From contig JAHLKH010000023.1 of NCBI GenBank assembly GCA_025526915.1, positions 124,001 to 188,000 on the forward strand: 64,000 nt of DNA. The letters are read 5' to 3'. This document shows, one piece after another, positions 1 to 64,000 of the stretch; position 1 is the first letter of the stretch, and each line of letters opens with the position of its first letter. Both the position numbers and the translations under genes were made by a program. Below the pieces are notes generated by a model. That model saw only the letters and a program-made list of their open reading frames with translations, was not told where the DNA came from and did no database searches. This DNA comes from Entophlyctis helioformis (lineage: Eukaryota; Chytridiomycota; Chytridiomycetes; Chytridiales; Chytriomycetaceae).

Positions 1-1123
1 TGCAAGTTATGCACGCGCGCCATGGTGCGGCGGTTCTCTTCCTGGATCACCTGCTCGGGCCCGTGGCGGACGTGCGTCGCCGTGTGCGGGGCGTGGTGGC
101 CGCCGCCCGCTGGCTGGCTGCCGGGCAAGTGCGCCGACGACGGCTGCACGCCGGTCTGTGTGGCGGAGAGGTAGCGCGATGGGGCGGACGGCGCGGGGTT
201 GTTGGCTGGGCGGGGCTGCGCGAGCGGCGGGCGGGATGGAGCGTGCTGGCCTGGGTTGAGGAGCGGCTTGGTTGTGCGCGATGATGGCTTCTTTGATGGG
301 CTGAGGAACCGGCCGTTTGGGCTCTTGATCTGCTGGGGGTGGTTGTGAGATGTGCGACCGAGTGCTACATCGATCGCCTTTGGCATGCATTACCTTGTTG
401 AGCTGTGTCAGGCTGTTGGCCGACGACGTTTCACTGATCCCTGTCCGTCTGCGAGTAAGCAAAAGCGTCAGTTGCCAGACTGCCGCTGCCATGAGCCATA
501 AGCGATCGCCTGGCTTTACTTTGGCGGCTCAGCAGCGCGTGCAGCAGATTCTTTGCTATCGAGACGCTGCTGCGGCCCTGCAACGTCGTGTGCATGCTGG
601 GCATGTTGTTTCTGTGACGACGACTGCTCTGTGCGGATAGCATTGGGTGCCAGCGGCCGGATTGGCACAGCGCCACGTGCCCATGATTCGGCAACCGCCG
701 GCTCGGGCTCTGTGCCAGACGCGTCCGTCAACAGCGACGCGTTCATGTCAGTCTGCGTCACCAACACCAGCAGGCACGTCCCGAAGCAACGCAAAGACCT
801 TCGTCGGGCTCCCACAGGTCCATGTCGATGTTGCCAGGGTCGCGTCGAAAGAACTTGTACTGCACCCGCAACAGACAGCGTCAGTTGTGGGTCTGTTGCA
901 GCGTGGAGCCAGCAGCAGACACCGGGCCTGGCATACGCACGTCAATGAGCGACAGAAGCGTGTCGCGGGCGAAGCCAACCGCATACGGCAAGACTTGGAC
1001 GTCAATGTGCTTCTCGAACAGCACATGCTGCGACCGCGATATGATGTCCTGGATCAGCGACAGCACAAACGACTCGCCCTCTTCCTGCTCAATGAGCTGC
1101 AGCCAGTCCTCCTTGGTTGCCAT
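1..1123 (-). CDS. C2orf81-like (DUF4639) protein, 3' end outside window
   Basis: The chosen start is the ATG at 1123 (MATKEDW...). Five exons keep phase: 1123-923, 859-799, 709-520, 448-394 and 332 to beyond base 1. The N-terminus reads KEDWLQLIEQEEGE, then LPYAVGFARDTLLSLID, then RRDPGN, WEPDE and ESWARGAVPI. I recognise this order of blocks from the vertebrate C2orf81 family, where an EEGEDVV helix and an 'IPY..SQAREAML' helix are followed by a 'D.WAQGSVPI' block. That family is poorly characterised and is found mainly in organisms with cilia or flagella, so here it would suit a zoosporic fungus. The C-terminal part is low-complexity, rich in Pro, Ser and His, and runs off the window. It is divergent from the ATG14 gene with 176 bp between start codons. 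The family call rests on remembered motifs. The gene structure is firm because four intron phases agree. Confidence 0.62.
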
Positions 1124-1299
1124 GAACGGTGTGTTGTGTGTTGCCAGGAAAGACGTGAGATGCTGAGCGGAGTTTGCCACTTCATCTAACAACCACCACC
1201 AGCAACCAACGCCAGCGACCACCATCGACAGCAGCGACGACAGCGACGCCGGCCAGGGTGACACTGCAAGCAGCGATAAGCGACAGCCGGTGCGTGCCA

Positions 1300-3235
1300 A
1301 TGGAGTGTCCGGTCTGCTCGATCCGGTCGTCCAAGTTCTGGTGTGCTGCCTGCGTACGGAAGCAGTGAGTCGTGGCACCCCCCACGGGCATGTCTGCAAC
1401 CCCGTCCAACTGACTGGCTCGCCTGGCTCGGCTGTCTTGCTCGCCTGGCAGCATCGCCCAAAAGAGCTCGCACTCGGCCGACCTGGCTGCCTCCCAGGCA
1501 CAGCTGATCCAGCGCATCCAGACCCTTCTTGCCGATCACGACGACCTCAAGCTGGATGTCCCCGCACGACAGCATCCGTCGCTGTCGGCGCGAGTTGCTG
1601 ATCTTGAGCAGCTGGTCCAAGACAAACGCTCGCTGATCAACGCAGGTGTGTGCGGCACCCACTTCATCCGCCACGGATCCGCCTCTCGAGTGACGCGACT
1701 GCCTGGCTGACTGACCATACTGAGCGCCACAGACCGCCAGCGGCTGCAAGCACTGCGGGAAACCGCTGCAGTGCGCATGAAGGCGATCACAGACGCACAG
1801 GGCCAGCTGCAGTCGGCGCGGGTCCAGCAGGCCCAGCAGATGGAGGCGAGTCTCAAGCGGTCCAACGACTCGCTGAGCCAGACACTGCATACACTGTTAG
1901 GGTTCAGGAGACTGCTCGTCAAGGATCTGGTGGCCGTCTACCGCATCCGCAAGATCCAGAAACGCTACAATAACAACAGCAGCAGCGCTGGCAACACTGG
2001 AAGCAACGGCAACAGCAGCAACGGCATTTCAAACGCAAGTGACCAGCGACCGCCCATTTCTGCAGTGTCGATGACACGGCATTCGACTGCCGGACCAACA
2101 GGCGGAACAGACACGCAAGCGGATGCGCCAAGACAGCAAACTCACTCACAGACCGAGCAGCATCCCCAGGGGCAATCATCGCTGGGGTCGCTGTCATTGC
2201 TGGTGATGCAGGGACTTGCTTCGTTATCGCAAGTGGCACAGCAGCATGTGACGGGCATTGCAGCGCCACAGCCCATCCGTGCCGTTGCCGCTTCTGGCGC
2301 AAGACACGAAGAGCGGCTCGCCAAACCGCTTACACGGCCAGCGACCGACACGACGCGGGCAGCGCCAGGCATGGAGCACCATATCGAGTACCGTGTGGTG
2401 CATGTCGGATTCACGATTTACGGCAATCTGGCATCCCTGTCCTGTAAGTGCTGCAACGCGTTGACAGCCTGAGCTGCTTGGATATCTGACGATGGCCTGG
2501 CATGGATACGCAGCCTCGCAGAGAGAAAAGCTCAATGCGGTGGTGGGATACGCGACCCAGATGACCCTTTTGTTGTCACACTATCTGGGGGTCATGCTGC
2601 CGTACGAGATATTTATGCTTGATGCGCAGCCCATGATTCGCCAGGTTCATTCACTGTCCAGCACGGACGACGGGTAAGCTCTCGTTGTCGAGCCTCTTGC
2701 TGGCTGTTGGCAGCGTCCATGGGTGCGGCTGACACGCGCGCGCGACAGGCTACGGTCGCTGGTCTCAACCGACCGCAACACCGAGGCGTTTGTGACTGCC
2801 TTGGCGCTCCTCGCCTACAACGTTGCATACCTGTGCTTCTCGCAGGATGTGATCATACCCGTTGAGCAGACCGTGTACCTCTTGGAAAACATTGCCGCGT
2901 GTTGCCAGGCACCTGGTCTTGGCAGGTGGGGGGTCATGATCCTCTCTGTGAGCACGCTTGTGCTTGAACAAGGCACTGACGGTGTGCGGCTGTGCAGGGA
3001 CATGACGGATACGCGGCAGTCCACAGCGGCTGACAGCAAGGTGTTTGGGATTGAGTTGGCGCGGGTTGTACAGATGCATGCAGCGTGCTGGACGACGGGA
3101 AAGCCATGGGAGCTTGTGAGCATGCCTCCTCCAACACACTCAGCAGATGGACTAGGCACGCATGTCGGCAATGAGAGCGCTGAAGATGGCGACGGTGCCT
3201 GGGATCTTGTGGATGGGAGTGATCGTCCAATATAG
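1300..3235 (+). CDS. ATG14: ATG14/UVRAG-family autophagy protein (PI3K complex subunit)
   Basis: Five exons join in phase: 1300-1364, 1452-1645, 1733-2443, 2514-2673 and 2749-3235. The protein opens with a CxxC...CxxC knuckle (ECPVCSIRSSKFWCAACVRK), the N-terminal hallmark of Atg14/Barkor. A coiled coil rich in Gln, Arg and Leu follows, then the helix RRLLVKDLVAVYRI, which resembles the family's 'L..IYPI' segment. Later come GYATQMTLLLSHYLGVMLPY and ALLAYNVAYLCFSQ, the conserved C-terminal Atg14 blocks. Between them is a poorly conserved Asn/Ser-rich linker (about residues 155-250). In the known family Atg14 targets the Vps34-Vps15-Vps30 lipid kinase to autophagosome formation sites. The Cys knuckle argues for Atg14 over UVRAG/Vps38. 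The 3' end is followed within 90 bp by the Crinkler repeat array. Confidence 0.8.
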
Positions 3236-3576
3236 AACTGTATACTTGTGGCATGCGGTGCCTGTTCATTGCCGGCTGTCATTGGTTTCACGATGCTGTT
3301 GGAGGACGATGGCCAGATCGTGTTGAATGGGAACACCAGCTGGCATTCATGCCAGTGTCGGACGCGGTTGATGCGAGCTGAAAGTGGTGGCTTGTGGTTG
3401 ACAGCCAGTGACTCTCACAATGACACGACGCACATGGCATCATCCTCGTGCCTTTGAAGGGCTGCATTGGTTGAGCGCACCATTGCCGCTGCCTGGAATA
3501 GACACAGCCATTGTGAACAAAGAGTTGGCGGGAACAGGACCCACACAGAAACAGCGTGTAGAGCGCCGCCTTGGGA

Positions 3577-3583
3577 TATAAAA
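3577..3583 (+). promoter_or_regulatory. TATA box of Crinkler copy A
   Basis: TATAAAA inside a conserved ccttgggatataaaaggatc block, 67 bp upstream of the MASRS start codon, with the same spacing in all three units. Confidence 0.65.
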
Positions 3584-3643
3584 GGATCGCGGTGCACATC
3601 CATGGCCGTCAAACACACTCACATCGACTGCCACCACTCAGCA

Positions 3644-5155
3644 ATGGCATCACGCAGCGAGCTCGTTATCAGGCTGGACGCCACAATAACTCGTGTACCG
3701 ACCGCTGGCTGCCACAACATCGCCGACTTTGTTGTGGCAGTCAAGCAGGCGTTTGCTCCACTTCTCAACGAGGTTGATGCCAGCCGCATCTCCGTTCATG
3801 CCGGCTTGGCTGCCGACGCTCTGCCAGGCAGAACCTTCTCGCCTCCCTCCCTCCACGTCTGGGAACGAGGGATCGCCCACTGGTCATCAGGATCGCCGAG
3901 GATGCCATCACCCCAGACATTTTCCTCGACCGCAAGCCACCTGCTACACAATTCTCGGACTATGTGTCCAGAAAGCGGCCAAGAACCAGCCAAGACTCGA
4001 CGCCAAGATCCAATCCAAAGAACCCAAGGATCGTGGCAGATTGGGAGGGTTTTACAGACGCGGCTGCTTCTTTCCAACTCGAGCACTCGGCTGCCATCAG
4101 GCCGCCAGTCTTCATGGACGACACGTTGTGGACGACGAGAAGTCCTTGGAGGCAGTCATCCTGGACAACATTCTCAAAAAGATGAACAGCTGCTACGCCA
4201 CTGTGGCTCGCCGCTTGTCTTCTCGTCGTCATCTGATTGAGAGGGAATGGTTGGTCGACCAGATCATGTTCTCCACAGTGGCGGCACACTCATGTCGTTC
4301 CTTGAGACCAAGACGGTGTGGGACGTGCCCACGCCACACGGCAGCGAGAGCATTGGAGGATGGTGGCGAGATGGCGGCAGTCCCAAGCAACCAAACATCG
4401 TGAACACGGTTGTCCAAGTGTACGGCTACCTGGCCCACAACGCGCTCAAGTACGGGATACTCACGAACGGCGAGGTGTTCTGGTTCCTGTCCAGGCCCAA
4501 CCATCCCGGCCACCGATCTCAGCTGCTCGTATCGCCGCCTGTTTGGATCACAGGCGACAACCCGACACTGTTCCGCGCGCTCTTCTACTTTATCTCGTTG
4601 GTTGAGCAAGGCCATATATCCGACATGTCACCCACAACAAACGTGTCTCTGTCTGATGCGACTCCACCACCAGCCAGCGACGGCATCGCCCAAGGCTCTG
4701 ATGGCGACGCCGACCAGTATGCCCTTCCGGCTGATCTCGACCTTGGCCAGCACGGCGCCTTGCTGGGTTCTGGAACGTCTGGCGAAGTTTTCGAGTACCA
4801 GACCACATCCGGCCAAGTACTCGCCCTCAAGTGCTGCGATGTGAACAACAACACGGACGGGTACGAAATGATCCTGAACGAGGTCGACATCTACCGCCGC
4901 CTGTCGCCACTGCAGGGCGACTGCATCCCCAGACTGCATTTCTACGGCCACTGTGATGGCATCTTTGTGCTTGCAACCACCAAGATCTCTGGCACGGCAG
5001 TCGAACCCCTTCCTGACGACATTGTTGCCTCGTTCAAGGGCAAGCTCGCACAGTATGGCGTTGAGCATGGGGACTACCGGCCGGACAATGTGCTGGTTGA
5101 TGGCGATGGAAAGCACTGGCTGATTGACTTTGGCATGTCGGCTGTGTCTCACTGA
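3644..5155 (+). pseudogene. Crinkler (CRN) REase-kinase effector, copy A, frameshifted
   Basis: The start corresponds to MASRSEL... at 3644. Compared with copies B and C the frame is broken at least three times. One base is lost near 3830 (gcagaaccttctcgcc against gcagcacgcctctcgcc). Another is lost near 4126 (acgttgtgg against acgtttgtgg). More indels lie around 4192-4250, where aacagctgctacgcc replaces aacagccttctgcgcc. From 4247 to the stop at 5155 the frame is open and almost identical to the other copies, including the nuclease E-x-K (FLETK), kinase G-loop, HGDYRPDN and DFG motifs. The promoter is still present, so a transcript may be made, but no full-length protein is possible. This is the diverged member of a recent tandem triplication. 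Confidence 0.85.
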
Positions 5156-7475
5156 TGGACTTGAGCATGCCGACTGCTGCCAAGATGGGGGTGTTTGCAA
5201 ATGAACGCAATGCCATGCAGCCATGCACGCTTGAAAAGACACGCGCATCATTGTCAGACAGCCAGCCGTGTACAGGCCATGCTCGGTTCAGCACTCCATG
5301 CTGTGATGGATGGTGATCAGCATCAAAGGCTCACGCTGCATGGAAAGCGCATGCTTATCTTCTCGGCACGCCATGATGCCATCGTCCATGGCAATCCCAC
5401 AGATGGCTGCAGCCGGCTGGTTGCCTGCCTACCAACAGACGCAGGCCGGCAGACACTTTTGTCTATCCAACGCATTTGAGCACGCAACTCAGGACATCAC
5501 ATAGTGGGAACACGTGGTCCAGCCGAAACGAAACTGTGGAGAAAGCAGACGGGCCAGCCACGATAGGCACTATCGCAGCACAGTCAGCAGCCGAGATGTC
5601 CGTGGCAATGCCATCCATGAGCGATTCTGTTTGGCACGGCGCAGATTGGCAAGCGTGATCGCGGCCGAGCTGCTGACGCGGGACACGGCAATGCGCATGT
5701 TGCTGGGGCAAAGAGAAAGGGACGGAACCGACGAGCAGATCAGTGCGGTTCATTCGGGTGTATAAGGGCAGGTGCGCAGCGTGTGTCGAGCCGAGAGCAA
5801 TAATGGCGATGCTGCTGCAAACAGCGCGGCATTGGCTCAGAAGAGTCTTGTGGATTGAGAAGCTGTGATGGGATGCTATTGACCGAACAGGTTGGGATCT
5901 ACGCTGACGGTCTGCGTGTAAACCCTGAAGTTATCCTGCGGCGTGGACAGTGCCAAGTTGGATGCAAGTGAAATGGAAGCACGGACAAGGGGGTGAAGGG
6001 ATGGAGATGGCGGTGACGGCTGTGCACGGCCAGCGTCGTTCAGTCAATGGATTGCAGACAACGTAATGATTGGGAGTTGAATGCACCTCGCCTGCAAACA
6101 TGTCCGATTGGTACATTCCATGCGTGCATTAGAGGCAATTCGGTCACTGTGCCGAAAGTGCAGGCGTCCTTTGGGTTCAATGCTTGCAGCACACAGACAC
6201 ACACAATCAGCCGCCGTTGCAACTGAGCCGCGACGTTTTGCCCTGCCATGTTGCCCGATAAAAGAGTCTGTGGTCCGCCAATGAACCATGCAAGGCAGTG
6301 TGAGCGGAGTGGAAGCACGCGTGCTGGCTGATGTGCTGATGGTGGGCAGATCGTGTGCTGGACAGACGGCTGCGAAGAAGCAATGCTGCGTGCTGCATAT
6401 GCCTGTGCTGGCGAACGAGCATGTCAGGCTCGTTGAATGCCGTGCTGCAGTGGATGAGATGCGGTTGCCTGGATGGGTCTTGCCAATGAAGTGCTGTCTG
6501 GATGAGCAGCGCGAGCGAGTGGTTGCCCAACAGCGGCATGCTGGCACGTTGGGTGAATGCCGTGCTGGATCGGGTGCTGCTCGACAGGAGCCAGAGACAT
6601 CTGCTGGATGGGTATGTGACACGGCTGGTGTGCATGAGTATGCGACAGGAGGCTGAACTTGATCGTGAGGATGAGGTGTGGCTGTGGCGGTTGCTGCTGA
6701 AGAGAATGTGGATGCTCGGCTGCGCGTGGATGGCGCGGTGCCGTTGCGGGTCGATGTCGCATGGCGCAAGCATGAGCATGGCCTGGGCAGCAGCAGGACG
6801 TTGCTGAGGAGTGCGAGGCGATGGTGGTGGTGGTGCTGCCGCTGTTGAGGCTGCTTCAGGTCAAGACATGCGACACGCAGCGCGACAATGCTTCGGTCTG
6901 TTGTTGGGTGGCTGACGGCGATGCTGCTGCTGTTGTTGTTGTTGAAGCTGCTGCCGGAATGACGCCAGGCGGTGGTGCGGCCGAAGCAGCTCGTGGCATT
7001 CGACCTTGGATGCACTACGGGCCGTGCAAGTGGTGGCGCTGTTGCTTATGGGGCGTCCAGCTGCATTCGCCGTGCCATTGCTCGAAGGGATGGCTTGTTG
7101 TTGCTGGCCGTTGCTGCTCTTGCCGCGTTTGTGGCCGAATGCCATTGTTGGACGCGGTTGAGGCGCGCCGAAGGTGATTGGTGGGCAGGGTCACGTGATG
7201 CGACCCATATTCGCCTCGACGTGTTTCACGATCCAACTCAGTTCTTCCCACTTCCAAGCGACGTTGACGCAAACGAGCGAGCAACCCTTTCACACAACAG
7301 CACCAGCAACCAGCCCGCGTCTTGCTCTTCCAGCAAGTACCCTCGATTTCCGTCCCTGCTGCCTCTCGTCATTGACTGGCCACTTTGCCTGATGAGAGCT
7401 CTAGAACGAAGGCTGGCAGTAATCGTTCAGTTAAACTCTAGTAAAAACACGGAATCGCCAATATGAACCCACGAC
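5156..7475. other. Spacer of repeat unit A, no convincing gene
   Basis: About 2.3 kb of sequence shared with unit B (9316-11616). It contains CAG/CTG-rich low-complexity DNA near 6800-7000. Overlapping open frames occur on both strands (a 122-codon plus frame at 6288-6656 and a 323-codon minus frame at 6044-7015), but none shows a recognisable domain or family motif. Between units, differences in 6650-6720 are mostly CG in unit B against TG in unit A. Confidence 0.5.
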
Positions 7476-7730
7476 TGTTGAATGGGAACACCAGCTTGCA
7501 TTCATGCCAGTGTCGGACACGGTTGATCCGAGCTGAAAGTGGTGGCTTGTGGTTGACAGCCAGTGACTCTCACAATGACACGACGCACATGGCATCATCC
7601 TCATGCCTTTGAAGGGCTGCCTTGGTTGAGCGCGCCATTGCCGCTGCCTGGAATAGACAGCCATTGTGAACAAAGAGTTGGCGTGAACAGGACCCACCAC
7701 AGAAACAGCGTGTAGAGCGCCGCCTTGGGA

Positions 7731-7737
7731 TATAAAA
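7731..7737 (+). promoter_or_regulatory. TATA box of Crinkler copy B
   Basis: TATAAAA 67 bp upstream of the ATG at 7798. A start site about 30 bp downstream of the box would exclude the earlier in-frame ATGs at 7744 and 7756, which supports the ATG at 7798. Confidence 0.7.
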
Positions 7738-7797
7738 GGATCGATGTGCACATCCATGGCCGTCAAACACATTCACATCAATCGTCACCACTCAGCA

Positions 7798-9315
7798 ATG
7801 GCATCACGCAGCGATCTCGTAGTCAAGCTGGACGCTTCAACAGCTCGTGTACCGACCGCCAACTGCCACACCATCGCAGGCTTTGTTGTGGCAGTCAAGC
7901 AGGCGTACACCACAGCTCTCAGAGAGGTCGATGCCAGCCGCATCTCCGTTCATGCCGACTTGGCTGGCGACGCTCTGCCAGGCAGCACGCCTCTCGCCTC
8001 CCTCCCTCCACGTCTGGGAACGAGGGATCGCCCACTGGTCGTCAGGATCGCCGAGGATGCCATCACCGCCAACGATTTCCTTGGCTGCAAGCCGCCCACT
8101 GTACACTTCTCTGAGGAGGTGTCCAGAAAGCGGCCAAGAACCAGCCAAGACTCGACGCCAAGATCCAATCCAAAGAACCCAAGGATCGTGGCAGATTGGG
8201 AGGGCTTTACAGACGCGGCTGCAGCATTCCAACTCGAGCACTCGGCTGCCATCAGGCCGCCAGTCTTCATGGACGACACGTTTGTGGAAGACGAGAAGTC
8301 CTTGGAGGCAGTCATCCTGGACAACATTCTCAAAAAGATGAACAGCCTTCTGCGCCACTGTGGATCGCCGTTTGTCTTCTCGGTCTTTAGCCTGATTGAT
8401 GATGGGATGGTTGGCCGGCCAGATCATGTGCTGCGCAGTGGCGGCACACTCATGTCGTTCCTTGAGATCAAGACGGTGTGGGACGTGCCCACGCCACACG
8501 GCAGCGAGAGCATTGGAGGATGGTGGCGAGATGGCGGCAGTCCCAAGCAATCAAGCATCGTGAACACGGTTGTCCAAGTGTACGGCTACCTGGCCCACAA
8601 CTCGCTCAAGTACGGGATGCTCACGAACGGCGAGGTGTTCTGGTTCCTGTCCAGGCCCAACCATCCCGGCCACCGATCTCAGCTGCTCGTATCGCCGCCT
8701 GTTTGGATCACAGGCGACAACCCGACACTGTTCCGCGCGCTCTTCTACTTTATCTCGTTGGTTGAGCAAGGCCATATATCCGACATGTCACCCACAACAA
8801 ACGTGTCTCTGTCTGATGCGACTCCACCACCAGCCAGCGACGGCATCGCCCAAGGCTCTGATGGCGACGCCGACCAGTATGCCCTTCCGGCTGATCTCGA
8901 CCTTGGCCAGCACGGCGCCTTGCTGGGTTCTGGAACGTCTGGCGAAGTTTTCGAGTACCAGACCACATCCGGCCAAGTACTCGCCCTCAAGTGCTGCGAT
9001 GTGAACAACAACACGGACGGGTACGAAATGATCCTGAACGAGGTCGACATCTACCGCCGCCTGTCGCCACTGCAGGGCGACTGCATCCCCAGACTGCATT
9101 TCTACGGCCACTGTGATGGCATCTTTGTGCTTGCAACCATCAAGATCTCTGGCACGGCAGTCGAACCCCTTCCTGACGACATTGTTGCCTCGTTCAAGGG
9201 CAAGCTCGCACAGTATGGCGTTGAGCATGGGGACTACCGGCCGGACAATGTGCTGGTTGATGGCGATGGAAAGCACTGGCTGATTGACTTTGGCATGTCG
9301 GCTGTGTCTCACTGA
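7798..9315 (+). CDS. Crinkler (CRN)-type effector: ubiquitin-like header, PD-(D/E)XK nuclease, kinase
   Basis: A 505-codon intronless ORF starting MASRSDLVVKLD. An earlier in-frame ATG at 7744 lies too close to the TATA box. Residues about 1-95 resemble the Crinkler N-terminal ubiquitin-like header and end in RPLVVRIAED. A basic RKRPRTSQ stretch (about 108-115) could be a nuclear signal. Residues about 200-300 hold a PD-(D/E)XK nuclease signature: GRPDHV, then FLEIK. The C-terminal part holds a protein-kinase N-lobe and catalytic loop: GSGTSGEVF, ALK, an NEVDIYRRL helix, HGDYRPDN and LIDFG. The protein ends nine residues after DFG, so most of the kinase C-lobe is missing. Crinklers of this REase-kinase build are known from oomycetes and chytrid and arbuscular-mycorrhizal fungi, and some act in host nuclei. 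No signal peptide is visible. Function is inferred from architecture only. Confidence 0.8.
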   Translation: MASRSDLVVKLDASTARVPTANCHTIAGFVVAVKQAYTTALREVDASRISVHADLAGDALPGSTPLASLPPRLGTRDRPLVVRIAEDAITANDFLGCKPPTVHFSEEVSRKRPRTSQDSTPRSNPKNPRIVADWEGFTDAAAAFQLEHSAAIRPPVFMDDTFVEDEKSLEAVILDNILKKMNSLLRHCGSPFVFSVFSLIDDGMVGRPDHVLRSGGTLMSFLEIKTVWDVPTPHGSESIGGWWRDGGSPKQSSIVNTVVQVYGYLAHNSLKYGMLTNGEVFWFLSRPNHPGHRSQLLVSPPVWITGDNPTLFRALFYFISLVEQGHISDMSPTTNVSLSDATPPPASDGIAQGSDGDADQYALPADLDLGQHGALLGSGTSGEVFEYQTTSGQVLALKCCDVNNNTDGYEMILNEVDIYRRLSPLQGDCIPRLHFYGHCDGIFVLATIKISGTAVEPLPDDIVASFKGKLAQYGVEHGDYRPDNVLVDGDGKHWLIDFGMSAVSH

Positions 9316-11616
9316 TGGACTTGAGCATGCCGACTGCTGCCAAGATGGGGGTGTTTGCAAATGAACGCAATGCCATGCAGCCATGCACGCTTGAAAAGAC
9401 ACGCGCATCATTGTCAGACAGCCAGCCGTGTACAGGCCATGCTCGGTTCAGCACTCCATGCTGTGATGGATGGTGATCAGCATCAAAGGCTCACGCTGCA
9501 TGGAAAGCGCATGCTTATCTTCTCGGCACGCCATGATGCCATCGTCCATGGCAATCCCACAGATGGCTGCAGCCGGCTGGTTGCCTGCCTACCAACAGAC
9601 GCAGGCCGGCAGACACTTTTGTCTATCCAACGCATTTGAGCACGCAACTCAGGACATCACATAGTGGGAACACGTGGTCCAGCCGAAACGAAACTGTGGA
9701 GAAAGCAGACGGGCCAGCCACGATAGGCACTATCTCAGCACAGTCAGCAGCCGAGATGTCCGTGGCAATGCCATCCATGAGCGATTCTGTTTGGCACGGC
9801 GCAGATTGGCAAGCGTGATCGCGGCCGAGCTGCTGACGCGGGACACGGCAATGCGCATGCTGCTGGGGCAAAGAGAAAGGGACGGAACCGACGAGCAGAT
9901 CAGTGCGGTTCATTCGGGTGTATAAGGGCAGGTGCGCAGCGTGTGTCGAGCCGAGAGCAATAATGGCGATGCTGCTGCAAACAGCGCGGCATTGGCTCAG
10001 AAGAGTCTTGTGGATTGAGAAGCTGTGATGGGATGCTATTGACCGAACAGGTTGGGATCTAGGCTGACGGTCTGCGTGTAAACCCTGAAGTTATCCTGCG
10101 GCGTGGACAGTGCCAAGTTGGATGCAAGTGAAATGGAAGCACGGACAAGGGGGCGGAGGGATGGAGATGGCGGTGACGGCTGTGCACGGCCAGCGTCGTT
10201 CAGTCAATGGATTGCAGACAACGTAATGAATGGGAGTTGAATGTACCTCGCCTGCAAACATGTCTGATTGGTACATTCCATGAGTGCATTAGAGGCAATT
10301 CGGTCACTGTGCCGAAAGTGCAGGCGTCCTTTGGGTTCAATGCTTGCAGCACACAGACACACACAATCAGCCGCCGTTGCAACTGAGCCGCGACGTTTTG
10401 CCCTGCCATGTTGCCCGATAAAAGAGTCTGTGGTCCGCCAATGAACCATGCAAGGCAGTGTGAGCGGAGTGGAAGCACGCGTGCTGGCTGATGTGCTGAT
10501 GGTGGGCAGATCGTGTGCTGGACAGACGGCTGCGAAGAAGCAATGCTGCGTGCTGCATATGCCTGTGCTGGCGAACGAGCATGTCAGGCTCGTTGAATGC
10601 CGTGCTGCAGTGGATGAGATGCGGTTGCCTGGATGGGTCTTGCCAATGAAGTGCTGTCTGGATGAGCAGCGCGAGCGAGTGGTTGCCCAACAGCGGCATG
10701 CTGGCACGTTGGGTGAATGCCGTGCTGGATCGGGTGCTGCTCGACAGGAGCCAGAGACATCTGCTGGATGGGTATGTGACACGGCTGGTGTGCATGAGTA
10801 TGCGACAGGAGGCTGAACTTGATCGCGAGGATGAGGCGTGGCTGCGGCGGCTGCTGCTGAAGAGAATGTGGATGCTCGGCTGCGCGTGGATGGCGCGGTG
10901 CCGTTGCGGGTCGATGTCGCATGGCGCAAGCATGAGCATGGCCTGGGCAGCAGCAGGACGTTGCTGAGGAGTGCGAGGCGATGGTGGTGGTGGTGCTGCC
11001 GCTGTTGAGGCTGCTTCAGGTCAAGACATGCGACACGCAGCGCGACAATGCTTCGGTCTGTTGTTGGGTGGCTGACGGCGATGCTGCTGCTGTTGTTGTT
11101 GTTGAAGCTGCTGCCGGAATGACGCCAGGCGGTGGTGCGGCCGAAGCAGCTCGTGGCATTCGACCTTGGATGCACTACGGGCCGTGCAAGTGGTGGCGCT
11201 GTTGCTTATGGGGCGTCCAGCTGCATTCGCCGTGCCATTGCTCGAAGGGATGGCTTGTTGTTGCTGGCCGTTGCTGCTCTTGCCGCGTTTGTGGCCGAAT
11301 GCCATTGTTGGACGCGGTTGAGGCGCGCCGAAGGTGATTGGTGGGCAGGGTCACATGACGCGACCCATCTCTTCCCACTTCCCACTTCCCACCGCCAAGC
11401 GACGTTGACGCAAACGAGCCAGCAGCCCCTTCACACAACAGCACCAGCAACCAGCCCGCGCCTTGCTCTTCCAGCAAGTACCCTCGATTTCCGTCCCTGC
11501 TGCCTCTCGTCATTGACTGGCCACTTTGCCTGATGAGAGCTCTAGAACGAAGGCTGGCAGTAATCGTTCAGTTAAACTCTAGTAAAAACACGGAATCGCC
11601 AATATGAACCCACGAC
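9316..11616. other. Spacer of repeat unit B, no convincing gene
   Basis: Near-identical copy of the unit A spacer. Near 11370-11390 it differs by an inserted cttcccacttcccacttccc repeat where unit A has unrelated sequence. No gene with recognisable motifs was found on either strand. Confidence 0.5.
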
Positions 11617-11871
11617 TGTTGAATGGGAACACCAGCTTGCATTCATGCCAGTGTCGGACGCGGTTGATGCGAGCTGAAAGTGGTGGCTTGTGGTTGACAG
11701 CCAGTGACTCTCACAATGACACGACGCATATGGCATCATCCTCATGCCTTTGAAGGGCTGCCTTGGTTGAGCGCGCCATTGCCGCTGCCTGGAATAGACA
11801 GCCATTGTGAACAAAGAGTTGGCGTGAACAGGACCCACCACAGAAACAGCGTGTAGAGCGCCGCCTTGGGA

Positions 11872-11878
11872 TATAAAA
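11872..11878 (+). promoter_or_regulatory. TATA box of Crinkler copy C
   Basis: TATAAAA 67 bp upstream of the ATG at 11939, with sequence context identical to copy B. Confidence 0.7.
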
Positions 11879-11938
11879 GGATCGATGTGCACATCCATGG
11901 CCGTCAAACACATTCACATCAATCGTCACCACTCAGCA

Positions 11939-13456
11939 ATGGCATCACGCAGCGATCTCGTAGTCAAGCTGGACGCTTCAACAGCTCGTGTACCGACCGC
12001 CAACTGCCACACCATCGCAGGCTTTGTTGTGGCAGTCAAGCAGGCGTACACCACAGCTCTCAGAGAGGTCGATGCCAGCCGCATCTCCGTTCATGCCGAC
12101 TTGGCTGGCGACGCTCTGCCAGGCAGCACGCCTCTCGCCTCCCTCCCTCCACGTCTGGGAACGAGGAATCACCCACTGGTCGTCAGGATCGCCGAGGATG
12201 CCATCACCGCCAACGATTTCCTTGGCTGCAAGCCGCCCACTGTACACTTCTCTGAGGAGGTGTCCAGAAAGCGGCCAAGAACCAGCCAAGACTCGACGCC
12301 AAGATCCAATCCAAAGAACCCAAGGATCGTGGCAGATTGGGAGGGCTTTACAGACGCGGCTGCTTCTTTCCAACTCGAGCACTCGGCTGCCATCAGGCCG
12401 CCAGTCTTCATGGACGACACGTTTGTGGAAGACGAGAAGTCCTTGGAGGCAGTCATCCTGGACAACATTCTCAAAAAGATGAACAGCCTTCTGCGCCACT
12501 GTGGATCGCCGTTTGTCTTCTCGGTCTTTAGCCTGATTGATGATGGGATGGTTGGTCGGCCAGATCATGTGCTGCGCAGTGGCGGCACACTCATGTCGTT
12601 CCTTGAGATCAAGACGGTGTGGGACGTGCCCACGCCACACGGCAGCGAGAGCATTGGAGGATGGTGGCGAGATGGCGGCAGTCCCAAGCAATCAAGCATC
12701 GTGAACACGGTTGTCCAAGTGTACGGCTACCTGGCCCACAACTCGCTCAAGTACGGGATGCTCACGAACGGCGAGGTGTTCTGGTTCCTGTCCAGGCCCA
12801 ACCATCCCGGCCACCGATCTCAGCTGCTCGTATCGCCGCCTGTTTGGATCACAGGCGACAACCCGACACTGTTCCGCGCGCTCTTCTACTTTATCTCGTT
12901 GGTTGAGCAAGGCCATATATCCGACATGTCACCCACAACAAACGTGTCTCTGTCTGATGCGACTCCACCACCAGCCAGCGACGGCATCGCCCAAGGCTCT
13001 GATGGCGACGCCGACCAGTATGCCCTTCCGGCTGATCTCGACCTTGGCCAGCACGGCGCCTTGCTGGGTTCTGGAACGTCTGGCGAAGTTTTCGAGTACC
13101 AGACCACATCCGGCCAAGTACTCGCCCTCAAGTGCTGCGATGTGAACAACAACACGGACGGGTACGAAATGATCCTGAACGAGGTCGACATCTACCGCCG
13201 CCTGTCGCCACTGCAGGGCGACTGCATCCCCAGACTGCATTTCTACGGCCACTGTGATGGCATCTTTGTGCTTGCAACCACCAAGATCTCTGGCACGGCA
13301 GTCGAACCCCTTCCTGACGACATTGTTGCCTCGTTCAAGGGCAAGCTTGCACAGTATGGCGTTGAGCACGGGGACTACCGGCCGGACAATGTGCTGGTTG
13401 ATGACGATGGAAAGCACTGGCTGATTGACTTTGGCATGTCGGCTGTGTCTGGCTGA
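11939..13456 (+). CDS. Crinkler (CRN)-type REase-kinase effector, copy C
   Basis: A 505-codon intact ORF, almost identical to copy B. I see only a handful of replacements: GTRNHPL for GTRDRPL, AASFQ for AAAFQ, ATTKIS for ATIKIS, VDDDG for VDGDG and a terminal SG for SH. All catalytic signatures are kept: PD...E-I-K of the nuclease, the kinase Gly-rich loop, the ALK lysine, HGDYRPDN and DFG. As in copy B, the protein stops just after the DFG region. The same TATA box and 67 bp leader precede it. Retention of two intact, nearly identical copies beside a broken one fits recent dosage expansion. Selection cannot be tested here. Confidence 0.8.
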   Translation: MASRSDLVVKLDASTARVPTANCHTIAGFVVAVKQAYTTALREVDASRISVHADLAGDALPGSTPLASLPPRLGTRNHPLVVRIAEDAITANDFLGCKPPTVHFSEEVSRKRPRTSQDSTPRSNPKNPRIVADWEGFTDAAASFQLEHSAAIRPPVFMDDTFVEDEKSLEAVILDNILKKMNSLLRHCGSPFVFSVFSLIDDGMVGRPDHVLRSGGTLMSFLEIKTVWDVPTPHGSESIGGWWRDGGSPKQSSIVNTVVQVYGYLAHNSLKYGMLTNGEVFWFLSRPNHPGHRSQLLVSPPVWITGDNPTLFRALFYFISLVEQGHISDMSPTTNVSLSDATPPPASDGIAQGSDGDADQYALPADLDLGQHGALLGSGTSGEVFEYQTTSGQVLALKCCDVNNNTDGYEMILNEVDIYRRLSPLQGDCIPRLHFYGHCDGIFVLATTKISGTAVEPLPDDIVASFKGKLAQYGVEHGDYRPDNVLVDDDGKHWLIDFGMSAVSG

Positions 13457-13938
13457 TGGACTTGAGCATGCCGACTGCTGCCAAGATGGGGTTTGCAAAT
13501 GAACGCAATGCCATGCAGCCATGCACGCTTGAAAAGACACGCGCATCATTGTCAGACAGCCAGCCGTGTACAGGCCATGCTCGGTTCAGCACTCCATGCT
13601 GTGATGGATGGTGATCAGCATCAAAGGCTCACGCTGCATGGAAAGCGCATGCTTATCTTCTCGGCACGCCATGATGCCATCGTCCATGGCAATCTCACAG
13701 ATGGCTGCAGCCGGCTGGTCGCGGGGATATAGAATTGTTGCAAGTTCTCTTCTGGGCATGGGCTGTGGTGTACGTGTAATCCCCAAGCCAAACTCACACA
13801 CTGCACCCGACTATACGGCTTCAAGAACAAAAAAGATGTTGTGAACGCAGTTGATTGAGATGTTTGCTTGCATGACGAGCCAACATAAGCAAAATAGAGG
13901 GGACAGAGGAGGGAGAGGAGGGAGAGGAGGGAGCGACC

Positions 13939-16157
13939 TTACGCCTTTGCGCGACGCTCGTAGACAATGTTACGGGGCAGCTCGGGGACAACGACAAGCG
14001 AGCTGTAGTCAAGCTTGGGCATGTGCTCGAGACCGGTCTTGGGGTCAACGTCGAGCTTGTACGTCATCTCGCGCAAGAACAGGGCGACAATCGACTTGAT
14101 CTGCACGTACGCAAACGCCTCGCCAATGCAGCGGTGGCGGCCGGCACCGAACGGCAGGAAGTGGGAACGGGCGCTCTTCTGGGCAATGTCGACGCCGTTG
14201 ATGGTCCACTCGGCCGAACCCTCGTCCGTGTTGGAGAGGAAGCGCGTCGGGTCAAACTTGGTGGGGTCGGGGAAGCGAGCGGGGTCCATCTGGCTGACGG
14301 CCTGCGAGCCGCAGAGGAAGTGTCCGACGGGGATCTCCATGCCCTTGTAGTTGAGGGGCTTCTCGACCTTGCGCATGATGGTGTGGATGGGCGGGTGGAT
14401 GCGAAGCGTCTCCTTCATGACACAGTCGAGGAGGGTGAACTCGCGGAGCTGCTCGTAGGTAAAGTTGGGCAGCTGGTCGATGGGGGTGTCGGGCTTGCCG
14501 GTGAGGACCTGCGACTGCTCGCGGATGAGGGCCTCGATGATGTCGGGGCGGCGGGCGAGCTCAAAGAAGATCCAGGACGACGTGGTGGACGAAGTGTGCT
14601 GGCCGCCCATGAGGGTGGCGATCATGAGGTGCGAGATGGCGTTGTCGGACATGACCGAGCCGTCACGGTACTTGGCGTCCATGAGCGACTGCATGACGTC
14701 GGCGTGGTTGTAGTCTTCGTTGGCGCGGCGGGCGAGGACAATCTCCTTGAACAGGTTGGTCAGAACGCGGTTGGCACGGTCGCGGTTGATGTAGGTGGGG
14801 AGGGGCAGCCAGCGGAAGAAGACGTTGATGGGAGCGAGGCCGGCATCCAGGTCGTGGTAGAGCTTGGCGACGTTGGAGTGGAGCTGCTTGCGGACCTCCT
14901 TGCCCATCAGGCAGTGCGAGGCAGTGCGGATGGTGAGCTCCGACATCTCCTTGAACAGATCGACCTTGCCCCTGTCGCCGGTCCACTCCTTGAGGAAGGC
15001 GGTGGTCTCCTCGATGAGAATGGGGACGTACGAGTGGAAGGCGGCGGTGGTGAAGGTGTCCTTGACAAACTTCTTCTGCTCCATGAAGACGGCGTTGGGC
15101 ACATCGTAGACGACCTCGTCACCAAAGACGGGCACGGTGAGCTTCTCGTAGGCGGCCTCGGCCGAAGCGTTGGCGATGGGGACGTTGAAGACAAAGTGGT
15201 TGCCGTCGGTGCCGAGACAGAAGGTCATCTTGCGGCCCATCATGAGGAAGGTGAAGCAGTCGCCGTACTGCGGGTGGTGGTGGTGGGCATTGCGATCGCA
15301 GAGAGTGTGGGAGTGTCAGTCGACGGCGCCGACAAGCAAGCACAGCGGGACGGGACGCCGCTTTGGGCGAGCAGCACAAGAGAGGCGTCGTGTGCGGGTG
15401 ACCAAGCAGGCAGGCAGGCAGGCAGACGAGGCAGGCAGACAAGGCAGACAAGGCAGGCACCGAGCAGCGCACCTTGGCCTGGTTCTCCTGCAGGAACTTG
15501 ACGGGATCGATGCCGTAGGCGATGGCGTTGCCCAGGAAGGGGATGGTGTGCGGCACCATGGGCGGGGCATTCTTGTCGTAGGTCTGCGGGCAGGCAGCGG
15601 GCAGGCAGCAGGCAGGCCAGCGAGCAAGCGAGCGATGTGGTCGCCAGAGATCAGTGGATGTTGCGCAAGCGTGAGTCAATGCAGGGCAGGGCAGGCAGGA
15701 TGGGCAGGATGGGCAGGATGGGCAGTCAAACCCCGACAGATGGCAGGATGGGAGTGGCAGTGGGAGTGGGTGTGGGAGTGGGTGCAGGGCCAGATGCAGG
15801 GGCCAGTTGGCCTGCTGGCCAGCACAGGCAGGCAGGCACACCAGGCCAGGCACGCCAGGCCAGGCACTCCAGGCAGGCAGGCGCCATCGCAGCCAGCAAA
15901 GCGGCAGGTTGAACCAAGGCGCCAGCCAGACAGCCAGCCAGACAGCCAGCCAGCCAGACAGCCAGACAGCGGCAGATGCGGCACCGGGAACGCACCTTCT
16001 TGGCAGTGACCATGGCCAGCAGGTGGTAAAAGACGACGGCGCCGACGAGCGAGCCGACGGCCAGCAGCGAGTAGTGGCGGAACTCGGGCTCGGGGACGCC
16101 CGACGCCGTGACGGCCTGCGCATAGAGGTCGGCGACCGCGGAATCGATAAAGCCCAT
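13939..16157 (-). CDS. CYP51: Sterol 14-alpha-demethylase, cytochrome P450 CYP51
   Basis: Three exons in phase 0 (16157-15996, 15583-15473, 15267-13939) give 533 residues, the usual CYP51 size. The N-terminal exon carries a membrane anchor (LLAVGSLVGAVVFYHLLAMV). Exon 2 holds the proline-rich hinge (PPMVPHTIPFLGN). Exon 3 carries the CYP51 I-helix signature MGGQHTSSTTS, the K-helix ExxR (KETLR) and the heme loop FGAGRHRCIGE with its Cys ligand. The enzyme removes the 14-alpha methyl group of lanosterol or eburicol in the ER membrane and is the target of azole antifungals. Both introns are packed with short CAGG/CAGA-type repeats. The gene is head to head with HMG-CoA synthase, only 93 bp away. 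The sequence upstream of exon 1 is open in frame, but MGFID at 16157 is the natural start. Confidence 0.97.
15380..15472. repeat. GGCA-type simple repeats in CYP51 intron 2
   Basis: Runs of gcaggcaggcaggcagac and variants lie inside CYP51 intron 2. The related cagccagccagacagcc array at about 15920-15975 fills part of intron 1. Confidence 0.7.
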
Positions 16158-16250
16158 TGGGTTGCTGTTGCTGTTCTTGTGGAGTCGCGGGCAAAGCCGG
16201 CCGGTCGGGTTTGCGCATCTTTGCCTTCCGTTCAAACCCGCCCGTCAGCG
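16158..16250. promoter_or_regulatory. Shared 93 bp CYP51/HMG-CoA synthase intergenic promoter region
   Basis: Only 93 bp separate the start codons of CYP51 (-) and HMG-CoA synthase (+), so transcription of both must start here or inside the other gene. It contains gccggccggtcggg and two gttgctgttgctg-like stretches. No TATA box, CCAAT box or classical sterol regulatory element is apparent. Confidence 0.6.
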
Positions 16251-18980
16251 ATGCTCTCCAACTCGTCCTCGCCCACGTCGGTCGTTGCCGGCGCCGCTGC
16301 CTCTGTCGCCCCCATGAACGTCGGCATCCACGCCGTCGAGATCTACTTTCCCAAGAAGGTGCGCTGTCTGTCTCTCCTGCCCTGCCCTGTGTGCCTGCCT
16401 ATCCTGCCCTGCATGCCTTGTTGGCTGGCCTTGCTGTCAGCGGCGGCGTGCGATCAACGCCGATGGACGCTGGCTGCGGCACCTTGGGCCGACCGACCGA
16501 CGGACCGGCGGACCGACAGAGCAAGCGAGCACACAATGCTGTGCTGTGCTGCCCACTGCTGCTCACTGCTGCCGACTGCTGCGCTGTGCACACCCACACA
16601 CGGCGGCACTGCGCCTGCGGTGCACTGTCCATCTGGATCCCGTCTGTCTGTCTGCCTGTCTGTCTGCCTGTCTGCCCTCCTGCCTGCCTGCCGCACAACT
16701 CCGTCGGCGGCCTTGAACTGACTCGCAGTGTCTGTCCACGTTGGCCTTGAACAGTGCGTCGACCAGACCGAGCTTGGTAAGCACATGCACATGCACATGC
16801 ACATGCGCTGCACATACATGCTGCAGGCTGCCCATCTGCGCCGCCCTGTGCTGCCCTGTCCCGCTCCTGTGCGCTGGCATGTGCGTGCCAGCCAGCCCAT
16901 CGATGCGCCATTCTCCGACACCACCATCGACACCATTGCTGGGCGTGGCGGCCATGCGTGTGCGTGTGCGTGTGCGTGTGCGTGCAATGGGGCGATGCGA
17001 TGCGGTGGATGGATGCGGCCGATGAGACCCACAGAGCCCATCTCCGCACTGCACCGCCCGCCATGTGCACCAGCGCATCCGCTGCACATCGGCAGCCCAT
17101 CTCAACCTCCGATCTGCCCAACGCCCCTCGCCCTGTTTCACGTCCCGGCACTGACGCAACGCAATCCTGCACATGCTTGTTCTTATGTGCCGCCTGCCGC
17201 ATTCCACCTCGTGCTGCCTGCGCTCTGCCTGCCGCTGCACACACACAACACACAGAAAAGTTTGACGGCGCCTCGGCTGGCAAGTACACCATCGGTCTTG
17301 GCCAGACCAAGATGGCCTTCTGCGACGACCGCGAGGACATCAACTCCATCTGTCTGACGGGTGAGTTTGCCGAGCCTTGCGCCGCTTGGCCTGCCTGCCA
17401 ACAGCCAACAGCCAACAGCCGGCAGCCAGCCACAAGCGCTGCTTGGTTGGTTGCCAGCCAGTAATCTGCGCCGCATCGCTCACTCCTCCGCTGAATCTGA
17501 TATTGCGACATTGCCACGTTGCACGCACGCCTCCTTCCGACACACACACGGCCGCATGCCGCACACCACATCCGCACACATCCGCACACCTTGACCGCCA
17601 CCAGCCGTCAAGTCGCTCATGGAAAAGTACAACATCTCGTACAGCCAGATCGGCCGTCTCGAGGTCGGCACCGAGACCATCATCGACAAGTCCAAGTCGG
17701 TCAAGTCGGTCCTCATGCAGCTGTTTGAGGAGTCGGGCAACAGCGACGTTGAGGGTGTCGACACCACCAACGCCTGCTACGGTGGCACCAACGCTCTCTT
17801 CAACTCGATCAACTGGCTCGAGTCGTCTGCCTACGACGGCCGCTACGCCTTGGTCGTCGCTGCCGACATTGCCGTCTACAAGTCCGGCAACGCCCGTCCC
17901 ACCGGTGGCGCTGGCGCTGTTGCGATCCTCCTTGGCCGCGACGCCCCCGTTGTCTTTGACCAAGGTGGGTCGGCGTGCCGGTCCATTTCGGATCTGGCGT
18001 GGCGTGGCGTTTTGTGCACATGCCCTGAACCCGAACCTGAACCTAAACCTGGCATTCTGCTGGTGGCCGTCCCATCCGACAGGTCTGCGCGTCTCGCACG
18101 TCGAGCACGTCTACGACTTCTACAAGCCCGACCTCCACTCCGAGTACCCCGAGGTCGACGGCCCCCTCAGCAACATGTGCTACCTCAAGGCCCTGGATAC
18201 CTGCTACAACCGCTACGCGGACAAGGCCAACAAGTCTGGCGATGCCCCCGTCAACCGCTCCGTCTTTGACTTTATGCTCTTCCACTCCCCCTACACCAAG
18301 CTCGTGCAAAAGTCGTACGCCCGTCTGGCTTTCAACGATCTCCTCCGCAACCCTGCCGCTGACGAGTTTGCGGCCCTGTCGGCGTTCGCCTCGGTGCCCA
18401 TTGAGAACACCTATGTCAACAAGGACATTGAGAAGGAGTTCATGGCCATCACCAAGGCTGACTTTGCGTCCCGTGTCGGCCCCGGCATCGTTGCCGCCAA
18501 GAACCTCGGCAACATGTACTGCGGCTCCCTCTACGGCGGCCTTGCCTCGCTCCTCTCCATCGTGCCCTCTGCTGATCTCGTGAGTTGGTTGCCACCTCGT
18601 TGGTGAACAAGCACGGTCCTGTGTTGCTGACCATCTGCTGCGCGTCTCTGCCCACCCTGTCTCGGCACAAACAGCAAAACAAGCGCGTCGGTCTCTTCTC
18701 GTACGGCTCGGGTCTTGCCTCGTCCATGTTCTCGTTCACCGTCCGCGGCTCCACCGAGCACATCGCCAAGAACCTCAACCTCGTGAACCGTCTCGAGTCG
18801 CGCACCGTCGCCGAGCCCGCCTTTTTCGAAAAGACCATGCAGCTCCGCGAGGCTGTCCACAACGCCCGTGACTACGAGCCCCAGGGTGTCGTTGACGAGA
18901 CCAACATGTTCCCCGGCACGTACTACCTGGACCGTGTTGACGCCAAGTTCAGACGCACGTACCGTCGCTTTGTTCTCTAA
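16251..18980 (+). CDS. HMGCS: Hydroxymethylglutaryl-CoA synthase
   Basis: Six exons join in phase: 16251-16358, 16755-16776, 17256-17360, 17605-17964, 18083-18579 and 18675-18980, giving 465 residues. Exon 2 is only 22 nt. The thiolase-fold motifs are complete: [15 protein letters not shown], the [10 protein letters not shown] block, the glutamate region [15 protein letters not shown], the nucleophilic Cys in [14 protein letters not shown], and the catalytic His in [16 protein letters not shown]. The enzyme condenses acetyl-CoA with acetoacetyl-CoA to HMG-CoA, the step before HMG-CoA reductase in sterol synthesis. The unusually long N-terminal introns contain TGTC, ACATGC and GTGTGC simple repeats. 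The divergent arrangement with CYP51 suggests joint regulation of an early and a late ergosterol step. Confidence 0.97.
16630..16690. repeat. TCTG/CCTG simple repeat in HMG-CoA synthase intron 1
   Basis: Repeated tgtctgtctgcctgtctg units. Further arrays (acatgcacatgc at 16784-16807, gcgtgtgcgtgtgc at 16955-16985) lie in intron 2. Confidence 0.7.
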
Positions 18981-19160
18981 GCGACATACACATACACGCT
19001 TCCCTCCCTCCCTCTCTCTCTCTCCCTCTCCCTCTCTCTTTCCTCTTTCGGCTACTCCCTTTTGTCTCTCCGCACACAGTCTTCTCTTTGATATCAGGCC
19101 ATACAGGCGCTGTTCAATGAACGCCCATCCAACGGCATACAGCCCAGTCGGGGCTTCACT
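18981..19160. other. Convergent 3' region with CT-rich tract
   Basis: 180 bp between the HMG-CoA synthase stop codon and the stop codon of the convergent membrane-protein gene. A pyrimidine-rich tract (ccctccctccctctctctct) occupies about 19000-19045. No gene seen. Confidence 0.6.
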
Positions 19161-21832
19161 TCATACAGGCACAACCCGTGTCTTGGCTGGCGCTGATCGC
19201 CACAGGTTGCCGGACCCCAGCATATCGCTGCCGTCAGTGTCGTCGGCCCATGCGTCGCCAACACCGTCCTCGACATCCCGCTCATCCGCGTCCTCGTCGG
19301 CGCGTTTGCCCACGTCCAGCAGACTCAGCACACGGCCGCGGTCGATGGACAGTGCACAGAGACACCAGCACACCACGCCAAACAGCCCGCGCGCAAAGTT
19401 GTACGACCGCCACTGGTCGAGATCTGACGACACCTGGGATGTCGACACGAGCGCCGGGTCGTAGAACCAGTTGGTCTTGCCGTACACGCCGCCGTAGAGC
19501 GTGTCGGTCTGGCTCTCGATGATGCGGCGCTCGATCGGGACGAGCAGCGTGTTGGGCACGAAGCTCGCCAATGCGGCTGCGGCGCACAGTCCATGCCATG
19601 TCAGCCTTGCTAGCCGTGTGTGATGGAAGGAGGGAGGAGGAGGAGGGTAGGGGAGGAGGCAATATGGTATTCCTACAAGGACGTACACGCTAGTATCAGT
19701 AGCCGGAGAACGACTTGCCATGTGCTCATGGCGCGGCCGAGGAAACGACCGATTCCCATGACCCATGTCATCATCATGAGGCTCCATGGGTCACGGTCAG
19801 CCACGTTACTGGGACCGCTCGGACTGGCCACTGCTACGGGCAGCGGTTTGCCAATCCTGCCGCGTGCACGGCGGTTGGTGTTGTTCGTGTCTGGCTCGAC
19901 GCCAAGCCGACAGTCCAGTCCGCCCAGAGCGCTGCGACCCAGAAACGCAGGACCCACGCGCTCCAGGGCAGCAAAGCACGCGAGCACGGAGCCGATGTTG
20001 AAGACGGTCGTCACCCAGCTTGCCATGTCCGAGTAGAACACGAGGAACCGGAACCGCGGGTCGCTGAGCAATGCCGTGTCGATCGTGTCCGCTATACTCA
20101 CATTGTACGCAGTGCTGTTGAGCGGCGTGTACAATGAAATGTCGAGCACAGTGGTCGTGTTGAGCGGCGACGACGTGTACGACGATGACGGCGTTGGCAG
20201 GATCAGGATCGACAGCAGGCAGATGCCCGCGTAGATGGAATGCACGAGCGTAAAAACAGTGTGCTGCACGCGCAGCGTCATCTGTTGGATGCCATCTCAG
20301 CCTGTTAGCACAAGGTGCACGAGAACGATCTTTGTGTTGCTTGTCGACATACGTTTGTGTTTTGGATGAGACTGTCGCGCCAGCCCATGGAAATGGGTGT
20401 GTGTGCATGGTGCGGCCGTTTGGTGCGTTTGGCGCTGTCGCCCACCCGATCGAACGCGTGGCTGCCCTGCATTTTACGGTACCGGCCGTGCTCTGTAGCC
20501 AGATCAGCATCCCTTGACGAAAACTGGCACACACAAGCAGCCTTCTACAGACGAACAGATGAATGGACGTACCCTGCACATAGACAACCTGCGGCGAGTC
20601 GGCCGATCGCGGCACAACCACATCAGTCAGATCCTCAAACAGTGCGACAGCCGTCGTCCATTCTTTGCGGCTGCTTCCTTCCTTGTCGCCGCCCATCGTG
20701 TCCAGGCTTCCCGACGACCCGCCAATATCAGCGACTCGGTCCATGTTCTTGTTGTCACTATCACGGCCACCGTCACCGTCACCGCTCTCGCCTTCTTTCC
20801 CTTTGCCGCGCCGTTTAGGCGACCCTGCCCGCTTGCTTTTGGTGTTGACAGGCCGGCCATCCGTGTCGACCAGATCCTCAATCGCAATCGTCACCACATC
20901 ATCTGTGCAAAGCAAAAAACGCAAGTCAGTGTTGGCATGAACGCGCACGAGTGGTGGACGGAGTGGACGTGCATGTCTGACGATGTGACAATCAACCAAC
21001 CTGTCGTGGGAGACCGCACGCTGTATCCGTTACGGTTTCTGCGCGACCGCGACGCCAGTTTGTGCATCGAGACAACACCTGCCATGGACAATGAGCCCGT
21101 GGACGCTGTCATGTCCGTGTGTCTGCTTGATCGGCTCCGCGATCTGGACAGCGTTTTCCGGTCCGCTGCCTGCTGCTCGCTTGCAGCTGCGGGCAGAGAG
21201 TCCTGATCCGGATGCTGATCTTGATTCTGCTGACCAGGCGGCTGTAGCGGAGGCCGGGCAGTGTTGTTCAGGGATCCAACCGAGCCGTCTTCCATGTCAT
21301 GGACATTTGAATGGGTCTGCAGTGGCGGATGCGGCGATGGCAAGACGGCAGCCGATGGCGATGGCGATAAAGCAAGCGACGCTGACCGCGACTGTGGCCG
21401 TGATGCTGGCACGGACGACTGGCCGCCGCCCACAAACAGGCGTGACTGCGAATTGGCGCGGCTGGTGCTCGCTGATGGCGGTCTTGGCGGTCGCTGCTGG
21501 CTCACGAGCACGTCAACGTCTACGGCTGGACGTTGCGGATTCTGTTGTGGCAGTGGCGGTTGGGATGCAACCGAATGACCGCGCGACGAGGAGGATGAGG
21601 GGCGACTGGACCGTCTGCTTCCTGGCAAACTGTCGTCGCCTGTACGTGGCGGCCTTGATACAGGCGTCATGGCCGTCGCAGTGGTTGGCGTCGCGAATGG
21701 GTTCACGAGCGGCGACTCGACGCTGTCGGCACCTGCTGTTATCGGTGTTGCAAACGGGTTGGAGACGGACGACAGCCGCGTATCGGCCACATCGCCAATG
21801 CTGCCACTCGGCCGCAGTCCGTGAGGTTGGCC

Positions 21833-21863
<31 letters not shown>

Positions 21864-22159
21864 TGGTTGTCCTCTGTTGTTGGCAGCACGCTCTGGCTGC
21901 GATGGCTGTCGCGTCGAGACGGCTTGGACTTGTCAGTGCTGTTACTCCCAGAACGCGACGCAGCAGACGAACGCGACGCAAGCGACGCAACAGAGTCAAA
22001 CGACGATGCGGTAGCGAGCGGTGCTGGTGCTGGTGCTGGCTGCTCCAGTGTCCCTGTCTCCTCAGGCCGACCATGCCTACTCGTTCTGCTTGTTCTGCTT
22101 GCTCGGCTGCTGCTGCTGCTTCGTCTCGATGCCGAGTTCTCGCCGTCTTGATCGGCCAT
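19161..22159 (-). CDS. Uncharacterised multi-pass membrane protein with long Ser/Gln-rich N-terminus
   Basis: Five exons join in phase (22159-21001, 20902-20573, 20492-20353, 20281-19687, 19576-19161) for 879 residues. The first ~330 residues are disordered, Ser/Arg/Pro-rich, with an 11-Gln run and two NPFATP motifs; NPF is the classic EH-domain ligand. A folded-looking stretch follows (YSVRSP, DDVVTIAIEDLVD, FEDLTDVVVP, VVYVQ) containing a charged GKGKEGESGDGDGG insert. Hydrophobic segments then appear: VFTLVHSIYAGICLLSILIL, SWVTTVFNIGSVLACFAAL, a segment around MMMTWVMGIGRFLGRA, and FARGLFGVVCWCLCALSI. I do not recognise the family. Asn-x-Ser/Thr sites cluster after the first hydrophobic segment (SSPLNTTTV, LNSTAYNVS), which would suit a lumenal or extracellular loop. 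Its start codon lies 13 bp from that of the divergent SDR gene. Confidence 0.72.
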
Positions 22160-22172
22160 CTGCCAACTCGAG

Positions 22173-23119
22173 ATGAGCCAAGCGCCGGCAAGCGACTTTG
22201 TGGTGCTCGTCACCGGCGCATCCCGCGGCATCGGTCTGGCCGTCACCGAATCGCTGTTGCGCCAAGGTGCCAAGGTGCTCGGCACCGGCCGCACGCCGCT
22301 GTCCAAGCTGCCCGACATCCAGCGGCTGCAGGCCGAGTTCCCGTCGTCGCTCCACTACGTTGTCGCCGACCTCGCTGCACCGGGCGGTGTCGGCGCAAAA
22401 GCGGCGTACGATGCCTGCATGGCCGTCTACGAGAGCGTCGATGCGATTGTGCACAACGCCGGCATCCTCGAGCCCATGGCCCGGCTCGCCAACGTCGACC
22501 TGGCTGCCTGGCGCTCGCTCATGGACGTCAACGTGTTCGCCGGCGTCGAGCTGGCGCAGCTGGCGTTGCCGCAGATGCGGCTGCGCACGTCGAGAGCGGC
22601 TGCGAATGACGGCGGGTACCGTGCCAAGTTCATTGTCGTCAGCTCGGGTGCGGCGACGGGTGCCAAGGAGGGCTGGGCGCCGTACTGCGTGTCCAAGGCA
22701 GCTGCCAACATGATCGTGCAGGGGCTTGGCATCGAGGAGCCGCTCATCACAAGCGTTGCGGTTCGTCCGGGAGGTAAGGCTTGTATCTGTCGTGACGTCC
22801 AAGTGGACTGCATGCATGGATGTATGCCCACACACAACCACACAACCACACAACCATACGAGACTGATCTGACTGGCGCCACCGCCCTTGCCACGGACTC
22901 TGGACAGTGGTCGACACCGAGATGCAGCAGGAGATCCGCGACAAGGGCCGCGAGCCCATGGGCGCCGACTTCCACACCAAGTTTGTGCACATGAAGGAGG
23001 CGGGCCAGCTGCTGGACCCCATGCTGCCGGGCACGGCGATTGCCAACCTCGCTCTGCGTGCACCTGCCGACCTGAGCGGCCAGTTTATCAACTGGGACGA
23101 TGCCCGGTGCCAGATCTGA
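22173..23119 (+). CDS. Short-chain dehydrogenase/reductase (IRC24/sepiapterin-reductase type)
   Basis: Two exons (22173-22773, 22908-23119) give 270 residues. Classical SDR signatures are complete: the cofactor loop VTGASRGIG near residue 14, VADLA, HNAG, the catalytic Ser in IVVSSGAATG, the catalytic pair in YCVSK, and RPGVVDTEM after the active site. The C-terminus ends LSGQFINWDDARCQ, as in the yeast YIR035C/IRC24 benzil-reductase subgroup, which is close to sepiapterin reductase. The substrate cannot be read from sequence. NADP(H) use is likely, because the residues after beta-2 are GTGRT. The ATG is only 13 bp from the divergent membrane-protein gene. The single intron interrupts the RPG-VV segment, and phase is preserved. 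Confidence 0.9.
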
Positions 23120-23269
23120 GTCTGGGACTGTGCTGCGACTGCTGTGTGAATGAAGATGGGATTCATTGTTGTGCTGTAGCGGTGCCCATGATGCGGCCTC
23201 TGATGGTGTCCTGCTTGGTGGATGGCGCAGCCGTAGCTGCCGACTGGAGTCCTGGGCCATGCTGCTCTG

Positions 23270-23473
23270 TCAGACATGGCTGGCATGGTCGGACAGGCTG
23301 CCCAACACGCTCTTACCAGCAGCAGCCTTGGAAGCAGACGCAGCAGACGCAGACGCAGCAGCAGACGCAGCAGCAGTCGCCTGCGCTCGCTCCTTGGCTA
23401 GAGCCCGTGCGTCTTCCAGTTCATCCAGGTCGTCCTGCGTCAGCGTAATACTCGTCGGCGGCCGTCGGATCAT
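23270..23473 (-). CDS. CDC26: CDC26/APC12-like anaphase-promoting complex subunit
   Basis: A small intronless ORF. From the ATG at 23473 it gives 67 residues beginning MIRRPPTSITLTQDDLDELE. This closely follows the Cdc26 N-terminus (ML-R-R-x-P-T-x-x-x-L-x-x-D-D-I/L-E-E), the part that binds the Apc6/Cdc16 TPR groove. The rest is an Ala/Ser-rich tail, also typical of a short, poorly conserved C-terminus. An upstream in-frame ATG at 23524 would add 17 residues, but Cdc26 proteins normally start directly at this motif, where the N-terminal Met itself is buried. In the family, Cdc26 stabilises the APC/C ubiquitin ligase TPR lobe. It is divergent from SIN3, with 138 bp between start codons. Confidence 0.72.
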   Translation of the reverse strand: MIRRPPTSITLTQDDLDELEDARALAKERAQATAAASAAASASAASASKAAAGKSVLGSLSDHASHV

Positions 23474-23528
23474 CTCGCTGTGGAGGCCCCAGCGAGGGAA
23501 CGTGGACAGATCATCAACGACCACTCCG

Positions 23529-23540
23529 AGTCACGTGACT
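23529..23540. promoter_or_regulatory. 12 bp palindromic E-box between CDC26 and SIN3
   Basis: agtcacgtgact is a perfect palindrome around CACGTG, the binding core of bHLH factors such as Cbf1. It sits in the 138 bp divergent CDC26/SIN3 promoter. A related TCACGTGA occurs in the gypsy LTRs. Binding is inferred. Confidence 0.5.
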
Positions 23541-23611
23541 GCCGGCCTTGTGGCAGGCGGTGATCGCTCGCGTGGTGGTTGACCGGCAAGTGGCAGACGG
23601 CGTTGACCACC

Positions 23612-23629
23612 ATGCCGTACCAGCCGTCT

Positions 23630-23660
<31 letters not shown>

Positions 23661-26600
23661 GCTCATCTGCAGGCGGCCCTGGGCCTGTGCCGTCGGGCGG
23701 CGCTGGCGTGAATCCCGGCGCAGCGGCTGGCCCTGGGCTCGTGCAGCATGCCCACGGCCAGCAGCACCAGCAACACCAGCCGCAGCACCAGCAGGCGCAG
23801 CATCCGTACCCCCAGCAGCAGCAGGTGCAGCACCATCCCCAGGGGCCGTACCAAGGCCCTCCTGGCCATCAGCAGCCACCGCCGCCGCAGCAGCAGCAGC
23901 CGCAGTATCCCCAGCCACACCCGCACGCGCACGCGCAACAGCCGCCTCCAGGCCACCCAGGCAGCCATCCCGGTGCTCATCCAGGCGGCCATCCAGGGCA
24001 CGCTCCACACGCTCCGCACGCTCCGCAGTTCGTGTCTGGCCCGCCCGTTACGCATCTTCACTCTCAGCAGCAACAGCAGCAGCAGCAACAGCAGCAGCCG
24101 CCGCCGCCGATGCACCCGCAGCAGCAGGTGCAGATGCAGATGCAGCAGACGCACCCGGTCCCTCCCCATGCTCCTCCCGTCGCCTCGCACTCTGGCCACG
24201 CTCCGCCTCCACCGCATCCGCATCACGGCCCGCCCATGCAGCAGCAGCAACAGCAGGCACCTGCCCCGCCTCCCCCATCTCAGGCCCAGCAGCAGCAGCA
24301 GCAGCAGCCACCTGCAGACGCCGGCGCCCACCGCCCGCTCAACGTCAAGGACGCCCTGTCGTACCTCGACCAGGTCAAGATCCAGTTTGGCGACCAGCCC
24401 GAGGTCTACAACCGCTTCCTGGACATCATGAAGGACTTCAAGTCGCAGGCGTACGTGGCCTTGCTTTGTTGTTGTTGTGGCCGCCGCTCGCTCGCTGGCT
24501 TGTCTGTCTGTCTGTCTGTCTGTCTGGGGCCGGCCGGCCGCTGCTGCTGTTGTCCGGCCGTTGCTGGCCACCACGCCGTCAATGCCTCCTTCCCTCTCCT
24601 CTCTCCCTCTCCTGTCCCTTTGCTCCGTTGCCTCGCTGCCCCGCTGCCTAGCTGCTGCCACATCGCCCACACCGACACTGACGCTGTCCCTCTGTCTCTG
24701 GCCCGGCTGCTGCCCGCCTCGTCGAACCCGCCTCGTCGAACCCGCCGTCGCTCGCAGCATCGACACGCCTGGCGTCATCGAGCGTGTCTCGTCGCTCTTT
24801 CGCGGCCACCCGCAGCTGATCACGGGCTTCAACACGTTCCTGCCGCCTGGCTACAGGATCGAGCCCACAAACAACCCGTCCGATCCCGTGCGTGTCACCA
24901 CTCCCCGCGACCAGCCTTCCTACCACCACCCGCCCATGCACCCCCAAGGCCACCCCCACCAGGAGCCTGCAGGCTACTATCCGCCTGGCCCCCCGCCGCC
25001 GTCTGGCTACGCGCCGAGCGCTGGCCCTGGCGGCTCGACGCTGCCGCCTCTCTCGACGATCACCTCGGGCGGCCCTCCTGGTGCGCAGCCGCCTTTACAG
25101 CCAGGCATGGCTTATGGCGCGTCCATGCCCGGCGCTCCCAACATCGTTGCAGGCATGGGCGGCCCTCAGGGTCCCGGTGGCATGCCGCCACGTGAAGGAC
25201 ACCCCATGCCTGGCCAGCCAGGTCCCCAGCGCGGCATCCCGGCGTCGGGCATTGCACCTCAGATGCAGCAACAACAGCAGCCCATGATGGCTGCCCCGCA
25301 CTCTGGCGCGGCACAGGCACAGGCGCAGGCACCTCCTGGCCAGGCGGCAGACGCTGCATCACGCGCTCGCGGCCCCGTCGAGTTCAACCACGCCATCAAC
25401 TACGTCAACAAGATCAAGAACCGCTTCTCGTCCGAGCCAGACACGTACAAGCAGTTCCTAGAGATCCTGCAGACGTACCAGCGCGAGCAGAAGCCAATCC
25501 AAGAGGTACGCGAGCGAGTCTTTGCCTCTATGCAGTCTGGCAGTTTGTTGAATCTGTGCTGATCCTTGCTATCTCTGCTGATCCTTGCCATCGGCTGCCA
25601 TGCCAGGTGTATGCGCAGGTGCAGGTGCTGTTCATGGGTGCCCCTGATCTGCTCGACGAGTTCAAGCAGTTCCTGCCCGACAACAACCCGCAGCCCGCGC
25701 AGCCCGCACAACAACCCCTGCAGGCTCCTGCCCTGGGCCAGCAGCTTCCCCAGCAGCAAGCCCAGCAGGCGTCTGCCCTGCCCTCCTCGTCTGTCGCCGC
25801 CGCCAATGCCGCCAAGGTACGGCTCTGCCCACTTGCTGCCATGCCTCGCGCGAGTCGCACGTATGACTCGTGTCTTGTGTCTCGTGTCTCGCGTCTCGCA
25901 CCTCCCATGTCTCACGCGCGTCTCTTGTCTCATCCGTCTCATGCCCATTCTGTGCAGGCCGCTGCTGGCGCTGGCAAGAAGCAGGCCAAGAGGCCCACTG
26001 CAACCGCTGCTCCCGCCAACTACACCATGACCTACGCCGGCCCTCCCAGCCAGGGCCCGCCGCCAAAGAAGAAGCCGCGCACTGGTGCTGCCTCCAGCAC
26101 ATCCGCCGCCGCCGCCGCTGCTTCTGCCGGCCTGCCTCCCACGGTCTCTGGCACTGCGTCGCCCGGGCCCTCGTCTGGCGTGCAAATAGCTCCCCCGTCG
26201 TTCAAGGGCGACAAGCCATCCAACCTGGAGGAGATTGAGTTCTTTGACAAGTGCAAGCGCGTCATTGGCAACAAGGCGTCGTACAACGAGTTCCTCAAAA
26301 TCCTGAATCTGTTCAGCCAGGAGATCATCGAGGCAAAGACGCTGATCGAGCGTGTCGAGCCGTTCCTGTCGCGCTCGCCCGATCTGTTTGACTGGTTCAA
26401 GCGGTTCGTCAAGTACGAGGAGGACGAGATTGTGTTCAACATCCCTGCCGAGCGTCCCGAGATCGACCTCCAGAGCTGCCGCCGTTCAGGCCACAGCTAC
26501 CGTCGTCTGCCTAAGGACGTCCCTCGCGCCACTTGTAGCGGCCGCGACGAGCTCATCAAGGAGGTTCTCAATGATGACTGGATCTCGCATCCCGTGTACG

Positions 26601-29254
26601 TGTCCGAAACCGGCTTCGTTGCCCACAAGAAGACCAACTTTGAAGAGGCTGTGTACAAGTGCGAGGAGGAGCGCTACGAGTTTGATCTCAACATCGAGGC
26701 CAACCTGCACGTCATTGCTCTGCTCGAGCCCATCGCCAAGCAGATCCAGTCCATGTCGCCAGACGACCGCTCCAAGTTTAGACTTCCTCCTGGCCTTGGT
26801 GGTACGCTGCCCTGCTTTGTCGGTTGAATGCCTAGCGCGCTGCTCCTGTTCTCATTCTCATTCTCTCGTGCATGACTCTGTCTTGGTGACTCCCAGGCTA
26901 CTCATCGGCCATCTACCAGCGCGTTATCAAGAAGATCTACGACAAGGAGCGTGGCGCAGAAATCATCGAGGCACTGCACCAGAGTCCTGCCGTGGCTGTG
27001 CCCGTGGTGCTCAAGCGACTCAAGCAAAAGGACGAGGAGTGGAAGCGGTCGCAGCGCGAGTGGAACAAGGTCTGGCGCGAGATTGACGCCAAAAACTTTG
27101 CCAAGGCGCTCGACCACCAGGGCATCCACTTCAAGATCACGGACCGCAAAGCCATCAATATCAAGTCGATTGTCACCGAGATCGAGGTGCTCCAGCGCGA
27201 GCAGCGCGAGAAGCGGTCCAACCTCGCCAACCGCTACCAGTTTGACTTTGCGTTCAAGAAGCTCGACGTCTTTTCGCATGTCCGTCGCCTCATCATCAGC
27301 TTCATGGGCGACAACTTATCCAAGGAGGACCTGACCAGCATCCGCGACTTTCTCAAGATCTTTGTCAAGAAGTTCTTCCTCATTGAGGACCTCGCTGGAT
27401 ACGACGATGACTATGATGTCTGGCTGCCTCCACCCGACGACGACGGTCAGAGCCAGAATGGCTCTGTCTCGCCCAGACGCAACGGCGGCTCGAACGGCGG
27501 CATGGGCAATGGCTCTGGCGCCATGGATGTCGACATGCCAGAAGCGCCGTTCAGCGACAAGGGCAGCGATGTCAATGGTCGCCGTCGCACCTCGTACACG
27601 TTCTATGCCAACTCGGCCGTGTACGTCTTCTTCCGTCTCTACCAGATGCTCTTCTCGCGCCTGCTCAAGATGAAGGAGATGTCGGACGAGCTGGACGGCG
27701 TGCCAACACGGCCCGAGATGTTCAACCCGGCTGCTCTGGAGCTGGGGCTGCAGAAGGAGTCTGGTGCGTCGTACACGGAAAAGGACCGCTACACGGAGCT
27801 GCTCAAGATCATCAACCTGTTCGTCACGGGCGAGCTGGAAGCCAACGAGTTTGAGGACCGTGCGCGCACCATGTTCTGGACGTCTGGCTACCTTGTGTTC
27901 ACGATCGACCGTCTGCTCCAGGCACTTGTGAAGCAGGTTCGTATGGATGGCGTGCGGTGCCATGGATTGCTGTGCTGATGGCTAATGGCTGATGCTTGGT
28001 CACGCCTACAGATGCAGTTTATTGTCTCGGACAACAAGAGCATTGACCTCATCAATCTCTTTTACCGCGAGCGCGAGAAGCCCTTATCGTCGTCGCGCCA
28101 GGAGGCCATGTACCGCTATGCTGCGGAGGAGTTGATCCAAGACGAGAACCTCTATCGTCTCGAGTTTGTAAGTGTGAAAGCCCTGCGTGCCAATGCCGTA
28201 CTTGTCTGTCAAGGGCTGCCTGGCTGACGGGTTTGTGCCATAGTATATCCCTGAGCGTGTCCTCACGATCCAGCTGCTTGGCAAGGACGAGCACATGCTT
28301 GACGACTCGATCTCGTCCGAGGAAAAGTGGTCGCTGTACGTGGATCAGTTTGTGCAGCTGTCGTCGCACGAGGGCATGCACTACCAGCAAAAGGAACCGT
28401 TTCTGCGACGCAACCTGCCGACCGAGGTGCCCGAAGAGCCGCCGCTGAATGTCGAGACTCGGTCCGGTCTTGAACTAAAGATCTGTGTCAACACGTACAA
28501 GATCTTTTTCGTGGACAATACGGAAGACTACTTCCGGCGGCGTCGCAGCGGCATGCTCGGCTCGTTGGTCGGGCTCACGGCGGGCGAGCGCAAGCAGGCC
28601 GAGTCTACCGGCCGCAGCAGACGGCACGCCAAGTTTGAGCAGTGGCTTGATGGACCCAGCGGATGGCGCAAGGAGCTGACCGCGGACGACGCGGCCAACC
28701 GTGACAAGGCGTTTGATGGCTGGGTCAAGGACGGCCACAAGGATTCGCGGCACGAGTCGGTCCTTACTGGGTTTGGTCCACGCGTTGCTCCGACCATCGC
28801 GTCGGCGTTGCCGTCTACCACCGCTGCCGGCTCTGCTCCTGACTCTACATCAGCGGCCGACAAGCCTCTGCCCGCTGCATCTGCACCTGCTGTTGCTACA
28901 AGTGCTGCCGGCTCTGCGCCGACTGTGACGGTTTCGACTGCAGTGGCACCTGCACCTGTCAAGAAACTCGTTTCTCCCACAGGCCCAACGATCAGGGTGA
29001 CCGGACCACAGCCGCCGCCTTCTGCAACAGGGGCATCGCCGACTGGATCTGCAACTGCCGCTGCTGGATCGGCTGGACCGGCTGGATCGACGCCTGTGTC
29101 AACAAAGCCAGCGTCTGCAACGGCCGCGACTGCCACAAGCGCAACTGCAACTGCAACTGTAGCCGCAGCCACTGCCGTCAAGCCAGGATCAGCCGAGGCG
29201 ATGAATGTGGACATTTCCCACGACGACTTTAATGCGCTCATTGACACGATGTAG
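23612..29254 (+). CDS. SIN3: SIN3 transcriptional corepressor scaffold
   Basis: Seven exons keep phase: 23612-24450, 24758-25505, 25607-25816, 25958-26801, 26897-27936, 28012-28167 and 28244-29254, giving 1,615 residues. The N-terminus is Gln/Pro/His-rich. PAH1 (about 240-315) contains ALSYLDQVK and [16 protein letters not shown]2 (about 486-552) has [12 protein letters not shown] and [15 protein letters not shown]3 (about 690-755) has FFDKCKRVI and [11 protein letters not shown]. The HDAC-interaction domain follows: [24 protein letters not shown] and [17 protein letters not shown]. The Sin3 C-terminal domain starts near [15 protein letters not shown], and the tail is Ala/Thr-rich. SIN3 docks repressors through its PAH domains and carries the Rpd3-type histone deacetylase. 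Introns 1, 3 and 4 fall between or inside conserved domains without breaking them. The start is the ATG of MPYQPSQQ; an in-frame ATG at 23579 is less likely. Confidence 0.96.
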
Positions 29255-29622
29255 AGCGGCTGGCCGATCCCACTTTACTGTTTCTTGTTGCATCTGATCC
29301 ATCCATCCGTTCATCCATGCAATCTGGCGTCTTTTCATTCCCGACACCCCCTGCTGCTGCTCGCTTTCCGTTTCTGGATCATCCGTCTCCGTGTCATTGT
29401 CCCTACCCTTTCTCTCCCGTTTGCTTCTCGTCATACGTCCCTGTCCTGCTTTCTCTCGACCGAATGAACGGCGTGCTCGTGCATCTCGGCCATGACGCCA
29501 TGGGCAAGACGTTGGAGAAGGGATCTGCGCTGGGGGTCATGTGCTCATCACATGACCGCACGCATCCACCCAAACGATCGCCGCCATGGTTCGGCACATC
29601 TCACCGCATCACTCGTAATAAC
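29255..29622. other. SIN3 3' region and riboflavin-kinase upstream region
   Basis: Pyrimidine-rich 3' flank of SIN3 followed by the leader of the next gene. An in-frame ATG at 29464 would extend riboflavin kinase by 53 residues, but family alignment from memory favours the ATG at 29623. A tcacatgacc E-box-like site lies at about 29547. No other gene seen. Confidence 0.5.
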
Positions 29623-30708
29623 ATGCGGCCGTCGATTGTTGGTGCAGAGTCTCCCGAGACGCCATACCCTGTCCTGCTCAAGGGCGTTGTGACCAAGGGC
29701 TTTGGTCGTGGCAGCAAGGACCTCGGCATTCCGACTGGTGAGTCCCTGTCTTGCCCTGTCCTTCCCTGCTCTGCTTGCCGGCGCTCGGCGTCTTGAAACG
29801 GACTTTCACAAGGCAGTGCCGCCGGCCGGTTGTGGCTGTCTGGTCCGGTCGGCGGCCAGTGTCAGTGCAAGGACCCGCCGAGCAACAGCGAATGCAGGCA
29901 CACACTGCTGCGCATACCGGCAGCCGCACTGTTACCGTTGGCACCCACCGGACCGATCGTCCTGTTGCCGTCGTCGTCGCCGTCGCCGTCAAAGCCCGTT
30001 CATCCGCTGACACTGTTCACCCGCATACCCGCGCACACGCACATGTCTGCGCATGCCCAACAACGTGATGTCCGTCGGTTTTGGCCAGCCAACCTGCCGT
30101 CCGATGTTGCCGAGCACGCCGGCAAGACGCTCGACACGGGCATCTATTTCGGATGGGCGGCTGTCGGCAATGATCCCGCCGTGCACCCCATGGTCATGTC
30201 GTTTGGATGGAACCCCTTCTACAAGAACGAGAAGCGCTCTGCCGTGAGTGCTTGCCTCGTGTCTTGCGGTGTCTTGCGGTGTCTTGCGGTGTCTTGCGGT
30301 GTCTTGCGGTGTCTTGCGGTGTCTTTCGGTGTCTTGCACTGCTTGGATCGTGTCTCAGGGGGGAGCTGCCGCCAACTCACATGCCTCGTGTGGACAGGAG
30401 GTGCACATCATCCACAAGTACCCGGCCGACTTTTACGGCGATGAGCTGCGTGTGATTGTTGCTGGATACATCCGGCCAGAGCTCAACTACACGACGCTAG
30501 GTGAGTCTGGCTGCTGAGATGATCGTGTGCATATATGGGAGGTGCGAGCGATGGAGGGTGTGCTGATACAGATGCCCACACAGAGGCGCTGATCGAGGAC
30601 ATTCAGACGGACATCCGCGTGGCGATCGCAAGCTTGGACCGGCCTGCGTACATTGCGCTCAAGAGCGACGCATTTATTGTGACGCTGTCTGGGACGTCCT
30701 CGGCATAG
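29623..30708 (+). CDS. FMN1: Riboflavin kinase
   Basis: Four exons join in phase (29623-29737, 30089-30243, 30398-30500, 30584-30708) for 165 residues, a normal size for a stand-alone eukaryotic flavokinase. The start [17 protein letters not shown] and the [17 protein letters not shown] block match the family's nucleotide-binding N-terminus (the G-x-x-x-L-G-x-P-T-A-N signature). [36 protein letters not shown] and [10 protein letters not shown] complete the fold. The E in 'HII...DFYG' and the PTAN Thr are the expected catalytic and Mg2+-binding elements. The enzyme phosphorylates riboflavin to FMN. Intron 2 begins immediately after the KNEKRSA block and carries a decanucleotide tandem repeat. 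Confidence 0.95.
30261..30330 (+). repeat. Seven tandem copies of a 10 bp unit in FMN1 intron 2
   Basis: gtcttgcggt repeated seven times without interruption; only the seventh copy has a mismatch (gtctttcggt). The array begins 17 bp after the donor site, inside the intron. Confidence 0.9.
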
Positions 30709-30819
30709 CTGCCCAGCACGATCCTTTCCCTGTCGTTCTTGTCCTTGTCGTTACAGCGTTGGTGGTCGTTGCCGTGTTGGTGTTGAATGAATGTTGGCCC
30801 CGTTCCGACGATTCAACGA

Positions 30820-31727
30820 ATGATCAGACGCTCGCTGGCCAAGGTTGCTGCTGTTGCGGTGCGCTCGGCCGCTGTTCCCCGTGCGGCTGTGCGGCCGCTG
30901 TCGCTGGCTGCTGCCCGCACCCACACCAACACCCACACCCAAACCCGCACTCTCTCCGCCCGAGGTGCGTCTCCTGCTGCGCTCTCTCAGCGCCGTCGCC
31001 AACACTCTTGCACTCACTCACACGACCGCACATAGGCTTCTCGACATCCTCGCCGGCATCAGCGTCCACCGACCCGCCCGAGACGGACGCCAAGGTTGCA
31101 AAGTCCCGTACATCCTTCAACACCGGCATCGATGCCTGGAACGCCGGCGACATCGTCACCGCCATGACGCACTTCCGCGCATCGATCGCCCACCACCCGT
31201 CGTCGGACGCCTACTTCAACCTCGCCAACTGCCACCACAGCCAGGGCGACCACACGCAGGCGCTCGAGGGCTGGCGCAAGTCGATCGACCTCTCGCCGCG
31301 GCCGGACGCCTACGTCAACATGGCCAACACGCACGCGATCGTCTTGCGCGACACGGCCGGCGCGCTGCCGTTCTATCGCAAGGCGCTGGAACTCGCTCCC
31401 ATGGACGGCGAGATCCACTACAATTTCGCCGTTGTGCTCGACGCGGCGGCCAAGGCGGCCGGCCTCACCGCGTCGGCTGGCCAGGCTGACAAGCCACACG
31501 CCACACCGGCGGCCGCGGGATCTGCTGCTGCTCCTGTCGATCCAAAGGCGGTCGAGCTCATTGAAGAGGCGATTGTGCACTACCAGATGGCTGTGCGGCT
31601 TGGCGTCGACATGGCTGAAAAGCATCTGCGGAATGCCATGGCCAAGCTGGTCGGTGCCCAGGCGACGACCGTGAACCGCACACATGCTCAGCGCGAGCAG
31701 GGCGACAGCCAGCAGCAACGGCAATAA
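30820..31727 (+). CDS. TPR-repeat protein, probably mitochondrial
   Basis: Two exons (30820-30964, 31036-31727) give 278 residues from the second in-frame ATG; the ATG at 30787 would add 11. The N-terminus from 30820 (MIRRSLAKVAAVAVRSAAVP) is Arg/Ala-rich, amphipathic and free of acidic residues, as in a mitochondrial presequence. At least three TPR-like helix pairs follow: FNTGIDAWNAGDIVTAMTHF, YFNLANCHHSQGDHTQALEG and YVNMANTHAIVLRDTAGALP, then IHYNFAVVLD. A further helix (IEEAIVHYQMAVRLGVDMAE) closes the repeats before a Gln-rich tail. TPR domains mediate protein-protein contacts; the partner is unknown. A His/Thr-rich low-complexity segment sits at the exon 1/2 junction. Confidence 0.75.
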
Positions 31728-31980
31728 CGGCCAACGCTGTACGTGCCTGCCTTGCCTCTTCTCTTTCTCTCCGTATCTCTCTTCGGGCCAATCTGTGCAA
31801 TTAAGCTACTATCAGCGGCATTCAACTTGGCTCTTCATCACGGTTTTCAGTGGGGCATTTTTCTGGCTGGCTGGTGCAAGGAGGGTTGGGCCAGGCATTG
31901 GCTTGCTTGCTGAGAAGCAATAAAGGGGAAACGGAAGGGATCGGGGCAGAGATACGCGCAAGGGGTGGGGGCTTCTGGAA
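31728..31980. other. Convergent intergenic region
   Basis: About 250 bp between the TPR gene stop and the stop codon of the RGG/polyQ gene. It includes aagcaataaagg at about 31915, on the plus strand. No gene seen. Confidence 0.5.
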
Positions 31981-34090
31981 TCAGTCGTCCATGTCTGCCC
32001 AGCTCGTGCTTGAGGTGGCCGCAGTGGCCGATGTCGTCGTGGCAGATGCCGCAGTGGCCGACTTGGCTGCAGCCGCCGGCTTGGCGGTTGCCGCCGAAGG
32101 AGAGGTCTTGACAGCTGCAGGAGCAAGCGTCACCTTGCGTGGTGGAGACGCAGACGGGGCAGGAGCAGCAGCCACTGATGCTGGCTTGGCCGTCTCAGCA
32201 GGCTTGCTCTTTGCAGCCAGATTGCGTGCATCGTTCGACGGCTGCTGCTTGCCGCTGCTTGATAACTGGCGCGACAGCATGCTCTCGCGTCCAGGCTGCG
32301 CGACTGCACTGTCGGCTCCGCGATTGGTGGTTGCGCTTGAAGGACGCGATCGCCCACGGTCCTCGGCCGGCTTGGCATTCCATCCGTCATTGGCCTGGCG
32401 GGTTGAGACGTCCGAGTATCCCGGATACGCACGGCTCTCGTCGTTGGATTGGCGACGGTCGTTGGGATGGGACCGGGCACCTCCCCGCTTGCCACTGGCG
32501 CTCGCGCCGCGCGACTGCTTGTTCCCGCCGTTGCTGCCTCGCCTCGCACCGTGGCTCTGGCTGCCTGCATTGGCCTCATCAGCACCAGAATACGACCGCG
32601 ACGCCTGGCGGTCAAAGGAGCGGCCGGATTGGGATGCTGGCGGCGAGCTATGTGCAACAGATCCATCATTGAGCGGCCTGAAGGGGGCCTGGGGTTCGTA
32701 GTGGTACTCATGGTGCTCAAGACCCATTTCGTCGCGCTCGTGGATGAACTCCTGGACGACAGGCGAGGTGGCTCGTGACGACCGGCGCCGTTCTCCGGGC
32801 CATCCGCCCGATCGTTCAGTCGAAGACGACACGGACGAAGACATGCGGTCAAGCTGCTGCGAAGGACGCCGCGCGCCGCCTTGGCTGCCATAGCTTGTGC
32901 TGAAATTGGCCGGCTGCTGGCTGTGGTAGCTGCCACGATCGCCCTGCCATGACGAGCCGCCATTGGTGCTCGAGCGTCTGCCTTGGCCAGTTGGGACATT
33001 CATCCAGCCAGTTGGCGCTGCAGCCGAATGAGCCGGTGGCGAACCCCAAGATGAGCCACCAACAGAGGCGCGTGCATCCTGCGACGGAGACCGCATTGAG
33101 GTGTAGGTGGGCGACCCATGGATATAGATCTGCTTTGCCGGTGCAGCCTCGTTGTCATTCTGCTGGCCGTGAACGTGGTGGTTCTGGTGTTGGTGCTGCG
33201 CATTGAAAGTAGACGAAGCGCGACGTTGGGTCGAAGCAGGGCTTCTTGAGGCAGACGCCGCTTTTGGCGAGACTGGCGGGCCAAGACGGTCGTCCAACGT
33301 CAACTGGCGTCCTCTGCTTGTGCTCGCTGCATGATGATGAGGAGGAGCAGGAGCCTGGCTGTCAGACGACTCTGAGCCAGCATACAGACGCGCATCCTGT
33401 GACAAGCGTCGAGGGATCGGACGGCCACGCGATGCAACGCCTGCTGATACGGGAGACGAAGCGGCTGCATTGCGAGAGCCAGGAGCCGCGCCATTGTTTG
33501 GAGATCTGGATGCCGAAAGCGTGTTGACGGACAGCGGAGGGCCGAGGCGCTGGTCAAGTGTCAAGCTATGAACGTTACCGCCAGCCGGAAAGTACGATCC
33601 AGCCTCTGCAACTCGGGCAGAAGGCGACTTGGGCCGCTCAAACAAGATCGCATGGTTGGCGTGGTCATCGCCATGGTGCACGCCATAATGGCTGCTGTGG
33701 TGGTGGCCATAGTGGTGCTGGTGCTGGCCACTGTGATGGTCATACTCCTGATAGCTGCCGTGATGCTGTTGATGCTGCTGCTGGTGGTGGCCCTGGTAAG
33801 ATTGCTGGTGCTGCTGGTACAACTGCTGCTGCTGCTGGTGCTGGTGCTGCTGCTGCTGCAATCGCTGGTCCTGCTGCTGGTAGGTGTAGTTGCTCACGTT
33901 GTTGTTGTGAGCACCACGGCCTCTGCCGGCACCTTTGCCACGACCGCGTCCACGGCCACGACTGCCGCGGCCGCCGGTGCTGCTGGCATTGTCGCCGAAG
34001 CTGCTGCCTGCATAGCTGCTGCCCACGTCGTGGGTCGTCGAGCCGGTGCCGACCGCTGCAGCGGCATCGCTCTCCCAGGCATGCGGACGT

Positions 34091-34122
<32 letters not shown>

Positions 34123-34732
34123 TTGCTCCATGGCATACAAGTCCCAGGCATGCACAGTGGGCGGCTTGGTCTTGTTGGGGCCGTGGGCAGACGTGGATTG
34201 ATACTGCTGCAGCGTCGAGCCGTCGGCGCCGTCGTCAAGCTCCCAGGCGTGCTTCATCGAGGCCCTGTTGTATTGGCTGGTGAGGACGGTTGGTAGTTGG
34301 GTTGCGATGTGTTGGTGGTTGTCGACGCAGGAAGGTCAGTGCTTGCGATGTGGATTGAGAGGTCGCTCGGCAGCCGCACGGCAACACGCCAATCGCAGGC
34401 ACGGCACGAGTCTGCTGAGCCACGGCGGATGCACACAATGCACGCATCGCACGCATCGCACGCATCGCAGCCGTGACAGCCGTGACAGCCGTGAGACAGC
34501 CGTGAGACACTTACGGATGCGTGGGCAGGGGCGGGTGGATGCCGCGGCCTTCATTGGCTGCCGGCCTGCTGCCCGAGACGCTGCCCGAGACGCTGTCCGA
34601 GTAGCTGCTGCCCGCACCAGTACGGGGGGTTGCCCGCGCTTGCTGGCCTGCCTGCGGCTGCATCGACGGGGCCAGTGACGCAGAGGGCGACTGCGATGCT
34701 CGGGGCGCTCCACGCCTGCCCAAGTCTGTCAT
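31981..34732 (-). CDS. Low-complexity polyQ/RGG-rich protein with repeated HAW(E/D) and LTLDxRLGPP motifs
   Basis: Two exons (34732-34515 and 34264-31981) join in phase with a GTAAGT donor for 833 residues. No globular domain is visible. Three short HAW motifs (KHAWELDD, VHAWDLYAM, PHAWESDAA) lie near residues 75-145. A 12-Gln run, an RGG-like box (GRGSRGRGRGRGKGAGRGRG) and a long Gln/His/Tyr stretch follow. Next come two copies of LTLD-Q/D-RLGPP, and the protein ends in SWADMDD. Such composition is typical of RNA-binding or granule-forming proteins, but I cannot name a family. The terminal Trp-Ala-Asp motif echoes the HAW(E/D) repeats and may be a shared peptide ligand. The intron contains a GCATCGCAC/CCGTGACAG tandem array. 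Confidence 0.7.
34436..34506. repeat. Tandem repeats in the intron of the RGG/polyQ gene
   Basis: gcatcgcac units (three or more copies) followed by cagccgtga units (four or more copies). Confidence 0.8.
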
Positions 34733-35123
34733 TCTGCTCTGCGTCTGCTCTGCGTCTGCTCTGCGTCTGCTTTGTGTCTTCTCTGTGTCCGCTGTGTCTG
34801 CTCTGCTGTCGTTGCTCTGCCCTGATCTGATCGGCCTGTCTGTCTGTCTGGCTGGCTGTCAACTGACTGGTGGCTGGGTAGGTGGGTGGCAACACAAAAG
34901 CTGGCCCGATATTTATACAATTACCAAGGATTTTGGAATTAAATTCGTCGCAAGAGGCGTCGAATAGATGCCCGCGTATCACACGATGGAAGGTTCGAGT
35001 CAGCAACGAGCATGCGACGACAGGCGGGCGAGGCACATCCAACGAAGTGCTCACCTTCTATTGAAGTGACCCGTTAGGTCGATCGGGAGGTGCCCCGATT
35101 CAAAGTGTTGGTAGTCAAACAAG
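34733..35123. other. Upstream region of RGG gene and 3' flank of Fanzor gene
   Basis: About 390 bp holding tctgctctgcg repeats near 34735-34770 and a locally AT-rich segment at about 34905-34945 (gatatttatacaattacc). No gene or tRNA fold was found, despite a ggttcgagtc stretch at about 34990. Confidence 0.5.
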
Positions 35124-38100
35124 TCACTGTGTGGGATGAGTGACAGGTGACTTGCTGGCACGCTGTGGCTGTCTTGGACGCTGTGGCTGTCTTGGTCGCT
35201 GTGGCTGTCTTGGACGCCGCTGGTCGACAGGCTGATCCGGTGCTGGAGGCTGCTGGACGACAGGCTGACCGGCTGGCGTGTGTGTCAAGTAGAGCGGCCG
35301 TTGTCCATGGAACAGATGCCCCTGTGCGACCATCCCGATGTTGGTGGCTCCAAGCACGTCTCGGTGGTAGACAGTCTCGCAGTCTGTGCACTCGTAGCGT
35401 CGCAGGTTGGTGCGGTTCTTATCTGGGATCCGCTGCTTGCACTGCGGGCACATCTGGCTGGTCAGGTTCTCGTTGCAGCGGTAGATCTGTGTGTGTCAGT
35501 TGGTGCATGATCGTGTGGTCAGTTGGTGCACAGATGGATAGATGGATGGCATGGCATCAGACGCACATAGGCATATCCAGACGACCGCAGATGCCTGATG
35601 AGAAACTTCTCAAACACAGCATGCCGGCCACCTTGGCCTGTAAAGTCGATGCCAAATGCCCACACAACGGGAATGTCCTTCTCTGTTGGCTTGTCACAGT
35701 GGCCTTGAGATGCATCGGATGCACGCTCTCCAGTCTTTGATCCTGCCAGATTCATGATGCCCTCAAGAGCGTTTCCGCGATCAGACGTGCTGTTGCTGCG
35801 CTTGGTGAACCGCTTGGCCTTGACCTTCTGTGGAATGCCATGCCATGCCATGCCATCCAGTGCAATCAGCATGGCGATCAAGCAGTATGGCGGCCGTGTC
35901 AATGGGCATCCAGAAACAGAGAAAATGTACCCGTGCATTCAGGAATGGCGTGCAGTACGCATGGCAGCGCAGATCCCAAAAGGCTCTCTCGCCTGCTGTG
36001 ACGTTTGGATCGGCATGCTTTGCTGTCTTGAATGCAATGGCCGCCTGGATGTCGGCTGCCTTGGCATATCGATTGTTGAGCCTGGCACAATAGACAGGCA
36101 CTGTGAGTTGATCTGGTCAAGAGTGCGCGTGGCAGAGTCATTGCATGCATACCACCGCTGAAGGCTGTGCTCGGCTCGTGCCATGCCAGAGGAGAGCACG
36201 TAGTTGGACTCGAGGGTATAGGTGAAGGTTGCCAGATCCACCAGCATGCTGGATGCGCCATACAGGTACCGCTCGCCCCAGTCAAAGCTGACAACACGAA
36301 CAGTCTCATAGCCTTGGTTAGTGAACAGATTGTTGGCATCAGCAACATTGGGCAGCCACTGGGATGCATTGAAGTTGCGCTTGGCCTGTCATGCCATGGC
36401 ATGAGTGAGGAATGTGCAATGCATGTGCACCAATGTGCGAGGTTGGCATGCAAGTGACTTACAGGATTGGGTGTGTATGGCCTGGTGGCTGACGGGTTGG
36501 CTGGATCGGCGGCTGTAGATGGCATGTCAGTCGGTGTGGACAACAAGTGTGCGTCTGGATTGGCACAGCAACTCACATGTGCCATTCAGGTAATCAGGCT
36601 CGCAGTCACCAGTATTAGTCGCATCAATGAGGCTTTGAAGCTGGGCAGAAAACGCCTTATTGGATGCTCGTTTGGAACCTGCAGAGCAAGGCGGCAGTCA
36701 GAACCAATGTGTACACCAAAACATTCAAGCACGGCACATACTGCAAGGCGACTTTGGACGGTCTGTGCGATAATCGAGAGCCAGCTGGCAGATGGTGTAT
36801 CCATCCGTCATGATGTTGCTCAGCCGTGTCCGCTTGGTTGGTCTCGCTGGACGCACGGCCTTGATCGCAGCCTTGATATGCTCCTCGTGCTCCTTGCGAG
36901 TCATACGCCGATAATCAGTCCCTTGCGTCGCCTTGGCTATGGCGTCTTCTTTTGCCTTGGCGTTGGCCGCGTCCATATCTGCTTGGGCCTCTGCCGGCGT
37001 TTGATACCGTCGCTTGTCCGAGGCGAGTCCAGGAAGCAGGATGTCCATGACACACAGCTCGCGGCTTTAGCTGAATGCGTGCTTGATCTGCTTGTTGAAT
37101 GACTCGAGTGTCAAGGCCTGTGAGCCAGGCTCTTTGAGAAGAGTGGAGTGTTAGTATCTCATCATGTAAGCATGGCATAAACAAGTGCGACCTACTGCTG
37201 ATCGCAGCCAGGATCTGCTCTCTCAATCCTTTCAGTGCTGGATCCTGCTTGCCATTCATGCGCTCATCCTTTGTCCCCATCACCGACCAAAAGAGCGTGG
37301 TCTCGGTGACAAGGACAAATGGATCGCGGCTGGATGGCTGCGGGCACAGCTTGATGCTCCTTCGTCCACCAAGGTTGACCAGCGCGTTGAACCTTCCGAT
37401 CTGCGACAGCAACTCATCAAGCATGATTGCAGCAAGCACGTCCAACGCTGGAGGTAGCTCAACAGTGACCTTGCCCTCCGCGTCTGAAGGCGTGCTTGAC
37501 GTGGTGTCCTTGGCAGTCTTCTTGCGGCATGGCTTCTTGTTCGCAGCACCCTCATTGGCCGATGGAGTGCTGGACCGGTCTCTCTTGTGAGTTGCTTTAG
37601 GAGGGGTGGCATCCTGAGCGGCCGTCGATGGGGCTGGCGCAACGCTCTCGCACCTCACTTTCTTGGCCGCCGATGGTCCTGACGCGGTGTTGTCGGTGGC
37701 AGCACGCTTGGCAACAGCAGCCTTGGCGGCCTTGGCTTGCTGTTTCAGGTGCTTAACCCACGCTACTGCCTGCGCGTAAGATGCACCGGGTACCAGCTGG
37801 AGGGCTGCATCAACCGCCAGGTCGAACTGACTTCCAATGTAGTGCCGTGCGAGTATGGTGCACACTTCTCTGGCGAGGTTGCTAAAGATGTCATTCACTG
37901 CATCCGGGCAGAAGCTGCCGTCCAGGAGGTATGGTAGAGCCGGCTGTTGCGCGACGTCCCGCTGCATGTCCTTCGGGATCGCGACGTCCTGCTGCTTGCC
38001 TTTCTTGGTCTCATACACCTTGACAGCGTTGGTGTGCACCATCCCCCGCGTCCATTCGCGATGGAACATCAGCTGCATGGCCGTGACGATCCACGCGTTG

Positions 38101-38740
38101 GTTGTCTCCATGTCATGCTGCGGCTTGGCCATCTGCTTGCCAGTAAAGATGTACGACAAGTGGCGCAGCATGCAGGTCACGGACATCTCGCCACCAGAGG
38201 TGCTGCTGATGAATGCCGTGAGCAGCTGGTTGGCTGTCGGCACTGCTCCTGCTGCTGCTGCTGCTTGCTGCTCAGGCTGCTCGTGAATGTCGGGCTGATC
38301 GGCGTCCTCAGCATCGTCAATGTCCTTGGCGTCCTCATACTCATCGACATCCTGAGCGTCCTCGTCATCCTCAGTGTCCTCATACTCTTCGGCGTCCTCG
38401 TCATCCTCAGTGTCCTTTGACTCCTCGGCCGTCTTGGGCTTCTCGACCTTCTCGTGCAGACAGATCTCGAGCGTCATGCCTGTTGCCAGCTGTACCGGGT
38501 CTCCAAAGCGAGGGTCCATGCTCTCCTGATTGTAACAACTTGAACCGTACATGAGGCGTGCAAGGACGTCCTTTCCGAGGGTAAATCGTCCAGACAAGAA
38601 CTGCGCCTTGGTCACGCCGCCGAGGCCGTCAATGCTGGCATGGTCGCCGAGATTGTCGATGCCTTTGAAGTCGAGGTCCAAGAAACAGTGCCTGACCTGC
38701 TCTCCTTCGAACCACTTGTACATGTGGTACTTGGGGGGGA
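35124..38740 (-). pseudogene. Fanzor-type (eukaryotic TnpB-like) RuvC nuclease gene, decayed, 5' end cut by a gypsy element
   Basis: Seven exons: 38740-37196, 37131-36742, 36678-36577, 36512-36462, 36385-35932, 35827-35567 and 35486-35124. The C-terminal half shows Fanzor/TnpB hallmarks: IMTDGYTICQLA, a RuvC-I aspartate in VVSFDWGERYLYG, WAFGIDFTGQGG, and a glutamate in CNENLTSQMCPQC that leads into a CxxC...CxxC zinc ribbon. RuvC-III is VYHRDVLGATNI. The N-terminal exon (MYKWFEGEQ...) is long and carries an acidic DTEDDEDAEE-type insert and a Lys-rich linker. Two lesions break the frame. One is an in-frame TAA at 37069-37067, after a clear TACTAAC branch point and acceptor. The other is a one-base shift near 36100, between LDQINSQ and VPVYCARL. 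Fanzors are RNA-guided DNA endonucleases spread with transposons and viruses. No terminal inverted repeats were found. The 5' exon abuts the gypsy LTR directly. Confidence 0.75.
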
Positions 38741-38985
38741 TGTAACGGATGCCGCCGCAGTCCCGTGGTCACGTGACCTGCTGGCATTGATCTGGACGCG
38801 CCTTGCCCGGACTTGGCTTGGCCCTGTTGTTGTAGTTGTATCCAGCCGTAAGCCTGTATACTCACTGCCCCTCTGCCACCAGGTCTGTGCCTGAGTCTCA
38901 ATGAAGTCGAATCCAGCCGTAAGCCTGTATACTCACTGCCCCTCTGCCACCAGACGGCCAGCCGCTCTCAACGAGGACAGTTACA
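38741..38985 (+). repeat. 5' LTR of gypsy element
   Basis: 245 bp, TGTAAC...GTTACA. It contains the palindromic E-box TCACGTGA at about 38769 and an internal direct duplication of 42 bp (38841-38882 and 38912-38953), also present in the 3' LTR. Confidence 0.95.
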
Positions 38986-39053
38986 ACAACAACCAACGCC
39001 ACCGACGCCGCCAGCCGCCGTTACCTGCGGCGTCGATTTCTTTTTGTGCGCCT

Positions 39054-40546
39054 ATGGGCCTGTCTCGCACGCCCACCCCTGGCGCCGGCCCTGCCGGCGC
39101 TGCGGCCGACGCCGACCCGGACGCCAACAGCGCCTCATTCGCCTCGCCAGACTCCTCGTTTGCCGACGAGCCGTCACACCTCCTGCATGGGTTTACGGGT
39201 AACTCTATCATCTGGGCTGATAGCCGCACGCGTGATTCTGGGCTTGGCTCCATGGCCAGCGGCATGTCTGCATCCCGCCTCCCTCAGGCTGGCTCTCGTG
39301 GCCGCCAGGGTGCTCCATCGGGCAATGCAACCTCTGCAGTGGCCTCCAGCACGCCCGCGTTTCGCCACTCCTCTGCCGCGCCTCGGGGCGGCGGAGGTGC
39401 TCTGTTGGGCGGCGCGGGCGGCTCGCTCGCTTTTCCCGTCCACTCTGTTGGCGCCGCGTCCGCTTCTGTGCACCAGCTGCAGGATTCGGCCAGCGAGGAC
39501 GTCCGGATCACACTGGATGACCACGCCGCATCGCTGTCTGCGGTTCAGGTCTCCATCGAGGACCTGCAGACCCGTCTGCATGACACCCACGAGCTGCTAG
39601 TCCAGCAGGCGGACTCTTTCACCACGTCTGCCGCGTCCAATGAGGAGCGTCTGGCCGCTCTGTTCAACTCGGTGTCAGCCAACACGGCAGCCGTGCGAAA
39701 CTTGCAGACGCAGGCCACCAAGACCGTGGAATCGATGATCGCCCTTAGCAAGCAAGTTGCCTTGGCCCAGCAGTCTGCGGACAAGGCTGTCGCTGCCACG
39801 GCTGCCTTGCAGGCGTCGCGTTCGGCCCTCGCGATTGGGTCCTCGGTGGACGCACGCCTGCCAGCAGCCGCGGACGCCCGTGCACCAAACCTCGCCAAGG
39901 TTTTCACAGACTGCTTGGGTGCCAAGCAGGTACCATTCAGCGGATTTGTGATGACCAAAGGCCCGGCTCCCTCAGTCGACTGGAACGCCACTCACAAGAA
40001 CCTCAAGCCATTTGTCATTGCAGTCGGCGGAGCATACAAGGAAGCCTGCACCACTGCCGGCGTCGACGCGATCCCATTAGGCGCCATCTTCTCGCTACTG
40101 CTGCCTTATTTCTCTGGCCGCGCACTCGAGTTTGTCACCGCATGGCACGAGTCGCATTCTGCCGACGATGATCTGTTCACGTTCCCTCAGTTCCTCGCCG
40201 ACCTCCAGTCGCTCCACCGCAACCCAGAGCGGATTCGCAACCAAGCCGAAGGGAAGCTGGCGAGCCTGTTCAAGCCGACGCTGTGCCATGGCCGCGCCCC
40301 GCAGGATTGGATTCTGGAGGCCGAACCGCTGTTCAGCGACGCGGGATACACGGATGACCAGAAGCTCAGATTCCTCCGTGCCCGCATCAAGGATCTGCCC
40401 CCAGGGAAGTTCAAGACGTATGCCGCCCTCCGCGACGCGTTCTTTGAGGATCACTCAGAGGCAGCTGAGCACGCCCTGGAGACTGCCGCCGCCACTGCTC
40501 TGGCAGATGCCCACAAGGCCCTGAGGCCCAGTCAAAGCCCAGCTCT
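39054..40546 (+). CDS. gag: Gag-like polyprotein of gypsy element
   Basis: Open frame from MGLSRTPTPG at 39054. The frame itself is open from 38901 to 40958. The N-terminal third is Ala/Gly/Ser-rich. Two coiled-coil-like stretches follow (SVQVSIEDLQTRLHDTHELL region and QTQATKTVESMIALSKQVAL). A capsid-type region then contains FSLLLPYFSGRALEFVTAWH and RIRNQAEGKLASLFKP, similar in pattern to the retrotransposon gag domain. No CCHC zinc knuckle is seen, which is common in chromoviruses. The pol frame lies one base back, so a -1 shift somewhere between about 40500 and 40958 is needed to make Gag-Pol. The site was not pinned down. Confidence 0.8.
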
Positions 40547-43040
40547 GGCAAGACAGCTGCCGCGTCGCCGCGTTCTTGGAGTTCCTCGTCGCCCAAAGCT
40601 GCCACCCCCGCGCCTTCAGGCAGCAGCAGCGCGTCTGAGACGCGTAAGGCTGCCTCGCCTGCTGCGACAGCCGACCATGCTGGCCGATCGCCTAGCCAGC
40701 GCCAGCACCACTCTAAGGTTGGGCGCATCGCGGCAAAGGCCAAGGCACCCGGGTACGTTCGCTCGCCCCCTCTGGCTCCTCCTGCTCCTGCGGCTAAGCA
40801 CGCTTCGGCGGCTAAGCCTGCAGCCGCGTGTAAGCCCAATGCTGACACCGAATCTCCATCGGTCCCTGCCCGTGACGACGGCGCACCAGCAATGGCTCCG
40901 GCTCGCAGTCGCTCGAAACCGTCTCGTCGTTCTCAGACGACGGGACGCAGTACAGTGACGCAGATGAAGAAGAGTGACCCATTGGGTGGTGTTGCGAATA
41001 AAAAGATGCCCTCTGTGGCCCCTGATCACCCTGTTTGTCCTGTGATGCCGCCATCGCGGCTAAAGGAGGGGCACCTTGCCCCGGTGAGGCCCATCACCAC
41101 ACACCGGTGCACCTTTCCGGTGTTCCTGGACAATCGCAGCGCCAGCGTCCTGGTGGACACTGGCAGCAGCGCGAATCTAGTGGCTCGCCATTGGTTGGAT
41201 GCCAATGGCCTGCTCGCCGCTGCCCGGCCGTTCACCCGGCAGGCGGTGACTCTCGAGTTTGCCAACGGCAACTTGCAGAGGCTAGATTCAGAGGTATACC
41301 TCACGCTGGCCGACAGATCAGCTGCGGTCAGCCAGGTGCGGTTCCTCGTCTATGACGGTGTGGATGATGTCATCCTGGGCATGCCATGGCTGCGCACCAC
41401 CGCGGAGGCGTCATTCAACTTCCGTCGCGGCGTTTTCCGCTTCTCAACCGAGTCGCGCCCCGATGTGCACCACATCTGGCAGCACGAAGACGCTCCGCCG
41501 TCTGCTGCACCCCACAACCGGCCGCACTCTGACATCGTGGTTACCATGTCGGACATCCTCGCCCATCCTGACGAGTACGCGGAGCTGGTCTATGTGGATG
41601 ACCTGCCTGAGGACCGTGAGGCAGCTGCGGATGCGCGCCTTCGCGTCGCGGCTGCAAACGGCCTCACCCCGGACGAGCTGAAGGAGAAGTACCCCTACCT
41701 TCCAGTCTGCCCGGACGAGGAGACGCAGAAGGCATTCATCGACTACTACGAGGTCTGCTGCCCGCCGCAAGGCCGCGCGCACGACTCGGAGTTCGAGATC
41801 GCGATCCCTTTCATTAAGGATGCGCAGCTGCCGCCGCGTCGTGGCCTCAAGAAACTGAACCAGGATGCATCCGTAGCGCTCAAGAAGCAGCTGGACGAGT
41901 GGTACACCAAAGGTTACATCCGCCGCTCGTCATCGCCTTTGGGCGCCGGCACGCTCTTTGTCCGCAAGAAGGATGGTTCGCTGCGGTTGGTCATTGACTA
42001 CCGCGGCTTGAACAACATCTCGGTGAAGTTCCACAGTGCGATCCCGGAGATTGAGACCCTCCGTGATAACTTGGCAAACAAACCCTTCCGCTCGATGCTT
42101 GACATTCGCGAGGGCTTCCTTAACATCCGTGTTAAGGCGGAGGACCAGTGGAAAACTGCGTTCTCCACCCAGTTTGGTCACTTTGAGTTCACGGTCATGC
42201 CTTTTGGGCTGACCAATGCTCCGGCTGTGTTTACACAAGCCATCCAGTCGACGCTCAATGAGCTGCTGGGCACGTGCGTCTCGGTGTACATGGATGACAT
42301 CTACATCTACAGCGCGACGTACGAGGAGCATATCAAACACCTACGCACTGTTCTCAAGCTGCTACTGAAGGCTCAATTGTACATTAAGCCATCTAAGTGC
42401 ATGATCCTGCAGCAGGACATTGAGTTCTGCGGTCACGTGCTCTCGCCCACTGGTTATTCCATTGCGCCAAAGCACTTGCAGGAGATGGCCGCAGCGCCAC
42501 ACATCTCAAACACAACCACTCTGGCAACTTGGCTGGGCAAGCTGGTATGGCTAAAGTCATTCATTGGTGGGCCGAACCCTGCAAAGGCGTACGCCACCAT
42601 GTGCTTGCCACTATACAAGCTACTGGCCAAGAATGCCAAGTGGGAGTGGGGCCCTGCTCAAAAGCAGGCTGTGGAAGACCTGCGACAGGCAGTGCTGAAA
42701 GCGACCGAGCTGCGGTTCTTTGACCCGGCTCTGGAAACGCATGTCTACACTGATGCCAGCAACTACGTCATTGCCGGCTACCTGTCGCAGATCCACCCAG
42801 ATGGCGAGAAGCTGGTGGCCTGCTGGTCACGTAAGCTTAGCCCAGCCGAGATGAACTATCCAACCCACGAACGCGAGTTGCTCGCCATCGTGGAGTTCTT
42901 CTCGCGTTTCCGTCATCTGCTGTCCAGTGTGCGCTCTGTCACGCACACTGACCACAAGGCGCTGGTCTGGTTGGCCACGCAGCCCCACCTGTCGGATCGG
43001 CAGGCTCGATGGGTCCTGTCTCTGCAGGAGTTTGATACAT
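40547..43040 (+). pseudogene. pol: Pol part 1: aspartic protease, reverse transcriptase, RNase H
   Basis: Continuous frame. The aspartic protease carries VLVDTGSSANLV and DDVILGMPWL. Reverse transcriptase carries LRLVIDYRGLNN, FTVMPFGLTNAP and the catalytic VYMDDIYIYS. RNase H carries HVYTDASNYVIAGYLSQ, the ERELLAIVEFF glutamate and THTDHKALVWL. At about 43036 the frame shifts by one base: the conserved continuation YVPGELNSLADLLSRD is read in the next frame. That is not a usual programmed site, so this copy is probably defective. The alternative is a base error in the assembly. Confidence 0.88.
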
Positions 43041-45095
43041 CCATGAGTACGTGCCTGGCGAGCTCAACTCGCTGGCCGATCTGCTGTCCCGCGATCCCTC
43101 AAAGGCCCCTCTCTGCACAAACTGTCGCTCGCCTGTCCCGATCCGTGCTGCCAATCTGCGCACTGACTCTGACTGGGCGAAAGACGTGCGTGCGGCGTTG
43201 CCGGCCGACCCATTCGCCTCCAGACTGCCTGGCTGGAAGGCCGACCCATCGTCGCCACGCCGGCCGACCGCAAGGTCGTAGTGCACATGGAGTGCTTGGA
43301 TGGCGCGTGGTGGTACAAAGGCAACCGCTTGTATGTGCCGCAGTCTCTGCGCGCGGATCTGCTTGCCCACTACCACGACTCTCCCTTCGGTGCGCACCAG
43401 GGACGTCAGCGGACCACCAGCCGCTTGTCGAACCGGTACTTCTGGCCCAGAATGTCCGAGGACATTGCCGCCTACGTCGCCTCATGCGACGTGTGCCAGC
43501 GCCACCGCACGCCCAACCACCGGCCCGACGGCCTGCTGCATCCACTCGCGATCCCGGACGACTGCTTCTCGAGCGTCGCCATGGACGTCATGTTCCTGCC
43601 CGCGGGCGGACAAGACGATGCGTTTGATGCTGCTCTGGTTGTGGTCGATCGCCTGTCCGGTCTCTGCGACGCGTTCCCGTGCCGCCGCTCGTCGTCGGCC
43701 CAGGAGCTGGCCGAGCTCTTCCTGACTCGCTGGGTCTGCTCGGGCAAGGGCTTCCCGGTCGACATCGTCTCGGACCGCGACGCCCGCTGGCTGTCGGCCT
43801 TCTGGTCGAGCCTCTGCACTGCTGCCCGGATCAAGCAGAACCTCAGCACGGCTCGCCACCAGCAGACTGACGGCTTGGCCGAACGCAGCATCCGCACCAT
43901 CAAGGATGCGCTCGCCAAGGCGGCCGATTACCACGGCTCTGACTGGCCGCTGCTGCTCGGTCCCACCTGCTTTGGCCTCAACTGCGCGCCGTCTGCGTCG
44001 TCTGGCTTTGCACCCTTCTTCCTGGCGTTTGGCCGCCACCCGCGGTCCTTCCCGTCCGAGCCAGCCCTGGCACCATCTGCCGCGGCCCGCGACCTGCTGC
44101 TGGACATGGCTGCTGCTCGCGACTCGGCCATTTTGAATCGGCGCAAAGCCCAGGCAGCCATGGCCGTTCAGGCAAACAAGCGTCGCCGCCGTCACCCTGC
44201 GTACAAGGTCGGCGACATGGTGCTCCTCAACGCTGAGGGCATCTCCTGGCCGGCGGACTCGCACCGCCCGCCGCTCACGGCCGCCAAGTGGCTCGGCCCC
44301 TTTGCCATCACCAGCCTGGACTCTGGTGAATCTGGCCTCAACTACACGCTTGCGCTGCCTGCCTCGCTGCACCGCGTCCACAACGTGTTCCATGCCGACC
44401 GGATCTGCCCGTATGTCGACCCTCTGTCTGCGCCCACCGGCCGCAAGGATGTGCCCTCCCGGCCTGACCCCGAGTACCACGCCGACGACGGCACGTCGGA
44501 CAACTACGAGGTCGAGCGGATCGTTGACTCGCGCACCTATCGCGGCAAGATCGAGTATCTGGTCAAGTGGGTCGGTTATCCAGCCGACGACAACACATGG
44601 GTCCCAGCTGCCGACATGCGCAAGGCCCAGGACCTCGTCAAGGCGTTCCATGCTCGGCCGACCAAGGCGCCTAAGGGCAAGGCGTCCAAACCGGCTCAGC
44701 CCACGCACGCGGCTCCTGCACCGGCTGCCCCTGCCCCCGCCGCGGCGCCTGCTCCCACGCAGCCCAAGGCATCCAAGCCCTCTCGCCGCAAGCGCACTGC
44801 GCCTGCTCCTGCACCAGTGGCCCCTGCTCCAGCAGCAGCCACGCCCGCGGCACCTGCTCCGGCTGACGAGCCGATCGCACCTGCTGCACCCGCATCTCCC
44901 TCTCTCTCTCCATCTTTCCCTCCTCTCCCTCCTCCCTCTTCTCCTCCTTCCTTCTCTCTCTCTTCTCTTCCCCCTCTCAACCATCCCGCCCCACCTCGTC
45001 GCTCTGAGCGCACGGTTCCCCGTCCTGTGTCCTATGCGTCCATCGTTGCCCGCACTTCTTCCTCTCGTGTGTGCAACGCCCATGCATCCTCTTAG
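43036..45095 (+). pseudogene. pol: Pol part 2: integrase with C-terminal chromodomain
   Basis: YVPGELNSLADLLSRD runs in one frame to about 43215. The integrase then opens in the third frame (WLEGRPIVATPADRK, then MECLDGAWWYKGN). Zinc-binding HHCC is visible as HYHDSPFGAH followed by CDVCQ. The DDE catalytic core is AMDVMFLPAGG, VSDRDARW and the E in QQTDGLAERSIRTIK. The chromodomain reads YEVERIVDSRTYRGKIEYLV followed by WVGYPADDNTW, with its aromatic residues. A Pro/Ala-rich tail ends at 45095. Chromodomains of this type direct integration toward histone-marked chromatin. Two one-base frame changes separate this block from RNase H. Confidence 0.88.
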
Positions 45096-45140
45096 TCGCT
45101 GTTCATCCACTCTTCGTTCTTATAAGTGGCTGTCTACGCT

Positions 45141-45148
45141 GGGGGGAG
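45141..45148 (+). other. Polypurine tract of gypsy element
   Basis: ggggggag directly before the 3' LTR, the expected plus-strand primer position. Confidence 0.75.
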
Positions 45149-45394
45149 TGTAACGGATGCCGCCGCAGTCCCGTGGTCACGTGACCTGCTGGCATTGATC
45201 TGGACGCGCCTCGCCCGGACTTGGCTTGGCCCTGTTGTTGTAGTTGTATCCAGCCGTAAGCCTGTATACTCACTGCCCCTCTGCCACCAGGTCTGTGCAT
45301 GAGTCTCAATGAAGTCGTATCCAAGCCGTAAGCCTGTATACTCACTGCCCCTCTGCCACCAGACGGCCAGCCGCTCTCGACGAGGACAGTTACA
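45149..45394 (+). repeat. 3' LTR of gypsy element
   Basis: 246 bp, TGTAAC...GTTACA, about 98% identical to the 5' LTR by eye. Differences include gcgcctcgcc for gcgccttgcc, gtgcatgag for gtgcctgag and one inserted a. Confidence 0.95.
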
Positions 45395-47670
45395 AAATGC
45401 CTCGGGTGTTGGCCTTTGCTTTATACTTGGCTTTCTGTTTGTTTGGGTCTGGAATGGCATGGTTGACAAAGAAGGTGCTGTCAGTACACAATGTCACATC
45501 ACTCCAATGCAAGCAGTACGTACTCGGAGTCGATAGACGCCGGAACGGTACGCATGCAAGATGGATGATCTTGTTCAACTGCCTCTGAATCACCCTAGCA
45601 GCTTTCTGTCCAGCGGGCAGTAGGTCGAGTTAGACACTTCAAGGCAAGATATGCACATGCATCCAAGTCATGCAGCAACGTGCAAGTGTGTGCCGAATGG
45701 TCTGATTTGCTTTGTTGAACTCTGCACGCACTTCCACCGCAGGAGACTTCTCGCGTACAATCTCAAAAAGTTGCACACTTGCCGCCCTGCTGATTGTCGC
45801 CAGAACGTCACGGCCAACGACTCCATTGTGATTGCCGGCAAGGCGACCTGCCGCATGCTTGACAATGCAATTGAACGCGACAGGACATCGCTTGACCTCC
45901 TCCAGCGTAGTGGCCATTTCGGCGTTTTTGACAATGCTGTCGAGGTGCCGGCCAATGTCATCCCGCGTAAGGTGGACAATGTTGGGATCGCGGTTGCCTT
46001 GCTGCAACTTGGGATGAACAAGGACACATCCAGCATGTAGCTGACAGCTGCATCACGATCCAACAATCGCATCAAAGACAGGAATGACGAGTTAGTCATG
46101 CAAGACACACCAAGAGATCACATGCGTGCATGCATGCATACCTTGCTTGAGGCGTGGCAGTCCTGTCAACAGCCGTGCTGTTGTCATTGCCATGTTGCGA
46201 TGGATGGTCAGTATGGCTCTATGCATGCAAACGCGTCCATGCCACCATGCCATAGCCAGTCACGCAATGACTTGCCTCTGCACAGGTGCGTTGCCAGATG
46301 GGCTGCTGGAGCCAGTCGGGGCTATGAATGATTTGGCCAATGCCCCCGACTCATCATGATTGATGAAGACGTCGAATGCATTTAAGAACGACTTGACCAG
46401 AGCCTCGCCTCCAACCTTCCACAGATCCTCGACGTATGCAATCCTGATTGCCTCTAAAAACTTCTCGGCCTTGTCGGGCTCGTGGAGTTGAGCACAATAC
46501 TTGGCTGGATCGTCAAAGCCCGCCTTGCTTGCCTCGGCATCGACAAAATCGTTGATGAACTTGGAGGCAGCAGGAATACCTTCCAGGCAGTGGGAGTAGC
46601 AAGGCGAGTTAGTTGGCATTGCAGCATGGATGACAATACAGAGCATGAAGCCACACATTGCACGAACCACGGTCAGGGCAGTTGTGACAGTCGTTTTTGG
46701 ACATGGCGGCGGCCAACCGGCTTGCCAAGGGGACATTGTACACCCTCAAGGCCGAGGTAGTGGAGGCAATGCCCTTGTGGTTATATGACTTGATTGGGCT
46801 GAGGCCGCCCTTGTGCATGCATGTTGTGATGACCGGGCAGCGACCGTCGCAGTGTATTATGAGATCCGAGTCGTTACAAATGACGGCCATCGGTGTGTTG
46901 CTGATGCGAGACAAAGACTGTTAGCTGTCAATCATAACAGACAGATGTCATGGCAATCTATACCTTGGATTGCTTGCATACTTGGCAGCGTGGCTGGCAA
47001 TACAGACGTCCGCCTCATGGTCGCACCAACAGACCTTGTGTCGAGACCCAGAGCCGAGAATCTCCGCGATTGCCTGTTTGATGTTGCCCTTGTCGGCCTG
47101 TGTCAATGTGAATGAACGTTGCAGAGCTTGCCGCTCCTTGCTGGATCATCAACCAAATGTTAGAATTGTCTGAATGCGACAGTCTCAATGCGACACAAAC
47201 AAGTGAACGTACCGCATCAGATGCCGCCATCGCTTGCCCTTGCGGCGCTTGAGAATGCACTGTAGCACGACGCCCGTCCAATGCAGCACTTGCTGGGCAC
47301 GGCCCTTGTGCACAGTCTTGATCCCAGAATCGCCGTTCTGGCCGTCCACATGAAAAATGTATGTGTGCTTGTCACCGAACTTGTCAATAAGCAACTCGAT
47401 GACGGGCGTGAGGATGGTCACCCACTCGGCTGTGGATGGTTGTTGATCATGCTCTCCTGCCCCCCTGAAGTGCGGATAGAGCACGCTCACCGCATCGACA
47501 AGGAAGATGCCCGTAATGCTGGATGTGGTCGCCTCGGTGTTGTTTGGATCTCGTGAATGCAGTCCATTGGCAAGCACAAGCTGCGCGATCTGGGACCAAG
47601 GCACGTCTTTGTTTTATACGCCGACGGACTTTGCCTTTGTGGCACGTGCAGATAACCCAATGACCCCCAT
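45395..47670 (-). CDS. XPG/FEN1-like (PIN-fold) nuclease gene, 3' end cut by the gypsy element
   Basis: Eight exons keep phase at every junction: 47613-47213, 47140-46964, 46900-46668, 46579-46272, 46218-46142, 46047-45657, 45594-45524 and 45477-45395. Exon 1 has GIFLVDAVSVLYPHF and YIFHVDG, matching the acidic residues of the XPG N-domain. The XPG-I signature is clear: WCDHEADVCIASHA (compare 'EADA.LA'), then MAVICNDSDLIIHCDG. LASRLAAAMSKNDC and the next exon's IPAASKFINDF sit where FEN1 has 'VSGNDY...GIG..TA'. The 5' end is uncertain. MGVIGLSARATKAK from an ATG at 47670 fits the family's MG(I/V)xGL start, but an in-frame TAA at 47616-47614 separates it from the rest, and TATAAAA overlaps there. 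The last exon ends at the LTR in frame with the Fanzor exon beyond it. This family includes structure-specific DNA nucleases; the substrate here is unknown. Confidence 0.65.
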
Positions 47671-47679
47671 GTTGTGCGA

Positions 47680-47840
47680 TCGTGCGATTGTTTGTGTGTG
47701 CGGTCGCGGTCGTGCGGTCGTGGCCGTTTGTTTGTGTGTGCGGTCGTGCCTGCGATCCTGCGATCCTGTGTGTCTGCGAGCGATCGTGCCTGCGATCCTG
47801 TGTGCCTGCGTGCCTGCGTGCCGGCGGTGTGCCGGCGTGC
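47680..47840. repeat. Short tandem repeats upstream of the XPG-like gene
   Basis: Irregular arrays of tgcgatcctg, gtgcctgc and cggtcgtgcggtcg units. Low-complexity sequence without coding signature. Confidence 0.7.
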
Positions 47841-47949
47841 GTCGCTGGAAGCTGAGCGATGAGGATTGATAGTCTGTGAGCTGGGATTCTTATCATGCGC
47901 CGAGTGCACAGGCAGTGGGGTTTGTAACTTGCCTCTCGAGAGATCTCTC

Positions 47950-49702
47950 TCAACAGACGCAGACCTCGGCAAAAGTCAGATCAGGCAGTGCGGTTGCAGA
48001 CAGTTGGGGCAAGCAAAGAGCAAACACAAGTTTGCTTTGATTTTCCACCAAACAGCCAAACAATGCAATGGGCTGTGCATGGTCCACAATGCCGCCTCTT
48101 CCACCAGTACAGCCATGTTTGTTGTGGATCTCGTGGCATGGATCTGTCACAAGGCGTGTGTTCTCATCCACGACCGTGCACGTGCTGCTGACTGGCTGGC
48201 TGGCTTGCATTGACTTTTGTTCAGGTTGACGCCTGGTTTGATTTCAATTTCATTCTTCTTGGCTGGATTGCCATGTCACTCTCAGCAGCGATGCTGTTGA
48301 TGCAGATCGTCTCCACTTTGAGGCTGGCACGCAGCCCGTCTCGGAGGTGATTGCACTGCTTATTCTGCGCTGTAGGTGATCAGGCATGCTGCTTGCGGTA
48401 CTCTGCACTATGCAAGTCAAGTTGGTAGATGCTGTCTTTGAACAAGAGAGTGATCTCGCTCGCCTTGCAGTGCATCACACAGTCAGTATTGCTGCAGTCT
48501 TGGAGGCACGAGACCATGCCAAGAGGCTTGCGAATGTCTTTGAGAGGCACCACCCATGCCACATGGCTGCCGAGGTTCCCTTTGAGAGAGTGACCATTGC
48601 CGCCATTCTCCAGTCGCTGTGGGTCGAAGCCCTTGATGATCGTGCTGATGTGAGACACTTGGCTGCATTGGATGCACTTCTGAGGGCCGTCTGCAATCTC
48701 AATGAATGACAGCAGCTCGATTGTTGTTCACCAGTCGCATTCCTTGGATATCATCGTCGTCACCATGGAAGCCTGTGGCATGGCCCAGAGGCATCCATAT
48801 TGGGAAAGAATCCATTGGGCCTGCTCTACTTGGTGGGGTACCCTGCGACTTCTGGTGGCACAGTCATGGGAATGAAGTGCTGTCTTTCAAGGTCAGGCCG
48901 ATCCAAGCAGTCATGGTTTGCCAGCAGCCTTCTGGCTGTAAAGCACCAGATTGCCTGTGATGACCGCTAACCGTATTGGATCGTCCTGACACAAGGATCT
49001 CTTGTAGCATTGCAGCGAGCCCCTCTCCGAGTAGCGTCTTCTCAGTCAATGTCCCACTGCATCCAACAAGCGTCCTGATATGCATCTGCATTGTGACCCA
49101 GTGCGATGCAGTTGGTGTTGCCTGACTGGCCAGCTGGTCCATGGACAGGTAGGCCGTTGGCGCACTGCCTGCATCGCCCCTCTGCTCTGGATTGTCCTTG
49201 TCAACACGCACAGTGCATGCAAGACTGGGATCGTCAGGACCATCGCCATCATCGTCGTTGTGGTTGTTGAATGAATCGAGAGTGCTTGGTCTGTCTGGCC
49301 ACTCCAGTTGCTGCTCAGTGGATCGCATCCAAGATGCCATCACACCAAGTGCATTGTGGCCAGACACGCCTGCCAGCACTCGCGTCCTCCTCACCAATCT
49401 CGTCTGGATCAGTGTCTCCGAGTGTGCTGCTCGTCGGGTGTGCTGCCACTGCCTTGTTTGGCATCCAAGTCGGCATGCCAATCCAGCTATCCAGCAAGCA
49501 GGTCCTGCAGCCAACTCCAAGGATCGGCCCATTGAGCACGTCTCAGTGGCTGCTCATCTGCTGCTGCTGCATCCCATGTCGCAGTCGGAAAGCACCAGGC
49601 AGCTCGGCCCTGCGATGCCACTGCTCTCGCTGTCCTCTTGAACAACAACCAGATCGCCCTGTTCACGGCCGTCTTGCCGACGTCCCTTGCTGTTTGGAGC
49701 CA
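47950..49702 (-). pseudogene. Decayed intron-containing gene of unknown function
   Basis: Several minus-strand stretches read like protein but cannot be joined cleanly. MAPNSKGRRQDGREQGDLVV starts at 49702. GVGCRTCLLDSWIGMPTWMP lies near 49500. A long stretch follows with AYLSMDQLASQATPTASHW and TEKTLLGEGLAAMLQEILVS (49310-48985). GFHGDDDDIQGMRLVNNN comes next, and ADGPQKCIQCSQVSHIS leads to a stop at 48380. Between VNNN and LLSFIEIADG the frame shifts by one base near 48725, and other joins need weak splice sites. A further open stretch (DPCHEIHNKHGCTGG) lies at 48200-47950. I do not recognise a family; CxxC and CxDC motifs suggest metal binding. It has the same orientation as the XPG-like and Fanzor exons and may belong to the same accessory element. 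An alternative first exon begins MPDPDAAALA at 50088. Confidence 0.35.
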
Positions 49703-50258
49703 TGAGACAAGCACACAGTCAGTGCCAAGACAACACAGACACGGCCGTCAGACTGCTGTGCCGTCGTCGTCAAGTGGCAATGGAGCATGCCTGGACAGAC
49801 AGCGAGTCAACGCACCTGCCTGCCTGTCTGCAGCCTGCCTTCTGTCCGCCCGCCTTGTTGGGCACGCCTCTCAGACGGCCACGACCACGCTGCTCTGCTG
49901 CATGGCCTGGTGCATGGCCTGCTGCATGTCACCATGAGCAGTGAGCCTCGCTGTCTCCCCTGAAGGACTCGACCAGCAAGCGAGTGTTGTCCCATATCCG
50001 TGCTGTCGCCTGCGTCGTCGTTGTCGTTTGGCTCGTTGTTGCTTGTGTGCAGTTGGGCGGCAAGTGCAGCAGCGTCTGGATCTGGCATGGTGCGTTGCTG
50101 CTGTGCTCGCATCGCGCAGTGTCTGCACCGCGCAAGGGCTCTCTTGATCAACCAATCACAGCGATTCCACCAGGGGTAATGGTATGAGAACCGGGCCCAA
50201 AAGCGTGTTCGTTGCAAGTGAATTCAATCGACGGTCATGAGCATGGAAAGGAAGCAGC

Positions 50259-52961
50259 TTAGGCAACATCGGCGATGCGGAAGGCCTTGGCCACATCGCA
50301 CATGTTCTGGAGGGCCGCCTCGGTCTCGACCCAGCCGCGCGTCTTGAGACCGCAGTCGGGGTTGACCCACAGGAGGCCCGTGTCAATGTACTTGGAGATG
50401 GACACCAGACGCTCCTTGATCTCGCTGGCGGGGGGCACGCGCGGCGAGTGAATGTCGTAGAGGCCGGGGCCGATGCCGCGCGTGTAGCCGTGCTTCTCAA
50501 ACGCGCGCAGGAGCTTGAGGTCCGACTTGGAGTTCTCGATCGTGATGCAGTCGGCGTCCAGGTCCGAGATCGACTGGAAAATGTCGTTAAAGTCCGAGTA
50601 GCACATGTGCGTGTGGATCTGCGTCTCGTCCTTGACAACCGTCGACGACAGCAGGAACGCCTTGACCGCCCAGTCGAGGTACACCTTCTGCGCCGACTTG
50701 CGCAGGGGCAGACCCTCGCGGATGGCGGGCTCGTCGATCTGGATCGCAGGCAGGCCGGCACGCTCAAGGTCCTGCACCTCCTTGCGGAGCGCGAGCGCAA
50801 TCTGGTACGTGGTGTCCTTGCGCGGCTGGTCGTCGCGCACAAACGACCACTGGAGCATCGTGACCGGGCCAGTCAGCATGCCCTTCATGGGCTTGCTGGT
50901 GAGCGACTGCGCGTACACGGACATGGCGACCGTCATGGCGACCGGGCGGCTGACATCGCCGAAAATGATCGGGGGCTTGACGCAGCGCGAGCCGTACGAC
51001 TGCACCCAGCCGTTCTGCGAGAACACGTAGCCCTTGAGCTGCTCGCCAAAGTACTCGACCATGTCGTTGCGCTCAAACTCGCCGTGCACAAACATGTCAA
51101 GGCCGACCTTGTCCTGGAACGCCACAGCCTCCTTGACCTGCTCCTTGATAAAGCGATCATACTCGGCCTCGGTGATCTCGCCCTTCTTGAGCTTTTGGCG
51201 GATGATGCGGACCTCCTTGGTCTGCGGGAACGAGCCGACAGTCGTGGTCGGGAAGGACGGGAGGCGGAGCTTGGCCTGCTGGACACTGGCGCGGACGCTA
51301 AAGTCGTGCTGGCGATGGAACATGTCGTCCGAGATGTTGCGGAGCTCAGCCTGGACAACGGGGTCGTGGATCAGGGGCGACACCTTTCTGTCCTCGATGC
51401 ACGCCTTGTTCTCGGCGAGCTCAGCGGCAACGGCGGCGGGCTCGACGGCCGCCTTGGCAATGACGCGGATCTCGTTGAGCTTTTGGACAGCAAACGACAT
51501 CCAGGACTTGATGGTGGGGTTCATCTTGACCTCGGCCTCGAGAGAGTGCGGCGAGTGGAGCAGCGAGCACGAAGGAGCAACAATGACGCGGTTGGCGCCG
51601 AGCGTGGCAACCGCGCGCTGGACAATCGCGACCGACTTGGCAAGGTCGTTCTTCCAGATGTTGCGGCCGTTGACCACACCGATCGAGAGCGACTTGGTCG
51701 CATCGGCAGCGACAAAGGGCAGCACAAGGTCAAAGTCCTCGGGAGCACGGACAAGGTCGACGTGGATGGCGTTGATGGGGAGCTTGGCAATGAACTCGAT
51801 GTTGGTGGCAATGGTGCCAAAGTAGTACGTGACGAGGATCGAGAGGTCGGGGACAGCCGCGCGGATGGCAGTGTACGCCTTCTCGAACTTGGCCTTAAGC
51901 GTGGCGGGCTGGTCGAGCGCGAGAATGGGCTCGTCGATCTGGACGGAAGTCGCGCCGGCAGCCTGCAGCTTCTGGAGGAGCGAGGTGTACACGGGCAGGA
52001 GCGTGTCGAGAAGCGAGAGCGTGTCAAAGTCGGCAGCAGCAGTCTTGTCGCCCTTGCCGAGAGCAAGGAACGAGATGGGGCCGAGGAGAACGGGGCGGGT
52101 GATGATACCGACAGCCTTGGCCTCGAGGAACTCGTCGACAGGCTTGGTTGTGTTGAGCGTGAAGGTTGTCTTTGGCGACAGCTCGGGAACAATAAAGTGG
52201 TCTGTGATGGATCAAGAAAGCAAGAGATGAACTAGTGAGCATGTGCACCAGTTGACACTGCTGCAGCGAGATCTCAGCAAGGGAGCGACTGAGTGAGCAC
52301 ATACAGTTGGTGTCGAACCACTTCTTCATCTCCATGGCAGGGACGTCGATGCCCTCGGCAGGACGCTGGAGACCGCGACCCATGGCAAAGTACTGGTCGA
52401 CCTTGGAGGGGATGTTGGCATAGCGGTCGGGGATGACGCCAAAGAGGAACGAGTGGTCAAGGACGTGGTCGTAGAGCGAAAAGTCGTTCGAGGGCACAAA
52501 GCCGGGAGTGAGGTAGGTGCTCTGGAGCTTCCAGTGCTCCTCGCGAAGAGACTGGGGATGGTCAGATCGGGTCGAGTCGAGTCGAGTCGAGTCGAGTCGG
52601 AGAGGATGGGAATGGGGATTAGGTAAGCAGAGTGGTGTGGAAAAGGCCGGATTGCGCAGCAGAATAGGACGTGATCGTCGAGTCAGCAAGAGCGTGTCAG
52701 ACTGCATGGATGACTGCAAGGATGACAATGCCAATTGACGGTGCAGGCGAGATCCCTCTGCGTAGAGTAGCAGGGTATGACAAGACACGACACGACATGG
52801 CACGGCACGACATGGCACGACAAGACACGGAGACGCACCTTGGCACCAGCGAGGAGCTCGTCGGACGAAACCTTGCCGCCCCAGTAAGCCTCAACAAGCT
52901 TCTTGAGCTGGCGGTTGGAGCCCATGCGTGGGAAACCGAGGTTGGATGCAATGACAGACAT
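50259..52961 (-). CDS. MET6: Cobalamin-independent methionine synthase (METE)
   Basis: Three exons join in phase (52961-52839, 52551-52305, 52201-50259) for 770 residues, the standard size. The N-terminal half starts SVIASNLGFPRMGSNRQLKK and includes EMKKWFDTNYHFIVPELSP and QIDEPILALD. The C-terminal catalytic half begins LPSFPTTTVGSFPQT and contains GWVQSYGSRCVKPPI, DEPAIREGLPLRK, and all zinc ligands: His and Cys in HTHMCYSDF, Glu in ITIENSKSD, and Cys in VNPDCGLKTRGW. It transfers a methyl group from methyl-tetrahydrofolate polyglutamate to homocysteine in the cytosol, as in yeast Met6. Both introns are in the first fifth of the gene. Intron 1 carries a gtcga pentanucleotide array and a cluster of cacgacatgg-like repeats precedes exon 1's donor. 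Confidence 0.98.
52571..52600. repeat. Pentanucleotide tandem repeat in METE intron 1
   Basis: Five gtcga units plus a sixth variant (gtcgg). A second short array (acgacatggcacggc) lies at 52785-52825. Confidence 0.85.
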
Positions 52962-53664
52962 TCTTCGGTGCGTGCGCGTGTGTGTGAACAGGGATGCTTG
53001 AGGCAAGATGGGCAAAGGGGCGGCCCTTTTAAAGGATTCCTGACAGCGGGGCAGCAACATGTGGTGGCACTTTGCTGACATAAGCAGAATGGCAGCGATG
53101 TGCTTGCGGGATCTGGAGAGGCTGGGCCGGACGCGGGAGCACTTTGATTTGTAAGCCAATGCGAGCGGGTGGTGCGGGAGTCCATGATCCTCGACCGAGT
53201 GACCATTGTTTCTTCCAGCCTTGCTTAGTCAGCAATGTGTTGGCAATGCGGTGGCACATGCGAAATCTGAAAGCGCGTCTGGCCCAGGCCAACATTTTCA
53301 GAGTCTTTTGTGCAGCAGTCGGCACAAAGGATGCCGGGAGAGCGAGGGGGCGGGACGGGTGGTGGTGCATCTGCTCGTCTGTGGCGAGACAGGCATGCCG
53401 TGCGTCTGGTCTGGGGCTGCCTGCCGTCTCGCCAATGCAGCCGCGCCTCTGCGACACTCGCGTCGCTTCAAGTCGCGGCAGCGAGGCTTCTGTGATGGGC
53501 ACACAGACGGCGGAGGGCGACCAAGGCATGGCGGCAGCCGGTGCACTTGCCACTGCTCGGTGCGGTCGCTTCCTACCTTGTCTCTGAGCACCAAGTGTTT
53601 GCTGCACCTTTTGTGCGTCGGCTTCCGTTGTGCGTCTGCTCCACTGCCAGCCACTGAGCCGCGA
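52962..53664. other. Divergent intergenic region METE / acid phosphatase
   Basis: About 700 bp. Several overlapping open frames occur on both strands (for example 53298-53711 on the minus strand), but none has recognisable motifs or a supported structure. It probably holds the promoters and leaders of both genes; ccctttaaaaggattcc (plus strand gcccttttaaagg) at about 53022-53036 could be a TATA-like element for METE. Confidence 0.45.
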
Positions 53665-55751
53665 ATGCCTTTCCCGCAACTCGCACACCTCATCGTTGAG
53701 CTGCTCGCCATGTCCAGCAGCGAGCTCTACCCGCAAGACCTGCAGCTCAAGCAGGTCGTCATTGTCCACCGCCATGGTACGTGCCCGCCCCCCTCCCTCG
53801 GCCTGCCGCTGGCCGTCGGCCCGTGCGGGGCAGTCGGCTGGGCTGGCTGAGCAGACCGCCACGCCTGAGCGGCCTTTGACGGCGCACCAGACGGCGCACC
53901 AGACGGCGCATGGCCGACAGACACTGACCACAGCGCCGGCCTGGCCACGCTGCACAGGCGCCAGAACGCCGGTCCACAAGGACGTCTCGGGCATGCTCTT
54001 CCCTGGCGTGTGGAAGCAGTGCGCTCTCTCGCCCTTCCTGCACGCCATCCAGACCGTTGGCGGCCTCAAGACCGACCCCAAGGCCGTGAGCGCCGTCAAG
54101 TCGAGCGCCAGCCGAGGCGTGCCAGGTAACACGGCCGCAGCCTCGCTGGTGTGGCCTGGCCTGGCCTGGCCCGTCATGCCGTGTTGGCTGACTGTCTGTC
54201 TGTCTGTGTGTGTGTCTGTATGTGTGTGTTCGTCTCTGTCTGTGTGTGCGTCTGTCTGTCTGTCTGTGCAGACCATGGTGCGCATCAGCGCCCGCCCACG
54301 TTCGCTCGGATTGCCTTTGGCGCAGCGAGCGGGTCGCCTGTTGCCCGCGACCACATTGCCGCCTCCCGCACCGTTCAGCAGCTCAGAAGCCTTGGCGTCT
54401 CTTCAACCGCCATCGCCGACTCGGACTGGTGAGCTGCCCGCCTGCCGCTCTCGCCTGCCCGCCATGCCCTGCCGTGCACTCGCTGACCGTGCGGCTCCTG
54501 TGGCCCAGCTTCTACGGCCAGCTCACAGATACAGGCAAGCACATGATGTTCGAGCTGGGCGGCCGCCTCCGCGAGCTGTACGTCGACGAGCTCGGCTTCC
54601 TGCCAAAGATCCTCGACACACGCACATCCCGCAGCATCTACCTGCGCAGCACAGACTACTCCCGCACCATCGAGTCGCTCCAGTACTTTGTGCATGGCCT
54701 GTACCCGCCCATGACACGCCAGGCCCCCAAGACGCTTGGCCTGCAGATCCATGTGCGTCCCGACACGGCCGAGACCATGATGCCCAAGGACGACTGCGCC
54801 GCGCTTGCCGTCGAGACGCGGCGCTTCCGCGACACGTTCAAGTCGCTGAACAAGGACCGTCTGCGCGCGGCTCTGGATCAGTTCCCCAAGCTGGTTCGCG
54901 CCTTTGACGGCGAGTCCAAGATGAGCGATCTCAACAAGGTGTTCCGGCTGTACGACACGCTCAAGTGTGTGGATGCCCACGACCTGCCGCTGCCTCCGGG
55001 CGTCACCAAGGCACACATCCAGCAGCTTGAGGATCTCGTTGTTGACCAATGGCAAGTTTTGGCAGCAGCGGCTGGCGGCGAGACTGGCTCGTGGCTGACT
55101 CTGTTTCTTCCGTGGGCCGTTGAACAGGGCTCGCATCTACACATCCAAGGACACTGTCAAGCAAATGTCCATTGGACGCTTTGTCTCGGAGATGGCTGCC
55201 CCCATTGCGTCTGCTGCCAAGGGAGACCGCTCCGCCTCCAAGCTTGCCGTTTTCTCTGGACACGACTCGTGAGTTTGGCTTGTGTTCCAGTCGCGAATGG
55301 ACCGCTGCTGGCTGCTGACACTCTGCTACAACAGCACGCTTGTCCCCGTGCTTGCTGCATTCAACGCGTTTGATGGCCGCTTCCCTGGCTTTGCTTCCTA
55401 TGTAAGTCGACCCATCCTGTCTCCGTCTCTCACCCGCCTCGTCACTTATTCGTACCTTGCCGCTTGTGGCAGATTTCCGTTGAGCTGTTCCAAGACCGCC
55501 TGCGCCAGCCGCTCTGGCGACGCATGCTTGGAGCCAGCATGTGGAGCCAGCCGCAGCAGTACGTCCGCATGTCCTTCAACGGCGTGCCGCGCGTTATCCC
55601 CGCATGTGCTCCCAAGGGCTCGCACCGGCCCGGAGAGCCCGCTCTCTGCACCCTCGACGCATTCATGAAGGAGGTGGAGCGCATCACGCCCAAGGACTAC
55701 CCGGGCATGTGCAACGCCTCCAAAGAACGCGCCGTGCCCGACTGGGACTAG
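53665..55751 (+). CDS. Histidine acid phosphatase family protein
   Basis: Seven exons keep phase: 53665-53776, 53958-54125, 54272-54428, 54509-55051, 55128-55268, 55335-55401 and 55473-55751, giving 488 residues. The catalytic RHGARTP motif (VVIVHRHGARTPV) is assembled across intron 1. FYGQLTDTGKHMMFELG and YLRSTDYSRTIES are the next conserved blocks, and the acid/base pair HD lies in LAVFSGHDSTLVPVL, split by intron 5. A C-terminal WSQPQQYVRMSFNG strand completes the fold. Intron 4 uses a GC donor (GCAAGT...AG), which is needed to keep the frame. No clear signal peptide follows the chosen ATG, so the substrate and location are open. The closest builds I recall are the 2-phosphoxylose and lysosomal-type acid phosphatases. 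Intron 2 contains a TGTC/TGTG microsatellite. Confidence 0.88.
54190..54270 (+). repeat. TGTC/TGTG microsatellite in acid phosphatase intron 2
   Basis: tgtctgtctgtctgtgtgtg and variants running up to the splice acceptor at 54270-54271. Confidence 0.85.
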
Positions 55752-56224
55752 ATCGTCTGAGATGGCTCTGCCATCCACGGCCATTGCCATCCCGCCACGC
55801 CTCTCGCCCTTATCCTCGTCCTCTCGCCGCACCCATCCACTCCGCAGTCGCATGTGCTTTCTTTTGTGTCTTTTGTTTCCTTTTTGGAATCCCTCATAGA
55901 CCGCCTTGTTGGCAGTTACCCGGCCGTGACCGTCATTGTCACCCACCACTTTCATCGCCACCAACCTACTCCTTTTTGAATCTCATGCCACTCTTGTGGC
56001 ACCATCCCTTCATCCATTCATCCCTCCATCCAACCATCACCTCTTCTCAACCCGCCAACTGCGAGCCACTCTCGCCCTCTCTCGTTAATCTTTGTCTGGT
56101 CTGATACTGCGCGTCCCCCTTATTTTAGGTCCCTGCTCTTGCTGGTCTAGAATGAATGCCAGCACCGATCTTCTGTATTCTGACTGCAGGTTCAACAGCA
56201 ATGATCTGCCGCTTCTCAAACACG
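55752..56224. other. Convergent intergenic region
   Basis: About 470 bp between acid phosphatase and NF-YB stop codons. Pyrimidine-rich with catccatccatc-like repeats near 56005-56035. No gene seen. Confidence 0.5.
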
Positions 56225-57075
56225 TCACAGATCCAGGAACCCCGTGCCATCGCTGGGCGGATCGTTGGGTTTCGGCAGCTGCGACTGTGCGTGTGCCTCG
56301 ATCTGTGCTTGCAACTGCATCTGCTCCATTGCCTGTGCCTCGATCTGCGCCTGAACCTGAACCGCCTGTGCTTGGAGCTGCGCCTGCGCAAGCACGGCCA
56401 TGAGGTGCTGATCGGCTCCTGTTCCCAACATGCTTGCGGCTGCCGCTGCAGCGACTGCGACTGCCTGCTGATGCGCTTGCGTCTTCGAGGCGTCCTCTTC
56501 CTGCTGTGCTTTGTTGCTGCGATCGCGCTCGGCTTTGCTCACCTACCAGCCCATCGCAACGACCGTCAGCCATGCGGCCCGGCCGACCCATACTTGTCGA
56601 GCTGGGCCTGATGGTATCGGTCCGCTGCCGACCACGGCCCACTCACCGCACTTACCACCCGATACTTTTCGAGATGGATCTTGAGCACCTCGGCATAGTT
56701 TTCAAAGCCGAGCGAGTGCATGGCCCACAGGATGTCTTCGCCGTTGATGGTCTTGCGCTTCTCCTGCATACACCGGTCGCTTGCTGTGTTGCGCCAGACA
56801 GTGTGTTTGTGTATGCCTGTGAGACCGAGCGTCCAGCGCAGGCTGCCAGCCAGCCTGCCAGATACGGCGCTGACGATGGCTGCAACGTATGACGCACCTT
56901 CCGACGTCACAAAGCTGATAAACTCTGACACACACTCCTGGACACAGTCTTTGGCTTCCTTGGCTATCTTGGCGTTGCCCGGCAGCGCCTGCTTCATCAG
57001 CCGTGATACGTTGGCAATGGGCAGCAGCCGGTCCTGCTCCCGCTCCGTCGTCTCCTCGTCTGCGTCCTTTGGCAT
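56225..57075 (-). CDS. HAP3: CCAAT-binding factor subunit NF-YB/HAP3
   Basis: Start [10 protein letters not shown] at 57075. Exon 1 (57075-56898) carries [20 protein letters not shown] and [14 protein letters not shown]. Exon 2 (56783-56656) continues [20 protein letters not shown] and [17 protein letters not shown]. Together these form the complete histone-fold domain of NF-YB with the DNA-contacting KR residues. Two small introns then lead to a C-terminal tail through exons 56607-56588 and 56537-56225 (212 residues in total). The tail is Gln/Ala-rich ([19 protein letters not shown]). The 20 nt third exon and its neighbouring weak splice sites (GTCGGC donor) are the least certain part. NF-YB pairs with NF-YC and NF-YA to bind CCAAT boxes. 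Its start codon is 47 bp from that of the divergent glycosyltransferase gene. Confidence 0.9.
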
Positions 57076-57122
57076 CGACAATCTTCAACTTTGACTCAAA
57101 CTACACCAGAAATTGTGCTGGG

Positions 57123-58352
57123 ATGCCAACGGCTCGAGTGCTTGGTGCCGGGCTTCTGCAACAACCAAAGCGCACGAGATATGGCGGGCGGCGACGCAGA
57201 CTGACCAGGTCGCTGATGCTGCTCGCGACGGCCCTTAGCATCATTGCCTTTGTGCTGTGGACACGCGCGCCGTTCAGCAACAGCGACAGCGACGCGCAGG
57301 ACATTCTGTTTGAGCTCGTCCATGTTCGACACGACCACAGCCGACACAGCAGCGCTCTGCTCAACAGCAACAACAAAAACGACATGTCCGCATCAAGCAC
57401 TGCGGCGCAATCATCTTCCTCTTCGCCATCCGCACAGGGCTCGCTTGCGTCTTCCAGTGTCAACGATGCGGCTGTGTCGTATCATCCCGTGTGGCAAAAG
57501 GCCGCGTCGTGGCGTTCGCATCCTGGCCGCATGCGCTTCTTGCCGCGTTTCCATCCCCGTGTCATTGTGTCCGTATCAGCCTCTCTCGATCGCATCGATG
57601 CGTTGGCACAGACACTCGCCCTCCTTGACAAGCAGTCTCGCTTCTACGACAGCGTCTATGTTTTCCTGCCACTGCAAGACGCAGGCCAGGCGGCGGTGTC
57701 GTCTCCGCTGCCGGCCCAGCTCAAACAGCTCGAGCTGGACATCGGTGGATTGGCCACGTTGTTTCCCAATGTGCATTTCTTTGCCTGCAAGGACTTTGGC
57801 CCAGCGACCATGCTGCTCTGCGCGCTCGAGATCGAGCACAGAGATCGCGACACGCTCATTCTGACGATCGGCGGTGCGGATGCCATTGCTCCCGACCTGA
57901 TCAAGCGGATGGCATTGTCCGCAGACCGGCAATCGTACTCGGCCGTCGGAATGGTTTGCAACACCGTGCTCGGCGATGCCAGTCGGTTTGAGGTTGGCGG
58001 ATATGCGTCAAGGACGTGTCAGGCCGAAGAAGACCGGATAAAGCGGCACACGCAGACGGATTCACCGTGGGTCCCTGCAACGGATGGCTGACCTTGGCCA
58101 AGGGTGTGCTCTTTCGCGTCGGTATGTTTGATCTGGATGTCTTTGGCATTGGCGTCGCCAGGCACTGCCCCGTTGTCATGCGGTGTCAGCGATGCACACA
58201 TTGCAAAGTATCTTGCTGCCCGTGGATATGGCGGGTATGTGCTTGGAGCGGCAATTCCAGAGCACGGAGCGAAGGCCAAGACGCCCACTAGCAAGATGGA
58301 TCTGGATTTGTTTATCGCAGAAGACAGTGCCAACAATGGTGTCAACAAATAG
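57123..58352 (+). CDS. Type II membrane glycosyltransferase-like protein (frame uncertain near 3' end)
   Basis: From the ATG at 57123 the protein has a short basic cytosolic tail, one membrane segment (SLMLLATALSIIAFVLW, about residues 32-48) and a Ser-rich stem. A GT-A-like domain follows: PRVIVSVSASLDRIDALAQT, YDSVYVFLPL, FACKDFGPATMLLCALE and DTLILTIGGADAIAPDLI. This order resembles a family with 'RVIVSLTTxPxRI...R.DFGPATKLL...DTxIxTVDDD', where the last block holds the metal-binding DxD. Here that block reads GGAD, so catalysis is doubtful. After about 58030 the conserved continuation (GFTVGPCNGWLTLAKGVLFR) runs in another frame, and AHIAKYLAARGYGGYVLG near 58190 returns to the first. Either very short introns (about 40 nt) or two compensating indels are present. 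Confidence 0.55.
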
Positions 58353-58483
58353 ATGCGCTGCCTTGACTGTTTGTCATTTTCTTGCTCGGTATCGCACCAT
58401 TCACCACAACAACGACAGCAACGACAGCAGAGTGGCCACAGCAGCTGAATCAGAAACAAACGCAGACGACGCAGCACTTACAT

Positions 58484-59517
58484 ATGGACGGCTATGCTGT
58501 TTTGGAACTGATCATTGGGGTGTGCATCGCCACAGTTGTGGCCATCTTTCTGGTTCGTCTGATCCAGATGCCGTATTCACTGTACTCGGCTGGCTATGCA
58601 CGACCTGCATCTTTGCGATCCCAGCCGTCACGCTCAACATCGCCTACCACCTTGTTGATCATGGCCATGTCCTTCACACCAACATGGCCGCTTCGGTCTT
58701 TGTGCTCTTTTACCATCTCCTGACGATTGCATTCGTGCTTGCGGAGCTCGAGTACCTGCGCCTGCTTGTGCCGCATGTGACGAGCATCTCGCCCTCTGCA
58801 CTGTCCTGGGCACAAGGCGTCGTCTCGTGCATCGCCCTTGTTTTCACTCTTTCGTCGTTTTACCGCCAGCTGCCATCAAACCTCACACGGTTCTTCAACA
58901 TCTTCAACATGATCGTTGCCATGTCGTCGGGCATCTACGATCTGTGCCAGCAGCTGTTTCTCTTGTACGTCGTGTACCGCAAGCTGCGCAAAACATCCAC
59001 AGTGTTTCGCATCGGGTACACGGCCCTGATCGGACTCGGCTGCTGCATCTTTGGCGTGGGGTGTGCGCTGGCCGTCGTCAACCTGCTGGCCAAGTCGCGT
59101 CGATACGAGCTGCTGTCCAACCTGTCCGTGCCGGCTTTCACACTCTGCTCCATGGGCTGCATGGAAACCCTGCGGCATGTGCTGCAGAACAAGCGCAAGC
59201 GGCGAGACGGGCGGCAGCCACCGCGGACTCCAGCCGACTGCACGGATCCGCAAGAAACCGATCAGAGCGACTCGAGCGCTGCTGGCAGGGATCAGTTTCG
59301 CGACACTCGGCTCCATTCCGACACTGAGCACGACGACGGACTCTCGCTGTTTTCAGTGGACACGGTTGTCGCAACACTGCGCACGCCGTCGTCGTCGTTT
59401 GACAAGGCGGCCTGGGATCGGCCACCCTTTGAAATGAACGTGTGGTTTCCGATTTTAGCAACAACAACACCAGAGCGCAGATGGGCTTGCGAACGTCCCA
59501 ATGATGTCCCTGTTTAG
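58484..59517 (+). CDS. Polytopic membrane protein, six or seven membrane spans, unknown family
   Basis: The start MDGYAVLELIIGVCIATVVA at 58484 leads into a first membrane span. The remaining protein is read from about 58570 in the next frame: FVLFYHLLTIAFVLAELEYL, WAQGVVSCIALVFTLSSFY, FNMIVAMSSGIYDLCQQLFL, IGLGCCIFGVGCALAVVNLL and VPAFTLCSMGCMETLRHVL, followed by a hydrophilic Ser/Asp-rich tail. One intron that keeps phase is 58549-58616 (weak GTCTGA donor), which would give six spans. If instead there is a simple frameshift, an extra span (WLCTTCIFAIPAVTLNIAYH) makes seven, giving a receptor-like layout. No family motif is recognised. The tail's spaced acidic and serine residues could be phosphorylated. 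Confidence 0.5.
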
Positions 59518-60441
59518 TAGTCTCATGCAGCGTGCCAGGTGAGCTGGCCTGTGTGTGCCTGCGGACACTCTGCCACTGCCATGCAGACTGCCATGTGCTG
59601 CCCATGGCTGTGTCTCGTGCTGTCTGCTGCCCTTGCCCCCTTGCTCGCACTCTGTCCTTGCTGCTGCTGTGCCTGTTTGGATCTGCTGCCGCACTGTCGG
59701 TGTGCTGTCTGGGCTTGCTGGGGACTGCCTCTGGGTGGTGTTGTTGCGTCTCCTGCGGTAGTCAGGATGGCGGCAGCGTGGTGTGCGTACGGGCAGGTCT
59801 GCTGTGCCGCCAGAGTGTGTGCGGCTGTTGGTGCTGCCCCTCTGTCGTCGCTCGCCTCTCTTGCCACGACGCACACCCCTGATCTGCCAGTGCTCGCGCA
59901 CGCTCGCCATCTCTTGCGTGTCCCAGACAACAGCCGATGGGTGCTGCTGCAACCAGATAGAGCCAACAGCACAAGGCGGGCGGCTTGGTGGGTATTGCGT
60001 CGGCGACACACAGCGCACAGTCTGCCACTTGCTGGCAGAGCACCACTGGCATCTTGTGGCTCGTGCAGTGCGTCTGCTGCATCCACGATCGCCACTGCCA
60101 CTGGCACAGCGTGCCATATGACGACAGTAAGGCGAAACTGAGGGCCATTGCGCGTCGCTACCGTCTTCCAGTAAGTCTCTTTCTTGGCATCGAATGACTG
60201 CTGGAGCAGATGCAAGGGTGTGTGGTGGCGATGACGAGAAACTATTTTCAGGCAGACTGTCTCCTTGACAGTCAGTGATTAGCCAAATCTCTAAGAAGTT
60301 CGGATGCTTTCAACACACCATTGCATCTGCTTCTCGCCAATGATGCTGAGCAGCTGCGCTGACCAAATGGACTGACTTCGACTGGTTGATGCGTAGATTG
60401 ACGTTCTTGTGTCAGAGTTTGTGCTGTTGAATGAACGAGTT
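59518..60441. other. Region without a convincing gene
   Basis: GC-rich, Cys-codon-rich open frames overlap on both strands (for example 59539-60141 plus and 59523-60215 minus), but none contains a recognisable motif or splice-supported structure. CVCCIHDRHCHWHSV at about 60070 (plus) is the only metal-ligand-like stretch. Confidence 0.4.
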
Positions 60442-60454
60442 TATAGTGGAACAC
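60442..60454. repeat. Target-site duplication, left copy
   Basis: tatagtggaacac, identical to 61317-61329, directly next to the T10 run that is the poly(A) tail of the minus-strand LINE. Confidence 0.85.
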
Positions 60455-61316
60455 TTTTTTTTTTAGGTGATGCCAAAGTTCATTCCAAGAAGATTCCCAG
60501 TCCCCAAGACACTAGATGCCATACCCTTTCGAGCTTTAGGCCGTGCGTAGATCCCTCAGTTATGTCATCCCCCTGGTCCGACACGTCCATGGTGATGTAT
60601 CCATAAAGTACGCTGGAACACACCATGGGCAGCCTGAAGAAATGCGCACATTCGCGAGGCGAGTGGACGCACGTCTCCAGGTGCATTGACTTGTTGCTGG
60701 TCACCACAGAGCCAAGACTCTGTGATGTCCGCAACACCGGATAGAACTCCTCCGCCGAGGAGCGTTATGTACACTTGGTCGATTCTTGTAGATACTCGGA
60801 TGGTCCTAAACGTAGCCAGAAGATCGTCGTCGTAGTCGAGAGCGGCGAGAGCGGCGGGATCGTTGGATTCGGGGAGCTTGTGTTCGATGGCTTCCGAGAT
60901 CTGGGCAATGAATGGGGCGAGATTGGCGTCGTCGCGTTGGATGGCGAGGCCGGTGCAGCTGACGACAAAGTGAGCCCACTCGTGCGTGCCGTTCAGGCTC
61001 TGGTTGCAGAGGATGCAGCAGCCGTCGGTGAAGGGGTGGTTGGCGGCGAGGAGGTTGAGGCGGAGGGCGAACTTGAGCGTCCACAGGCCGTCGATCCGGG
61101 CAAGCAGCAGAGTGCGGACGCCATCGGCAAGGTCGTAGCCGAAGCAAGGGGAGTTGGCGAAGCTGATGTCTGTGAACTGGCGGGCGAAGAAGGCGGTGGC
61201 GAGATCGGACTTGGGGGAGAGCAGGCTGGTACGGGCAATACGGAGCTTGGTGCGGTCGAGGATGGAGAAGGTGGGGAGGGGGTCGTTACGGGCAACAGGA
61301 GGAGCAAAGGCGGAGA
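60455..61316 (-). mobile_element. 5'-truncated LINE-type retrotransposon fragment
   Basis: 862 bp inserted in minus orientation between perfect 13 bp duplications. At its 3' end (plus 60455-60464) is an A10 tail. The fragment encodes the C-terminal part of a reverse-transcriptase protein: WTLKFALRLNLLAANH then the zinc-knuckle CILCNQSLNGTHEWAHF ending in VVSC, as at the C-terminus of many non-LTR elements. The frame then continues to a stop at 60565. Upstream RT domains are absent, as expected from incomplete target-primed reverse transcription. The open frame enters from the flank, so no start codon belongs to it. Confidence 0.82.
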
Positions 61317-61329
61317 TATAGTGGAACAC
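61317..61329. repeat. Target-site duplication, right copy
   Basis: tatagtggaacac, the second perfect copy of the 13 bp duplication, at the truncated 5' end of the LINE fragment. Confidence 0.85.
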
Positions 61330-61472
61330 CTTGAGACACTGAGAAACACACAGCGAGATGGCGGCAGCTTACGCAAAAAAGCAAGGATGCCGTCGCGCAG
61401 GTGGCGAGATCTACGAGGATGTCATTGGCGACATTGCCTGCCAGCCAAAATGGTTGAATGGGCAAAAAGAAG

Positions 61473-61544
61473 CTCTTCAGCGGGGAATCGAACCCCGGTC
61501 TTCCGCGTGACAGGCGGAGATACTAGCCACTATACTACTGAAGA
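61473..61544 (-). tRNA. tRNA-Asp: tRNA-Asp (anticodon GTC)
   Basis: A 72 nt cloverleaf on the minus strand. The 5' arm TCTTCAG pairs with CTGAAGA, followed by discriminator G. The D-arm is TAGTATAGTGGCTAGTAT, the anticodon loop is CTGTCAC with GTC at 61511-61509, and the T-arm is CCGGGGTTCGATTCCCCG. No intron. The A/B box sequences are standard for eukaryotic tRNA-Asp. Confidence 0.97.
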
Positions 61545-61798
61545 TCCTCTCTTGTCTTCAGAATCGGTCATGTTATACTTATTCATTAATTATGATGGAC
61601 AGCGATGGACGCGACAGCCATACACATTGCTTTATCCTCGTCGACAAAGCCACCAAATGTCCATGAAGTATGGTGAGAAGAGAAGGGACAAGACAAGGAG
61701 TAGAGTACACGTTGTATGGTTCATTTGCTTGGCCAAGAAAGGACAGACAGACACGCCATGCCAACAGTGGTTGTACAACAGAGACAATGGCGCGAGAA

Positions 61799-64000
61799 TT
61801 ACTCCATAAAGTCCTCAATGGGACGGCCAGTGCACCAGAAGTCGATGGGGAAGGCGTTGAGGGGAGTCGTCACGGGCGGGTAGTAGATCGAGAGGACAGT
61901 CGACAGAATGACGGCGATACCAGATCCGGCGTCGATGGCAGCAGCCAGGACGTAGTTGTACTTGACCCACCAGCTGTAAGCGTACGTGAAGATGCCGTAC
62001 ATGAAGATGGTCGACACAATGAACGACGACGTGATCGACGAGAGCACCGAGCCAGAGCGGGCGGGGTAGGCCATGAGCGGGAAGTGGATGAAGCGCCAGT
62101 ACGGGTGGGGGTACACCTTGTTGCCGAGCCACGGGAGCACGGGGAGGATCAGGCCGAACAGGTAGCCAAGGTTGAGGCCAAAGTAAGGGCCCTCGGGGCC
62201 GAAGAAGCGGGCAGGGCCAATGGCACCCCAAATGGCACCGGCGTTGAAGAAGGTGGTGTGGCCGGGGTAGGTCCAGTCCTTGGTCTCGAGCGGGAAGTAG
62301 TCAATGACGATCCAGACGGCGGCCGTGTTGCAGAGCGCGCCAATAATGGTGCCGTACAGCTGCGAGAACACCATGTGCAGCGGGTTGATGTGGAGGTAGT
62401 GGCCGACCTTGAGGTCCGACGACAGGTCGAGCGCCTGGATCATGATGTTGTAGCCGTACGACTTGAACGACATGTTGGGCACGGTCGAGCCGGGCGACAG
62501 CAGACCCATGACGATCTGCGTGATGATGTTGAGGCCGAGCTGCTGGCCCGACGAGGCCTGGATGATGCCGTACGGGATCGTGAACACGAAACCGAGAACG
62601 AGACCGAGGAGGGTACCCCACCACTGGAGACGGAACGGCGTGAACAGGCCGACCATCATCTGGATGACGAGCCACACGGCGAGCCAAGTAAGGTAGATCC
62701 ACTCGGGAATGTCGGGGTACGCCTTCATGAGCGTGTTGTGGATGTCGGGGGTCTCCTCGTCGACCTGGGCGATCATCTCCTTGGTCTGGCGGACAATGTC
62801 CTTGTAGTACCACAGAGCAACGTGCGAGACACCGCAGGTGAGGGCAAGGAACGAGAGCGCGTACGTCATGGCAAAGTGCTCGGTGAGGTAGATGGGCTTG
62901 ACGCGGTCGAAGGCGGTCTGGTTGAGGTCAAAGTTGGTGCGGTCGTAGAAGGTCGTGGCGCGGACCTGGCGGCCCTGGCGCGAGAACAGGGCAGGCGAGT
63001 TGGTGCGGGGGAAGGGAGTGTCGTCCTCGTACGTGTAAATGTTCTGGAGCTCGGTGGGGCGCTTGAACAGGTTGTTGTAGTACGCGAGGGGGACAATGAT
63101 CCAGATGACCACAACGTTGGAGACAAAGATGTTGAGCGAAGCCCACCACGGGATGGCGAGCGTGCCGGTACCGATGATGGTGGGGTCGAACGACAGCGAG
63201 AGCATGCCGACACCCATGTTGGGCGACGCAGAGCCGAGGTAGCGGATCGTCTTGCTGTTGGACATCCAGCACAGGATCGAGATGGCCTGCACAACACCGG
63301 CAAAGTACGACGGGAACCACTGCCACACAAAGGCAAACGTGAGCGACAGCCAGAAGAAGGCGTAGCGAGAGAGACCGCCGGCCTTCTTGGACTCCTCAGA
63401 CTCTTCCTCGGTCTTCTCGTGGAAGGCAACAAAGAGCGCGACCGTGGGCAGGATCGTGGGCCAGTACATGGCGGCGGGGCGGACGAGGAAACGGCGGGTC
63501 ATGCCGGCGAGACCGTAACCGATCATCTGGGTCGAGAGCACGAACAGGAGAGCGTTCCAGAAGGTGACGTTGGTGTCGTTCTGTTGGATGGATGCGAGGC
63601 GAGTGGTGGATGTGCAGATGCATGTCAGCCAGGTCAGTCGCTTGCAAACAACAAAGAGCGCACGGTGCACAGCATCAATGCACACAGCACGAAAGAGAAC
63701 GCACCATGAACTTGGGGAACTTCTGGGCAATGACGTTCTCAATACCGTACGGCGAACCACCGGCGGCACCGGCGATCGTGTAGACGAGGACGTGCTCCTT
63801 GATGGTGAACGGGCCGGGGTTGAGGATGCCGCGGGGCAGCACCTTGGAGAAGAAGATACCCATGGGGTACGACAGCAGAGCGGCAACGACGTTGGTGATG
63901 CCGAACGGGTTGGTGCGGAACGAGAAGATACCGTTGCAGAGACCGAGGAACACGGCAAAGATGGAGCCGAGGAACACCATGCGGATGGTGAGCGAGGGGG
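61799..64000 (-). CDS. OPT-family oligopeptide transporter, 5' end outside window
   Basis: Two exons are visible: one from beyond 64000 down to 63705, and 63580-61799, joined in phase 0. More than 690 residues are present. The first exon carries FLGLCNGIFSFRTNPFGITN and LLSYPMGIFF, the second AGMTRRFLVRPAAMYWPTIL, TIRYLGSASPNMGVGMLSLS, IPWWASLNIFVSNVVVIWII, SYGYNIMIQALDLSSDLKVG, the HYLHINPLHMVFSQLYGTII block and GAIWGAIGPARFFGPEGPY. These are the conserved OPT blocks, including the NPxH/MF region near the C-terminus. The family moves tetra- and pentapeptides or metal-chelate ligands with protons across the plasma membrane. The C-terminus DFWCTGRPIEDFME ends at 61799. The N-terminal cytosolic part and first spans lie beyond the window. 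Confidence 0.95.
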   Translation of the reverse strand, partial: PPRSPSAWCSSAPSLPCSSVSATVSSRSAPTRSASPTSLPLCCRTPWVSSSPRCCPAASSTPARSPSRSTSSSTRSPVPPVVRRTVLRTSLPRSSPSSWCVLFRAVCIDAVHRALFVVCKRLTWLTCICTSTTRLASIQQNDTNVTFWNALLFVLSTQMIGYGLAGMTRRFLVRPAAMYWPTILPTVALFVAFHEKTEEESEESKKAGGLSRYAFFWLSLTFAFVWQWFPSYFAGVVQAISILCWMSNSKTIRYLGSASPNMGVGMLSLSFDPTIIGTGTLAIPWWASLNIFVSNVVVIWIIVPLAYYNNLFKRPTELQNIYTYEDDTPFPRTNSPALFSRQGRQVRATTFYDRTNFDLNQTAFDRVKPIYLTEHFAMTYALSFLALTCGVSHVALWYYKDIVRQTKEMIAQVDEETPDIHNTLMKAYPDIPEWIYLTWLAVWLVIQMMVGLFTPFRLQWWGTLLGLVLGFVFTIPYGIIQASSGQQLGLNIITQIVMGLLSPGSTVPNMSFKSYGYNIMIQALDLSSDLKVGHYLHINPLHMVFSQLYGTIIGALCNTAAVWIVIDYFPLETKDWTYPGHTTFFNAGAIWGAIGPARFFGPEGPYFGLNLGYLFGLILPVLPWLGNKVYPHPYWRFIHFPLMAYPARSGSVLSSITSSFIVSTIFMYGIFTYAYSWWVKYNYVLAAAIDAGSGIAVILSTVLSIYYPPVTTPLNAFPIDFWCTGRPIEDFME

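Follow-up and report, generated by a model that had tools for sequence, protein, structure and literature searches.

A chytrid DNA transposon family with a candidate gene joining an XPG/FEN-like and a TnpB/Fanzor-type nuclease

To our knowledge, the Fanzors and TnpBs described so far cut DNA and leave the processing of the ends to the host. Academ DNA transposons carry an XPG-type nuclease together with their own transposase and have 3-4 bp duplications; we know of no TnpB-family nuclease in them, and a literature search on Academ and XPG gave nothing relevant. A fusion of an XPG/FEN-type with a Fanzor/TnpB-type nuclease was not described in the literature searched, which lay mostly outside subscription journals. 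In two Fanzor papers, the TnpB/Fanzor signature is given as D-X(125,275)-[TS]-[TS]-X-X-C4 finger-X(5,50)-RD (PMC3627910), Fanzors are reported to carry a glutamate that precedes the first CxxC by six residues (PMC10711439), the RuvC-I motif DPG is near-exclusive in Fanzors (PMC3627910, PMC10711439), and the Fanzor element SPu-1 has 33-bp terminal inverted repeats and TA (PMC3627910, PMC10711439).

The locus compared with these systems lies in the window, by which we mean the whole stretch of 64,000 nucleotides from the chytrid Entophlyctis helioformis that was analysed. Our best explanation, which we consider likely as a whole, is that the window contains a decayed member of a large terminal-repeat DNA transposon family of the chytrid, and that the main gene of this family is predicted to encode one protein of about 1,900-2,000 residues, comprising an XPG/FEN (Exo1-like) nuclease, a linker and a TnpB/Fanzor-type RuvC nuclease.

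The inserted element measures 15.3 kb on the minus strand (34903..50197, including a nested gypsy element), as delimited by an empty site on contig C377 and by the ends of other copies. At the 3' limit, 38 other copies were listed, and in 32 of them the match ends at 34902/34903; at the 5' limit it extends as far as 50197 in L080 and the internally deleted copy L007, and to 50199 in L081. The flanks carry a target-site duplication, CAAAAGCT at 34895..34902 and CAAAAGCG at 50198..50205 (seven of eight letters identical), which the empty locus has only once and one A shorter. Terminal inverted repeats occupy 34903..34925 (3' end, plus strand) and 50175..50197 (5' end, minus strand) and agree at 18 of 23 letters in a by-eye count; the 3' end of the element reads ...ATATCGGGCC. 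Duplications of 8 bp were also seen by eye elsewhere, with eight of eight letters in C151 and, as in the window, seven of eight in C168, C67 and C39, the 5' end of C39 being altered; of seven pairs retrieved, six gave nothing usable. The 8-bp duplication fits a hAT-like or other 8-bp-duplication transposon, and the signs of mobility comprise the empty site, these duplications and the internally deleted L007. A previous sequence-only reading of this DNA had suspected a transposon component, and the element just delimited, with its repeats, duplication and empty site, bears this out. A host gene split by the gypsy was rejected because the element is repeated as a whole and has an empty site. The family element, gypsy excluded and a lost piece restored, is estimated at about 9.8 kb.

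The nested element is a Ty3/gypsy element with a chromodomain (38741..45394, plus strand) lying outside the ancestral gene; it was identified by its LTRs (38741-38985 and 45149-45394, identical at 241 of 246 aligned positions) and its domains (RT, RNase H, protease, integrase zinc-binding and chromo). Its removal leaves an in-frame NTRGI-F-PPKYHMYKW, which the sequence-only reading had proposed as the original join. The same two points are, however, 1128 bp apart in C427, 1166 bp in C39 and 1165 bp in C52 (C427 and C39 being about 93-95% identical to the window in the main blocks), and past the right breakpoint the same further sequence is present in all six relatives compared (C78, C168, C49, C427, C39 and C52). 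Judged against these relatives, about 1.12 kb is lost in the window beside the gypsy, and with it the remainder of exon 8, all of exons 9-11 and the first part of exon 12. The in-frame join is therefore an artefact and was rejected as the native one, and the missing piece can also explain why the gypsy is without a flanking target duplication. The two outcomes that the sequence-only reading had named as refuting a joint gene were not seen at the DNA level: the XPG-like frame does not end shortly after NTRGI, nor does the Fanzor-like frame start near MYKWFEGEQ, and a coding frame extends to either side of this point. The window copy carries two private stops, in exons 1 and 13.

The larger proposal of the same reading, one ancestral two-nuclease gene, draws support from the paralogues, both from the linkage of the halves and from the open linker of some copies described below. 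Among 103 XPG-half loci listed, window included, 50 have a same-strand zinc-ribbon (TNB) hit 0-12 kb downstream, at a distance of 5.59-6.14 kb in 39 of those 50. No same-strand TNB hit lies upstream at any of the 103 listed loci, and opposite-strand hits number none downstream and two upstream. The remaining 53 loci, without a TNB partner in the list, may mix contig ends, unscored candidates and decay. These counts take one entry per copy among the listed entries of 206 matches, 150 of 214 candidates having been scored on the XPG side and 150 of 205 on the TNB side. Because both halves recur together at many loci, their pairing is more than chance, and the element appears to be present in dozens of copies in the fungus.

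A model built on C366 has 12 exons in phase from the ATG to the PPKY exon, apart from the defects of that copy (two frameshifts and an acceptor that lacks AG). When exons 8-12 were projected by alignment, their four introns kept GT and AG in 18 of 18 copies; exon 8 has a length of 231, 255, 267 or 279 in 12 of 17 complete rows, that of exon 9 is divisible by three in 15 of 18 copies, and length changes across the joining region of the 18 are mostly multiples of three (19 loci were tried, and L061, in which the motif was not found, was left out). The linker is variable and rich in lysine and glutamine. The frame is open throughout into PPKYH in eight of the 18 copies and not in the other ten. 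These ten, the apparently weak constraint on linker exon 8 (dN/dS 0.17-1.08 in six pairs, at least 0.77 in three) and the short database models of the front half would suit two neighbouring genes in one transposon, one FEN-like and a separate one Fanzor-like, moved together and translated apart. We regard such an arrangement as unlikely in view of the splice sites kept in each of the 18 copies, the mostly frame-preserving length changes and the eight copies open into the PPKY exon. The short models are P0001, which runs to just past exon 4, P0002, to exon 3, and P0003, which ends inside exon 2, from a search that took only proteins of about 205-653 residues. The uninterrupted homologues that the sequence-only reading had proposed to look for did not appear in the full-length protein search, region 1-480 giving no match at E ≤ 0.01 among 7,519 candidates. 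With the C366 splice sites, exon 8 of subfamily B (C1 and C162) seems to be out of frame, and use of the neighbouring donor would restore the frame.

In the predicted single protein, the front half is XPG/FEN-like and about 370 residues long, and its window exons all lie on the minus strand. Exon 1 (47213..47670) starts with MGV and contains the acidic residues of VDAVSVLY and HVDG together with one of the private stops, exon 2 (46964..47140) contains the EADV motif and exon 3 (46671..46900) the NDSDL and KND motifs. Exon 4 (46276..46579) is followed by a GC-AG intron deduced from phase, exons 5 (46142..46177) and 7 (45520..45605) were read by eye against the C366 model, the limits of exon 6 (45680..46047) are approximate, from a by-eye reading and the codon pattern, and exon 8 (45395..45477), placed by comparison with relatives, is truncated at the gypsy. 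The EADV, NDSDL and KND exons lie on the minus strand as first described, but the eight exons do not begin at 47613: the true start is the ATG at 47670, and the apparent one results from the stop in exon 1, a stop that an alignment of 10 rows, covering the window and eight other copies (C52 twice), shows in the window only.

Seven acidic residues (D59, D109, E195, D197, D222, D224 and D282) are invariant in the alignment of all six subfamilies, the others being 35-57% identical to the first, and are present again in P0001 and P0002. Their order agrees with the motifs read in the host FEN1, the comparison using what we take to be the active-site positions of FEN1. Foldseek, run with a poor structure model of the front half (mean pLDDT 48), gave seven matches at E ≤ 0.001, all of them to human Exo1 or plastid exonuclease 1; FEN, Exo, T4 RNase H, XRN1 or Pol I entries fill ranks 1-23. 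No Pfam XPG model exceeded its cut-off on this half: XPG_I_2 matched at E 0.0038 and 0.014, under the cut-off, PF12813 scored 17.2 bits on P0001 against a cut-off of 24.2, and PF00867 had no match on the element at E ≤ 10. The XPG label given by the sequence-only reading thus stands for the seven invariant acids, together with a fold resemblance to Exo1/FEN that is of low confidence, and not for a Pfam hit over cut-off; the half is therefore described as one that would work like a FEN, and is not filed as a member of those Pfam families. Searches of viral contigs with the front-half alignment and of genome contigs with the host FEN1 gave seven and 18 pattern matches, respectively, none of which was confirmed. 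Neither half matched an XPG or Fanzor entry in sequence searches of the PDB, which gave only weak zinc-ribbon matches to LaTranC and an AI-designed nuclease.

Between subfamilies, dN/dS is 0.11-0.40 in XPG exon 3 (19 pairs with finite dS) and 0.14-0.45 in exon 2 (14 pairs, without C407), ranges that omit a pair of infinite dS and the pair within subfamily A and include high dS values near saturation. In the PPKY block it is 0.07-0.50 (28 pairs of eight copies, from nine loci tried, close pairs included). Purifying selection, as estimated from these codon comparisons, acts on both halves. A front half of PIN/FEN fold whose catalysis is lost or altered and whose role is structural or in DNA binding would be in keeping with the lack of a family model over cut-off and the low-confidence fold model; the invariance of seven acids across six subfamilies and a dN/dS well below 1 make it improbable in our judgement.

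The back half, the other part of the predicted protein, follows beyond the gypsy on the minus strand, as the sequence-only reading had seen. Most of exon 12 remains (37196..38738, beginning with PPKYHMYKW in the window copy), followed by exon 13 (36742..37131, with the second private stop), exon 14 (36577..36678), exon 15 (36463..36512), exon 16 (36156..36385) with RuvC-I (FDWG), exon 17 (35931..36081), exon 18 (35567..35827) and exon 19 (35124..35486), which contains the relocated glutamate, the zinc ribbon (PF07282), RuvC-III (HRD) and the stop codon. These eight exons are in phase with one internal stop. In the genome search PF07282 scored 44.8 bits, and on the spliced piece 43.2 bits (cut-off 26.3). 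The first row of the RuvC alignment, read by eye, shows D7, TS195-196, C4 and HRD in the order of the published signature, and the window, C366 and C1 rows share ENLTSQMCPQC, with the glutamate in the Fanzor-type position. The RuvC-I motif is DWG, not DPG, in the window, C366, C1, L002, L005 and L008. The earlier label 'Fanzor' accordingly needs qualifying: the zinc ribbon and relocated glutamate agree with it and the DWG does not, which leads us to file the protein in the TnpB/Fanzor family and not as a proper Fanzor. A protein search with the RuvC half gave no match among 6,742 candidates.

Adjoining the flank, the conserved 3' end of the element (34903..35104, minus strand, from the alignment) is a candidate guide-RNA scaffold with 93% mean column identity over 21 aligned copies, a conservation biased to good matches, as 20 of the 38 listed 3' ends were retrieved. 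Its folding is weakly supported (one of 49 pairs covaries; single-sequence z -1.7).

At the other end, a 5' module (49007..50174) is about 92-95% common to many other copies, and no gene was recognised in it. The search for a transposase found no Pfam match to one in nine window ORFs or in three longer frames from relatives; matches to a scorpion toxin (E 0.0038) and a parvovirus domain (E 0.089) fell short of the cut-off and are regarded as chance. On the plus strand, a frame at 48380-48709 is unshifted and open in three of six diverged relatives and has one frameshift in the other three, and its mismatches have no codon-position bias. Over about 49.2-50.2 kb, plus-strand frames of 229-316 codons that are absent in the window occur in five close copies; the three longer frames just mentioned are among them and gave no Pfam match of any kind. 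The transposase may be spliced or act in trans. If a trans-acting transposase amplified the family, the nuclease fusion could be decaying cargo, a passenger role consistent with the searches of window and relatives just described, with the stops or frameshifts in the window copy and others and with the existence of an internally deleted copy. We find it unlikely, because purifying selection on both halves between subfamilies suggests a protein needed over long times.

Finally, that the gypsy brought an unrelated XPG gene beside the Fanzor by chance, as its missing target duplication and the piece lost beside it might hint, is refuted by the paralogues and extremely improbable, since both halves stand in order at many loci, C427, C39 and C52 have uninterrupted spacing at the same point and the empty site marks one insertion bearing both halves.

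For the single two-nuclease protein, we propose that the conserved 3' end of the element would give rise to a guide RNA, so that the guide would come from flanking DNA. The putative RuvC half would cut at the empty site left by excision, and the putative FEN-type half would trim or resect the 5' end or displaced strand, which could steer repair towards copying from the chromatid still holding the element; mobilisation would be by a separate transposase, perhaps supplied in trans. We infer that guided cutting coupled to 5'-end trimming would favour copying of the element. To the more specific idea of a two-nuclease RNA-guided homing machine we give about even weight: one polypeptide would combine an R-loop-forming TnpB/Fanzor-type cutter with its own FEN/Exo1-type nuclease acting on the cut ends or the displaced strand, making putative cutting and commitment to recombination one coupled act, in a DWG and relocated-glutamate lineage outside the DPG Fanzors that would now occupy at least dozens of loci in a single chytrid. 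If true, this natural fusion would come with RNA-guided cutting already coupled to resection. That would have a bearing on the way in which these elements multiply, and editors that favour templated repair could be modelled on it. It would also add a eukaryotic branch to the TnpB family, with an active-site motif outside the published Fanzor fingerprint, and the empty site and many copies make direct tests feasible.

With Fanzor1 and Fanzor2 the element shares the PF07282 zinc ribbon, the D...[TS][TS]xx-C4-RD signature and the relocated glutamate, and likewise its carriage by a terminal-repeat transposon with a conserved 3' end beside the flank (PMC3627910, PMC10711439). It differs from them in its DWG, its front XPG/FEN-like half and linker and its many introns, and its ends and 8-bp duplication are unlike those of SPu-1. 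The TnpB of IS605/IS607 likewise has a RuvC with zinc ribbon, and many TnpBs have a D-Phi-G motif, as here; in contrast, the window gene is eukaryotic, spliced and fused to a second nuclease, and no TnpA was seen in the element. Exo1, FEN1 and XPG, of the XPG-Rad2 family, resemble the front half in the order and rough spacing of the seven acids, in the start MG and as its best fold matches, whereas the window half is too divergent for the Pfam XPG cut-offs, is fused to a RuvC nuclease and is borne by a transposon.

The element at 34903-50197 (minus strand) is almost certainly transposable, its XPG/FEN-type front half and TnpB/Fanzor-type back half moving together. An empty site on another contig, C377 (locus L076, around 2003-2005), joins window 32907-34898 directly to 50200-51702 and holds the target once, with its A run one A shorter. 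One of its flanks matches the window at 97.3% over 2,020 columns, with 11 mismatches and 43 gap positions, and the other at 99.9%, with 2 mismatches over 1,503; such near-identity points to either a polymorphic insertion or a duplicated locus. The termini read GGCCCG...CGGGCC, with 18 of 23 inverted-repeat letters matching. Compared by eye, the flanking 8-mers agree at all 8 positions in the copy on C151 and at 7 of 8 in the window, C168, C67 and C39, the 5' terminus of C39 being altered; in one set of seven copies only C67 gave a usable flank pair (none in C172, C140, C66, C35, C40 or C239). One locus on C35 (L007) is an internally deleted derivative, in which the 5' end is joined straight to the RuvC exons.

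The minus-strand exons described in the sequence-only reading are present in the window. The ATG at 47670 opens the front half, whose exons 1-4 form a single frame once spliced, acidic motifs included; the back half comprises eight in-phase exons (~1,030 codons) ending at 35124. Each half carries one in-frame stop, and the window copy is therefore a pseudogene. The front-half stop is private to the window among the aligned rows, the back-half stop is missing from the relatives aligned over that point, and relatives without either stop exist. Three database proteins match the element, all from Entophlyctis helioformis.

That reading had also put forward, as not proven, an in-frame join across the nested gypsy element (38741-45394); the relatives show that this join is not native. 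C427 and C39 follow the window at ~93-95% identity as far as 45395 and pick it up again at 38740; between these points lie 1128 bp in C427, 1166 bp in C39 and 1165 bp in C52, and all six relatives examined run past the breakpoint into the same further sequence. On these alignments, a piece adjoining the gypsy is lost from the window. On the Fanzor side C151 has the same gypsy junction as the window, and on the other side it has a different one, at 47807, so recombination between gypsy copies is a likely cause of the loss. Related gypsy copies or other insertions also interrupt C427 near window-equivalent 37999, C151 near 47807 and C52 near 45729-45735, where the window matches overlap by 7 bases, a hint of target duplication.

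The two halves recur together across the 29.6-Mb, 482-contig genome searched (the window being contig C23, 124001-188000). The zinc-ribbon model PF07282 matched at 150 scored places among 205 candidates, the XPG half gave 206 matches (exons counted singly) and the PPKY block gave 82. Among the matches listed, which were copied by hand for pairing, there are 103 XPG loci; at 50 of them, the window being one, a zinc ribbon on the same strand follows 0-12 kb downstream, and no locus has one on its upstream side. The distance is 5.59-6.14 kb in 39 of the 50. In C366 the frame can be followed through 12 exons, starting at the ATG and reaching the PPKY exon; the intron behind exon 4 is of the GC-AG type, and this copy has two frameshifts and an acceptor site that lacks AG. 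Across 18 copies, GT and AG are retained at all four introns that separate exons 8 to 12; differences in exon 8 length amount to whole codons in 12 of the 17 complete rows, and those in exon 9 in 15 of 18 copies. The stretch from exon 8 to PPKYH is open and in frame in 8 of 18 copies and not in the other 10. We consider it likely that front and back halves are encoded as a single protein.

Between subfamilies, dN/dS values indicate purifying selection on both halves. Such selection is also indicated for exon 6 (0.34-0.51) and the start of exon 12 (0.17-0.52, six pairs each) and is not clear for exon 8 (0.17-1.08, six pairs). In the two other copies aligned, the RuvC exons share 85 and 89% identity with those of the window, and the XPG half is 35-57% identical between subfamilies; this greater likeness of the RuvC exons suggests module exchange or gene conversion among 3' modules across the genome.

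Mobilisation would require a transposase, and a Pfam scan of nine window ORFs and three longer frames of relatives found none. A 109-codon plus-strand frame at 48380-48709 runs counter to the fusion gene and is open in six diverged relatives (66-72% identity), three of which need one frameshift for this; it has neither a Pfam match nor codon-position bias. Plus-strand frames of 229-316 codons at ~49.2-50.2 kb occur in five close copies (C52, C151, C78, C25, C168) and are interrupted in the window; the three scanned had no Pfam match. Near the 5' end of C168 (L084) and C151 (L074) lie ~30-35 bp subterminal repeats (CCAATCACAGCGATTCCACCAGGA-like), resembling the frequent look of transposase binding sites. 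Just outside the 3' end, L096, L097, L098 and L107, on different contigs, share the same sequence, and these four copies thus either lie within a repeat or were duplicated along with that sequence. The adjoining host genes encode a TPR-repeat protein (30567-31727, plus) and a cobalamin-independent methionine synthase (50259-52211, minus).

From this anatomy, the back half could act as an RNA-guided cutter that brings the element back to the site it had left, a step proposed from family resemblance. The FEN/Exo1-type half, judged by its acids and fold, would trim the 5' end or displaced strand, after which repair would copy the element back. FEN-type catalysis by the front half is a reasonably probable prediction; the coupled repair role is a tentative one, on balance somewhat doubtful.

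Across 21 copies (based on 20 of 38 listed ends), the final 200 bp ahead of the 3' end show 93% conservation, as expected for a candidate guide-RNA scaffold with the terminal repeat in it, an arrangement reported for Fanzor1. Its folding does only slightly better than that of shuffled sequences (z -1.7; 12 of 200 equally good), with almost no covariation (1 of 49 pairs). Further comparison draws on PMC10432273, PMC3627910, PMC10711439 and PMC11423790. The back half carries the Fanzor/TnpB signature, its relocated glutamate lying exactly six residues ahead of the zinc ribbon, whereas its RuvC-I motif is DWG and that of Fanzors DPG. In PMC10711439, glutamate-relocated proteins split into a DPG clade and a D-Phi-G clade, and DWG fits the latter. 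Because of this motif, the back half is, by sequence, best filed as a TnpB/Fanzor-family nuclease and not as a proper Fanzor.
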